Source: Antedon mediterranea (taxonomy: Eukaryota > Echinodermata > Crinoidea > Comatulida > Antedonidae). Taken from it: 64,000 bases of DNA. Of this stretch, positions 1 to 64,000 are shown piece by piece. A program made the position numbers and the translations under genes. The notes under the pieces were generated by a model. The model saw only the letters and a program-made list of their open reading frames with translations, did no database searches and was not told where the DNA came from. How positions within the stretch are numbered: the first letter of the stretch is position 1; every line of letters begins with the position of its first letter. Location of the stretch: NCBI RefSeq assembly GCF_964355755.1, contig NC_092673.1, positions 28,587,001 through 28,651,000 on the forward strand. Reading direction: 5' to 3'.

Positions 1-825
1 TGATGACCTTTAACCTATGACATACTAGAAAGAGATCATGGATATATTTACTGCACATATGGTGCTAAAAATATGGAAGAAAAGAAACAAGTTTTTACAG
101 ATAATTTCTTTATATTTATAATTTCTTTATAACACATATATGTTTCAGGAAACACAATTAATTATGTAGGTCAGTTCAGATCAGCCTTTAAGCTGATCTG
201 GCTTGTTACACCCTTGTTGTTTGGCCATAGCGGTGCTAAAAAGGTCCCTGCTACCATGTGTTTCTTTTGGGTCAGAGAGAGATCAGCTGAACACCTTCTA
301 ACAATAAAAACAAATAGGCAAATTCTAATTAAATTGTACAATTTTTTTGTATAGAGATCATATAGAGAGAGGGAGGGGTGGTCATTTTATGAAAGCAAAT
401 GATTAATTTAAGGTTATATCAAAGAAAGAAGTTTGCTGTTAAAAGAATATAACTAACAGTAGCGTCTTTATTTATAATTTTTATAATTATTTTTAGCTCT
501 ATATAATTATACTGTTAAATGATTGAAACAGTTCTTAATATTATATAGCTTTTGTTATTATTATTAATACATCTGCTGTATATACAATTTTACTATAAAA
601 ACAAATTATACAAACTTAAATTGTGTCCTCTTTCATCTTCCTCAACCATGTAACCAATCAGGTCACAAAGAGGTCATCATAGGACTGGTCAACTGCTTAC
701 ATTTTTACCAATCCATAGTATGTACAGTGTTTATTATTTAATTTAAAGGAAAAATATATGGATTCTGTGCTGCCCATTTTTCGACAATGTCCCTGTACTA
801 TACTGCCCTGTCATGAAAGAACGAC
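1..825. other. AT-rich non-coding sequence, no gene seen
   Basis: I see no coding potential, RNA gene or long repeat here. There is a short inverted repeat around 176-205 (GATCAGCCTTTAAGCTGATC) and scattered A/T runs. It reads as ordinary intergenic or intronic animal DNA leading into the repeat cluster that starts near 826. Confidence 0.6.
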
Positions 826-1266
826 ATTTATGTCAAAACTGGTTACTATAGCACAATTGACATGCGCAGAAACCATTATTCGCCTCTGCGCATGTTTATT
901 ATGCAATAGTAACCCTTTATGTAAAAAAAATAAAAGGGTCTAAAATCGGCCATTTTTCGAAAATTTCCCTGTAGGCCTACTATAGTACAGGAATTTTTTT
1001 TTTAAATGGCCAATTTTCGACCTTTTTATTTTTCGATAAAACTGGTTACTATAGCACAATTAACATGCGCAGAACCCATTAGTCGACTCTGCGCATGTTT
1101 ATTATGCTATAGTAACCATTTATGTCAAAACTGGTTACTATAGCACAATTGACATGCGCAGAACCTATAATTCGTCTCTGTGCATGTTTATTATGCAATA
1201 GTAACCATTTATGTCAACAAATAAAAGGGTCGAAAATCGGCCATTTTTCGAAAATTTCCCTGCGCA
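826..1266. repeat. Cluster of palindromic MITE-like repeats (left flank of the transposon dimer)
   Basis: At least three copies (about 838-910, 1041-1110, 1131-1207) of a roughly 75-bp palindrome occur. Each begins GGTTACTATAGCACAATTGA and ends with its inverse around TTATGCAATAGTAACC, with a CATGCGCAGA / TCTGCGCATG core. They lie inside a larger inverted repeat whose arms read GGTCGAAAATCGGCCATTTT and its complement. The same compound repeat resumes at 16351, on the other side of the transposon dimer, so the dimer has interrupted it. Confidence 0.8.
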
Positions 1267-2483
1267 AAGGGTACAACTCAATCTTCTCACTCGAAACGGT
1301 AAAGAACGCAAAAATAAATGGACAAGAAATGGACAGAGCCATGTGGGGTCATTAAAACTGAATTGGACTGGGTCATTAGATAATGAGGAAACTAGACAAT
1401 TGGCCAATGGGACCCAAGAATCTAGGAGGTTGTTTTGAATACCGGCATACTAAAAACTGTCAATTTTAGGGGTTTATCACATGATCGATGTATTAAATGA
1501 ATAAAAATATTAAATAATAGAATAATAAGACTTAAATTTTTTGTTAAAAGTTGAGAAAGTCGACATTTTTTTCATCCAATTTTCGAAAAATCCTTGTACT
1601 ACAGTACATGAATTTTGTTTTTTAAAACACGGTAAATTCGACTACAATATGTATGTTGTATTAATCGTTAGTTCTTTTAATATGACGAGACGTTTTTTGT
1701 TGTGTTTTTAGGGTGTGAACAATTGTCAATCAAAATTGTATATATATGTTAAATACTATGTAACTATTTAAAAAACCCACCCTGACTTCTGATTGGCCAA
1801 CCATATTCCAAGTAGTTTGATAAGTCAGCCTTTTTAAAAAATGTAGACAAAATTACCGTTAACTTTGTCTGGGGCTTTTTTTCTAGGCCACATGGTATCA
1901 TAGGATATGTGTAACTGTAAGAGGAGTAACTGAAGGTTACTGGATAATAACCTCTATAGTATGAGTTATTATCAAAATATATTATTAGAATTGGTGGAAT
2001 GAATTATTTGATTCACATCAAAATGAATTGTAGTGGAATTGCTCTTGAAATAAATATAAAATAGTTGAGAATTTACACTACAAGAATATAGAATTCACCA
2101 TTTAATGTACACTCAACTGCAAAAGTTTCCCCTCTGCTTTTTTTGTAAGGGCTTGGGACCTTCAAATACAAAGTGCAATGAATGATATAATGTAAATTAT
2201 AATGTAATAATTAAAACTGAATGTAATTTATAAAAATTACAAAATAATTTACAACATTAATCATTGCTCTTTGGATTTGGCAGCATTAAAAACTTTTTTT
2301 TTTTATTATTATTATTAACTTTACTGCACATTCAGAATACCATTAGATATGGTGGCCCAATGGCCAAATTGCATAAAATACAAATATTTTGTAAAAAGTG
2401 AATATAAAATCACAGAACAAATAAAAATTGAAGATATACGAAACAGTATAAAAACTATCCATGGCTACAACAATCATTTGGAA

Positions 2484-5400
2484 TCATTCTTTTTGCTGCT
2501 TTTTTTTCCTCTCTTGACGAAGGCGACGGATGGCAACCATAGCCGATTTCCATTCTTTAAAAGTCACATCAGATGTTGCAGCACAATACCAATTTCCATA
2601 GTACTGAGTGTGGTTCTTATTTAATCTTGGTTGCTTACACTTTGAGCACACAATCGCAGACGTTCTTGGTTTGTATATTTTGATCGGTTTCCCTTCCGAT
2701 ATGTCTTTAGCCACTCGTTTTCTGTACAAGAGGGTAGTTCTAGGAATACGAGTACTGCTAGCCTCAGGGACTGACGGTGGTGGTTTTGCTATCTCGCCAG
2801 GAACTGGGATCGACGGTCTGTTTCCTAGAGTCGCTAGGCCGGAAGTGTTTTTTGGTAGGACAAATGTGAAAGATGGAGCGCTTGTATGAACGTTTAGCAC
2901 CGCTGGCTTGGTTAAAGGTTCAAGTAGGGTTTTATCAGAGACAAGTTTGGGTATTGTTGCCGAGATGCCAGATTCCAACACTTGCCGCTCTTGCTTCTTT
3001 GACGTTCTGTTGTACCTGTTGAAAATAAATCAAACACAGTATTTAAAAACTTTAATGTATTTACTGTAGCGTAAAATAACAATCAATAACAAGTAAAAAC
3101 TCACCACTGGATGAGTGTCGTACGATTTATCTCCATCAACTGAAGCTTAGCAAACAACATCAGGTGTCCATTCGATAGCACTTTCCGACGAATGTTCTTG
3201 TAGCCTTTGGTAATGAGCGGCCAGCGCTGGAAACGTTTACCTTCGATAGATACGGTAGATGGATACGCTTCACATAGTTTTGTAATAATGCACTCCATAT
3301 ATCGATTGCAGTCCGGCCACTGAGCTGGCCCGGTGTTCTGACCTAAGAAGCATCTTTTAAAAAAAAAACAAAGAAACAAGTTAGATTTAAGACACATCAT
3401 GCAACAAAGTAAAAAACGCTGGAAACTGCCTTACCGTCGAGTGCTTTCGACACCAGGTATTACGGAAGTAGTTTTACTTTTCTTGAACCTGCCTTTCGTC
3501 AGGTAATCTTGATGCCGTGCTTTGCGCTTAATGGTTTTGTCATAAGCATCCAGGTTGTTCCACAACTTTGCGACATGTTCAGCATGACTTTGACTTATCA
3601 CTCCACTGTCTTCCTTAAACTGCATAAGGTAGTCTGCCAGGGCTTCAACTTTGGCGTAGCCTGGAATGTTGTCCGGTCCAGTGGAATCCTCAAGTTCCTA
3701 AATTGTAAAATATGAAAACAAAATATATAATCAGACTCGTGCATTGTATTTCAAAACAGAAACAAAATTTGTGAGGTAGAAGCTAATGATACAAATTTAA
3801 CTCACTGTGTCAAAAAGGGCTGCTTTTCCTTCACCATCATCATCATCATTATCGTCACATGAAGGCAAGGGCTCCAGCTGGGGTGGTGAGGGTTCTTTAG
3901 CATTTCGAGGTTTAAAACAACGCTTAGGTGGTTTGTAGTCTGGTTGAGTCTTGTCATCATACCCTTCATCAACATCAAAAGTGTAAATTTCTTCATCAAA
4001 GTCTTCATCATAAATGGTATCTGTTTTGACAGGAAATTGAGTTTCGAGCACTTTGTTCGACTGGTTGTACAGGTACTCCACTCCGATGAGTTCTCCAGTG
4101 TACTTGTTTGGAATGATAAAACTTTTGTACACTTTTTTGCCAATCACTTGCTCTGCCAGTATGTTGAGAGCATGCTGATGCAGTCCACTATATGTACTGG
4201 AGATGGTTCCTCCAGACTGGGTAGCGGCTAGTGCACGGTTTGCATTCCATCGAACAAGTCCATCCATCAGGTAAGCTTGGAAATGTAAGTCGCTAGCACG
4301 CTCACCTGAGAAAAAAATAAAACATCCATAATAATGAAATAATACAAAAATTTGTAGATCGGTTTGAAGATTTGGTAGATACCAAATAAAAAGTAATACT
4401 GTACCTGGAATAAACCTGTTAAGGTGAAGATGAAACGATTCCAAAGAAGTGGAGCCTCTTGCGCAACGATATACTGGCAAGGTAACTCCACCCTTAAGCA
4501 TCTCACTGGTTTTTGTGTAGAGCGGGATGCCTTCTGGATCCTGGATGCAGGCGATGTGTCGCTCTTGTGAGCTCCAGATATCCCAGGTCTGTTCAGAGTC
4601 TAAGAGTGGGACGCCCATTGTGTCACGGCCTTCTTCACCATCGAGGGAAGTCAGCAGCTCTCGGATTAGGTTGGCAGTCTCGCGAGTCCCTCGTGTTGTC
4701 CTGCGACAATGTAAAGCATACTCCTTCTTGCTGATGTTTTTCAATATGATGTCGTCTGTTGGGTTGGAATGCTTCTTGCTTGCAATGAGCTGTTCACGCT
4801 TGGCGAGCTTCAGACGTTCAACATCGTCAGCGCTCCACTCAAAAATGCAAGCGGAAAGACGTTTGAGAAATATCGGATACAACTGATGTGATTCTGTTGA
4901 ACAAGCTGCAGCAATTCTCCTCATGAAGTGCCAGATGTCCAGACGAATTTTCATGTCAGGCCAGGCGCTGAACATCTTCCTTATGCTTGAATGACCGCAG
5001 CAGTCACGGTCGACGTAGAGAATCTCGGGAGGAGGTACGCCTGCCAAAGCATATCGGTTAATGATGCCGTTTGTCATGTTGTTTAAGCCACATCCTTCTG
5101 CAGCAGTCAGGACTGTAATGAGCACCTGGCCGTACTCATTTCCGACGTTTGTTGCCCACGCTCCTGTTCCACATGCACGACCGGCTAGCTTCCTTACAAT
5201 CTGCAAAAAAACCCAAACAAATTTATTCGGAAGAAAGCTTCCCCACAATCTGCAAAAAAAAAAAAATTCAAATAATTAAAAGTAAATTGCAGAAATAGTA
5301 TTGTTTATAAATTATTTACCCTTTTGGTCGAGTCAATCTTCAACACTCTTCCGAACGTCGATGTGATAGAAGCCTTGAGTTCGTCGATTCTTCCCATTAC

Positions 5401-7086
5401 TTCGTTGCAGTAGATGGTAAGGAACCATTGGACAGAGGGAACAGGAATCATTTTAGACACCTCATCAAATTTAGAAGCAGCAATGACATAATCATCACGA
5501 GAACCACAGAACTTCTTGCAATTTTCTAAGTAGAGAGCCACTCTCTCATTCCACCGCCTTGTGTGTTGTTCTAAGACTTGTTGGCGAAGCTGTGATGGAC
5601 TGTTACCGAGACCGCGGTACTTTAGAAGCTGCAGGACCCGGTTGTCGCAGGCCAAGTGATACGAAAGTACAACAGGAAACTGAAGGCGATGTGCTAAATC
5701 AAGTTGCTTTAAAATGTTTTCACTCCAGCCAATTTGTCTTTGTTTGCAATTAGAGCACCTCAGTTGCTCTGTTGCAAGAAAGTAGTGGCAGTCTAAATCC
5801 AGGACCGGACGAACGATTCCATGGAGGCCGCCTGATGTTAGTGGATAGCTCTTGCATTCTGGCCGAGGGCAGACCAGCTTGACCTGCCAAGTCTTGCGGG
5901 GCAACCAAAGAAGAAGACGATGACCGAAGTAACTGTTGGCCATGGGTATGTTTTTGTTGAGCGGATCCGGTTGAGGTGGATAATACCAAAGTTGTTTGAG
6001 TTTAGTTGAATCCAACTCTGCAGTCCCCTTCTTCGATTTCTTGAATAAGGTTTTTGAAATCCACTGCTGATCGATCTCGGGCAAGTTCTTCTTCCATTTA
6101 TCTGGTATGAGACAATCTGCAAGAAAAACCAAAACAAAATTGTATAATTTATGAAACTACATTATGTAATTTTCATTTTCTAGTTTTAAAAATCAAACAA
6201 AATAATTAAAATTACACTGAAATAAACTACCTTCACTCTGTTTGATAGTTATTGTAGTGGATGGCATAGTACTAACAGGTTCATAAGATGTATTTGGTTG
6301 AGCTGTAAGACGGAAAATTAAAGAATATTTAGCAGTAAACTACTACTTCATTCGCTATCTACAGTATGCTATAAAACAATGTATTTAAACAACACGATTT
6401 TATGATTGAGTATAAATGAATGCATAAAAAAAAACGTAAACCCAGCAAGCCTACAACATACACAGGCACTAAAAATGCAAAACCTGAAATTTGTAATTTA
6501 GAAAATGCACAAAAAACACAAATATGGAATAAGTCTTACCTGGTGCATATGAGGTTGATGGTTGCAAAGAAGCATCAAAGACATCAGTACCAGAAAGTGT
6601 TTCATCTGTGACATCCTCAACCTGTTGTAGCTTAATGCCAACAGGTATGTACGATGTCTGTCTAGTTGGGCATTTCCTGCGGCGTTTTATTTCTTTCATT
6701 GCTATGGCTTCTTTGCCTTCTGGGAAAGACTCCAAGTACCTCTTAAAGTTGAATTTGTTAATACTAAGTGAACTTGTACTTGGAATTTCATTAGCCATTT
6801 TAATAACAAAACATACTGCATATTCCAGTACATTTTCGACCATCCACTTGAATGTTTGTCCACTGTATTTACTATGCTGAAACTTGTAGCAGCCCAACAC
6901 ATCACATTCATCTTTGGTGTTTCCACCCAGCCTGCACACCTCCTTCAAGGCATCTTGGCGTACATCATCAGGAGTTAGACACTTGCCAGTTGGTCGTTTT
7001 CTCAAGCTGTTAAATACTACAGCAGCAGATGTATCTTCAAGAATTAAGGCACCCTCTTCACTGCGCCGAAAAGTTGGTCTGAACAT
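2484..7086 (-). CDS. Multi-exon DDE-type transposase, 1,251 aa (copy 1)
   Basis: Coding exons by my model, 5' to 3': 6540-7086, 6231-6302, 5320-6116, 4405-5200, 3806-4305, 3435-3697, 3105-3353, 2484-3015. All junctions are GT/AG and in phase, and the frame is intact. It starts at MFRPTF, the first ATG after an upstream in-frame stop. Visible parts: a basic N-terminal region; a Cys-rich pair CPRPEC (about residue 289) and CSNC (about 327), reminiscent of the DUF6729-type domain found beside MULE-like transposases; then a probable RNase-H-fold triad of KIDSTKR (about 466), ILYVDRDCC (about 536) with DIWHFMRR, and STSLESFH (about 725). An acidic stretch (DDNDDDD) and a C-terminal CSKC...WYC zinc-knuckle-like motif follow. 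Expected role is cutting and pasting the surrounding element in the nucleus. The family assignment is inference; the intact spliced frame is seen directly. Confidence 0.85.
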
Positions 7087-7178
7087 ACTGTACTGTCTAT
7101 TGAACACCTGCAAAACTAAAAAAACTGATCAAAGGCAAAAATATATGTAAGTAAAGTATGTAAAAAAGAAAATTTTAC

Positions 7179-7219
7179 CCGTATAATGCCACTGTGCACC
7201 GTGCAGTTGTAGTAAATGG
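7179..7219 (-). other. Probable 5'-UTR exon of transposase copy 1
   Basis: This 41-bp segment has a TTTACAG acceptor and a GGTAAAA donor. It reads in frame into the next exon at 7107 but supplies no ATG, so it is best treated as untranslated. An upstream candidate exon runs from about 8568 to 8449 with a strong GTAAGAG donor; in the joined frame it carries stops before any ATG. The equivalent in copy 2 is 14723-14763. Confidence 0.5.
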
Positions 7220-7769
7220 CTGTAAATAAAAGAAAATCAAATCTAAATAAAATAAAATATCTGTGGGTTAAAATTTCTCAAGTAATAATTAATAGTAGAC
7301 CAAGACTTTAAATGTAAAATATTAATAAAATGAATTACATGTAGCATTAAAACATATCTACTAAGAACAAACTATTTTATCTAAATTAAATTAAGAAAAT
7401 ATTACATATGAATAATTATGTTTTTTTTTCAATTAAAAAAACTATATAAAGAATTACAACATAAATTAGAGTAAACTGAATAATCTTTGTTTATTAAACA
7501 GTGTATGTATCAACTCTTTGATCCCTGAGCACTTCCTTTAATGCAATCAAATTATTTGAGAATCTTATCTAAATCCACAAATACAGTTGATTGCCTAATT
7601 AAACGAATGCTTTAGATCAAAGAGTTGAAGCCTACACTTAATTAAACAATCATTATAATAAAAGTTAAATTGTTTATCTATCAATTAAAAGGGTTGACAT
7701 GTGAACAAGGCTTTAGTCTGTTTCCCATGGATGCTATTCTGATACAGCACACATTTAGTTGTTTATAGT

Positions 7770-8400
7770 TTAAAATTATGTTTAGGCCTAAAATCTATTA
7801 CAGGGTACATAGGCTAGTCTAACTAGTAGTAGGATTGTTAAAATATTAAATAAATTAAACTTTAAAGAATAGCTTAATTACTTTAAACTAAATTTATTTA
7901 CTATGGGATGGTTCTACGATAAATACTAATCTAAGCCTAGGCCTAGTCTAAACTACTGTAGTAAGTTTTGAAGAAAAAAAATAACAGGGAGCCCTAAGTA
8001 GGTAGCATCTTACTAGGGCCTAGCACTTACAGGCCCATGGTTTGACTTACAATTCATGGCAACCAAAAAAGATCTAGGCCTACCTAGAGGTCTTTCTATC
8101 TAGCCTACTAGCTAGGCCTAGGCTATATAGGCCTAGTAAATACATTAATTAAAGTAAGTGTCGAGTGACACTATCTAACCCTAACTAACCTATAAAGGCA
8201 TGCGTTATTGTTAATACTTTATGAAATATATGTAGGCCTACTGGTAATTAGGGGGATAAGTAATAATAGCAAATGCATTTTACCACACACAGAGCAGACT
8301 ACCGCCAACAAGAATTAGCGTCGGCACCCATACAAACACATTTGCTAGGCCATGGCATAGTTTCTATTGACTATGGCTAGGCCTAGACCAAACAAGTTAT
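7770..8400. repeat. CTAGGCCTAG-rich island in the 5' intron of transposase copy 1
   Basis: The stretch is packed with short palindromes built on GGCCTA (CTAGGCCTAG, TAGGCCTAC, CTAGCTAGGCCTAGG). It lies between the first candidate exon (ending 8449) and the 41-bp exon. Similar islands occur in the 5' introns of RABGGTB and CNTRL. I see no gene in it. Confidence 0.6.
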
Positions 8401-8589
8401 CAACACTTTAAATGCCGATTTCAAGCATGAAATCAATTTCGCTCTTACCTTTAATGCAAGTACACGTTCGAGTTGAATACAGCTACTACCAGAATTCGCC
8501 TTGAAATTAATAATAATAAGTCTAGAGGATTTGTAAAAAGATGTTGTCGCATGTAAGTCTCTGGACAAAATCTCATCATTGTTTGTGTT

Positions 8590-8810
8590 GTGAAAAACTT
8601 GTTGAAGTCACATATTAATTACGTCACTTTTCAGTGTTCTGATTGGTCAAAATGACAAATTTGGAACAATTTTTCTAATGCCCTGATTACGTCACTTTTC
8701 AGTGCTCTGATTGTTCAACTTTTGGAACGCTTTCCGCTGCTCTGATTGGTCAATCAGTTGTTCAATTCATTGTCCAATTCTACAGCACATATTGGGTTAT
8801 TTGTAGTACT
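8590..8810 (-). promoter_or_regulatory. Candidate transposase promoter with repeated CRE-like and CCAAT sites
   Basis: Just upstream of the first minus-strand exon there are two copies of a block beginning ATTACGTCACTTTTCAGTG (near 8618 and 8687). Three TCTGATTGGTCA-like segments (CCAAT on the minus strand) lie among them. TTACGTCA resembles a CREB/ATF half-site. The clustering right at the gene's 5' end is the only support; function is inferred. Confidence 0.45.
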
Positions 8811-11800
8811 AAGGGTACAACTCAATCTTCTCACTCGAAACGGTAAAGAACGCAAAAATAAATGGACAAGAAATGGACAGAGCCATGTGGGGTCATTAAA
8901 ACTGAATTGGACTGGGTCATTAGATAATGAGGAAACTAGACAATTGGCCAATGGGACCCAAGAATCTAGGAGGTTGTTTTGAATACCGGCATACTAAAAA
9001 CTGTCAATTTTAGGGGTTTATCACATGATCGATGTATTAAATGAATAAAAATATTAAATAATAGAATAATAAGACTTAAATTTTTTGTTAAAAGTTGAGA
9101 AAGTCGACATTTTTTTCATCCAATTTTCGAAAAATCCTTGTACTACAGTACATGAATTTTGTTTTTTAAAACACGGTAAATTCGACTACAATATGTATGT
9201 TGTATTAATCGTTAGTTCTTTTAATATGACGAGACGTTTTTTGTTGTGTTTTTAGGGTGTGAACAATTGTCAATCAAAATTGTATATATATGTTAAATAC
9301 TATGTAACTATTTAAAAAACCCACCCTGACTTCTGATTGGCCAACCATATTCCAAGTAGTTTGATAAGTCAGCCTTTTTAAAAAATGTAGACAAAATTAC
9401 CGTTAACTTTGTCTGGGGCTTTTTTTCTAGGCCACATGGTATCATAGGATATGTGTAACTGTAAGAGGAGTAACTGAAGGTTACTGGATAATAACCTCTA
9501 TAGTATGAGTTATTATCAAAATATATTATTAGAATTGGTGGAATGAATTATTTGATTCACATCAAAATGAATTGTAGTGGAATTGCTCTTGAAATAAATA
9601 TAAAATAGTTGAGAATTTACACTACAAGAATATAGAATTCACCATTTAATGTACACTCAACTGCAAAAGTTTCCCCTCTGCTTTTTTTGTAAGGGCTTGG
9701 GACCTTCAAATACAAAGTGCAATGAATGATATAATGTAAATTATAATGTAATAATTAAAACTGAATGTAATTTATAAAAATTACAAAATAATTTACAACA
9801 TTAATCATTGCTCTTTGGATTTGGCAGCATTAAAAACTTTTTTTTTTTATTATTATTATTAACTTTACTGCACATTCAGAATACCATTAGATATGGTGGC
9901 CCAATGGCCAAATTGCATAAAATACAAATATTTTGTAAAAAGTGAATATAAAATCACAGAACAAATAAAAATTGAAGATATACGAAACAGTATAAAAACT
10001 ATCCATGGCTACAACAATCATTTGGAATCATTCTTTTTGCTGCTTTTTTTTCCTCTCTTGACGAAGGCGACGGATGGCAACCATAGCCGATTTCCATTCT
10101 TTAAAAGTCACATCAGATGTTGCAGCACAATACCAATTTCCATAGTACTGAGTGTGGTTCTTATTTAATCTTGGTTGCTTACACTTTGAGCACACAATCG
10201 CAGACGTTCTTGGTTTGTATATTTTGATCGGTTTCCCTTCCGATATGTCTTTAGCCACTCGTTTTCTGTACAAGAGGGTAGTTCTAGGAATACGAGTACT
10301 GCTAGCCTCAGGGACTGACGGTGGTGGTTTTGCTATCTCGCCAGGAACTGGGATCGACGGTCTGTTTCCTAGAGTCGCTAGGCCGGAAGTGTTTTTTGGT
10401 AGGACAAATGTGAAAGATGGAGCGCTTGTATGAACGTTTAGCACCGCTGGCTTGGTTAAAGGTTCAAGTAGGGTTTTATCAGAGACAAGTTTGGGTATTG
10501 TTGCCGAGATGCCAGATTCCAACACTTGCCGCTCTTGCTTCTTTGACGTTCTGTTGTACCTGTTGAAAATAAATCAAACACAGTATTTAAAAACTTTAAT
10601 GTATTTACTGTAGCGTAAAATAACAATCAATAACAAGTAAAAACTCACCACTGGATGAGTGTCGTACGATTTATCTCCATCAACTGAAGCTTAGCAAACA
10701 ACATCAGGTGTCCATTCGATAGCACTTTCCGACGAATGTTCTTGTAGCCTTTGGTAATGAGCGGCCAGCGCTGGAAACGTTTACCTTCGATAGATACGGT
10801 AGATGGATACGCTTCACATAGTTTTGTAATAATGCACTCCATATATCGATTGCAGTCCGGCCACTGAGCTGGCCCGGTGTTCTGACCTAAGAAGCATCTT
10901 TTAAAAAAAAAACAAAGAAACAAGTTAGATTTAAGACACATCATGCAACAAAGTAAAAAACGCTGGAAACTGCCTTACCGTCGAGTGCTTTCGACACCAG
11001 GTATTACGGAAGTAGTTTTACTTTTCTTGAACCTGCCTTTCGTCAGGTAATCTTGATGCCGTGCTTTGCGCTTAATGGTTTTGTCATAAGCATCCAGGTT
11101 GTTCCACAACTTTGCGACATGTTCAGCATGACTTTGACTTATCACTCCACTGTCTTCCTTAAACTGCATAAGGTAGTCTGCCAGGGCTTCAACTTTGGCG
11201 TAGCCTGGAATGTTGTCCGGTCCAGTGGAATCCTCAAGTTCCTAAATTGTAAAATATGAAAACAAAATATATAATCAGACTCGTGCATTGTATTTCAAAA
11301 CAGAAACAAAATTTGTGAGGTAGAAGCTAATGATACAAATTTAACTCACTGTGTCAAAAAGGGCTGCTTTTCCTTCACCATCATCATCATCATTATCGTC
11401 ACATGAAGGCAAGGGCTCCAGCTGGGGTGGTGAGGGTTCTTTAGCATTTCGAGGTTTAAAACAACGCTTAGGTGGTTTGTAGTCTGGTTGAGTCTTGTCA
11501 TCATACCCTTCATCAACATCAAAAGTGTAAATTTCTTCATCAAAGTCTTCATCATAAATGGTATCTGTTTTGACAGGAAATTGAGTTTCGAGCACTTTGT
11601 TCGACTGGTTGTACAGGTACTCCACTCCGATGAGTTCTCCAGTGTACTTGTTTGGAATGATAAAACTTTTGTACACTTTTTTGCCAATCACTTGCTCTGC
11701 CAGTATGTTGAGAGCATGCTGATGCAGTCCACTATATGTACTGGAGATGGTTCCTCCAGACTGGGTAGCGGCTAGTGCACGGTTTGCATTCCATCGAACA

Positions 11801-14800
11801 AGTCCATCCATCAGGTAAGCTTGGAAATGTAAGTCGCTAGCACGCTCACCTGAGAAAAAAATAAAACATCCATAATAATGAAATAATACAAAAATTTGTA
11901 GATCGGTTTGAAGATTTGGTAGATACCAAATAAAAAGTAATACTGTACCTGGAATAAACCTGTTAAGGTGAAGATGAAACGATTCCAAAGAAGTGGAGCC
12001 TCTTGCGCAACGATATACTGGCAAGGTAACTCCACCCTTAAGCATCTCACTGGTTTTTGTGTAGAGCGGGATGCCTTCTGGATCCTGGATGCAGGCGATG
12101 TGTCGCTCTTGTGAGCTCCAGATATCCCAGGTCTGTTCAGAGTCTAAGAGTGGGACGCCCATTGTGTCACGGCCTTCTTCACCATCGAGGGAAGTCAGCA
12201 GCTCTCGGATTAGGTTGGCAGTCTCGCGAGTCCCTCGTGTTGTCCTGCGACAATGTAAAGCATACTCCTTCTTGCTGATGTTTTTCAATATGATGTCGTC
12301 TGTTGGGTTGGAATGCTTCTTGCTTGCAATGAGCTGTTCACGCTTGGCGAGCTTCAGACGTTCAACATCGTCAGCGCTCCACTCAAAAATGCAAGCGGAA
12401 AGACGTTTGAGAAATATCGGATACAACTGATGTGATTCTGTTGAACAAGCTGCAGCAATTCTCCTCATGAAGTGCCAGATGTCCAGACGAATTTTCATGT
12501 CAGGCCAGGCGCTGAACATCTTCCTTATGCTTGAATGACCGCAGCAGTCACGGTCGACGTAGAGAATCTCGGGAGGAGGTACGCCTGCCAAAGCATATCG
12601 GTTAATGATGCCGTTTGTCATGTTGTTTAAGCCACATCCTTCTGCAGCAGTCAGGACTGTAATGAGCACCTGGCCGTACTCATTTCCGACGTTTGTTGCC
12701 CACGCTCCTGTTCCACATGCACGACCGGCTAGCTTCCTTACAATCTGCAAAAAAACCCAAACAAATTTATTCGGAAGAAAGCTTCCCCACAATCTGCAAA
12801 AAAAAAAAAATTCAAATAATTAAAAGTAAATTGCAGAAATAGTATTGTTTATAAATTATTTACCCTTTTGGTCGAGTCAATCTTCAACACTCTTCCGAAC
12901 GTCGATGTGATAGAAGCCTTGAGTTCGTCGATTCTTCCCATTACTTCGTTGCAGTAGATGGTAAGGAACCATTGGACAGAGGGAACAGGAATCATTTTAG
13001 ACACCTCATCAAATTTAGAAGCAGCAATGACATAATCATCACGAGAACCACAGAACTTCTTGCAATTTTCTAAGTAGAGAGCCACTCTCTCATTCCACCG
13101 CCTTGTGTGTTGTTCTAAGACTTGTTGGCGAAGCTGTGATGGACTGTTACCGAGACCGCGGTACTTTAGAAGCTGCAGGACCCGGTTGTCGCAGGCCAAG
13201 TGATACGAAAGTACAACAGGAAACTGAAGGCGATGTGCTAAATCAAGTTGCTTTAAAATGTTTTCACTCCAGCCAATTTGTCTTTGTTTGCAATTAGAGC
13301 ACCTCAGTTGCTCTGTTGCAAGAAAGTAGTGGCAGTCTAAATCCAGGACCGGACGAACGATTCCATGGAGGCCGCCTGATGTTAGTGGATAGCTCTTGCA
13401 TTCTGGCCGAGGGCAGACCAGCTTGACCTGCCAAGTCTTGCGGGGCAACCAAAGAAGAAGACGATGACCGAAGTAACTGTTGGCCATGGGTATGTTTTTG
13501 TTGAGCGGATCCGGTTGAGGTGGATAATACCAAAGTTGTTTGAGTTTAGTTGAATCCAACTCTGCAGTCCCCTTCTTCGATTTCTTGAATAAGGTTTTTG
13601 AAATCCACTGCTGATCGATCTCGGGCAAGTTCTTCTTCCATTTATCTGGTATGAGACAATCTGCAAGAAAAACCAAAACAAAATTGTATAATTTATGAAA
13701 CTACATTATGTAATTTTCATTTTCTAGTTTTAAAAATCAAACAAAATAATTAAAATTACACTGAAATAAACTACCTTCACTCTGTTTGATAGTTATTGTA
13801 GTGGATGGCATAGTACTAACAGGTTCATAAGATGTATTTGGTTGAGCTGTAAGACGGAAAATTAAAGAATATTTAGCAGTAAACTACTACTTCATTCGCT
13901 ATCTACAGTATGCTATAAAACAATGTATTTAAACAACACGATTTTATGATTGAGTATAAATGAATGCATAAAAAAAAACGTAAACCCAGCAAGCCTACAA
14001 CATACACAGGCACTAAAAATGCAAAACCTGAAATTTGTAATTTAGAAAATGCACAAAAAACACAAATATGGAATAAGTCTTACCTGGTGCATATGAGGTT
14101 GATGGTTGCAAAGAAGCATCAAAGACATCAGTACCAGAAAGTGTTTCATCTGTGACATCCTCAACCTGTTGTAGCTTAATGCCAACAGGTATGTACGATG
14201 TCTGTCTAGTTGGGCATTTCCTGCGGCGTTTTATTTCTTTCATTGCTATGGCTTCTTTGCCTTCTGGGAAAGACTCCAAGTACCTCTTAAAGTTGAATTT
14301 GTTAATACTAAGTGAACTTGTACTTGGAATTTCATTAGCCATTTTAATAACAAAACATACTGCATATTCCAGTACATTTTCGACCATCCACTTGAATGTT
14401 TGTCCACTGTATTTACTATGCTGAAACTTGTAGCAGCCCAACACATCACATTCATCTTTGGTGTTTCCACCCAGCCTGCACACCTCCTTCAAGGCATCTT
14501 GGCGTACATCATCAGGAGTTAGACACTTGCCAGTTGGTCGTTTTCTCAAGCTGTTAAATACTACAGCAGCAGATGTATCTTCAAGAATTAAGGCACCCTC
14601 TTCACTGCGCCGAAAAGTTGGTCTGAACATACTGTACTGTCTATTGAACACCTGCAAAACTAAAAAAACTGATCAAAGGCAAAAATATATGTAAGTAAAG
14701 TATGTAAAAAAGAAAATTTTACCCGTATAATGCCACTGTGCACCGTGCAGTTGTAGTAAATGGCTGTAAATAAAAGAAAATCAAATCTAAATAAAATAAA

Positions 14801-16354
14801 ATATCTGTGGGTTAAAATTTCTCAAGTAATAATTAATAGTAGACCAAGACTTTAAATGTAAAATATTAATAAAATGAATTACATGTAGCATTAAAACATA
14901 TCTACTAAGAACAAACTATTTTATCTAAATTAAATTAAGAAAATATTACATATGAATAATTATGTTTTTTTTTCAATTAAAAAAACTATATAAAGAATTA
15001 CAACATAAATTAGAGTAAACTGAATAATCTTTGTTTATTAAACAGTGTATGTATCAACTCTTTGATCCCTGAGCACTTCCTTTAATGCAATCAAATTATT
15101 TGAGAATCTTATCTAAATCCACAAATACAGTTGATTGCCTAATTAAACGAATGCTTTAGATCAAAGAGTTGAAGCCTACACTTAATTAAACAATCATTAT
15201 AATAAAAGTTAAATTGTTTATCTATCAATTAAAAGGGTTGACATGTGAACAAGGCTTTAGTCTGTTTCCCATGGATGCTATTCTGATACAGCACACATTT
15301 AGTTGTTTATAGTTTAAAATTATGTTTAGGCCTAAAATCTATTACAGGGTACATAGGCTAGTCTAACTAGTAGTAGGATTGTTAAAATATTAAATAAATT
15401 AAACTTTAAAGAATAGCTTAATTACTTTAAACTAAATTTATTTACTATGGGATGGTTCTACGATAAATACTAATCTAAGCCTAGGCCTAGTCTAAACTAC
15501 TGTAGTAAGTTTTGAAGAAAAAAAATAACAGGGAGCCCTAAGTAGGTAGCATCTTACTAGGGCCTAGCACTTACAGGCCCATGGTTTGACTTACAATTCA
15601 TGGCAACCAAAAAAGATCTAGGCCTACCTAGAGGTCTTTCTATCTAGCCTACTAGCTAGGCCTAGGCTATATAGGCCTAGTAAATACATTAATTAAAGTA
15701 AGTGTCGAGTGACACTATCTAACCCTAACTAACCTATAAAGGCATGCGTTATTGTTAATACTTTATGAAATATATGTAGGCCTACTGGTAATTAGGGGGA
15801 TAAGTAATAATAGCAAATGCATTTTACCACACACAGAGCAGACTACCGCCAACAAGAATTAGCGTCGGCACCCATACAAACACATTTGCTAGGCCATGGC
15901 ATAGTTTCTATTGACTATGGCTAGGCCTAGACCAAACAAGTTATCAACACTTTAAATGCCGATTTCAAGCATGAAATCAATTTCGCTCTTACCTTTAATG
16001 CAAGTACACGTTCGAGTTGAATACAGCTACTACCAGAATTCGCCTTGAAATTAATAATAATAAGTCTAGAGGATTTGTAAAAAGATGTTGTCGCATGTAA
16101 GTCTCTGGACAAAATCTCATCATTGTTTGTGTTGTGAAAAACTTGTTGAAGTCACATATTAATTACGTCACTTTTCAGTGTTCTGATTGGTCAAAATGAC
16201 AAATTTGGAACAATTTTTCTAATGCCCTGATTACGTCACTTTTCAGTGCTCTGATTGTTCAACTTTTGGAACGCTTTCCGCTGCTCTGATTGGTCAATCA
16301 GTTGTTCAATTCATTGTCCAATTCTACAGCACATATTGGGTTATTTGTAGTACT
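8811..16354 (-). mobile_element. DNA transposon, copy 2, directly abutting copy 1
   Basis: This is the second unit of the tandem pair, starting at AAGGGTACAACTC immediately after copy 1 ends in GTAGTACT. Its right edge runs into ATAGTACAGCG, which continues the interrupted host repeat. The two units therefore share no spacer, and only one base is ambiguous at the boundary. The lack of any visible divergence means either a very recent event or an assembly artefact. Its promoter-like segment lies at 16134-16354 and its GGCCTA island near 15314-15944. Confidence 0.85.
10028..14630 (-). CDS. Multi-exon DDE-type transposase, 1,251 aa (copy 2)
   Basis: Exons 5' to 3': 14084-14630, 13775-13846, 12864-13660, 11949-12744, 11350-11849, 10979-11241, 10649-10897, 10028-10559; the 5'-UTR exon is at 14723-14763. 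The product appears identical to the first copy, with the same cysteine pairs, acidic triad and C-terminal knuckle. No stop, frameshift or splice-site change separates the two genes, so both could be expressed. A transcript from this gene would run toward the second unit's 3' end at 8811 and, without termination, into the promoter of copy 1. Confidence 0.85.
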
Positions 16355-17170
16355 ATAGTACAGCGATTTTTTTTTAAAAATGGCAAATTTTCGACCGTTT
16401 TATTTTTCGATAAATCTGGTTACTATAGCACAATTAACATGCACAGACCCCATTAGTCGACTCTGCGCATGTTTATTATGCTATAGTAACCATTTATGTC
16501 AAAAACTGGTTACTATAGCATAATTGACATGCGCAGAACCCATTATTCGTCTCTGCGTATGTTTATTATGCAATAGTAATCATTTATGTCAAAAAATAAA
16601 AGGGTCGAAAATCGGCCATTTTTCGAAAATTTCCCTTTTTTTGGGGAAAAATGGCCAAAATATCCAATTTTTAAAACCAAATAATTATGCGATAATATTG
16701 CCATATATGCACATATACTGCGTTATCATCATCTTATAGAGCCATAGTAACTAGTTATGTAAAAAAATTAAAGGGTCGAAATTTGCAAATTTTTTGGAAA
16801 ATTTCACTGTGCTATAGTACAGGGTTTTTTTTTTAAAGATTCCCAAAAAATCCACTTTTTAAAACCCAATAATTATGCGAAAATATTTCTTTATGCGCAT
16901 ATATTGTGTTATCATCATCTTATAGAGCCATAGTAACTAGTTATGTCACACTATAGTACATGGATTTTTTTTAATGGCCAAATTTCAACCCTTTTATTTT
17001 TTTTACATAACTGGTTACTATATCGTAAATCGTCATGCGCAGAATCACATAATGTGCTCTGCAAGTTACCACCTCAACATCTGAGGAAAATAGATAATAC
17101 ACTTTTTTTCATAAAAATTACAAAATCACGACCGTTTTATTTTTCGTCATAATAATATAATAATAACAAT
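16355..17170. repeat. Right half of the interrupted palindromic repeat cluster
   Basis: It contains two further GGTTACTATAGCA...AGTAACC palindromes (about 16416-16490 and 16507-16582). Two copies of a related unit follow, containing CATATACTGCGTTATCATC-like and ATATTGTGTTATCATCATCT sequence (about 16660-16760 and 16860-16945). T-rich segments and 'CCNTTTTATTTTT' arms recur. No coding sequence is supported. Confidence 0.7.
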
Positions 17171-18000
17171 AATATGACTCTAGCAATTATATGGCGTAAT
17201 TGATTTTTTTTTATCGGTATTTTTTAGTCTTATACATTTTATTTTTCGACATAACTTGGTAGAAACTAATGAACTACAAGATGGTTTCCGACGCAATCTA
17301 GCAAATTATTGTTGAAAGGTTGATTTGTTTTGCCGAATAAACCAATTACGGAGATGACAATGGCTGCTAGCGTGTACTTTAATAACGTCATCGTGTTTGG
17401 TATTAATCTCTTATTGCTTAATTCAGTATTTCCTCCGATACTCGTTAACCTTGTGCCTAATAGTAGTCCTAGTTTGTGATATGTCGTATACTATTGTAAC
17501 ATTACAATTACAAACGTTTTATTTTATCAAACACAATATCTTACATACGCTCCAAACGTTTATAGCTCTGTCTACACTATCAAATGTTATGTGACAACAA
17601 AAATGTGATGATATCTTTTCATACGGAGATGTAATCTTGGAACGCTAGGATGATGATCGCAGAAAAAAAGAAAGATATTCGTGCAGAAAACACATAATAG
17701 GTTGATTTATTTTATTATCTCTTAAAACAACTAAGTATCAACACGTAATAACCGATTTACATGTAATTATGATAACATATATCAATAATACAATAAGTCA
17801 CTAGTTGTCATAGTTTTTTAATCAAAAATATTTGGAATTTATGGTTCTGGCTATCCTGTCGGCGAGCAACTTAATTTTTTACTAAAAAGTGTTGTTTCTG
17901 GTCATATATTGTAATGGTTTTCATACACATCTAATGAATACGCAGATCTCCATTAAAGGTGTGCACTTGACTCTGTGAAGATCGTGATTGTACCCTTCCT
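17171..18000. other. Intergenic sequence with a truncated MITE end
   Basis: I see no gene. At 17566-17620 there is one end of the AGCTCTGTCTACACTATCAAA MITE family, described at 41560-41716. The rest is unremarkable AT-rich sequence downstream of the GPCR. Confidence 0.6.
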
Positions 18001-18024
18001 CCTTAGTTGTTGGGAGTGACTTGC

Positions 18025-18315
18025 GCCCACTACGTAGGCACCACGCACGCGAGTACACCAATGACAGGCGACAGTTCGAATAATAGCCTACATCGCTTTT
18101 GATTGATCAAAACCCTTACGTTACGATTACGTCGATGTGTCGCGTTGCTAGTGGGAAGTTAGCATTATCACTAGAGACGTAATACAATTACGCAACGTAA
18201 ATGATTTTACCAATCACAAGCGATGGATTATTCGCGCTCATTATCGCTTGTCATTGGTCAACGCACTTGCGTTTCGTTTACACCATAGCGTTGCGTCCTA
18301 GTGGGAACCAAGCTT
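18025..18315. repeat. Two adjacent palindromic MITEs of a CCAATCACAAGCGATGG family
   Basis: The first (about 18025-18165) has CCCACTA...GGCA near one end and TGCTAGTGGGAA near the other. The second (about 18180-18315) has a core ACCAATCACAAGCGATGG followed by its near inverse CGCTTGTCATTGGTCAAC and ends TAGTGGGAACCAAGC. A third relative lies at 61890-62040. They are short, non-coding and self-complementary, which fits deletion-derived non-autonomous DNA transposons. Confidence 0.65.
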
Positions 18316-18355
18316 TAAGGAGTTACACGAAGGGCCGCCGTCTGTGTGAACATTA

Positions 18356-19246
18356 TCATTGTCTACATCCACTGCACATACTTTCCATCCTTTTTTTGTT
18401 CAGAGTGCGCAACTCCAATATTCCAAGACCATACACTAAAGGATTAATAAATGAATAAGCTAAAGCCAAGTTGTATTCCATTGCGTGTACATCAACAAAG
18501 TAATCATACGTACAATAGTCATCTTTCAATATCAAATCAACAATAGACAAAATATCTGCGGGCAGCCAACACACTGTACAAGTACATATAATGATTGAGA
18601 ACGTTTTCAGTAACTTTTTCGATAGTTGCAATTCTTGTGATCGATGCGCAGATATCTTCTTCTCGTGTTTAAAGATAGCTCGGTAGATAACAGCGTACGT
18701 GATAGTAACCACAATCAGTATGGTAAGATTCCAAATAGGAACGATCACTGAGAGGATGTCAAACTCGTTAATGAAGTGCAGACAACCAGCCACGACTGCT
18801 GATACTCCCCAAATGACTGCAATCCCGCTAAGAATTCTTTTGGGAGAATTTATGTTTTTATCCAGTGGGTACAAAACAATAACAAACAATCTCTCTACAG
18901 CAATACCTTCTAGTGTTTGAAATGAAGCCATGACCGATGAAGTTCTAACTACTGACAGGATCAGAGTTCCCGTTTGACCGACAGACTGACCAACGCTTAC
19001 CGAAACCAATGACGTCAGAGCGAATATCGCATCCGTAATTGCTAACGATACCGTGAACAGATAATGACGTTTGTGAAGCGTCTGTTCCGTTGCAAACGTA
19101 TACACCATGTAGATATTGAGTAACAGGGACAAAATACTTAAAACATACGTAATAACCACGCAGTATAAATACCGTTCCTCTGTTTTAAACGTAAACAACA
19201 GAATGTCTTTGAGAGTGTAGTCACAGTTAACCGCCGAGTCATTCAT
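18356..19246 (-). CDS. Rhodopsin-type (class A) G-protein-coupled receptor, 296 aa, intronless
   Basis: Seven hydrophobic segments are visible. TM1 holds LLLN, TM2 LAITD (the conserved Asp), TM3 ends AVERLFVIVLYP (ERL in place of DRY), and TM4 has the conserved Trp. TM5 contains TYAVIY, TM6 TVCWLP and TM7 INPLVYG, matching the CWxP and NPxxY signatures. NDS at residue 2 is a possible N-glycosylation site. I see no cysteine at the usual top-of-TM3 position and only a short second extracellular loop without one. That absence is known in the melanocortin/S1P/cannabinoid/adenosine-like group, so the placement is plausible but not proven. The C-tail is short with CSGC, a possible palmitoylation site. 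The ligand is unknown. Single-exon receptors of this kind are commonly expanded in echinoderms. Confidence 0.85.
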   Translation of the reverse strand: MNDSAVNCDYTLKDILLFTFKTEERYLYCVVITYVLSILSLLLNIYMVYTFATEQTLHKRHYLFTVSLAITDAIFALTSLVSVSVGQSVGQTGTLILSVVRTSSVMASFQTLEGIAVERLFVIVLYPLDKNINSPKRILSGIAVIWGVSAVVAGCLHFINEFDILSVIVPIWNLTILIVVTITYAVIYRAIFKHEKKISAHRSQELQLSKKLLKTFSIIICTCTVCWLPADILSIVDLILKDDYCTYDYFVDVHAMEYNLALAYSFINPLVYGLGILELRTLNKKRMESMCSGCRQ

Positions 19247-21012
19247 TTTAACGATCGCGATCTTTTCTGCTAAGGATTACTTTTGTAACTCTCACAGCAA
19301 ATGGTAGATATCAGTTATAATCTCGGAGGCTATACAACCAACCCGAATACAAATTAATTTAGTAGTACAGAAGGCCTAACTGTTGACTAAGTTAATAACA
19401 CGGTCGTTGAAAGCAATCAAGCGGTAACGATGACAAATCCTGCACGAATGAATGAACCCGACAAATTGCGTAGTACCACCCACATCACTGATCATAGGCT
19501 ACAAAGCAACCAGTCAAAGGAAAGAAACTTAAACAATTAAAAGGTTAAATCACTGATACAATGGACTCTTCCATTGTCAAAAACAGACAAATAAAATCAT
19601 GGCCAAACACTACAGTAGAACCTACGCATTGGTATCAATAATAGTACTGCACCACATGTTTAGAAGGATGAAGCCATACCCGAATAGTACCACATGAGCA
19701 TAGATTTATCTTTTTTTTTAATCAATACATAAACCAATTTCTATTTGGAAAGTTTTCTCCCTAATAAATGCTGCAACATCGAATGTCCAATGTAATGAAC
19801 GTCAACATTTCAGTTGTATAAAACTCGATACATCACAAGATCAGCTGTAAAGCGCGCTACAACTCGGGCATAAAAAAAAAACGTCCAGGCATAACTTTAC
19901 GTAACTCAATGTCCTGTAACAAACCAAGCTAAGTAGACATAAAAATAATGTACAAACAAGTTACCAAATTTATTTATTTTCATCAGTCTCCATCAGTACA
20001 TGATTTATTTAATCTAAATTCAGATACATTTTCTGTTATATAAATTGAACATTATTATTAATTATTACGAACTCAATTGACCAGTTTCAATGCATGTACA
20101 ATCTTTATTTTCATCCTTACAGTATTCTCCCTTAAGCTCTGTCTACACTTTCAAACTTTATGTGACAACAAATGTCATGTGCCCATATACAGACATAAAT
20201 GAATGATTTAAGCGAAATTCAGCTGTATGATACATAGACCAAGCAGTCATGGGCTACAAACATCCAGGTAAGTTAAACAGGCTTTGCTCAATAATTATTT
20301 ACAATCATATTTTGTTTATGACTAGGCTAAGTATCATCATTTCGCTTTGTGTTTTCCCGTTTACTTTATAACCGTACATATATTTTTCAGCCTACCATCC
20401 AATGATTATTCTCCTCTACATTTACTTTGGGAAAACTTGGCTTCATTTGCATCTTATTATTCTCTTGCACGCTCTGCCACTTTTCTAGCTAAATAAAATG
20501 CTGTGTGCTTCGAGGAACACTGTAACCTTTTAACCTGTTATTTTTCCTGCACTACAGCTTTGCTTTACTATTACATAATACATTTATTATTATACTTATA
20601 CAGGAATAGGGTTTCTGAAATCTTGCCATTTCTTTCTGGTTTTTTTACTTTATTGTTCTGATTTAGCTTTTTGTTTATTTTATCAAGGGTCCAGCCACTG
20701 ATAAGTTCCACAGAATTGTAATTTTCAGTGCTTATTATTTATATAATTATTATTAATTAATAATTAATTCATTTATTATAATTATTTATTAATTATAATT
20801 TATTATTAGTTATTTGATATAAATATTTATTTTGTATCTCCATTGAGATTCAGCCACTGATACCCACAGCATTGTCATTTTTTCAGTGCTTATTTTATTT
20901 TGTATTTCCATTGAGATCCAGTCACTGAGTGCCATTCCGTGTATGAGTATAATAAAACACATACATAACTCAAAATAATGAACTACTAACCATTTTCATA
21001 TTGGAGAATCCA
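19247..21012. other. Intergenic region between the GPCR 5' end and the RABGGTB 3' end
   Basis: No gene is visible. It holds a partial AGCTCTGTCTACAC MITE (20133-20205). It also has a dispersed repeat with CCAGCCACTGATA / TTTTCAGTGCTTATT blocks repeated at about 20690-20730 and 20860-20930, with a relative near 62640-62690. An AT-only stretch of TTATTAATTA type lies near 20735-20830. RABGGTB's 3' UTR should occupy the right end; TTTTATT near 20893 (AATAAAA on the minus strand) is a possible poly(A) signal. Confidence 0.5.
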
Positions 21013-24000
21013 TCATAAAATTTGAGGACAAATATTGTTTTGTTTCAGGATGTACTCAGGCATACAGTATACAGGGTTGACTAGTTTGATGTCTTCTGTG
21101 TAGCTACCAAGTAGTGAAAGACCAGCTATGCCAAACAGTGTATGGAAAGGATCCACCTGAAAGACAAGAATATAGATGATATCAACCCATGTATAGAACA
21201 GATCCACTAAGAAGACAAGAAAACACTGTTAAGCTCTGTTTACACTATCAAACTAGTTTGACAAAAAGTGTGATGTGCTCAAATATGGTAGTGATGTGCT
21301 CAAATACGATAGTGATATTATCATTCATTCATAATAACATTTATTTCTTATCTTTCAAAGTATACAAAATAACAATTTAAGAGGCAAAAACCCAGAAAGT
21401 AATAACATGTGGAGTGTCCCCTTAAGAGAGGTTGGTTGTAATGTTAGACCATAAATTCCCATTTCCTGTTTCACAGGAAAGCATCCCCTTAATAGGTGTT
21501 CCAAAGGAGAGGTTCTATCTATTTAAAAAAATATTATTAATCATATCTGTATTTGTCTATGCATATATTTTCTTATGAATTTTAATTGTTGTATTTTTTT
21601 TAGCTTTCCGGCTATTTGTGGCATTGTTTGTCTTTTTAGGAAAATAAATATACCTATATTATTATAAATTATTATTATTATAACGTACCATATTGCCAGG
21701 TCTGTCAGCAAATCCTCCTGTCTCATCATCTTGACACGCTAGGATGTACGTCTCAAGTTTCTTTTTATCAATCCAGTGAATCTTACCAATGATCTTCAAT
21801 GATGCCAACACCCACCATGAATAGCATACATCTGGTAGCTTCTCTGGTCTACCTATAAAAAAATTACGTAGCCGTAACATTGGCAAAAATTTGAGGCTTA
21901 CTCGCTCGCTCCATGGTTAGAACGGTGTTTTCTGATAACTTACCATTGAGGCCACCTGATGGTAGTTGACGTTCACACAGCCACCAGCCTAGCATATCAA
22001 CATTCACAAAATGCAGAGAATTTGTTATAGATAGTACACCTAAACAACAGTATATCTGAAAATAAACACAATTATCATCTATTAATAGTTATTCTTATAC
22101 CAAGAATCATGTTTCATTTATTTAAAACCGAACAGCAGAAAACCTGAAACTCTAAAGCTCTGTCTACACACACAATTGCCTAAATATGGTAGTGATATAC
22201 CCAAATATGGTAGTGATATGACATCATCATATCCATATATGGGATATATTTGTCACATAAAATGTGTTGACAGAGCTTTATTAAGGGGACAAAGATAATC
22301 ATCATATTTCTACAGACAGACACAAGCCTCTTTCTGCGGACACTAAACAATGTAATGTACCACTATATATAATAATTGATCACTGTGTATATGGTAACAA
22401 GATATATAGTATACAGTACCTGACCAGAATGTGATTCTGAACCTGGGCGGCATCCAAAACCACCGTCAAAATTCATACAGGCAATGACGAACTCTACAGC
22501 CTTGTCTACATCTATGGCATCAAGCCTACCCTGAATAAATTAAAACGAAAAGCACCGTCAATTATACGAATGAGGGGAAGTTGGGACATGTAAGTCTGCT
22601 CTATATATCAACAGTGTTGGTGGTTTCTAGGTTTCAGGTCGACGACCGATGATACATCAAATGACATGACCTAACTTGTTCATAGGTTGTCAGAAATCAA
22701 AAGCTCCTCATTGTGTATACTTCATTCATTCATCTTTTATTAGTATAATTTATATAAAAATAGAAAATCTTTGTTTATACACTTTAAGATGAAGAGATGC
22801 CTTTAGTTTCACTGCAAAGACTGCAGGGATAATTTAACTACAATGGGCATACTTACTAGCAATGCCAAACAGGCAACAGCACAAAATGAAAATCTAGTGT
22901 CAATCTCACCTGTTTTAAAATAATCATAATAGTATTTTCATTTACTATATGTACTGTACATTAATGGGTTTTAATATGCGCTGAATGCAAAAGAGACATT
23001 CAAATGGCTTGGAGAAACATTCAAGATTCAAGAAATTGTATTTGTTCACTTTAAAATGGAAATTTGCTTTGCTTGGCATAATTAAGACAATAAATCAACA
23101 AAGAAAATTATATCAAATTGCAAAAGGCAATGTTAAAATACTATTTATATGTTAAAATACTGTTTAAAAACTATTAAAAATGCAGATTACAAAATCGCTC
23201 TGTAAAATACTGTTAAAACAATTAAAATTTAAAATAGAAATGACAACAAAGAGAGATCTTTGAATGTTAAAATTGTATTAATGCTATTCACAACAAAGGA
23301 CTTTATTTATTTCAATTTATACGGAGACTTACCAGGGATAACAATAGTAATGGGTTACGGTTGGCTGGACTTAGTGCGAGGGAAGAGTAGTGTTCGGCCT
23401 GGTGGCCTAGAGGCCAACACAGGGGAAAAGGCTGATTGGAAAGCCAGCGCTAACACTTGTAGATTTGCTGCAAAAAGATACAGGCTTCACAGACATGTTT
23501 GCAGGACAGAAAAAACGGAGGTCCATCATGATCAAGAAAGATGCTGGATAGATAGATCTAAATAGATTTGAATTTTAAAATACTTACCCCATTTATCTCC
23601 CATAAATGATCCATCTTTTTGCTGTAGACCTGACACATACTCAACAACCTTTTCAATGTTAATTGTGTCTAAACTGTTATAAATGGTTAAAATCTTAAAG
23701 ACAAAAATAAAATGTATAGTTTAATCAATGTTTATAAGAGGCAACTAGACCTACAATTTTTGTTGTTTTGTAAAATAATGCATATATCACTTTTCAAATT
23801 AAACCATTCCTTGTATTAAATGTAAGTTTTATGATAAATTGTGATAAAAAGAGAGAAACATTGCACTACCGAAATAGCTCGCTTTGAATGTCCTCTCGTG
23901 GACGGTCTTAGGCCTAGCTACTAACCTGTATTGCACTAAGTGTATAAAGCAGGTGTGGATCATGTTTAAGACTACTGCTAACCCCTCCACATTCATGCTG

Positions 24001-25395
24001 ACAATCTGATATGAACTTGAGAATGTCATTTTTGTTCATTCTATCAAGTTGCTTCATTAAGTCCATGACTGTGATTCCCCAGTACACGCCATTTAATCTT
24101 AGAAATTCTGTCATAACAAACTCCTGCAAAGAAATTATTGATATATTATTTTATTTATATTATTTAAGTATTTACTTTGGTGTGGATTCGAGGGAATTTC
24201 AATCCAAATGTCTGAAATAATTATAATCCATCCTCCTTTTTTAAAAATGTGAATATAATAGGGAGCTATCGAATTTAAACGAAGAACATGTTACAGTAGG
24301 ACATGTTATTTTTAATTGATCACAAGTTGGAACTTTCGTTTTCACACATGGTTTCTAGGTCAATGCGTACAGGAAATCACACTAAAATAGAATGTTCTCC
24401 CATTTAGTGAAGAGATTTGAATATCGTAACAGATAGTTTGTAGTACACCTATCAAGATCATTTCAACTATTACAAACTTTTATTCTAAAACCATAGACAC
24501 ACTTGTGGAAATGCTCGTAAAAAGAGGAATTCAACAACATATACATTTATTTTTCATATTTAAAAAAAACCCAAATTTTTTAGATACTATCATAACATGG
24601 ATTGAATGTTCATCTTGGGTGTAACAATACATCCTAGTATAATAGTATATATCTCACATAGCCGTCTTCTTTCTTGCCGTAGGCTTCAATGTAATCAGCA
24701 TGTTTCTTTAGCAATAGTTCTGTGGGTGCATCAGCTTTGATTACCACATCTTTTACTTGGGTTCCCTGAAAGATACATCACAAAATTAATCATGTCATAA
24801 TTATTTGTACGGTCTTCTTACTTTAAATCAACCTTTTTTTAACTAATTTTAAATACAAAATTCCATTATACACATTTTTAAATAAAGAATATTGTGATGA
24901 TACACGGGCTAATGTTCATAATTAATAATATTGTGATTGAACTAACTACAATTATCATAATTTACAGACATTTTTAGAAATTAAATTTATTTGTTAAATT
25001 ATAAATGCAATAATCGAATTTTATCAGAGTTAATTTTAATCAGGGAAGAAGACATAGAGCTAGTAGAACTGCTTGGGCTACCCTACCTAGTTAGCATATA
25101 GTCTAGGCTATTGATAAACAACAGAGGGAGCCTAGCTAGCCTACACTTTTATTTAGGCGGCCTATCTGAAACAAGTATAGCTTGGAGGGCCTAGCTAGGC
25201 CCTACTTATTATACTTTAATATAATATAGCTAGGCAGGCTAGCTAGCTAGGCCTAGCTAGAAGAGGCCTAAAAATAATATTGGGCTAGCTAGGCCTACGC
25301 TTAATATTTAAACGGTTTTAATAGTAATGTATGTTCTTTTTTGCATTAGAAAACATAGCTAAGCTAGGCCATTCTCTAGACTACCTACATACCAT
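21013..25395 (-). CDS. RABGGTB: Rab geranylgeranyltransferase beta subunit, 332 aa
   Basis: This is the catalytic beta subunit of GGTase-II. With RABGGTA and the escort protein REP it attaches geranylgeranyl groups to Rab C-terminal cysteines in the cytosol. Exons 5' to 3': 25393-25395 (the ATG alone), 24658-24765, 23926-24123, 23588-23693, 22857-22909, 22420-22530, 21944-22055, 21689-21852, 21013-21156; all GT/AG and in phase. The length matches the mammalian protein (331 aa). Conserved blocks include [61 protein letters not shown] and [16 protein letters not shown]. The zinc ligands fall at Asp238, Cys240 and His290, the same numbering as in the rat enzyme. The first exon contributes only the initiator codon, and Gly2 starts exon 2 as in the human sequence MGT. 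Confidence 0.96.
21229..21325. repeat. AGCTCTGTTTACAC-type MITE, partial, RABGGTB intron
   Basis: The left end TTAAGCTCTGTTTACACTAT and the internal TATGGTAGTGATGTGCTC repeats are present. The right inverted end is missing. Confidence 0.6.
22153..22282. repeat. AGCTCTGTCTACAC-type MITE, RABGGTB intron
   Basis: It has an AAAGCTCTGTCTACAC left end and TGTTGACAGAGCTTTA right end, with two TATGGTAGTGATAT repeats and a palindromic ATATCCATATATGGGATAT core. Confidence 0.7.
23330..23580. repeat. GC-richer insert in a RABGGTB intron, origin unknown
   Basis: This stretch is more GC-rich than its surroundings. It contains an open frame on the plus strand ending [10 protein letters not shown]...DRSK that resembles no family I recognise. 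It lies between RABGGTB exons 4 and 5 and is antisense to the gene. It is most likely a fragment of a dispersed element rather than a gene. Confidence 0.3.
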
Positions 25396-25430
25396 CTCCG
25401 AGATCTAGCCTAGGCCTAAAAGAGGTTGGA
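25040..25430. repeat. CTAGGCCTAG-rich island in the first intron of RABGGTB
   Basis: It is dense in GGCCTA, CTAGCTAGG and AGCTAGGC palindromes between exon 1 (ATG at 25395) and exon 2 (24765), extending just past the start codon. It is comparable to the islands at 7770-8400 and 57100-57260. Confidence 0.6.
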
Positions 25431-26756
25431 TGATCGCTCCTCCTCCTCTCTCTCTCTCGCTGGTGGTGGTTTGTTATTGTTTTGCTGAGATGAGGGCGTA
25501 CTGTTTTACTGTAGTTCAGAGCCATAATTATTTATAAAGAGTTACGACATTGAAGATTAGAAGCCATGTTTGTGTCAAAGAATTCTCACGCTGAGGGCGC
25601 GCGCGTCTATTTTGTATAGCGTTTTCCTGTAGTTCATGCATTATTTTTAGATTTTTTTGTCTATGAAATAACGCTTATGTTCCTTTTTTATTTTAGTAAT
25701 TAATTTTATTAATGGTATTAATTTTGTAAAATATATATATTGTGTCTATAATAACAAAATAATAAATGCTAGGGCCTACATGCAAGTCAGAATACATCAA
25801 AGCATGAACCAATACAAATTCACCCCTCTTTTTATACAGTATAATGCTCTCCGTGTGTTTTTGTGACAAACTTTCCGAGACTCGTTCATCATTTCATTTG
25901 TAATAATTTGCCTTTATTATTTTAATATTGTTCATACCCTATTCAATATATTAACAAATATATCCACGACACTTTATTATTTTATTTAGTCATCAAAGCA
26001 TGCATTATGAATTGAAAATATTACATATTAATTGTTATAGGACGTAGTTATGGGATGTTTCGTTCCAAAATCAATCAATCGAACTTTATAATGTACTAGC
26101 GCATGCGCGCGCAATATTCTTTGCCGCAAGTACTTCTGTACGCTGTGCACATCGATATTTCACCGTAAAATGTGCAATTACATTTATTTTCTTGCTCCTA
26201 TACTTTACATGAATTAACGGAGACAATTTTGACACAAATTGATCTGCATATCACGTGACTATAATCCAATGTCGTAACTCTTTATATATATGGCTCTGCT
26301 GTAGTTTGATAGCGCCCCCATATGTTCAAAAACTTTCGCACGAAAAAAGGCGGGTGTTTTAACAGAAGAATGATCAGACGAAGTTGTAGCCTACCTAAAC
26401 AACTCCTTGGAATAATAAAGAATTTTCAGATGACCTCCAGGCATTCTCAATTAAGGCAAAGATGTTTTCCGATTAAGTAAATTGACATGACAGGGATTTT
26501 TTCAAAAACATTTTCGACATAATATAATAAAGTGGCATGCACAGATTTATATATTATGGTCTGTGCATGTTACCTCAATAAATACTTTTAAAATTATATA
26601 TTTTAGTCATTTTCCAAAAAATTGTATATAACATTGACAACACAAAAGACAACAAATTTAAACTACATGAAATTTGATATAAAAATATTATATTTGGCTA
26701 TAATAAGAAGAATATATGAACAACATGAAGATTGGAGGTGCAGTAGTCAGACGTCA
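25396..26756. promoter_or_regulatory. Intergenic region: RABGGTB 5' flank and CNTRL 3' flank
   Basis: No coding exon is seen. The RABGGTB promoter should lie in the 25.4-26.2 kb part. A C/T-rich run (TCCTCCTCTCTCTCTCT) sits at 25438-25460. A perfect GCGCATGCGC palindrome, the consensus for NRF1, is at 26099-26108. The right part should hold the CNTRL 3' UTR. The assignment rests on position and motif only. Confidence 0.4.
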
Positions 26757-29700
26757 TTATATAGTAAAAGACTCATCATCTAATAATAATCTTGACTGTA
26801 CACCACTTTTATTAACAAGTTCTTCAAAATTGCACAGTTTTTGTCGGACTCCAGATAACGTGGACTCAGATTTTCTGCGGACACTGTCTAGAATCTCTGC
26901 TTGCCTTTCAACTTGCTGTTTTATCTTCAGCTGAGAGAAATAAAATACAAAATCAGTACTTGAATAAAAATCTGTCTACACTATCGAAACTAGTATGACA
27001 AAAAAAAGTGTGATGTTCCCATATCTATTAGTGATATGCTTAAAAATGGTAGCAATATGACAACCTTAACCAAGAAAAGTTGTAGCATTTTGAGAGGATC
27101 AACCAGAGTACAAACACGTCATTTATCAAGATTTGGAGCAAAACATTTCACATGTCATAGTTCATTTACCTTAAGCATAGCTTGTTCATGTTCAAAATGT
27201 TCCTTAACCGTGTCCCTATACTGTGAACGGTTTACATTAGGCAACAAACCAACGTCACGGTCTACATGAGATTCCAGAGAAGCCTGACAGATACAGAACA
27301 ACATTGAGGAAATACAAACAATAATATCAAAGAAACTGCAGCAATCATTCAAAGAAAACTTAGTTTGGATAAATATTTGCTCTAAAAATTATTGTAACAA
27401 AATATTATATATCTTGCTTTGATGGACTGAACCTAAAGTCTTGTGGCCTCAATGGGTTTTCATGTTTTTTTTCTTGTAACTTGAATTGTTTTATATTCTT
27501 TATAATATTTTGTATGAATAAATAATCTTGAATCATGATAAACGAAAACCATGTACCTATAATCAAAGGTAAGTCGATTGTAAGATTACATAGTAGTAAA
27601 ACCATGTACCTATAATCAAAGGTAAGTCGATTGTAAGATTACATAGTGGTACAGTAGAGCATCTGCTCTGGTTTCTCCAAAATAGAGGTTGGTTATTAGT
27701 GTTGAAATATATATCGCCTCTCGTTTGTTTAATGAGGACGCGTCCCTTAATAGGCATGTCCTTTCGATAGACGTGTCCCCTCAATAGGCGTGTCCCCCTC
27801 AATAGGCGTGTCCTATCTATAGGCCTGTACCCTCAATAGGCGTGTCCCCCTCAATAGGCGTGTCCTATCAATAGGCGTGTCCCCTCAATAGGCGTTTCCC
27901 CTTAATAGACGTGTCCCAAAAAAGGGGATCTACTGTATTCAGAAAAATGAATTGAAAAAACTGTTTCATTTACCATTTGGATCGAGTGATTGAGTGTGTC
28001 TAATTGGTCATTTAACTCTCGTTTCTGTTCGTTCATCTGGTGTAACTCGTCCATTACCTCAAATCGCGACATTTCTAGATCTTTTAAGCCAACTGACACC
28101 TCCGACTTGATCTCCTTACGAAGATTTTGTAAAGATGCCTCTAATTTTTTATCTTTTCTGCTTTCAACAGATAACTTTGTATTCTATAAAACAAACAAGA
28201 AAACAACCAAATGAGCATTATAAGAATCAATATAAACACTGTATTTATTTGTCTTTAAATTTATTTTTAAATTTCATACACATCCAACAGAGAGTACCTC
28301 ACTAATTACAGGATGGATAAACTATTTTATAATTTATCGTGCTTATAAACTAAGTCTCATTTAAGGCTTAGGGAGTGGAGTGAAAGAGTCATGAGGCATT
28401 AGGTCAGGATTTAACCCCGAACCTTGGGATTGGAAGGCAAGCATGTTAACCACCAAGCTACAGCTCCACTACAAACAAACTCTCAACTTTCTCTTCACAC
28501 ACAAATGAGAACAAACAAACCTTTTGATTAACATTCCAACATTTTAAATCGTAAGAAAGTATTATTTTGAGACTGAAGACAAATATTTAACAAAGAACCT
28601 TTTCTTGTAATTGTATAAACTGTTGACGAGTGTCCAATAACTCTTGGTTTAAGCGATTTGCTCGGCTTCTATGCTCCTCCACCGCTTGCGTTAGTTTATT
28701 CAGTTGCTTCTTCATTCTTTTATGAGCCTCTTGATTTGACTGAATAAAACCAAATTTAGAATATTATAAAAAATGAGGCATGTATGTATATATTTGCATT
28801 GGTTTATTTTCTTAAGTAACTGTAGAGCATTCTGCTATTTTGTTTTTGTGAGTTTTTTTATTTCTTCATGAGCATTAATGAACATGTAAATGTTAACGTG
28901 ACTTGCGACTCACAGCCTACTGGGCTAAAAGGCAGACAAGTGTGGACGACACAAGCAACAACTTTCTTTTTCCATAAGGATCCCCTCATGTCATGGCTAA
29001 GATAAACCAGTACACCGGGGTCCCCTTTTACTTTTTTACTCTTCCGAAAGACAATGGGTTCTTTAAAGTGCACTCGAGCCAGATATTTAGGACCTTATCC
29101 AAGAAAACTTGTTCTACCACCAGAACAATGGTCGAAGAGAGCCTTGAACTTGTGCAGATTGTAAAGCTATTGTTTGCAGCAAAACATTAATTTGCATATG
29201 TAAATAAGATGATCACCTGATTTGCATCTTGGACCATCTGCTGCTTATGTTGTAACTTCAATTCCAATTCAAGCATTTGATTCTCAATTTCTCTTTTCTC
29301 CTAAAATATAACAATAATTATTGAAATTTTAAATAGAAAGGATTCACAGTCCTGTATCTATTTCTGAAGTATCAAATGAATATTTGGTAATACAGCATCA
29401 CATTTATATTAAATGTGGTGCCTGTATCATGTAAGGTTAGGTTAAGGGTTTGGTATTACCAAATCATCCTATGATACTTTGGAAATAGATATAGTACTGA
29501 TAAACAGCTGAGCTTACATGTACATTGATCCAAATATTTTTTTATTAAAATTCAAATGGAGTTAAACAAAAAAAACAAGCAAAAGCAAACACATACAGCA
29601 ATACATGTTTGAGGTCAAGTTCAATATTGAATATCGAAACGTGACCTTTGACAAGATCGCCTAAATTGTTTAGTTTTTAACTTTACAATACTTAGTGTTG

Positions 29701-32700
29701 TATATTCTGGTACAGCCGCTCCATGATCTCTTTGCTTTTCTTCCTTATATCTTTACTCTTTTTAAAAGTTTTACTAACGATTTTTATTTTATTTTATTTT
29801 ATTATATTTATATTTTTGCTTTATGTACACGACAACTAACGATCAAATAACAGTTTTTCACATCGCAACTTATACAACGTAATTTTGAAAACTACAACCA
29901 TTTTTCTATATACATACAACGTACATTTCTAGTCTAACAAAAACATTTTTCTAAACTTTCTATTATTTAAAAGTCGAAGATAGCCAGGTCTCGGGTCCAT
30001 TCTATTGTCGCCACAGATTGATATCTTCATCAGTACTTCTATGAATGGATGATTAGGTGGGAACACGAACGCTAGTTGATCATACCCAGTACCGTTTTGA
30101 TCGTACGATTAATCGGGAAACCACCTCACGACGCTAATAATGAATTTCTGTAACAGAATACCTACATTTCTTAGCTTTTGAATCTCAATATGTGAAAAAT
30201 TCAAAGTCTCTGCCAATTGAGTTTTCTCTTCATTTCTTTCTTCTAATGAATGTCTTAATGTTTCCAAATCGGTAACTGAAAAAAAAAAAAATTTAAATGG
30301 AAGAAGGAAAAGGCTATAGAAACAAAACAAAAATTAACACTTGCAAAGCAGCTTAGATACAAGTAAGTATTTTAGATGCCAGTGGAGATCATGGTAATAT
30401 ACAGTACAGTTGTTAAGGATTTTGTTATTTGTACGAATATATGACATCCGAAGTGAAATAAATAGAACTGAATTATAAATGAATTATAAGCAATGCTGAC
30501 CTAAATGTTGAATCTTTGTCCTGGCAGTGTCTAGATTGCTTATTTCATTTTGCAATGCTTTTAACTGTTCATTGGCATTCCTTAAGTCTGACGTCTTCTG
30601 AGACAAGGTGGATTTCAAGTCACTTTCTTTCCTTTCAAACTGACTCTGAAACTAAAAAAAAGTTAACTTAAAATAGTGCGGTTGGATATGCGAGTTTAAC
30701 TAGCTCCAGCTCGATAAAATAGATTTTATTGGCTAGCTTGGCTATTCTTGAGTTGCTGAATTAAACCATTAAAATAGTGCGGTTGGATATGTGAGTTTAA
30801 CTACCTCCAGCTCGATAAAATAGATTTTATTGGCTAGCTTGGCTATTCTTGAGTTGCTGAATTAAACCATCCATTGACCACCCCTTCGGCCATTTTGAAT
30901 TTCAAAATGGCCGACATTCCATACTACACTTTGTCATCCATGGTATCATCGGAAAGGAAATGTAATACTGATCATTTTATCCCATTATACGCATATCGAA
31001 AAATGCATAGTTACATAGTGATTTAGCAATAAAACAAGTCACGTTACCATAACTGTCAAAAGGTCAACATTTAATTTTCTCAAATACTTTACTGTTTGGT
31101 AAGAATTGTTTATATATTATGAATAAACAGCGTATTCAATGAATGAGATGTACACTAGAACGTTGGACACTAATTGGATAGAAGGCTGAATGCATTTATA
31201 ATAGTTTGGTAATTAGTGAGTTTTGGCTTTTTTTAAATAGAGTTTATACAAAGAGACTTGTTTATACTTACTTTGATCATTTTCTCTTTCTCATGTTGTA
31301 TATCAGCCCTAAATTTATCCAACACCCTTTTACTATCTTCAGCCTCAGTTTGTCGTCGTTCAACATCTATCAACAGCTGGTGCAATTCTTCTTGTCGCGC
31401 ATGTTGTTGAGACAGAATGCCGGTCAGTGCGTCTCGTTCCTGGCTAACATCCGTTTTCAGTTGTTCAACATCTTGAAGGACTTGCTTTTTCAGTTTTAAA
31501 TCATCTTTTAGTTCATTTTCTAAATGAGTTTTCTTATCCATGTTATCTTTTACTTCTTTGCTTGATGTCTTTAACTGACCATGGAGATCTAAGAGATGAT
31601 TGAATATTATCTGTTTTAGTTACTGGTACTGGTTCAAGTAACTGTCTAAATAGAGACATGTGACAGCCATAAATTAATTATCCCTTTTGTTTAGATTAGA
31701 TAGCACATTTTATCTATTATTTAAATTTCATACGAGCAAATCACCAATTACAGGATGGATAAACTATTTTATTTATTTATTTATCATGCTTATAAACTAA
31801 GTCTCATTTGAGGCTTAAGGAGTAAAGTTGAAAGAGTGGTGAGTTACAAGCCAGGCATTAGGTCACATGAACCCTGGACCATGGGATTGAAAGGCAAGCA
31901 AGCACCCTAACCACCAAGCTACAGCTCCAATTTGTCAATTTATTTCAAAAACTTCCTCAGGGAGAGGCAGTATCTAGTACACATATTTAAATACAAAGAA
32001 TAAATTTACTATCCACATTGTTACAAAAATGAAAGGACTTCACATACAATGAACTTTGAACCATGTATTTCCATTCTTACCTTTAAGCTTATGCTTAGTG
32101 GCCTGCAGTTCTTTTAACATTGCAGAACGTTTGTTGTTCATCTCATTGAGGTCTTTCTCGGCTGCTCTCACGTCTGTGCTCAGTTTCTCAAGATGCCCTT
32201 GTAGGTTCTCAAAAGCGCCCTCACTCTCAGATTGTTGCCTGAAAAAGAATTACAGATTTAGCTTTTTTGACAGGAAGGTAAAAATATTGTCAGTTGTCGT
32301 AGACAAACTTAGACATTATTGTTTAAATAATATAAACTGTTTGAACCATTTCTACATAAAACCAATGTTAGTGACCTATTTCTAGTTTTTATTTATGGAT
32401 TAAATTCTATTTGAGTGCTAAATGCTTTATCCATAGTTACCTTCTGAACTGTCTGACCTTTGAGCCCATGCTTTCACAATTCCCTTCCAGCATTTCTTTC
32501 TCTCTCTGTAGATTACTTATACCAGCCTCCATTGACAGTTTCTCTTCTGTCAGTTGTTCTTTCACGGCTCTCTCAATTTCAATAGTTTGTCTGGTACATT
32601 CCAAACTCAACTGCTTCTGTTGCACTTCTGACTGTAGGTTTTCCAGCTGTCCTCGTTCCTAAAACAATATTTAATTGGCTTCAATAATATATTCGTATGT

Positions 32701-35700
32701 CTTGTATAATTGTGATATCTACTGCATTATTATTCTACAGTACTTGGTTTCTCAGCAATGAACATCATAATTTCAGACCAATGTATACTAAGGAGATACA
32801 GTATTATCTATCATATAAGAAGAATTAAATATTATTGATTGATAAATAGATGGTTTTTATTTCAGTTATTTCCATAACTTTTGCCTATAGGTAACCATCA
32901 TAAATTTGTATATTACAAACATGAGAACTATGTATGTATGTAAAATTAATTAATTTGAAAGGTAATATTGTTTGATAGCTGACAAGGAGAATGATGTCAC
33001 AGGGTTTTCTTACAAAAAGATTTTATTTTTATGCCATTCAACAAGAACACAACTCACAAATTACAGGATTGTAAACCCATGCCATCTAAACTAAGGCTAG
33101 GTAGATTAAGCCTAAGGCTTAGGTAGTGGCGTTAGTGTTTGCGTAAAATCATGGAATTGTTAAAGGATTTGAACCATGGACTCTGTGATTGGTAAGCAAG
33201 TATATCAACCCCCAAGCCACAGTGCCACTCTACTGCTATTTGGTATTATATTAAAAAATACATGAACCACTTGATTTTAAAACTGTGTAAAAAGTTAGTG
33301 TTGATTTTCAACAATCTTAAAATATACTATTGATAGCGTATTTACCTCTAATGCAGCAATTTGTGTATGTTCCAGCTCAGCCATCTTGCGTTCATGTTGA
33401 ATTCTTAATGCCTCTAGTTCCGTCTTCTCTATCTGAATCAACTCCAACGTATGCTTTAATTCTGTTTTACTCTTATCTATACTTCCTTCAATATGTTGTA
33501 GTTCTCGGTCTGTTTCTTCTCTTTGGCTTCTTGATTCTTCTAGCTTCGCGTTGCCAGCGGAAACAGCTTTTGTCAGTTGCATTTTTTCTTTGTTCAGTTG
33601 ATCAAGCTTGAATTTAGCTTCCTGCAATTTCAAAAAATCAAAATCTTCTCTGTCTGAAATAGTTTTTTTTTTAACAAATGTTGTTATTTCTTATTTTACA
33701 GAAGTTTACGGATTCTGATACTGGGTACTCTTTTTTTGAAAAATGTAATATATAACAAATAGATATTGAAAATGTCACCATCTATCATCATCTTGTATCG
33801 CACCAACATAAAAAACCCCTTCAGTAATCATTAACAACATTACTTACAACATAACTAGGACCTTCAATGCCATAACTATTATCACATTCAACAACATCAC
33901 TAGTTATGAAGAACCCATAAAGCACCAGAGTACCAATTTAAATGAATGAACTCATAATCATCATTATAAACTTTATATACCCCAATCTTGCGTTCTGTCT
34001 CTGTGACCTCAGCCTCTCCATCCTTCAAGGCCATGATCAGTTTCTGCTTGCTAGAGTCTACACTATTTGACAAGCGCTGTAGTTCAGTTTCTTTCTGTGC
34101 TACATCTTGTAAAAGTGAGCCTAACTTCTCTTCTTGATTGCTTATCTAGATTAAGAAATGTATTTACATATTAGGAGACACATCTGAGATGATTTAATCA
34201 TCTTATGCTTGACTGAAATTGATCTGAGGTCGCCATTCTCTTAGCCGTCCTTTGACAGACTGTGAAAGATGCACTCATTTTAGATTTGTACACGATCCAG
34301 ATGTGTACACTGGACCTCAAGTTTAAAGAAAGCTTACTCGTAACTTGGCCACACCCACCAGATCAAATAAAACAACAGGGACTGAACATTATAGGAAATA
34401 TTTGCCAGATTATGGAGTAAAAACAATCTCCGGATACATTAAGACAAGTTTTTGCTTTCAGGTGTGGAGCAAACACAATGACCACATGGCACAATAATTT
34501 GCTTCTCAAAGTTTGAAAAGCATTGATGTCAATTTTTTTAACAATAATTTGTAGCTCCTGATATTTCTACCTACCCTGGTTGTAATGTGATCTAATGTTG
34601 CCATTTTTTCTGCCAATTCTCCAGTTGCATCTCTAATAGCTGACGATTGCTCTAGTACTTTCTGCTCACCTACTAACAACTCAGAATTTATTTTTTCAAG
34701 TCTGAAATAGAATGAAAATTACTGTATTTAATTGTTTGCTTTGTCTACACTATCAAGCTTGATAATATTATCTACTATTTTGTGTAAACGTGAAAAATGT
34801 AATATATCAAAAATTCTAACCTTGCGCTCAAGTGCTGTGTTTTTGTTTCCAAGCTTCTAAACTCATTATCTCGACTTGCGATGACAATTTCGATTGCTTT
34901 TACTTCCTCTTCACGTTGGGTTTTAAGATCTTTTAGTTCGCCAACTTCTTCTTTAAGATCTTCCAGTTGCGATTCCAGATGGATGATTTCTTTCCCGCTC
35001 TCTTGCGCTCTTTTCTCCATCTCTGTAACCTCGTCGTGTGTTTGTTTAAACTTTTCAGTCACCTCGTCATACTGGTTTAATGTTTCATTCGCCTGAAAAA
35101 AAGCATGACATAAATTATTATCAAAATCCAAGTGAAGAGCACAATTAAAAAGTTCAATTATAGCTTTCCAACTGCAGTCAATGATTATGATATGATTACG
35201 ATGGTGATTATGATGGTGATTATGATTATGATGGTGATTATGATTATGATGGTGATTATGATGATGATGAATACAATGGTGATTATGATGATGATCTCTG
35301 TGTGAAAATTATAAAAACAAACACCTTTTGTCTAACATCTTTCAAATCTTCCTCACATTCATGTAGAAGGTTGTCTGCTTCTCGTAACTCTGCTCTTCTC
35401 TTTGTTAACGTTTTCTCTGTGCAGATTATCTCTTGCCGTATATGTTGCACACGCCCTCTTGAGTCTGACGAGTATTCCGAATAGGTTCCTTCAGACAATT
35501 GGTCTTCCACTAAAAAATCTCTATAGAAACAAACTTTAAAATAAATTTTTTCTTTCTTTCTTTCATTTATTTGGCATCTCAATAAATAACATTAAAAATA
35601 CATCAATAATATATAAAATCACCTTAAATATTAATATACATGTACATCAAAAAAGCAAATAAAAATGGCGGGATTAATGAAGTCTGACGATGCACGGGAA

Positions 35701-38700
35701 AACACATAAAGTCGTTTAAAGTAAAACAACTTAATTCCAATGTGGTCCCTAAAAAGATAGTAATTATAATTTTAACAAAACAAACATTATAAGACGGGGT
35801 TCATAAATATATAAGCATATAAGCAAAACATCTGATATAATGGCACAATAATAATTTATCTATGTTTAATTTTGTAATATTGTTTCAATTCAGTTTTAAA
35901 TTTAGATGTGTTGGAAATTTGTTTAATATAGTCAGGAAGGTTATTCCATTCTCTGATTGCATTAAAATAGAACGTATTACATTCTATGCCTTGGACTTTA
36001 GGTACAACAAAATTGAGTTTACTACCACGAGTGAAGTGACCATGTAAGTTATTAACTCTACGAAAGTTTTCGTTTAGGTATGAAGCACTTCTGCCCATAA
36101 ATATTTTATGAACTTGGCTAATTTGCAAGAACTTTACTCGATATTTTACATTTAACAATGTCATGATCTACAGTGTCAAATGCCTTCTTTAAATCGACCA
36201 ACACCATACCCGAGAAATTTCCCTTAGAAGTTTGGGTTTTAAGGGAATCAACTAAGTCTATCAAACATGTGTCAGTAGAGAAGGCAGCTCGAAATCCAGA
36301 TTGATATTTATACAATACGTTGTTTTCAGTAAGGTATTTTTCGATTTGAATAAAAACAGCCTTCTCTAAAATTTTAGACATTGTACTGAGTATACTTATA
36401 GGGCGATAGTTTCCAATATCGGTTCTACTACCTTTTTTATAAAGAGGTATGACCTTGGCCTTTTTCATGTCTTCTGGGACTGTACTGGTACTAATTGATA
36501 AATTAATTATGTAGGTAATGGGAACTTTTAGAATTTCAGCCCCATCTTTTATGAAGCGGGGAGGTATCTTATCGACACCCGTGCTTTTTGTCGCATTAAG
36601 TTTGTTTAATTCACTATATATAAAGTCTTCGTCCACTGAGTTGAGCATAAAGTTATTGCCACTAACGGTTCTATAGAAATCCTTAAGTTTGGACGACGTA
36701 CAGTCATACACATTCTTAGGGGATGGAAGTTTACTGACCAAATTGGCTGCAATAGTAGTAAAATATTCGTTGAAGCAAGAAGCAATTTTGGCTGGGTCGA
36801 AACATTTAGTACCATTGGGCAGGTCAATAACCGTTTTAGCACTATCCTTAGATGTATTACTATAGCCTAGACCTTTAAACATTTTCCATAATTTTTTAGG
36901 GTTATTTTTATTTTCTTCAGCCTTGTTTAAAAAATGATTTGATTTAGCTTTATTTATATCACGCTGTATTTTATTTCTTAGTTTGCGAAATTGTATTAAT
37001 AAGTCGGTATTATTCTTGTTTTTATTATACATATTTAATAATTTATCTCTGGTTTCAATGTCTTGTAATATTTCTCTAGTTAACCATGGTTCCGTTCTTT
37101 GTTTCATCCTAATGTTTTTAAGGGGGGCAATGGAATCAATAGCAGCCAAAAGTAATGCATTAAATTTATACAGAGCTTCATTTACATCTCCGATAGAGGT
37201 AACTACTGACCAATCGATATCTATTAGTATGTTTCTAAATTGATCAACGGTATAGTTTTTTAGTGATCTGATATATACATTTTTATGTCCATTGAACTTA
37301 AGTTTAATAGTTTTCCGTGTACAAAATGTCATTAAGTGATCGCTTAGACCTGTTGCGATTGTACCCGATTGGCTTATCTTATTCTCATTATTACATAATA
37401 TATGATCGAGGCATGAAGCAACTGTAGGGCATATCCTAGTTGGTTCAGTTACTTTGTTACTTAAACTAAACATACTTAGAATTTGATTAGAGCTATTCAA
37501 TAAAGATGACTTTGTTAAAGTACATATATTAAAATCGCCAACAACAATTAATTCACTGTCCATTCCAATTTTAGATAACATATTTTCAAACAGAGTTAGA
37601 AAGTTCGTTTGCTTTGGTGGTCTGTAACATGTTCCAATTATAATGGGTTTGGTTTTAGGCAGGATCAGTTCAATCCAAAGTACTTCAGCTTCGTCGGATT
37701 CAATATCTGAACGCCGGTTAAACGCGATGTCATCCCTTATATACGTACATACGCCACCGCCTTTGCGGTCGCGATCTCTTCGTAGAACTGAGTAACCTTC
37801 AATTTTAATTTCGTTGTCAGATACCGAATCATCAATCCATGTTTCGCTAATGGAGATAATGCCAGCTTTACTTTTATATGCAATATCGCGCAGTTCCAGT
37901 AGTTTGGGGATCATTGATCTTGTATTTAAGTGTAGAATGTGTATTCCTTTCTGTTTAAACCGCATGAAGTCTTCAGGAGCGACGTTATAATTAAATAATG
38001 GGGGTGGCGTTCTTAATCCTATGTCATCGTTATGATTTCCACAGGAATCAAATGGGAGATGTTTCCAGCTGCATTCCACGCATACATAATCAAATTCAGT
38101 ATTGTTGTTTACAATGTACTTGTATCTTTTGGGCGTCATGAAACCATCAGTACACTTTATATGAGTCCACTTATTACACTCATCACACGATATGGCTCTG
38201 CTTCTGGTAGTGACGCGCCGTTGACATTTACCACAACAATTGTTTGATACAGGTACATTCGCTGGTCCAGGATTGGATTCGATGTCACCACACCATAGTA
38301 AGCAGATAATTAAAGTTCTACATGCAAGCTGTCTGGGGTTCCGATGAAGATTATAATCATAATGCGAGAATTTTTTGGTTGATGTAAATAGGTACGTATA
38401 ACACTCACCGACTACATTCTGGAAATCTTTCGATGTATGGTTATCCAGATAAATTGAAGAAGGGCATAACTTATGAATGACTTGTTCATGTTCAGGATGA
38501 TGGTGTGATCTTTTCAACACCATAACATATAGCGACAGCGCCAGAAAAATACCATTCATACTTCCCGCCATATGATGTATCCTTATACACAAATAGAAAG
38601 GAAAAGTACACTCACCAATTGTGCTTGCCGAAAACAAAGGCCAGCACGTCCTTGCTCTGCAGCGGAATGTATCGAGTTATGCGGTAACAAAATGACAATG

Positions 38701-41700
38701 TGTCCAGGTGGTCATGGAATGCAAGTGAATTCGCTTCGTCATTTGGTTGTTAAAAGTCAATAGCTAGATTCTTAGTTAGTACCCTTATCCAATGTTCAGC
38801 AGGGTTACCAAAACGAAAAACATCACAGATAGGCCTACACAATCAATCGAAATACAGTTACAGAGTCCAAACTTTCACTGTAAAACTACCGGTATAATAC
38901 AAACAATCAAAACTAAAAAAATAGCAGGTTAAGATTCGGTAAAACAGCAGGTTAAAATTCATAAAAAACAGCAGGTTAAAATGCAATAAAAGTTGTTCAG
39001 GTATAGCATAAAATAGCGTTAAAATTGTGATAGCGAATTAATTCCAGTCATAACTCAGGCCGGTTGCAATAGGTCATCGGCATCTACTGTAGTCCCCTTT
39101 TACAATCAATGGTGTAGGCGAGAATATTTGAGTTGAAAGCAACTATCGGGGCCTAGCGGAGCTCGCTCTTAACACGACCGTTCTGGACGAAGTAGGAATT
39201 GCGTGTCACGAAGTAGGAATTGCGTTCCTCTCTAACTTACAGAGCAAAGGCTCTAACATTATACAGTGGTGTTCTTCCTTTGGGACACCCATATTCTGGG
39301 GGACACCCATATTCTGGTGACACCCATATTCTGGTGACACCCCTATTCTGGGGACACCCATATTCTGGTGACACCCATATTCTGGGGAAACCCGTATTCT
39401 GGGGAAACCCGTATTCTGGTGACACCCGTATTCTGGTGACGCCCATATTCTGGTGATGCCCATATTCTGGGGGACACCCCTATTCTGGTGACACCCATAT
39501 TCTGGTGACACCCATATTCTGGTGACACCCATATTCTGGTGATGCCCATATTCTGGTGACGCCCATATTCTGGGTGACACCCATATTCTGGTGACACCCA
39601 TATTCTGGTGACACCCATATTCTGGTGATGCCCATATTCTGGTGATGCCCATATTCTGGTGACACCCATATTCTGGTGACACCCATATTCTGGTGACACC
39701 CATATTCTGGTGACACCCATATTCTGGTGATGCCCATATTCTGGTGATGCCCATATTCTGGTGATGCCCATATTCTGGGGGACACCCCTATTCTGGTGAC
39801 ACCCATATTCTGGTGACACCCATATTCTGGTGACACCCATATTCTGGTGATGCCCATATTCTGGTGATGCCCATATTCTGGTGATGCCCATATTCTGGGG
39901 GACACCCCTATTCTGGTGACACCCATATTCTGGTGATGCCCATATTCTGGGGACACCCCTATTCTGGTGACACCCCTATTCTGGTGACACCCCTATTCTG
40001 GTGACACCCCTATTCTGGTGACACCCCTATTCTGGGGAAACCCATATTCTGGTGACACCCATATTCTGGTGACACCCATATTCTGGGGACACCCCTATTC
40101 TGGGGAAACCCCTATTCTGGGGAAACCCCTATTCTGGGGAAACCCCTATTCTGGGGAAACCCATATTCTGGTGACACCCATATTCTGGTGACACCCCTAT
40201 TCTGGGGAAACCCATATTCTGGTGACACCCATATTCTGGTGACACCCATATTCTGGTGACACCCATATTCTGGTGACACCCTATTCATAGGAAACCTCTA
40301 ATAAGAAGAAACCTCTATTTATGAGACATTCCTATTCATGAGACATCCCTATTCATGGGACGTCCCTATTCATGAGACGCCCCTTTTCTGGGGAAACCCC
40401 TATTTATGGGCTATGTCTATTCTGGGGACACTCCTATTCTAGTGACACCCCTATTTATAGCACACCCTATCCTTGTGACACCCCTATTAAGTGAACATTT
40501 TATTGGGTCCTAAAGGTGTCCACTTAACAGGGTTTGTATTAGTTGCTGTGATAACAAACCTTCTTCTTTCCTTTCTTTCAGTCATACGTATTGTCTGCAT
40601 TTCTTTCTCCATCATTCCTTTCTCTATTCTAAGTTCATCTACTTCATTTTTCAGTTCATTCATTCCTCGTATTATTTCTTCAAGTTCTGCATTTGTACAT
40701 CTTCGTTCATCTTCTAAATCGTGGTTCTTTAATTTTAGAGAATCTAATTTATCTTTCTGCTTCTCAATGGCTAAATCAAGGTCTTCTAACTCATCATTGC
40801 GATTCTAAGATAAATTGTAAAAAGATTCATACAAATTGATTAATTAAAAGGGTATTCAATTAAAACCTAAAAGTTTTTTTAGCATTGTACAATAAATGTT
40901 AATTTTATTTATTAAGAACTCGCCTCTAATTCTTCATCCCTAACTTTAGCAGACTTTGACTTCTGTAAGAAAAAGTAATGATAAACATGCATCATGAATT
41001 TAGTTTACAAAGTTAAATGTCATTTTTATGTAAAATGAATGTCATTTTCATATTAAACAAATGTCATTTTCCTGTAAAATTAATGTTATTTTCATGTTAA
41101 ATTTATGTTATTTTCATGTTACATTAATGTAATTTCCATGTAAAATGAATGTCATTTCCATGTAAAATTAATGTTATTTTTATATTACATGAATATCATT
41201 TTTATTTTAAATTAATGTCATTTTCATGTCAAATTAATGTCATTTTCATGTATTGAAACCATTAACTATAATTCATGATTATTTCTTCAATTAAGAAGTT
41301 ACATTACATAAATTGCTAGTGTCACATACACACCTTTTTCTTCTTGGCAAGTTGTCTTTCAAGATCTTTGACATAATCCTCCTGAGAAAAAAAAATGATT
41401 GGTGCATATGAACAATTGGCTAAAAACACAGTTTAAAGTTCAAATTATTTACTCACATCATATTATAAAACGAACACATGAACACATGGAAAATGTAGGC
41501 CTAAACGTGCTTATGCAGTTTTTACATACAGTATTAAATGTTTGCTAATACTAAACTACAGCTCTGTCTATACTATGAAACTAGGTTGACTGTGATGTGC
41601 CCAAGTATGGTAGTGATATGCTGAAATATGGTAGTGATATGACATCATCATGTCCATATATGGGCACATCACATTTCTTTTGCCACATAAAGTTTGATAG

Positions 41701-44700
41701 TGTAGACAGAGCTTAATTGTATTCATATGCTAGGTTATAAAGTGTGAATAAGCAGAATAGTCAAATGAAAATGCACACCTTTAAACCGTACATTATAAAA
41801 AGTATTCTAGAATTATTCTAATATATTGTGTAATTTGCATTCATATTTACCAAGTCATGATGCTCTGGAACATTGCAAAATAGAACATCGTCGGGAACCT
41901 CCATTTTCCTGCTCTGATGTTTGTCTATGTTGTCTCGTTGGTTATGAACTTCCGCAGTTTTTGCAAACTGTACTGAGTGATGAGGTGGCATTTGGTGTGT
42001 AGGTTGATGATGATCCGGCATTTGTTGTGAATGATATGGCAACTGTTGGGTAGGAACTGGATGACTCATCACTTGATGTATAGGTTGATCGTTTGACAGT
42101 TGATGAGTAGGAGTGTAATAGTTAGTTTGGTGTGGTGTTGATGTCGCATTTGGGGGCTGGGTAAAGCCCAACTGGTCAGATTGAGATGAAGATACCCATC
42201 CAGAAGGAACTATAATTAACAAAATAAAATCACAGTCAAATTGTAGCTTCATGGTTTAGAGGCTTATCATTTTAATTTATTAATTTTTTTAGGTACATGG
42301 ACAATATCAAATTACTGTCCTATCAGATAGGTTTTAATCCCCCCTGACACATTCGTCTCGTCTCAAATGATAAACTGGGTTCTATAAAGTTATATACACT
42401 GGACCTACGGTTTGTAGAAGAAATAACAGAATTATTTATTATAAATTTGTGAAAAAAACAATTATCAAAAGTTAATGACAGACTGTTACCTAAAGTATCA
42501 AGGAAATGACAAGCATACACAATGTCTACATAATACGAATAGTGTACAGATGAGAGGTATGAAAACAACATTTAAAACATGTTTACCATTTTGAATAAAA
42601 CTGCTTCCATCTTCAGGCTGGTAACCTCCATACTGCTGATTCTCTTCAGAAAATCGTAACCTACTATGCCTCATATCTCCATGATGTTGTCTACCTCCTC
42701 CGTGCGTCTAAAGTATACATGAAAGGAACCATTTGGCACAGACTAACTTATTTTCTTTAGTAAGAACACTCTCAAGTTCATTAATAATGGTAAATACACT
42801 GGACAATACAATTAAAAAATGAAGACTACATATGTTAAGACTCTCCAAAGAGGCCTCGGCAAAAATTGTACTAAAAGGATTTAAGTAGACCAAGAGGAAG
42901 ATGATATAAACAGAACACAAAATTATCCTGCCCACAACAGAGTAAAATGGTGTACAACAGTTGATAATGATGATAATGATGAGGATGATGAAGAAGATGA
43001 TGAAGAAGATGATAATGATGATAATATGATGGTGATGATGATGTTGATGATGATAATGATGATGATGTTGATGATGATGATAATGATGATGTTGGTGATG
43101 TTGTTGATGATGATAATGATGATGATGATGATAATGATGATGATTATGATTATAATGATGATGTTGATGATGTCAATGATGATGTTGATGATGATTATTA
43201 TGATGAGGATGATGATTAATGATGATGAATAATGATGATAATAATGATTATGATAATGATGATAATGATGATAATAATGATGATAATGATGAATAATCTT
43301 CATTTATAAAAATTAAATCGAGCATTACTCCTTTCTTAAGGATTCCCTGCTGCTTTGGTGTTGTAACTTTAGCAATGTGTTGTCCTTGTTCTGTAACTGC
43401 TCTTCTCAGTGCTTCAACTTCTTCAAGCAGTGCGTGCATTGGGTTACCCTCTGGATGCATGTCATCTAGAAGTAACAAATGACTGGCTGTTGAGAACATG
43501 TGACAAGTTCAAGGGGTAACATTTATATCCTTGTAAGTAACTTCAGTGATGAGAGACTATAACGTTAATACATGTATATTCCTAAAAAACACATGGTAGG
43601 TGGACATACTTATAATGATTTATTTACCCTATGGATCTAATTGATGGGATTAAAAATGAGATTATTGTTTGCCTGTATTTTTACTTATCATCGTTTGGAT
43701 GAAAATAAACGTCTTTGAATTGAAATAGTGACGAGAGACTGATGCTAAACACACAAAAAGTAAGTGGAATTCATCATCCAAAATAATAAAACGATGATAA
43801 AAAAAAACTGATACCTTCAGATTGATTAATAGCTTGGTTCAACATGTCATGAAGTCGTAAGATTTCTGCTTTCTGATCTTCAAGAGTCTCATACAGGATG
43901 CCTATTTCTTGCTGCTGGTCACCTAATGAAATTATTTACAAGATAAATTAGCAAGTCATTTATCCAACAAATTACAAAAGGAGGCGATTCCACATAAAAC
44001 CTAAACCTATGATGGAAACATACAATTATGAAATATTAATAGCTGGGTCTTCAAATTCAATTCTATACAACTTCAAAACTCTGGGGAAATTCATTTGGTT
44101 GTGGTAATACAAGGATTCATAAAAACATTTAACAAGTACACAAAAGGCAAGCACAAGCACAACAATCATAATCTAAAAACACACAGAGAAACAAGGTAAG
44201 GACATTACCTATGGTTTGTGAGGCAGCATCCCCTCTGTCTATTTCACTAACAAGTTCCTGCTCACGCTCAGATAGAGCATGCTCCAAGCCGTTGATCTCC
44301 TCTTGAGCTTTCCTTAATTCTGTCGCTGCCTTTCTAACTTGTTCACTTGCATGTGCCTCTGCCTAAAATTATATAGGAGGAGAGAATTATGTATCAGCAT
44401 TGGTTAATTGTGGCTAATGAGCTAGCCTATCAATAAAAGAGTCTTTGGTCCAAAATCCTATCTGACTCCACTTTGGTCGGGTGCCATATAAAAGCTTAAA
44501 TAAATAAATGTATAAATTAAAAATCACTGTAATTAATTTTAAAACTTATCTTAGGAACTTATATAAGGAAAGTGACCAAATTCATTATTGCGGGAATCCA
44601 AGTACATGCTTACAAAAGAAGATATAGTGTGGTAGAAATAATTGTCTTTGTTAAAAGAAAACTAAAAATACTAAAAAAAAAAGAAATAAGTGAAAAAGAA

Positions 44701-47700
44701 ACTTAAAACGAACATCAGCAATGGCATCTAGCTTCCTGATTTCAAGTTCTCTCTTAGATTTGTCAGTTGGTCTTCTCGTACTCCTTTCAACTGGTCGATA
44801 TGTCTGTTGGTCAAGTTTGTCTTTCAGGTGTTGGAGCTCAGTTTCCAGTTCACCAATCTGATAATGAAATAAGGAAAATGAATATAAAACATGCAACATT
44901 ATTATATTTGTTATTCATCAAGAGGATCACATGTGCAGATCTTCATTAAATAAAAAATAACTGATATTAATTCAAATAAAATATATAAAATACATTAATT
45001 ATGCTAAAACAGAGAAACCGTGTGTACATATTAAAAGTTTCCTAGGCCCATGAACAACCTGCTATACAGGCCACCCAGGTTCATTAAAGCTAAATCTACA
45101 CTATCAAACTGTATGTACATATATTTACATATTTAAGCATATCACTACTATATTTGGGCACCATATCACACTTTTTTGTGTGTCAAACTTTGATAGTGTA
45201 GACAGAGCTTAAGATAAAATTTGGTAAAAGTTTTATCTTCAGCAATTGTATACAGTTTAAAGATATTTCAAATTGTGTTTATGAAATTGGTAGTGGAATC
45301 AGAACAGTGGCGGATCTAGCGGGGGGCGTGTGGGGCGTACGCCCCCCCTATTTTTTAAAGATTTTTTTTTTTTTTTTTAAATTAAATAGATTTTAAAAAC
45401 ACGTATCATTTTCATAGTGAAAATAGTACGTCGGAGCACATCGTCAGCTTGATCGCATTTCACCAAGCATGTACGTCGACATCCTTTGTGTACTATCAAT
45501 CTCTAGCGTAGTTACCAACGATCATTCACAGTTAAGTGTAAAACTAAAAGGAGCAAGTTGATAAAAGCCACGTGGTGAGCTTGGTCGCGTTTTACTAAGC
45601 AGGTCGGCATCCTTTGTGATCGTCACTCCCGTATTGTAGAGTAGCGGTACGTACCTCCGACGATCAATAGAGTTTATGAAGTCACATGGTCAGTGCTACA
45701 CTACGCGCCCATTTATTAAATACAATAAAAACAAAGGCTAGGACTGTAGTGCCTATGAAAATTATCCCGTTATGCCTATATTTTATTAAAACATACTATT
45801 AAAATATTAACAATGCTGCATGCAGAATTTCATGACCCTTGTAGTGTTTTATTTGCTTTTCCGTCGATGATTCTCATAAACAAATCGCGATGACAAAAGG
45901 GGTGTTTTGTTTTTTTCAAATCACTAAATATAATGTAATGATGATCGAGCCGGACCGCTAATTTTTAAACGATCGTTTAAACCAGGTCGTTGAATATGCC
46001 GTGATTTTAATTGTCAAAAACATGATCGTCAGTCGATGGCTCGGAGTTTCGATAAATCTCGCGTCGCATGTGTTGCGTGGTGGTGGAAAACACTCTCATC
46101 AGCAAGTTTGCTTCATTAATATGTATGAGACTCTGTGACGACCCGCTTTAACGTGACGTCATTTTACTTTAGCTGCATGGATGATGGATGCGAAGAAGTA
46201 GTCACCGCGATCGACCCGGCGCGCGTGTAAGAAAATAATACCGGCCTAGGCTAGGACAAGTTTATGCTTATATAAAAGCTGAAAAACATCGTCGCGTTGT
46301 AAACATTTAGATGTAAAGTACAGGCAAGTTGTTATCTTGCTTTGGTACCCTAGGTAAGTATCAGCTGCATGTTCCACATGTTGTAATTTGCGAGCTTTAG
46401 AGTGTTTGGTAAATGACATTATGAATTGTTTGTAAATCGTTTTAAACGACTTACAATGCGCTAGAACGCCAAAATTTCCAGGGGGCCCTTGGCGGCCCCC
46501 TGGCCCCCAGCCAATGTTTGCTCGCTTCGCTCGCAAACCTACGCCCCCCTTATTTATAAATCCTGGATCCGCCCCTGCAGAATGTCTATCAAACTCTTTT
46601 AGCTACATTGCTCTGGCCAGGCTATGTTACCTTTTCATCTGATCTTTGTCTTCTAACATCCTTTTCTTTCATTCCTCTCCTTCCTTTCCCCGTTCCTTTC
46701 ATTGTTGTGTCACTCAAATCATCATGCTGTTTCCAATCTGGCCAATCATCCTGTATCGGAGAAAATAGTTAGTCACTGGTATCCGTAATGAGGCAATTCA
46801 ACTGGTAAGGTTATTAGCTCAACGCAGTGATACGACTCGGGTGAAAAGGATCAGAACACCAGGGTAACCCTACTCTTCTGAAAGACGCGCTGCATTCTTT
46901 AAAGTGCACACAAGCCAGTTTTCAGTCGCTATCATAGAGACTTGTTCTACCACCATGATTGAGGAGTGCATTGAACTTGTGCTATAACTTTGTTGTAAAC
47001 ATCAGCATCTATGAAACATTCAGCATGCCTCTACACTAACCTCCACTGGCGTTGCATCTATTTCATCTCTTCCATTTTTCTTCTGCGCATCTTCAAGTTG
47101 TTTACTTAGCCTATCAATTACATCATGGAGTGCCTGGATTTCTTCTGTTTTATCATCCTAAAATATATTTGAATTTAGAAAAGATACAATGATAGATACA
47201 ATATAATGATATTTACGGAACCCTTTTCCATCAATAAAAGAAAAAAAATTATTAGTTGTTGAAAAATTGATTAATTTTTTTCTGTTTTCTTTTTTATATT
47301 TTATGATTTTATATCCTAGTAGAAAACGTACCTTTTTAATTGGTGGGTCCAATTGGGATTTATCTCTCAGTTGACGTTTCAGGTTCTTCAGTTCTGCCTC
47401 AACCTAAAATCATAGTAACTAAGTGATTATTTATGTTTAGAAGGTTTGCATGGTGAAGTTATGTTGATATAAAGTTTGCGGTACACAACGTATATATAGT
47501 TCTGAAAAGAACTGTTGAATTTGGGAGAGACTGAGAATGCAGAAAGTCCAATAATGCTTGCCTACCTCTTTTTGTCTTTCTTTTGATTTCTGAATTTCGT
47601 TCTTAGCTTCCTTTAACTTTCCCTCCATTACATCTTGAAGATCTCCTAATGATTTCCCTACTTGGTCTTCTTCATTGATTGGCTTTAACCTTCCTTTCTT

Positions 47701-50700
47701 ACTAGCATGTATTCTTTCTTTAACTTGGTCGATTCTCCTTGACACGTCATTCGGGTCGATAGATTCATTCGCAAGGTCATTCCTTCTTTGTTCTTGTTCC
47801 TTTAAATTGTCTTTCATAGAACGATTGATGGTCTGGAAAAAAACCATAAACATGTTGGTTTTGGCTCAACTAGAGCAATAGGTTGACAACAATTAAAGTA
47901 AATGGAGAGAGACAAGCCATAGGCTCTACATCTATAACCAAATGTTTTAGACCTTGGCTAAATTATTCACATTCTCCTTCAGCATAAAATCAGGTGCTTT
48001 AAGCTCTGTCTACACTATCAAACTAGCTTAACAAAACAAGTGAAACATGCCCAAATATGGTAGTGATATCCCCAATATCCTTGTGTCCATATAGGGATAG
48101 TTTTTTTTGATAGTGTAGACAGAGCTTTATAAGCACATACATTTTTGACATTTACGACTGAGGGTAGGACAACCTTAAGCTCTGTTTACACTATCAACAT
48201 TTATGTAACAAAAAGAATGTGATTTGCCCATATATGGACATGAAGATGATGCACATCACACTCTTTGTGTCAAACTTGCTTTTCTAGGTTGGTATAAATA
48301 GTGTAATCTATGACCGTCGTAGTAATCAATCACACAGAGACTTGACATACAGTTACAAATACAACGCTTTATTGGGTTGTTCCAACATAACAGTCTAAAA
48401 CACCCACAAGGTCTCATTCTGAACACCCTCTATAGAGTCATGTTCACTTGTAGGGTTACAATAGTACAACTATCAGCATAAAGAAACAGAGATATGCAAA
48501 CTAGCCTGGAAGCCTCTTACCTGTAGTGCACCAAGTTGATCAACCAGTCTGTGATAGTCTTGCTCTCTGGCTTCATTTGCATCTTTGTATTGTTTTAACT
48601 TGTCTTTTTCTGATTCTACTTCATCCTCCAAAGCGTGAATTTCATCCTGAAATATAAATATATATATATTCTTTTTACTTGTATAGCACTTGGTTTGTTT
48701 GTATGTTAGCACGATAGCGCCTACAATTACTTACAGAACATGCATCGGTTCATTGATAACTTCACAAATAAAACAAATAAATATCAACATACACCCTCTT
48801 AGCAACATCTTACTTCAAGTACTTCACTCAGTTTCTGGGTGTTTTTTGTGTTTCTTTTGTGGTCACTTATTGTTCAATGGTTAGGCTAGATTTATTCCGC
48901 TACACCATGCAGCTGCTATGCCTCACAGCTCAATCCACTACACCATGCAGCTGCTATGCCTCAAAGCTCAATCCACTACACCATGCAGCTGCTATGCCTC
49001 ACGGCTCAATCCACTACACCATGCAGCTGCTATGCCTCACAGCTCAAGTGTGATTATTATTGCTGCTTGGGTTAGGTTTCCCATAGAACATTGTATATGC
49101 TCTTTTATTGCAATAGACATATTTATTAACTGGTATATCAAATTAAATTGGATTTATTTACCTCCGCCTTTGTATCCCTTCCAGAGAGTTCAGCCTTCAA
49201 CCTCTCATTATCATTTTGAGATCTTTTCAATTTCTTCTCAAGATCTGGTATATATTGGCTTGTTTCCAACATTGACTTTTGTAGGCTATTATTGTCTTGT
49301 TGTAACTCTGCCAAACTTGCTTCTAGATCATCCACATACTGCAGGGTAAATATGTCATTTCATTTATTCATGATTAAACACATAAAAATGAGTTAAAAAG
49401 GATAACAATTGGTAAATTAAAGATAAAATACATTGTTTATGATACCCAAAAAAAATATAATAATAAAAAATAAAAAATTAGGTATATAAATATGGTTATA
49501 TGCTGCAACTTACGCTTTGTATGTGTTCATTTTAAAATCATTCATATTATACTGTAATATAACATATTACTTTAGTACAGTACAGTTAATGTATTGATTA
49601 TTATTATAAATCATGAAGAGAAGAATTAACTTGGCTGAAGAATGGCTCTAATCTAACTTTGTAATCCGATTAATTTCTGTTTTTCTACATGCAAAATAGA
49701 AAAAAGCGAGGAAAATACAAGGCAAATGAAAGCACAAAAACTAAATTTTTTTTTTCTTTGGTAAAAATAAGAAATATTTCTATTTCTCTAATACCTGGAT
49801 TTTTTATAATGCAAGATCTGAAATTGGTGTGAAATAAATTAATAATAAAACCTTTTGTTTTTGTTTTGCTTGATGTTTTTCAGCTTCCAATTCTTGCTTT
49901 AATTGTTCAGCCTGTTCTAACTCTTGTATCAATGCATCTTTTTCTTGATGTAGTAGTTGGTTATCTCTTTGGCATTCTTCTGCCTGCTTCTTCACCCTCT
50001 CCAAATAATCTGTCAAACCTCCTACAACATTTTCTAAATCTTCTTTCAGTTCATCATTCATATCTGCTTGACCTATAAAAAAAGAGAATAGTATTTTACT
50101 GCAGTAATTATTAGTAATAATGCAGTTCTTGTAATGTTTCTAATTATTTTATGTAGTCTTACCAAAAACAAGTTGTTCTTCTATATTTTTTAAGGCTTCA
50201 GTCTCCTTGGCGATTTTTGCTAGCATTCTATCCATGTCACGCTTCAGTTGCTCGTGGTCATCAACTGTCCTTTCAACAGATCCTATCTGTTGTTTAAGGG
50301 CAGCTTCAATATTGGCCTACAAGAAGAAAGGTAAATCATATGATATCAACTGTCCTTCTAACAGATCCTATCTGAACATAAATCTCAGTTTATTTCTACA
50401 GAAAAATATTATACATTAGAATTTTCTTACTTAGAAAGGAAGAACGGCAGAGCTGGAAAATAGTTTGGCTCTAACTTCTATTGAGTCTATATCTTAAGAT
50501 CTGTCTACACTATCAAACTACTTTGACAAAAAAAGTGTGATGTACCAAAATATGGTACTGTAGTGATATGTCATGTCCATATATGAGCACATCACATCAC
50601 ATCACCTAAAAATTGATAGTGTAGACAGAGCTTTGCTGATACATTCAGATAAAATCTTTAAATAGTAGGCTTTCATGAGTTGGTTTTTCTGCTTATATTT

Positions 50701-53700
50701 CTGCTAAATTATCAATTGTTGGAATATTAAATTCTAATGTACTCACATGCTTTGGGTCGTCTTTAACAACTTTATCCAATTGGCGCTTCAGCTGAGCCAT
50801 CTGTCTTTCTTTTTGATGTATGATGTCATTGGTTCGATCCATGTCTTGCTCAATTCTTATCACTTGTTCTCGCAATTGGTTGATGGCAGCCATTTTGTCA
50901 GCTAGTTGATTCTGGAGGACTATTTTTTGTTCTGCAGGCATCTGTAAAATATGAATTTTTAAAACATTTTCTGCCACAAATGATTTTGGCTGGGACCAAT
51001 GTTTTAATGTCATAATACAGAATATCTAAGTGGTGGATAAACTTACACTAGCTAGTTTAACAAACACTAGCTGGTTTAACTTACACTAGCTGGTTTAACA
51101 TACACTAGCTGGTTTAACTTACACTAGCTGGTTTAAAACACTATTTGGTTTAACTTACACTAGCTGGTTTGACCTTTGATATGTTTTTCAGCTCTTCAGA
51201 AGCTGTAAGTACTTGTTGTTCTGTTTTCCTCAGGCTATCTTGCAACTTCTCAAGTCTAGATTCAGCTGTAAAACACAAGTAATGTATTTCATTGTTCAGA
51301 GTCCTGTCTACACTACCAAATTTTATGTGAAAAAACCGATGTGATGTGCCCATATATGGACTACCATATTAGAGCATATCACTACCATATTTGGGCACAT
51401 TAAACTTTTGTTGTCAAACTAGTTTGATAGTGTAGACAGAGCTTTAGAGACATGAGCATACATTGCATAGTAAGATCACAACTTTGCACTGTTTACTAGC
51501 TGCATTACTGGAGCATGTTCCATATACGTGTTTGATCCAAAGATGACCAGGGTAATGAAATGTACACCGCTTAGAGGTTTCACAACATTAAGTGCTTTAA
51601 AAATCCAGGATATTACTATCACTATTATTATTATTACAGTAACTAATACATGACAGTACTGACAAGATGCTCATAATCTAAAGACATACAATCTCAGTAA
51701 AGCATCATTTGAGCTGTATCAGTACAAGATGCTTGTATTCTAATTTAATTCAAAGTCTCATTACTGATTTTTTTTATTCTACTTTCTGTGATTTTATTTA
51801 TGTACATAACTTCTATGTCTGCTTAGTCAAATGATTCAAATTTTGATAACCTACTACAGTAGTTCCTTGGTCATTAATATGTGACAAACTAAATAATAAT
51901 AACAAAACTCACCTCTTTCAATCTGTCTTTGCTTTTCTGCCAACCTGTCATCGGTAACTTGGTGCAACTGTTGTTCAATCTTTGCTTTCTCCTCACTCAT
52001 CTCACGAGGTGCTTGCATCATTCGTATCTGTCGCCCTCTAGCTTTGATCACTCCCTCTCCAGCATAAGCATTGCGCTTGAAGATTGCTTTGCCTAAATAC
52101 GCTGCTTCCTCGGTTCCACCATCTTCTGTTTCGTTGTTTATCTGTTGATTGAAACCTTGTTATTAGTGTATACAGGATTTTATGAACAATTTAAAAAATT
52201 ATACTTAAATAAAGTATACTATTAGCTAGTGGTCTTTTAACAAAACTGCTAAAGTAAAAGGGTCCTAATTTAATGACAATGAGTTACCTAACTAAAATAC
52301 CTTAACCGTAAACTATTAGTTAAAAACCTCTATTGACATGTATAACACTTACAGGTGTAAATTAGGTTTTATGTGAGTGAATACAACAGACATTTGTTGT
52401 CTTGTTTCTTAATGTGATGTGCCCAAATATAGTAGTTACATGCTCAAATATGGTAGTGATATGACATCATCATGTCCATATACATGTCACATAAACTTTG
52501 ATAGTATAGACAGAGCTTCAGCTTATTTCTCCATAATTTAAGTATACTACTACCTCAGGATATGGGCCAAGAGGGTCAAACTTGTGATCTATTTTGTAGA
52601 ACGCCAGCTCTTGCTCCAGCCTGTATTGCTTCTCGCAAGCCTTTGTCAGCTCTGCTGTTTTTCTCCTCAGCTAGATAAATAAAACATTGAAATAAATAAC
52701 TAAAGCATGCTATATGCTTTCTTGTACAATCAAAGTAAACATGTTTATATTAGTGAATTGTAGTGAACTACACTACAGAACATAAATAAATAAATTAAGC
52801 GCATGTGAGTACAGTGTACCTGTACTACTGAAGTTACAGATGTATAGTAAGCATTTGTGATGTCATCGATATAGAAATGTCAAGCTGGTGTATCCAGTAT
52901 ACATAGCTGTTTGGCAAGAAGATGAATAGGACAATTGTGGACGTTATTTTGCATACTAACACAACATATATACAAAGCAAGTGATATATACTTGGCAAAT
53001 GCATGCAAAGCATTTTAACCGATCCTGCCCTGCACATAGTCTGACATAACTAAAGGGGAAGAGGGTGGTGGGGGTGAGAGGGTGGTGGGGGTTTGAGAGG
53101 GTGGTGGGGTTTTGAGAGGGTGGTGGGGTCTTGAGAGGGTGGTGGGGGTGAGAGGGTGGTGGGGGTGAGAGGGTGGTGGGGGTGAGAGGGTGGTGGGGTT
53201 TTGAGAGGGTGAGAGGGTGGTGGGGGTGAGAGGGTGGTGGGGGTTTGAGAGGGTGGTGGGGTTTTGAGAGGGTGGTGGGGTTTTGAGAGGGTGGTGGGGG
53301 TGAGAGGGTGAGAGGGTGGTGGGGGTGAGAGTGGTGGTGGGGGTTTGAGAGGGTGGTGGGGTTTTGAGAGGGTGGTGGGGTCTTGAGAGGGTGGTGGGGG
53401 TGAGAGGGTGGTGGGGGTGAGAGGGTGGTGGGGGTGAGAGGGTGGTGGGGTTTTGAGAGGGTGAGAGGGTGGTGGGGGTGAGAGGGTGGTGGGGGTTTGA
53501 GAGGGTGGTGGGGTTTTGAGAGGGTGGTGGGGGTGAGAGGGTGGTGGGGGTGAGAGTGAGAGGGTGGTGGGGGTGAGAGGGTGGTGGGGGTGAGAGGGTG
53601 GTGGGGGTGAGAGGGTGGTGGGGGTGAGAGGGTGGTGGGGGTTTGAGAGGGTGGTGGGGGTTTGAGAGGGTGGTGGGGTTTTGAGAGGGTGGTGGGGTTT

Positions 53701-56700
53701 TGAGAGGGTGGTGGGGTTTTGAGAGGGTGGTTGGGGTGAGAGGGTGGTGGGTTTTGAGAGGGTGGTGGGGGTGAGAGGGTGGTGGGGGTGAGAGGGTGGT
53801 GGGGTTTTGAGAAGGTGGTGGGGTTTTGAGAAGGTGGTGGGGTTTTGAGAAGGTGGTGAGGGTGAGAGGGTGGTGGGGTGAGAGGGTGGTGAGGGTGGTG
53901 AGGGTGAGAGGGTGGTGGGGGTGAGAGGGTGGTGGGGGTGAGAGGGTGGTGGGGGTGAGAGGGTGGTGGGGGTGAGAGGGTGGTGGGGGTGAGAGGGTGG
54001 TGGGGGTGAGAAGGTGGTGGGGGTGAGAGGGTGGTGGGGGTGAGAGGGTGGTGGGGGTGAGAGGGTGGTGGGGGTGAGAGGGTGGTGGTCGTGAGAGGGT
54101 GGTGGGGTGAGAGGGTGGAGCAAACGATAAGCATACCAGTTCATTTTTTGTTTCTATTTCCCTTTCTAACTCTTTCATTGCATTCTTCTGTTCTGTATTC
54201 CTGTGTTCTAACTGTGTTCCATATTTGTCTTTTCTCTTCATCTCTTCTTCTGTTCTTGACTGATTTAATTCCAGGTTTTTTATCTTTTCATTATCTTTAT
54301 TTATCTGTATTTCTAAATTCTCAAGTTCCTCTGAAAATTAAAATTAAATATCATAAAATAAACTTATTTCAATCCTTACAATGTAGGACTGGCATATGAC
54401 AAGCATCAGTTCTAAACGGTCATATTGCCATATATTTTTTAAACATTTCATATGCATCCAACAGCGACTAACACGCCAAATACAGGATGGATAAACTAAA
54501 TTATATAATTTATCGGGCTTATAAACTAAGTCTCATTTGAGGCTTAGGGAGTAGAGTTGAAAGAGTCGTGAGTTACAATCCTGGCACTAGAGTAGGTCAG
54601 GATTGAAAGCAAGCATGTTAACCACCAAGCTACAGCTCTACTACATATATATATACGTGTGTACAATTGAGGGACTAGTGTTGTTTTCCGCCGTACCAGT
54701 CACTAGTCACTATCCAATCGAGTTTGAACAATACCATGAAAGCCCCAGTGGTCTAATGGTTAGAACATATGCATATCAAGCAGACGGTTCCGGGTTTGAA
54801 TCTCGGTTGGGTCAACTTTTTCTCATTATCACAGATTTCCTCATCTTATCGTTCTAAATTAATTAATAAATATTCAAAATTTACCTTTTTGGAATCTTTC
54901 GTCAGCTTTTATGCGATCATCATGTGTAATTTGTACACCATTCAAAATCTCCAAAGAACGTAACTGGAAGACTATATACTGATGATAGTGAGCCAGCTCA
55001 CACAATGGGTTCTGTTCTATTGACAATTGAGTTAGGTCTCGCATTACACGTAGATGACCTATATCATGCAGCTAAAATGAAAAACAATATTTATTTTATT
55101 TAGAGGATTACTGCAAAAACAAAGTATATATTTTCAGTTTACTGTAAGATCATGAATATCTCAGGATGAGAAAATAGGGGGAGGATAATAATAAAGAGTG
55201 TGTCAACATTAGGATTGTAATCAGGGTTAAAACAGAAATGTATCTAAATAAAATCAATCTCATTATTCATCTCATATAAAAAATCAATACACATACCAAC
55301 AATGAATAAAACAAATTGAAGTTGCAAAGGACCTCCCAGGAAACCCCAACGGGGCTTGTGATAGAAGGCCCACTAAAAACTAGTTGCATTAAGACAATAA
55401 AATAAATAAATAAAAAAGCCTGTATCTAGTAATTGTATAATGTAGTACTGTATTATTTGCATACTTTCAATTCAAATTAGTGGTAATTTGTTTGTTTAAT
55501 AATCTTGCTTTCACATATTATTAATGTTAATTCTACATACTAAACCAATCAATAAAAAATCAATGCTTAACACTTTCAAGGATTTTTTAAAAATGATATT
55601 TTCCTATCTATTATTTTTAGAATATTTAACAATATAATTGAAATAAAAAGGATGTCCAAAAACGAGATTGTAGAAAGTTTGGCCACCTAAAAACATTTTT
55701 AAAGATGTTAAAGTATACAAACATGACATGAATACTACATATAAAAAAGTAGTACATAATATCATTTTAGCTGTCAAGGGAGGAAGCGAGCACAGAATTA
55801 GAGTACAGTATATAGTGAAACCTGTCTTACTGAGAATAGTAGATTTCTTCCTAGCCGAAGAACTCTAAGACTTTTAAGCCTTTTTCCTAGCCATATTGGG
55901 ATGCTTTCAATTAGGTTCCCAGTAAGGTTCAGCTTCTGTAGTCCAACCAACGTCGCAAGGCCTTCAATATGCGTGATGCAGTTAAAGCTAAGATCTAGCT
56001 CCCTCAGTCTTGTCAGTTTATCCAAACGTTCAATCTTGGCAATCTGGTTACAACTGAGGCTTAACACTTCAAGGTGCCGGCATTTTTCCAGGTTCTCTAT
56101 ATACTTTTTATTTAACAAGATATAAATATTTCTCAAGTGATTACCAAAAACTAGACATAAAATACTATATATATAGTAGGCTTACATTTATATACTATAG
56201 TTTATTTAAACAATTTTTAATATTAAAAGTACAGTTTGTGGTACAAAAAAGAACTTGAACAAAATTGGTTGATGATTGTTATGCACCTAATATTTTCTTT
56301 AATGGAGCACTGTATATCAAGACATTTTCAATTGTACTTTAGTTTCTTTTAGAAAAAACATGGCACACTGCAAACATTATTGTACTTTACTATTTTTATC
56401 TGCCATGCAAACATTTAACAATTTATTAAATAAATTTGTTACTGTGAGTAACATTTTTTTCTCCAATGTGAGAAAATATTTTAGAAGAAGACTCACAAAG
56501 GCAGACAATTTAAGATTTAATCAAATATGTTAAATATGCATTGTTATACCTTAAACCTTTTTCCGCCTTCATGATGAAGGTTAAGTTTCAGTGTAGTCAC
56601 CCAGGCTACATTTTCTTTCCCCGAAACCTTTTTGATTAAATTCTCTGTGATATATCTGACTGGATACTTGGAAGGGGATGATTCTGAAAGGAGAACTCAG

Positions 56701-56924
56701 ATGAACGTATTACTGTACTTGTCTCTTTTGATAAGTACAAACTTAAAATTCATAAAACAAGGTGACACCGATGGCCATGTGTAATGCTTACCTTGCCGGT
56801 TTTCTGTGGCATGACTGCTGCTGATATTTGAAGGGGTAAGTGGGGATGATTTTAAACTTTTTGGTTGGTTCCTACCACTTGTTCTTGCAGACATTGCTTT
56901 GGTGGTTTTACTGGTCCTTTTCAT
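26757..56924 (-). CDS. CNTRL: Centriolin, 2,294 aa, 41 coding exons
   Basis: A mother-centriole subdistal-appendage and midbody protein. Exons 5' to 3': 56792-56924, 56550-56683, 55831-56103, 54885-55071, 54137-54330, 52554-52670, 51913-52141, 51159-51265, 50747-50941, 50163-50316, 49852-50072, 49162-49338, 48521-48646, 47566-47832, 47332-47403, 47041-47157, 46631-46750, 44714-44857, 44209-44362, 43815-43922, 43329-43465, 42587-42707, 41851-42209, 41334-41381, 40924-40962 (GC donor), 40560-40804, 35325-35520, 34821-35092, 34575-34701, 33981-34145, 33346-33621, 32441-32658, 32081-32238, 31272-31588, 30501-30645, 30166-30275, 29217-29300, 28599-28739, 27974-28183, 27170-27283, 26757-26930. Phases close throughout. 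LRRs are followed by coiled coil to the C-terminus. Matches to human centriolin include RYITENLIKK, LEQELAFYKID, DPKH, FCNVPEHHDL (about 1273-1282) and TLTKRRAELREAD. Human length is about 2,325 aa. The donor of exon 18 (GTTCGT) is weak. Confidence 0.95.
26965..27062. repeat. AGCTCTGTCTACAC-type MITE, left part, CNTRL intron
   Basis: CTGTCTACACTATCGAAAC followed by AAAGTGTGATGTTCCC and GGTAGCAATATGAC; the right arm is absent. Confidence 0.6.
27545..27650. repeat. 53-bp tandem duplication in a CNTRL intron
   Basis: Two copies of a unit beginning ACCATGTACCTATAATCAAA lie at 27548 and 27601, nearly identical. Each copy contains AAAGGTAAGTCG. It is intronic and non-coding. Confidence 0.75.
27715..27915. 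repeat. 17-bp minisatellite (AATAGGCGTGTCCCCTC type)
   Basis: About ten degenerate units lie in the intron between CNTRL exons 39 and 40. On the minus strand the unit reads like GGGGACACGCCTATTGA, close to the GACACCCCTATTCTGGG variant of the larger array at 39282-40290, so both may come from one dispersed element. Confidence 0.7.
28268..28472 (-). repeat. tRNA-derived SINE, copy 1
   Basis: On the minus strand it begins TGGAGCTGTAGCTTGGTGG, an A-box-like segment, and continues with GTTAACATGCTTGCCTTCC. A degenerate B box (GGTTCGGGGTTAAATCC) follows. The body carries ACTCCACTCCCTAAGCC and an AGTTTATCCATCCTGTAATT tail. Relatives lie at 31720-31931, 33010-33226 and 54436-54645. It is read as a pol III-type SINE family because A and B boxes are spaced as in tRNA. 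Confidence 0.65.
28862..29195. repeat. Dispersed repeat with TTCTTTAAAGTGCAC core
   Basis: The block with AAGTGCACTCGAGCCAG and ACTTGTTCTACCACCA reappears at 46853-47005, and its core at about 58870-58900 (TTCTTTGAAGTGCACATAAG). It lies between CNTRL exons 37 and 38 and has no plausible gene. Confidence 0.5.
29350..29500. repeat. Inverted repeat (MITE-like) in a CNTRL intron
   Basis: CTGTATCTATTTCTGAAGTA at the left end and TACTTTGGAAATAGATATAG at the right end are near inverse copies. An inner pair, TTTGGTAATAC and GTATTACCAAA, extends the stem. About 145 bp, no coding capacity. Confidence 0.6.
30670..30871. repeat. 101-bp tandem duplication in a CNTRL intron
   Basis: Two near-identical units start AAAATAGTGCGGTTGGATAT at 30670 and 30771. 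They differ by only a few bases, so the duplication is young. It is directly upstream of exon 35. Confidence 0.8.
31720..31931 (-). repeat. tRNA-derived SINE, copy 2
   Basis: It shares the TAGCTTGGTGGTTAGGGTGC head, the AAGTCTCATTTGAGGCTTA body block (plus strand) and the AGGATGGATAAACTATTTTA tail. It lies in a CNTRL intron in the same orientation as copy 1. Confidence 0.65.
33010..33226 (-). repeat. tRNA-derived SINE, copy 3 (diverged)
   Basis: This older copy keeps the best B box, GGTTCAAATCC on the minus strand (plus GGATTTGAACC near 33168), and the AAGGCTTAGGTAGTGG body block. The head is mutated. Confidence 0.6.
35181..35295. repeat. GATTATGATGGT microsatellite in a CNTRL intron
   Basis: A tract of alternating GATTAT, GATGGT and GATGAT units lies between exons 27 and 28. 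It is simple-sequence DNA with no other feature. Confidence 0.8.
35856..36164 (-). pseudogene. Detached C-terminal fragment of the LINE reverse transcriptase
   Basis: The frame HKIFMGRSASYLNENFRRV...FNAIREWNNLPDYIKQ...KQYYKIKH is the C-terminus of a CR1-like ORF2. It overlaps the end of the 839-codon frame but in a different phase, so the junction near 36120-36160 combines a large internal deletion with a frameshift. Confidence 0.85.
36118..38637 (-). CDS. LINE polyprotein: N-terminal hydrophobic region, 2A motif, PHD finger, APE endonuclease, truncated RT
   Basis: It has 839 codons. Residues about 23-41 (MAGSMNGIFLALSLYVMVL) look like a signal or membrane segment. GDIESNPGP at 117-125 is a 2A/CHYSEL-type motif preceded by LIICLLWC, where ribosome skipping between Gly124 and Pro125 would be expected. 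A PHD-like zinc finger follows (CCGKC...CDECNKWTHIKC, about 134-189). The apurinic-type endonuclease has its active-site blocks: LNTRS (239), SETWID (265), GDFN (368) and SDH (432-434). RT begins near 690 (KVIPLYKKG, NYRPISIL, YQSGF) and reaches motif A, VDLKKAFDTVDHD (about 812-824). It then runs into unrelated residues and stops, so motifs with YxDD are absent and the encoded RT cannot be functional. The endonuclease half looks intact. Confidence 0.88.
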   Translation of the reverse strand: MFSASTIGECTFPFYLCIRIHHMAGSMNGIFLALSLYVMVLKRSHHHPEHEQVIHKLCPSSIYLDNHTSKDFQNVVGECYTYLFTSTKKFSHYDYNLHRNPRQLACRTLIICLLWCGDIESNPGPANVPVSNNCCGKCQRRVTTRSRAISCDECNKWTHIKCTDGFMTPKRYKYIVNNNTEFDYVCVECSWKHLPFDSCGNHNDDIGLRTPPPLFNYNVAPEDFMRFKQKGIHILHLNTRSMIPKLLELRDIAYKSKAGIISISETWIDDSVSDNEIKIEGYSVLRRDRDRKGGGVCTYIRDDIAFNRRSDIESDEAEVLWIELILPKTKPIIIGTCYRPPKQTNFLTLFENMLSKIGMDSELIVVGDFNICTLTKSSLLNSSNQILSMFSLSNKVTEPTRICPTVASCLDHILCNNENKISQSGTIATGLSDHLMTFCTRKTIKLKFNGHKNVYIRSLKNYTVDQFRNILIDIDWSVVTSIGDVNEALYKFNALLLAAIDSIAPLKNIRMKQRTEPWLTREILQDIETRDKLLNMYNKNKNNTDLLIQFRKLRNKIQRDINKAKSNHFLNKAEENKNNPKKLWKMFKGLGYSNTSKDSAKTVIDLPNGTKCFDPAKIASCFNEYFTTIAANLVSKLPSPKNVYDCTSSKLKDFYRTVSGNNFMLNSVDEDFIYSELNKLNATKSTGVDKIPPRFIKDGAEILKVPITYIINLSISTSTVPEDMKKAKVIPLYKKGSRTDIGNYRPISILSTMSKILEKAVFIQIEKYLTENNVLYKYQSGFRAAFSTDTCLIDLVDSLKTQTSKGNFSGMVLVDLKKAFDTVDHDIVKCKISSKVLAN
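38263..38289 (-). other. 2A-like ribosome-skipping motif (GDIESNPGP)
   Basis: The nine codons match the DxExNPGP signature exactly and have the usual hydrophobic run upstream (LIICLLWC). In sea urchin LINEs such motifs separate an N-terminal peptide from the rest of the protein. Here the upstream product would be about 124 aa with a hydrophobic segment. Activity is inferred from the motif. Confidence 0.85.
39282..40490. repeat. 17-bp minisatellite (CACCCATATTCTGGTGA), about 1 kb
   Basis: Roughly 59 units (core length 39282-40290 divided by 17), with variants CACCCCTATTCTGGGGA and TGCCCATATTCTGGTGA. The units decay from 40290 to about 40490 into TATTCATGAGACATCCC-like forms. Because 17 is not a multiple of three, all three minus-strand frames cycle through the same 17-residue peptide (GCHQNMGVTRIWVSPEY). 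None is a gene. It lies in the CNTRL intron between exons 26 and 27, upstream of the LINE. Confidence 0.93.
40978..41275. repeat. Tandem ATGTCATTTTCATGTAAAAT-type repeat
   Basis: About nine degenerate units of roughly 28 bp (TTAATGTCATTTTCATGTTAAA and variants) fill the intron between CNTRL exons 24 and 25. It is simple tandem sequence with no coding meaning. Confidence 0.75.
41560..41716. repeat. Full-length AGCTCTGTCTACACTATCAAA MITE (family reference)
   Basis: This is the most complete member of the window's commonest repeat. It has inverted ends CAGCTCTGTCTATACTATGA and TTTGATAGTGTAGACAGAGC. Inside are repeated TATGGTAGTGATATG blocks, ATGACATCATCATGTCCATA and a palindromic CATATATGGGCACATCACAT. 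It is about 150 bp and non-coding. More than a dozen whole or partial copies occur between 17.5 and 61.1 kb, almost all in introns or spacers. Several copies have TTAA at one edge, which would suit a piggyBac-type origin, but I could not confirm paired target-site duplications. Confidence 0.8.
42962..43296. repeat. GAT/ATG-type microsatellite, about 335 bp
   Basis: Nearly uninterrupted GATGAT, AATGAT and GTTGAT triplets lie between CNTRL exons 21 and 22. The triplet period keeps reading frames open on both strands (poly-Met/Ile on plus; Ile, Ser and His runs on minus), but these are artefacts. The tract ends about 33 bp from the donor of exon 21. Confidence 0.92.
45085..45213. repeat. AGCTCTGTCTACAC-type MITE, CNTRL intron
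   Basis: Left end AAGCTAAATCTACACTATCA (mutated) and right end TTTGATAGTGTAGACAGAGC; the right flank reads TTAAG. Confidence 0.7.
45305..46577. mobile_element. Non-autonomous hAT-like element, about 1.27 kb
   Basis: Inverted ends CAGTGGCGGATCTAG and CTGGATCCGCCCCTG (complement CAGGGGCGGATCCAG) bound the segment, and CAGAA is repeated directly outside both ends (45300-45304 and 46578-46582). Next to each end are G/C runs, GGGGGGCGTG and ACGCCCCCC, also inverted. CAGNGG-type ends are characteristic of hAT elements, though hAT normally makes an 8-bp target duplication and only five bases match here. No transposase frame is inside. It sits between CNTRL exons 17 and 18; the right end is about 53 bp from exon 17. 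Confidence 0.7.
46850..47010. repeat. Second copy of the TTCTTTAAAGTGCAC dispersed repeat
   Basis: It aligns with 28862-29195 over CATTCTTTAAAGTGCACAC, ACTTGTTCTACCACCATGAT and TTGAACTTGTGC. It lies just downstream of CNTRL exon 16. Confidence 0.5.
47999..48131. repeat. AGCTCTGTCTACAC-type MITE, CNTRL intron
   Basis: Both inverted ends are intact, AAGCTCTGTCTACACTATCA and TTGATAGTGTAGACAGAGCT. A second, partial copy starts 44 bp further on at 48175. Confidence 0.75.
48894..49050. repeat. 38-bp minisatellite, about four units
   Basis: Units begin CTACACCATGCAGCTGCTAT with near-perfect identity and start 38 bp apart (48900, 48938, and on). It is located between CNTRL exons 12 and 13. Confidence 0.85.
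50494..50636. repeat. AGCTCTGTCTACAC-type MITE, CNTRL intron
   Basis: AAGATCTGTCTACACTATCA and TTGATAGTGTAGACAGAGCT ends, with the CATATATGAGCACATCACAT core. Confidence 0.75.
51041..51172. repeat. 19-bp tandem repeat that copies the splice donor of CNTRL exon 8
   Basis: Seven units (starts at about 51047, 51066, 51085, 51104, 51123, 51140, 51159). On the minus strand the unit is AAACCAGCTAGTGTAAGTT, which is the last bases of exon 8 plus its GTAAGT donor. Four units keep an intact GTAAGT and the others read GTATGT, GTTTGT or a degenerate form. The unit at 51159 is taken as the authentic donor because it keeps reading phase into exon 9. Confidence 0.88.
51302..51446. repeat. AGCTCTGTCTACAC-type MITE close to CNTRL exon 8
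   Basis: Its left arm (GTCCTGTCTACACTACCAAA) begins only about 37 bp from the acceptor of exon 8 at 51265. The right arm is TTTGATAGTGTAGACAGAGC. Confidence 0.72.
52386..52520. repeat. AGCTCTGTCTACAC-type MITE, diverged, CNTRL intron
   Basis: It keeps TGATGTGCCCAAATATAGTA, two TATGGTAGTGATATG-like blocks and the right end TTTGATAGTATAGACAGAGC. It lies about 35 bp from the donor side of exon 6. Confidence 0.65.
53053..54118. repeat. G-rich minisatellite (GGTGGTGGGGGTGAGAGG), about 1.07 kb
   Basis: Units of 18 to 20 bp alternate the endings GGTGAGAGG, GGTTTGAGAGG and GTTTTGAGAGG. The order of variants itself repeats: GTTTTGAGAGGGTGAGAGGG occurs at about 53199 and 53451, giving a 252-bp higher-order repeat. 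It fills the intron between CNTRL exons 5 and 6, ending some 15-20 bp from the exon 5 donor. The open minus-strand frames of Pro/His/Ser/Thr repeats are artefacts. The plus strand has many runs of three to five G. Confidence 0.93.
54436..54645 (-). repeat. tRNA-derived SINE, copy 4
   Basis: It has the same order of blocks: TAGCTTGGTGGTTAACATGC head on the minus strand, AAGTCTCATTTGAGGCTTAG body and CAGGATGGATAAACTA tail. It lies between CNTRL exons 4 and 5. Confidence 0.65.
54735..54815 (+). repeat. tRNA-like sequence (tRNA-Glu-type pseudogene or SINE head)
   Basis: GCCCCAG at 54742 pairs at six of seven positions (one as G-U) with TTGGGTC at 54807-54813. TGGTCTAATGG (54749) is an A box and GGTTTGAATCTC (54793) a B box. 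The T arm CCGGG/CTCGG is intact, but the anticodon stem does not pair. The D-arm sequence recalls tRNA-Glu. The broken anticodon arm argues against a working tRNA gene. Confidence 0.55.
54885..56103 (-). other. CNTRL: Leucine-rich-repeat exons of CNTRL
   Basis: Exons 3 and 4 of centriolin encode successive LRRs: LEVLSLSCNQIAKI, LRELDLSFNCITHI, LQKLNLTGNLIESI and LRVLRLGRNLL. A final capping repeat runs through LTQLSIEQNPLCELAHYHQY to LRSLEILNG. This is the N-terminal LRR region of the family, followed directly by the coiled coil (EELENLEIQINKDNEK). The repeat-to-coil order and the exon break after RERF/KADERF-type sequence match the human protein. Confidence 0.93.
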
Positions 56925-57099
56925 AATCTATACCTTTATTTTCATTTTAATATAATTTACACCCTCTGGAAAATTGATAAAATAAACAAAATGTTGATTT
57001 AAAATTTTCTTTTTTTAAAATTTAAACCTTTTTTTTTTTTTAATATAACTTTTTTTTATTAATCTAATGTCTGATGGGTCATAATATTGTAATTCAGTG

Positions 57100-57260
57100 C
57101 AATGGCAGACCTAGCCTACTATATATTACCTGACTGGGCCTCCTATCTATAGCTAGGCCTAGATATTTCATAAATCTTAGTAGCCTCTCCCTCTCTACTA
57201 CTAGTAGTAGTACACTAGCCTACATATCTAGGCCTAGGTCCTAGCTAGGCAGATAGGCTT
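57100..57260. repeat. CTAGGCCTAG-rich island in the CNTRL 5' intron
   Basis: GGCCTA, CTAGCTAGGC and ACTAGTAGTAGTAC palindromes are concentrated between the first coding exon (acceptor about 56928) and the probable non-coding first exon (donor about 57452). Confidence 0.55.
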
Positions 57261-57452
57261 ATTATTATTTAGAGACTGCTGCTGCTACAATACGATTACG
57301 AATACGATTGGATTGACTCTCTACCAAAGGGCCTTCCTTTAGGGGGGCTAGGCATAAGCCCCAGTTCTTAATAAATAACTAATATTACTTTACGTGATTA
57401 AACTAATGTATATTGGATGTTAAAATCCCTCAAATATTGTCATAAACTTACT

Positions 57453-57775
57453 TACTTCTCTCTTGAAAAAGGCCGCTTTTGCCTGATATTTTTGTTGGGG
57501 ATTTTTCAACCAATCACAGACTTGCTTCTAACAACTAACAGTTTTGTGAATGTCAAAGTTCAGGAGTTTTGTAAACATTGATATTTTTATTTGGCAATTA
57601 TTCTTGTAATAAATAATATTTATATTAACTTGGAATCTCTCCTAGGAAATAAACTTTAAATCTATTCTACTAGTTACTACATGCTACAACACAGTAGAGG
57701 TTATTATATAGCAAATAGTAGCTGCAACAGACCTATTTTTTGTTGTTTGTGGCCTCTATTCTGGACTCAAGGTTA
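57453..57775. promoter_or_regulatory. Head-to-head CNTRL / HDHD3 promoter with non-coding first exons
   Basis: CNTRL is transcribed leftwards and HDHD3 rightwards from this short spacer. A GTAAGTAAG donor on the minus strand near 57452 would end a CNTRL 5'-UTR exon that joins a TATAG acceptor just before the CNTRL ATG. On the plus strand a CTCAAG|GTTAGC donor near 57771 could join HDHD3's TTTTCAG acceptor at 57979. A CCAATCA box lies at 57510. The shared promoter is inferred from gene orientation and spacing. Confidence 0.5.
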
Positions 57776-58003
57776 GCATCATGTTTTTTTTATCAATATC
57801 CTGTATGCACCTGTATTATTAATATTTAAATGAGTTACTTTGTTTATCATTATTGTGCATCATAATAGTTGCCTGCCTATAAACCAAATTATACCTCAGT
57901 CTAAAAATCTGCATACTATTACTAAAAATGATATTGATGTGCATTTTTATATGTGATGTTGGAACTTTTATCTTTTCAGGTACATTTAAAAGCTCCGCGG
58001 ATA

Positions 58004-58729
58004 ATGAAGAATGTGTTGAAGCTCTTGACGTTTGACGTCAACAATACAATCATCAAAGTACGTCATTCCGTCGGTCATCATTACTCTAAAACCGCATCTG
58101 CATTTGGCGTTGAGGCAGATCCCGCAAAAGTTCAGTCGGCATTTTTAGAAGCCTACAGAGAACAGAAATCTACGCAACCAAATTATGGAGACGGGTTGGA
58201 TACTACCACCGAAAGATGGTGGACAGATATCGTCAAAAAAACCTTTATTTTACAAGGTCATTCAAATATAGAAACGCTTGAACAAATAGGAGCGAAACTG
58301 TACCAGGATTTTCTAGAACCTAGTTATTGGGATGTTTTTCCTGACGTTAAAAATGTGTTAAGTTATTTAAACAAACAAGGGATGTGCGTAGGTGTAATTT
58401 CAAATTTTGATGAGCGACTAATTCAAGTTTTAAAGAATCTAGAACTAGCGCATCATTTCTCGTTCATCATCCCTTCCATTTTTGCAAAATACCAGAAACC
58501 ACAACCACAAATTTTTCAAAAGGCTTTAGATCTGATGAAGGTGGCGCCAAACGAATGCTTACATATTGGCGATAGTGTTAAAAATGATTATTACGCTGCG
58601 CAAGATATTGGGATGAATGCTCTTATTATAGACAGAGATGGTACGCTTCAAAGAAATCATCCAGATATTAATAGAATGCATTTTATAAACAATTTAGAAG
58701 ATTTGAAACAATTTGTTGACTCATCATAA
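58004..58729 (+). CDS. HDHD3: HAD-like hydrolase domain-containing protein 3, 241 aa
   Basis: A single coding exon follows an intron acceptor (TTTTCAG at 57979). The start is the first ATG after the acceptor, giving MKNVLKLLTFDVNNT. HAD motifs in order: I LTFDVNNT (residues about 8-15), II VISNFDERL (about 131), III Lys in YQKPQPQIF, IV HIGDSVKNDYYAAQDIGM. The cap region NYGDGLDTTTERWWTDIV and LYQDFLEPSYWDVF align with human HDHD3 (251 aa), whose motif I is LTWDVKDT. Motif I lacks the second Asp of the usual DxDx(T/V), in both species, so ordinary phosphatase chemistry is doubtful and the substrate is unknown. The neighbour CNTRL is divergently transcribed from the same spacer. Confidence 0.93.
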   Translation: MKNVLKLLTFDVNNTIIKVRHSVGHHYSKTASAFGVEADPAKVQSAFLEAYREQKSTQPNYGDGLDTTTERWWTDIVKKTFILQGHSNIETLEQIGAKLYQDFLEPSYWDVFPDVKNVLSYLNKQGMCVGVISNFDERLIQVLKNLELAHHFSFIIPSIFAKYQKPQPQIFQKALDLMKVAPNECLHIGDSVKNDYYAAQDIGMNALIIDRDGTLQRNHPDINRMHFINNLEDLKQFVDSS

Positions 58730-61700
58730 TTTTGAATGAATATTAATATTCGTGTAACTAATCATCTTTCTATACTGTGCAAAACCTCAGTTGAGTATAG
58801 TCGCACATGGTTGAATTGAATTGACCCAGAGGGCCGGGTGATCAGTACTCGTCTCGAATGATGTACTACTGTTGGTTCTTTGAAGTGCACATAAGCTAAA
58901 TGTCATACGTTAAACCTTTTAACAACATAAATACTTACATCTTGGACAATTAAGCATGAAATTTTCAGTTTTCACCACCCACCCCGCCTTATCTGTTTTT
59001 AACCTCTTGATTGGTGCAAATTAATGTCATAATGTTAAACCTTTAACTGCATAAAGTACAGAGTTATTCAATAATAATATTAAATGGTGCATTGACTAAT
59101 AAATGTATTAGATAGTGCATTCAATAATTATCATATTAATTTACTACTGCATTCATTACAGCAGAACAGATGGATGGTTCAGCCACGCAATCATTACGCA
59201 GTCGGAGCCAAGCATCTAGAATCAGCAAGCCCTCGGCGATATAGTATGCAAATTATATTCCTTGATACACTGTTGGGGTTGAAATTAATTATGGTGCATT
59301 TATCGTAAATTAGCAAATATCCAACGTTAATAATGTTCAAGATAAATGATTAAAGTTGGTAGATTTGAAAACAAAATCAATATTCATTTTGAATATTTGT
59401 TATTGACTATACCATATTATAGTCAGACAAACATGTACTTCCGGAGACACAATGCTGGTAGCTATGAATAAAAATAATGAAATATCTGCAAATTCATGGA
59501 AAATTTAATCTTTGTTGATTGGAAAACTTGCGTTAAAGTTATATTTTATTTATTTACAATTTATAATTACAAAGTTACTTTTTCAATACATATTGCAGCC
59601 GTAAAACATTTGCTCTTGCATTTTAAATGACAAAATGTGTTTTCAGGTCGTATTTCATAATTAGCAAGTACCATACTTGGGGGCATACTGCAGCCATTTT
59701 GTGTTCACTAGCCTCATCATGCCAAATGATATCAACTCTGCTACAATAAATTCTAATAAATGTCTTTAGGTCATATTTCATAATTATGAAGTTACATATA
59801 AGCAATACAATACATTATGATTTTTTTTTTATAAAAAAAAGAAAAAACAAACTTTTTTTTTCCATTTATTAATATCAATGTACAGATTTCAGAGCTATAA
59901 GAGAACGAAAACATTAGAATAAATTACACACAATTTATACAACAGTACGCCGTTTTTTAGTTGAAATAACACAAAGTCAAATGAATTGTTGTTGTTGTTA
60001 ATTTTCTCTGCTTGTTTGGCATCAGTATTTTACGGTATATTAAAAGTTATCAATTTTCGAAATTCTAGGACTTGTGCGTCGTCATCCACTAAAATTAATT
60101 TTTTTTGTGACGATCATACATTCAAATATGTACACGTTTGTAAGGAATCCAATTATTGACACTTGGATCTATAATCGGTACATAAGCGCAAAAAGTTCAT
60201 TGCAATGAAAGCTCATTGAGGACCGAAACAGTTCTTGCTCAAATAAGCTGTCGTGTTCAAACGCAGTATGAAAGCATACATTTAATTTTATGCCAACTTG
60301 ATCACATTTGAATTTATTTTCAAAAAGCAACACTATTTCCACATCTCTGTTCCTTACATGACATGTTATATTTGTAAGAATTGGTATCAACATGTAGCCC
60401 TGTACGTTGTCAACTAGTCTAATTGCATTGTCATGTTCAATTAACAGCAGATATACACAATCTATTTGACCTCTGATGTTATTATAATAAAACGTTTTTG
60501 GCGAATACAAAAACAACTTTGTTACTTTGGCTTCATAAAAACTAGAAAATTGTAACTAATAGAATGCCCAACATTTAAACAATATGCAACAAGACTGATA
60601 GCTCTTTCAAATATGAACTTAATCGTTACAAATTTTACAAGCTCTGTTACGTGTGAAATGGGGTTTTTGTTATTCCTTCTAAAGTATAGTACAAATTTAG
60701 AAACTTTACAAATTCTCTCAATTTAGTTAAAAATCTGTACCTGGCCAAAATATTCATTTAGCGTTGTCAAAAGTTATCAAACGTACATCTCAAAGTAAAA
60801 AATAAATTTATTTAAAAAACAATGGTGCCTTCCTTGTCAGTGGGTAATAACAACAAATAGGTAATATCAAAGTGTGCCAAAAGTCTTTATTACAAGTAAA
60901 TAATTTAAGTGTTCTCATGTGTTTCTACATAAAAAATACATATCTCAGCCAAGAAGGTCATGATGGTATAGCATGTCACATGACACGCACACTATCATTT
61001 TTCCGTTGACGAGTCCCAGGGATTTTCTGTCAAATATGGTAGTGATATGACATCATTGTGTTCATATATGGGCACATCACATTTTTTGTCACAGAGTTTG
61101 ACAGTGTAGACTAAGGAACTCATTTATAGGGCCAGCCAAGAAGGTTGAGATGGTACAACGTATCATTTTTTTATCTCTTGTGCGCAAATAAGATGGCCAT
61201 TTTCTGTAGACAGTCAATGTAAATTTTCTAAAGGTACCCATTTATACAGCCAAGTGAAAACAGACATGTAGTTCTCACAACGTGTATACAAGCGATTTTG
61301 TGGGATTTAAGCTATAGGTCAACCGTTTGCACCAACTGACCAATGGATACACAGACCACCAATGAAATAAAACAATTTTAAAAGGCACAACACAGATGTG
61401 AATAAATAAGAATCATATCTACACCATATTAGGATTACTTGCAACATCTTAGGAGACACATTCAAACTATCTAATTAATATTTACATCGCAGCGTTCTGC
61501 TAAAAAGGTGCGCAAATCATTTCATCTGAGTAAGATTACTTAACAGTATCAAAATTTGATTGTAAATGTGAGCTTGTGGGAAATACGATGACAATAACAA
61601 GGAAATGTGATGCTAGGCCTAACTAAAAGTTGTGAAATTAATGTCCCAGGCAATCTCTCAGGACTACAGCAGTTGAGGTGTCAGTAGGCCTACCAGATCA

Positions 61701-62311
61701 GTTTGAATGCCTGAGCCACAACCACTGTGACAACCAGAACACCAAACTTGTCAGTTCTTTTAGATTATAATAATACTGCCTTTTCTAACCATAGGGAGAA
61801 TATTGTTCTGTTTTTCCTCCTACCATCGATTTTACACTTCACACAGACACTGTCTGTCCTGAACCTAAACCTTTTTCTGTGATTCTCTCTATAGGACGCG
61901 ACACAAGGACGTAAACGCAAAGCAAGCGTGTTAACCAATGACAAGCAACAGTTTGAATAATCCATTGCTTGTGATTGGTCAACTCGCTTACATTGCGTTA
62001 TGTCCTTGCGTTGCATCTCTAGTAGGAACCTAAGCCTCTGGAAGGAAATAGGCACATATTAGCAATCTTGGAAGAAATTAATCAGCACAGAAGATAAATT
62101 AATTAAGACTAATTAATAATACGTTGGTTTCTTTGGATAAAAAATAGAGTAATACACCATTACTGTGTGAGAATTCCCACTAAAGTGTCTAAATATAATA
62201 TCAATTATATTAAAAAGTAACTTTTACATAGTGATAAAAATCCTTAAAAAATATGCGAGTCAATTCATAGCTTTACTCCATGTTCATAGGTTCAAGTTCT
62301 TCGTGTTTCGT
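58730..62311. other. Spacer with HDHD3 3' UTR and the presumed STOM 3' UTR
   Basis: No further gene is visible. AATAAATG at 59098 is one possible HDHD3 poly(A) signal. The third copy of the AAGTGCACATAAGC dispersed repeat is near 58870-58900. A diverged MITE arm (TATGGTAGTGATATGACATC) lies at 61020-61110. Part of 59.6-62.3 kb probably belongs to the long stomatin 3' UTR, but its end cannot be read from sequence alone. Confidence 0.5.
61890..62040. repeat. Palindromic MITE of the CCAATCACAAGC family
   Basis: ACCAATGACAAGCAACAG and its partner CCATTGCTTGTGATTGGT are inverted around a short loop, flanked by AAGGACGTAAACGCAA and TTGCGTTATGTCCTTGCG. It ends CTAGTAGGAACCTAAGC, matching TAGTGGGAACCAAGC at 18315. 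Confidence 0.7.
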
Positions 62312-63712
62312 CTACTTTTTCAAAAGGCCACTGTAAGAAAAAAAAAAGATATTCATTAATAACACTAACAATAATTAATTCTAATTTTTAATATACAGAA
62401 TTTATTGTGATACCATTGTCTGAATATTCAATATTTTTCATATTATTATATGTTTTATAGAAAGAAGGCACTAAATGATCTTTTTCTACACAGATACTAG
62501 ATACAGTAGGCCACCCTTAACGTTAATAAATTAATCAATACAAATTTGATTTCATTATGTTATGTACTGTATCTATATGCTAAATATGCTAATTTTTTCT
62601 GGCTGTTCTACTTGATCATTTGGATTGTTTTGTATATCCATTGAGATCGAACCACTGATACCCACAGCATTTTTATTTTTTCAGTAATTTATATACATTA
62701 TATAAATCCAAAGGCAAATTACTGAAAAATTATATATATTGTTTCATTGACTGATTTCAAGATGGTGACATTTAAAAGCTTCAGCTAAGCAGGACATGCG
62801 CGCGAGCTGAAGCCAAAGTGTTTTCTTTAATACAACACTGGAGGCAGTGTATGGTAATAGTCTTATCTAATCCATTACATCTATTGATTCCTTTAAATTA
62901 TGCATACAGCCATGGTCTGCTTTATTACTTAACAATGTTAAGACATTTTAAATATTCATGGTGCACTTATTTACACCTACCACTGCTTTACGTTACTTGC
63001 CTTTCAATAATTTAGCTTACAGAAAGTGCCTTTTTAAAATCTGTTTTTCTTTTAAATCAAATATTACACCTGAACTCTATAACTAACTGTTGTTTGGTTT
63101 TAATTTATTTTTTTTATTTCATACGCATCCAACTGAGCTGTCCTGCGTGTGTTCCTAGACACTTTTGGGCTAGCCTAAAATATCCAGCTGTCCTGCAAAG
63201 ATTCCTGGACACTCTTAGGCTAGCCTAAAATATCCAGCTGTCCTGGATATGTTCCTAGACATGTACCTAGACACTTTTAGGCTAGCCTAAAATATCCAGC
63301 AGTCCTGGATGTGTTCCTAGACACTCTTAGGCTAGCCTAAAATATCCAGCTGTCATGGATGTGTTCCTAGACACTCTTAGGCTAGCCTAAAATATCCAGC
63401 TGTCCTGGATGTGTTCCTAGACATGTACCTAGACACTTTTAGGCTAGCCTAAAATATCCAGCTGTCCTGCAGGTATTCCTGGTCATTTCTGGTTGTAATG
63501 AATAGAAAGTTTTGATAGAGAGTTGCCCGACTGAATACTTACCTAACAAGCTCAATAGGCAACGGGAAGATGATCGTAGAGTTCTTCTCGGCGGAAATGT
63601 TGCTCAGTGTTTGCAGATAACGGAGCTGGAGAGCGGCGGGTGATTCCGCGATAACGTCAGCGGCTTCTTTCAATGCACGTGAAGCATTCTGTTCACCTTC
63701 AGCAGCAATGAC
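62312..63712 (-). CDS. STOM: Stomatin, C-terminal coding exons (partial)
   Basis: A membrane-hairpin SPFH/prohibitin-fold scaffold protein that oligomerises at the inner face of the plasma membrane and modulates channels and transporters. Two coding exons are in view: 63543-63712 and 62312-62330, joined AG|T across a GT/AG intron. The first reads [20 protein letters not shown] and [20 protein letters not shown] then PLPIEL, nearly identical to human stomatin's oligomerisation segment. The last exon encodes only SGLLKK and a TAG stop, so the tail is shorter than in human. Residues upstream of this exon, including the hairpin and most of the SPFH domain, lie beyond the right edge. Confidence 0.94.
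63137..63480. repeat. Minisatellite of about 50-62 bp in the last stomatin intron
   Basis: Seven units share the block CTTAGGCTAGCCTAAAATAT followed by CCAGCTGTCCTGGATGTG. Two units carry an extra ACATGTACCTAG segment. The TTAGGCTAGCCTAA part is itself palindromic. The array ends about 60 bp from the donor of the penultimate exon. Confidence 0.85.
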
Positions 63713-64000
63713 CTAAATATAAATTATTTCGAACAAAATCAACATACAGTATGTGTACAAACAATAAAGAATCATTTGGTCAAGGGACATACAGACTCAA
63801 ATAAGTCCGTCACTGTCCTCCCTTTTTATATAATTTATTTCAAACAAAGAAGAAGAAATGTGCATTCCATTCCATTATAAAAGCAAAAAGTAAATATACA
63901 AAAAACAAAACTTTCAAAATGGTAGAAGAATAGTGGACTCATATATGATTCGAACACCTGACAATAACATTAAAAGCATCTGTAAGATATTTTAATACTA

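Follow-up and report, generated by a model that had tools for sequence, protein, structure and literature searches.

We found that a 64,000-nt stretch of the Antedon mediterranea genome (GCF_964355755.1, NC_092673.1, positions 28,587,001-28,651,000 of the forward strand; hereafter the window) contains two identical head-to-tail units, joined by a 6-nt spacer that repeats the right flank. Each unit is a DNA transposon of the Dada superfamily, close to the U6 lineage, and combines DUF6729 with a DDE transposase of the DxxH type. The element lies in a host palindromic repeat; with a probability of about one half, it was amplified there in situ through transposase-mediated strand transfer to a point 6 nt beyond its right end, resembling the copy-out of IS256 and IS3.

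A Head-to-Tail Dimer with a 6-nt Spacer

Positions 1267-8811 of the window were repeated at an offset of +7544 as one uninterrupted perfect direct repeat of 7545 bp, and no other long match at a distance of 7544 was found in the window. Because this identity is unbroken, the two units do not differ at all, as an earlier note on this DNA had claimed. The true termini were then defined by searching the genome (354 Mb, 18 contigs; the window is on contig C4) with both element ends, a search for solo copies and further dimers that the same note had called for. Both were found, the latter among three further pure arrays, and the comparison placed the element ends at AGGGTAC...TTTGTA (table 1). The units therefore do not abut directly, as had been supposed, since GTACTA lies between them; the single base of overlap described at the junction is the final A common to this spacer and to the left GCGCAA. 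Spacers of 4 or 5 nt were also considered and were dropped for 6 nt after comparison with the U6 site and the Dada papers. Both edges of the dimer were located at the centre of a host palindrome, which agrees with the interruption described before.

Table 1. Features of the tandem dimer in window coordinates
Feature	Positions	Strand	Remarks
CCCT	1258..1261	+	Left half of host palindrome CCCTGTACTATAGTACAGGG; the U6 target is bordered by the same sequence
Left 6-nt spacer GCGCAA	1262..1267	+	U6 snRNA target sequence, not host palindrome
Dada element, unit 1	1268..8805	-	7538 bp; coding strand minus
Sub-terminal TCTTCTCAC, unit 1	1282..1290	+	14 nt from spacer; Dada-U6 counterpart TCTTCTCTG (PMC3706591)
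Transposase C-terminal exon, unit 1	2484..2981	-	CCHC zinc finger
DDE exon region, unit 1	3797..5248	-	Second D (YVDRD), DxxH (LDIWH), E (SLESFH); intron read through
DUF6729 exon, unit 1	5305..6132	-	CCCC zinc finger and first catalytic D (KIDSTK)
N-terminal coding ORF, unit 1	6469..7113	-	
Internal 6-nt spacer GTACTA	8806..8811	+	Same as right flank
Dada element, unit 2	8812..16349	-	Identical to unit 1
Sub-terminal TCTTCTCAC, unit 2	8826..8834	+	By identity with unit 1
C-terminal exon, unit 2	10028..10525	-	
DDE exon region, unit 2	11341..12792	-	
DUF6729 exon, unit 2	12849..13676	-	
N-terminal coding ORF, unit 2	14013..14657	-	
Right 6-nt spacer GTACTA	16350..16355	+	Host target 6-mer, of which no other copy survives outside the array
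TAGTACAGCG	16356..16365	+	Right half of host palindrome

Transposase and Termini

The protein encoded by the repeat contained a DUF6729 domain (Pfam, E 6.5e-81), and further ORFs were present on the minus strand. DUF6729 is the Dada N-terminal zinc-finger region, reaching near the first catalytic D. At the motif level, the DDE triad with DxxH was represented by KIDSTK, YVDRD, LDIWH, and SLESFH, with a splice between D1 and D2 being inferred. The D1-D2 spacing was about 68 (68 in Dada-U6_DR, PMC3706591) and the D2-E spacing 190 (176 in Dada-U6_DR). Within DUF6729, the CCCC zinc finger was arranged as C-x4-C, 33 residues, and C-x2-C (35 residues in Dada-U6_DR), and its first C was about 179 residues from D1 (178 in Dada-U6_DR). 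The C-terminal CCHC zinc finger (CSKCKQPRLNKNHTQYYGNWYC) had spacings at most one residue off those of Dada-U6_DR. The AlphaFold model of the read-through ORF had a pLDDT of 34.6, and the DDE fold assignment therefore rests on the motifs. A PDB sequence search with the transposase gave no match, and a literature search for DUF6729 returned no paper.

Two subfamilies were distinguished, A (including the window copy) and B. Their dN/dS was 0.16 over about 815 codons, and the transposase is under purifying selection. The earlier suggestion of two intact transposase genes is thus plausible as far as the DUF6729, DDE, and C-terminal exons are concerned, which are open in both units. No terminal inverted repeats were found, AGGGTACAACTC not matching the right-end complement TACAAATAACCC. 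The left sub-terminal motif TCTTCTCTG was exact in subfamily B and conserved at 7 of 9 positions in A, 14 nt from the spacer in both. The family produces 6-bp target duplications, in line with the 6-7 bp expected of Dada: solo copies were flanked on both sides by GTACTA at C1a and by GCGCAA at C5c and C11, and a subfamily B copy in a U6 gene by GCAAGG. That no target duplication is visible, as had been reported, thus holds for the window copy with its unequal flanks and does not hold for the family. Other element classes were rejected. For a Helitron or rolling-circle element, Pfam showed only DUF6729 in the main ORFs and no HUH Rep-helicase, and the flanks were 6-mers, whereas a Helitron inserts between A and T and makes no target duplication; for a Crypton, no tyrosine recombinase appeared in Pfam scans of the main ORFs, which carried DDE motifs instead.

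The Host Palindrome and the Origin of GCGCAA

The host target reads CCCT, GTACTA, and TAGTACAGGG in this order, and GTACTA belongs to the host palindrome. The palindrome pattern TTTCCCTG-N3-15-ACAGGGA had 833 matches in the genome, compared with 11 for the reversed control. Their usual centre was GTACTATAGTAC, and among the palindromes listed the centres were mostly TACTATAGTA. It was considered whether the palindrome might represent the element's own inverted repeats; this was rejected, considering that hundreds of copies are empty and that solo elements also occur at other places.

GCGCAA is the U6 snRNA sequence following CCCCT. The subfamily B copy at C10 lies inside a U6 gene, at a CCCCT^GCGCAA site, while the subfamily A element of the window lies in the palindrome and not in an RNA gene, yet carries GCGCAA. 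No palindrome with CCCTGCGCA was found (0 matches vs. 833 for the general pattern), and GCGCAA was accordingly rejected as a natural palindrome variant. Being the U6 target and missing from the empty palindromes searched, GCGCAA was therefore carried in with the element from a former site. The flank at C10a was GCGCTA, which either blends GCGCAA with GTACTA or has arisen by mutation.

Arrays Reuse the Local Right Flank

The three further arrays were a tetramer on C8 (unit 7556), a trimer on C5 (C5a, unit 5206), and a second C5 array, a dimer with one unit interrupted (C5b, unit 5206). A perfect-match genome scan for the element end, six nucleotides, and the element start gave seven junctions (one in the window, three at C8, two at C5a, and one at C5b); matches with one mismatch looked like background. 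In all four arrays, the repeat unit was the element plus exactly 6 nt. Listed as left, internal, and right, the 6-mers were GCGCAA, GTACTA, and GTACTA in the window; GCGCAA, GCGCAT (three times), and GCGCAT at C8; and GCGCAA, GCGCGG, and GCGCGG at C5b. At C5a they were GCGCAA throughout. Thus, the internal 6-mer equalled the right and not the left flank of its own locus in 3/3 informative arrays. At C8, the final T of GCGCAT belongs to the local TAGTACAGGG. Units within an array were nearly identical (0/7538 differences in the window, 0-2/7550 at C8, 0/5200 at C5a, and 6/5200 at C5b; 0-0.12% overall), compared with a divergence of 0.15-3% between loci. Two hetero-tandems were also found, in which A was followed by B at C1 (9.38-9.40 Mb) and a C5a-like end by B at C4 (31.83 Mb).

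Comparison with Known Systems

Dada elements, tandem Dada copies, and flank replacement are already known from the literature. The mechanism of flank replacement was called unknown in PMC3706591 and was attributed to carried flanks in PMC8869645. In the papers searched, we saw no precedent for a palindromic-repeat target, for arrays reaching four units, or for an array spacer tied to the local right flank.

With the Dada-U6 lineage (Kojima and Jurka 2013, PMC3706591; Kojima 2022, PMC8869645), the elements described here share the CCCC and CCHC zinc fingers, the DDE with DxxH, the D1-D2 spacing of 68, the 6-bp GCGCAA spacer, target recognition on the CCCT side, introns, the left sub-terminal TCTTCTC motif at 14 nt, and a coding strand opposite to U6. 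They differ in that subfamily A is housed not in an RNA gene but in a satellite-like palindromic repeat, in forming arrays of up to four units whose internal 6-mer is the local right flank, and in that the right sub-terminal CAGAGAAGA of Dada-U6 was not seen in the end sequence of A or B. Dada-tA (GCGCAA for TAGCAT) and Dada-tY likewise have the U6-type GCGCAA on one or both sides at targets lacking it (PMC3706591, PMC8869645); here, in contrast, the target is a nongenic palindrome, hundreds of copies of which show how it looks without an insertion, and arrays reuse the local flank. The zebrafish Dada-U1A and Dada-U1B tandems are also head-to-tail copies with one 6-mer between them (PMC3706591, Fig. 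S3), but as far as the main text of that paper goes, their flanks do not tell a left from a right origin of the spacer.

Outside Dada, KolobokP forms tandem multimers of a eukaryotic DDE transposon, for which IS3/IS256-like circles have been discussed (PMC9587614). KolobokP units, however, share long terminal direct repeats usable by recombination, whereas Dada units share only the 6-nt spacer. In the copy-out-paste-in of IS3 and IS256, the two ends are likewise joined across a spacer that derives from one flank and is as long as the target duplication, and copy-out circles carry this spacer (PMC9587614). These are bacterial elements with terminal inverted repeats; for Dada, the pattern is known here from sequence. 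The Dada transposase is distantly IS256-like (PMC3706591).

Proposed Mechanism

A unit made of the element and exactly 6 nt of local right flank suggests that the duplication followed insertion and that the responsible step measures out the target-duplication length. We propose that a Dada near the U6-targeting lineage would insert at the CCCT^GTACTA^TAGTACAGGG centre of the abundant palindromic repeat, bringing on its left end 6 nt (GCGCAA) of an earlier U6-type site. The left end would be cut by the transposase and joined to a strand position lying 6 nt beyond the right end, a distance equal to one target-duplication length. If joined on the same copy, a circle of the element and the right-flank 6-mer would result; if joined on the sister chromatid, the product would directly be L-element-R-element-R, the pattern seen. 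Unequal crossing-over may then produce the larger arrays of three or four units. Of the origins offered before, duplication of one element exactly at its ends comes closest, except that the duplicated unit includes 6 nt of right flank.

Tentatively, Dada may move by copy-out-paste-in as a whole, the left end being joined 6 nt outside the right end and the resulting spacer then being sealed into the next target. If the 6-nt spacer of the intermediate were ligated into a 6-bp staggered target, GCGCAA would take the place of the host 6-mer. If true, a single step would account for both tandem arrays and flank replacement, and a eukaryotic site-specific DDE transposon would work by reactions described chiefly for bacterial insertion sequences, a point of relevance to a possible use of Dada for targeted insertion. 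Because the empty state of the palindromes is known and the array spacers can be traced to flanks, one can read directly which flank moves along with the element.

The identity of internal and right 6-mers can be judged in only three arrays; if either flank were kept equally often, 3/3 would have a probability of 1/8, and a preference for right over left is therefore tentative.

Alternative Origins of the Arrays

Sequential ordinary transposition, in which a second copy enters next to the resident, using the same target and generating the usual 6-bp duplication, is unlikely but is the best of the alternatives. The hetero-tandems at C1 and C4 are best explained by such re-insertion beside a resident, the zebrafish Dada-U1A/U1B tandems were reported as tandem insertions (PMC3706591), and the target half-site CCCT survives insertion. 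In the right-flank version, the internal spacer is R, and the letters are the same as those expected from copy-out, provided that the new copy derives from the resident. In the left, CCCT-anchored version, the resident would have had GTACTA on both sides and the left side of the newcomer would have kept its donor GCGCAA. On the other hand, units in each array are sister copies, closer to each other than independent copies are, and the newcomer must therefore come from the resident itself. Moreover, left-flank insertion with normal duplication predicts that the internal 6-mer equals L, which was the case in 0/3 informative arrays, and no conserved target half exists at the right flank in C5a and C5b.

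Insertion of a multimer that had already formed at another place, as a dimeric circle or a concatemer, would fit the uniform units and uniform internal spacers of C8 and C5a. Such a multimer would bring one donor spacer, however, and because the internal spacer has local right-flank letters in each informative array (GTACTA, GCGCAT, and GCGCGG), this origin, also raised in the earlier note, is quite improbable. A tandem duplication arising locally by replication slippage or end joining, with no part played by the transposase and with later enlargement by unequal crossing-over, has even less in its favour: expansion from two to four units needs homologous recombination alone, but the breakpoints were the element start and 6 nt past the element end in 4/4 arrays, microhomology in the three arrays with unequal flanks was 0-2 bases long, and random breakpoints would not match the target-duplication length.

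The window dimer, known here as assembled sequence, has no private marks. A duplicate of another DUF6729 lineage (C8:15.02-15.04 Mb) was rejected as a fifth array, one copy adjoining a gap of 5000 N, and may itself be an assembly artefact. This duplicate and the 100% identity of the window units would speak for assembly duplication of one copy, which the earlier note also considered and which is nevertheless the least probable origin, given that the four arrays contain no N and follow an identical spacer rule at independent loci, and that two of them bear private changes, with CC to TT in unit 4 of C8 and derived substitutions at C5b (four in unit 1 and two in unit 2). Unit 1 of C5b is also interrupted by a 7007-bp retrotransposon, in which a gag-like ORF accompanies two 702-bp repeats of identical sequence. 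Such structures are inherited, and this older dimer, with substitutions private to each unit and a retrotransposon in only one, therefore shows that assembly error does not account for the arrays as a class.

Junctions and Partial Copies of Dada Elements

In a locus on contig C4 (C4:31829001-31838900), near its positions 2206-2218, we found that the right end of another Dada subfamily was followed by the U6-type spacer GCGCAA and then by the start of subfamily B, a Dada tandem of two subfamilies. A Dada left-end fragment of ~75-100 bp on contig C2 (C2:369486-370500) carried GCGCAA on its left side and ran straight into GTACTATAGTACAGGG, an arrangement that looks like the remnant of a one-ended insertion. 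Two empty palindromes on contig C1 (19670062-19670091 and 19670372-19670401) each contained a 6-nt insert, AGGGTA (CCCTGTACTAAGGGTATAGTACAGGGA). These are the first 6 nt of the Dada element, and the insert is perhaps an excision footprint.

On contig C8, two copies of a divergent DUF6729 lineage (15022804-15030491 and 15036101-15043788) were identical over 7688 bases, and a 5000-N gap ended where the second copy began. This pair may represent either an array or an assembly artefact.

Other Features of the Window

Several long ORFs overlapped the two minisatellites and are probably merely the repeat read in frame. The PHD-finger match in the LINE-like ORF was weak.

Coding and noncoding features of the window
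Feature	Position	Strand	Remark
Rhodopsin-type receptor ORF	18356-19246	-	
LINE-like ORF	36118-38637	-	Endonuclease and reverse transcriptase domains
Long minisatellite	39284-40494		17-bp
Long minisatellite	53060-54118		17-bp
tRNA-like match	54742-54814	+	Score above Rfam gathering score
HAD-hydrolase exon or gene	57953-58729	+
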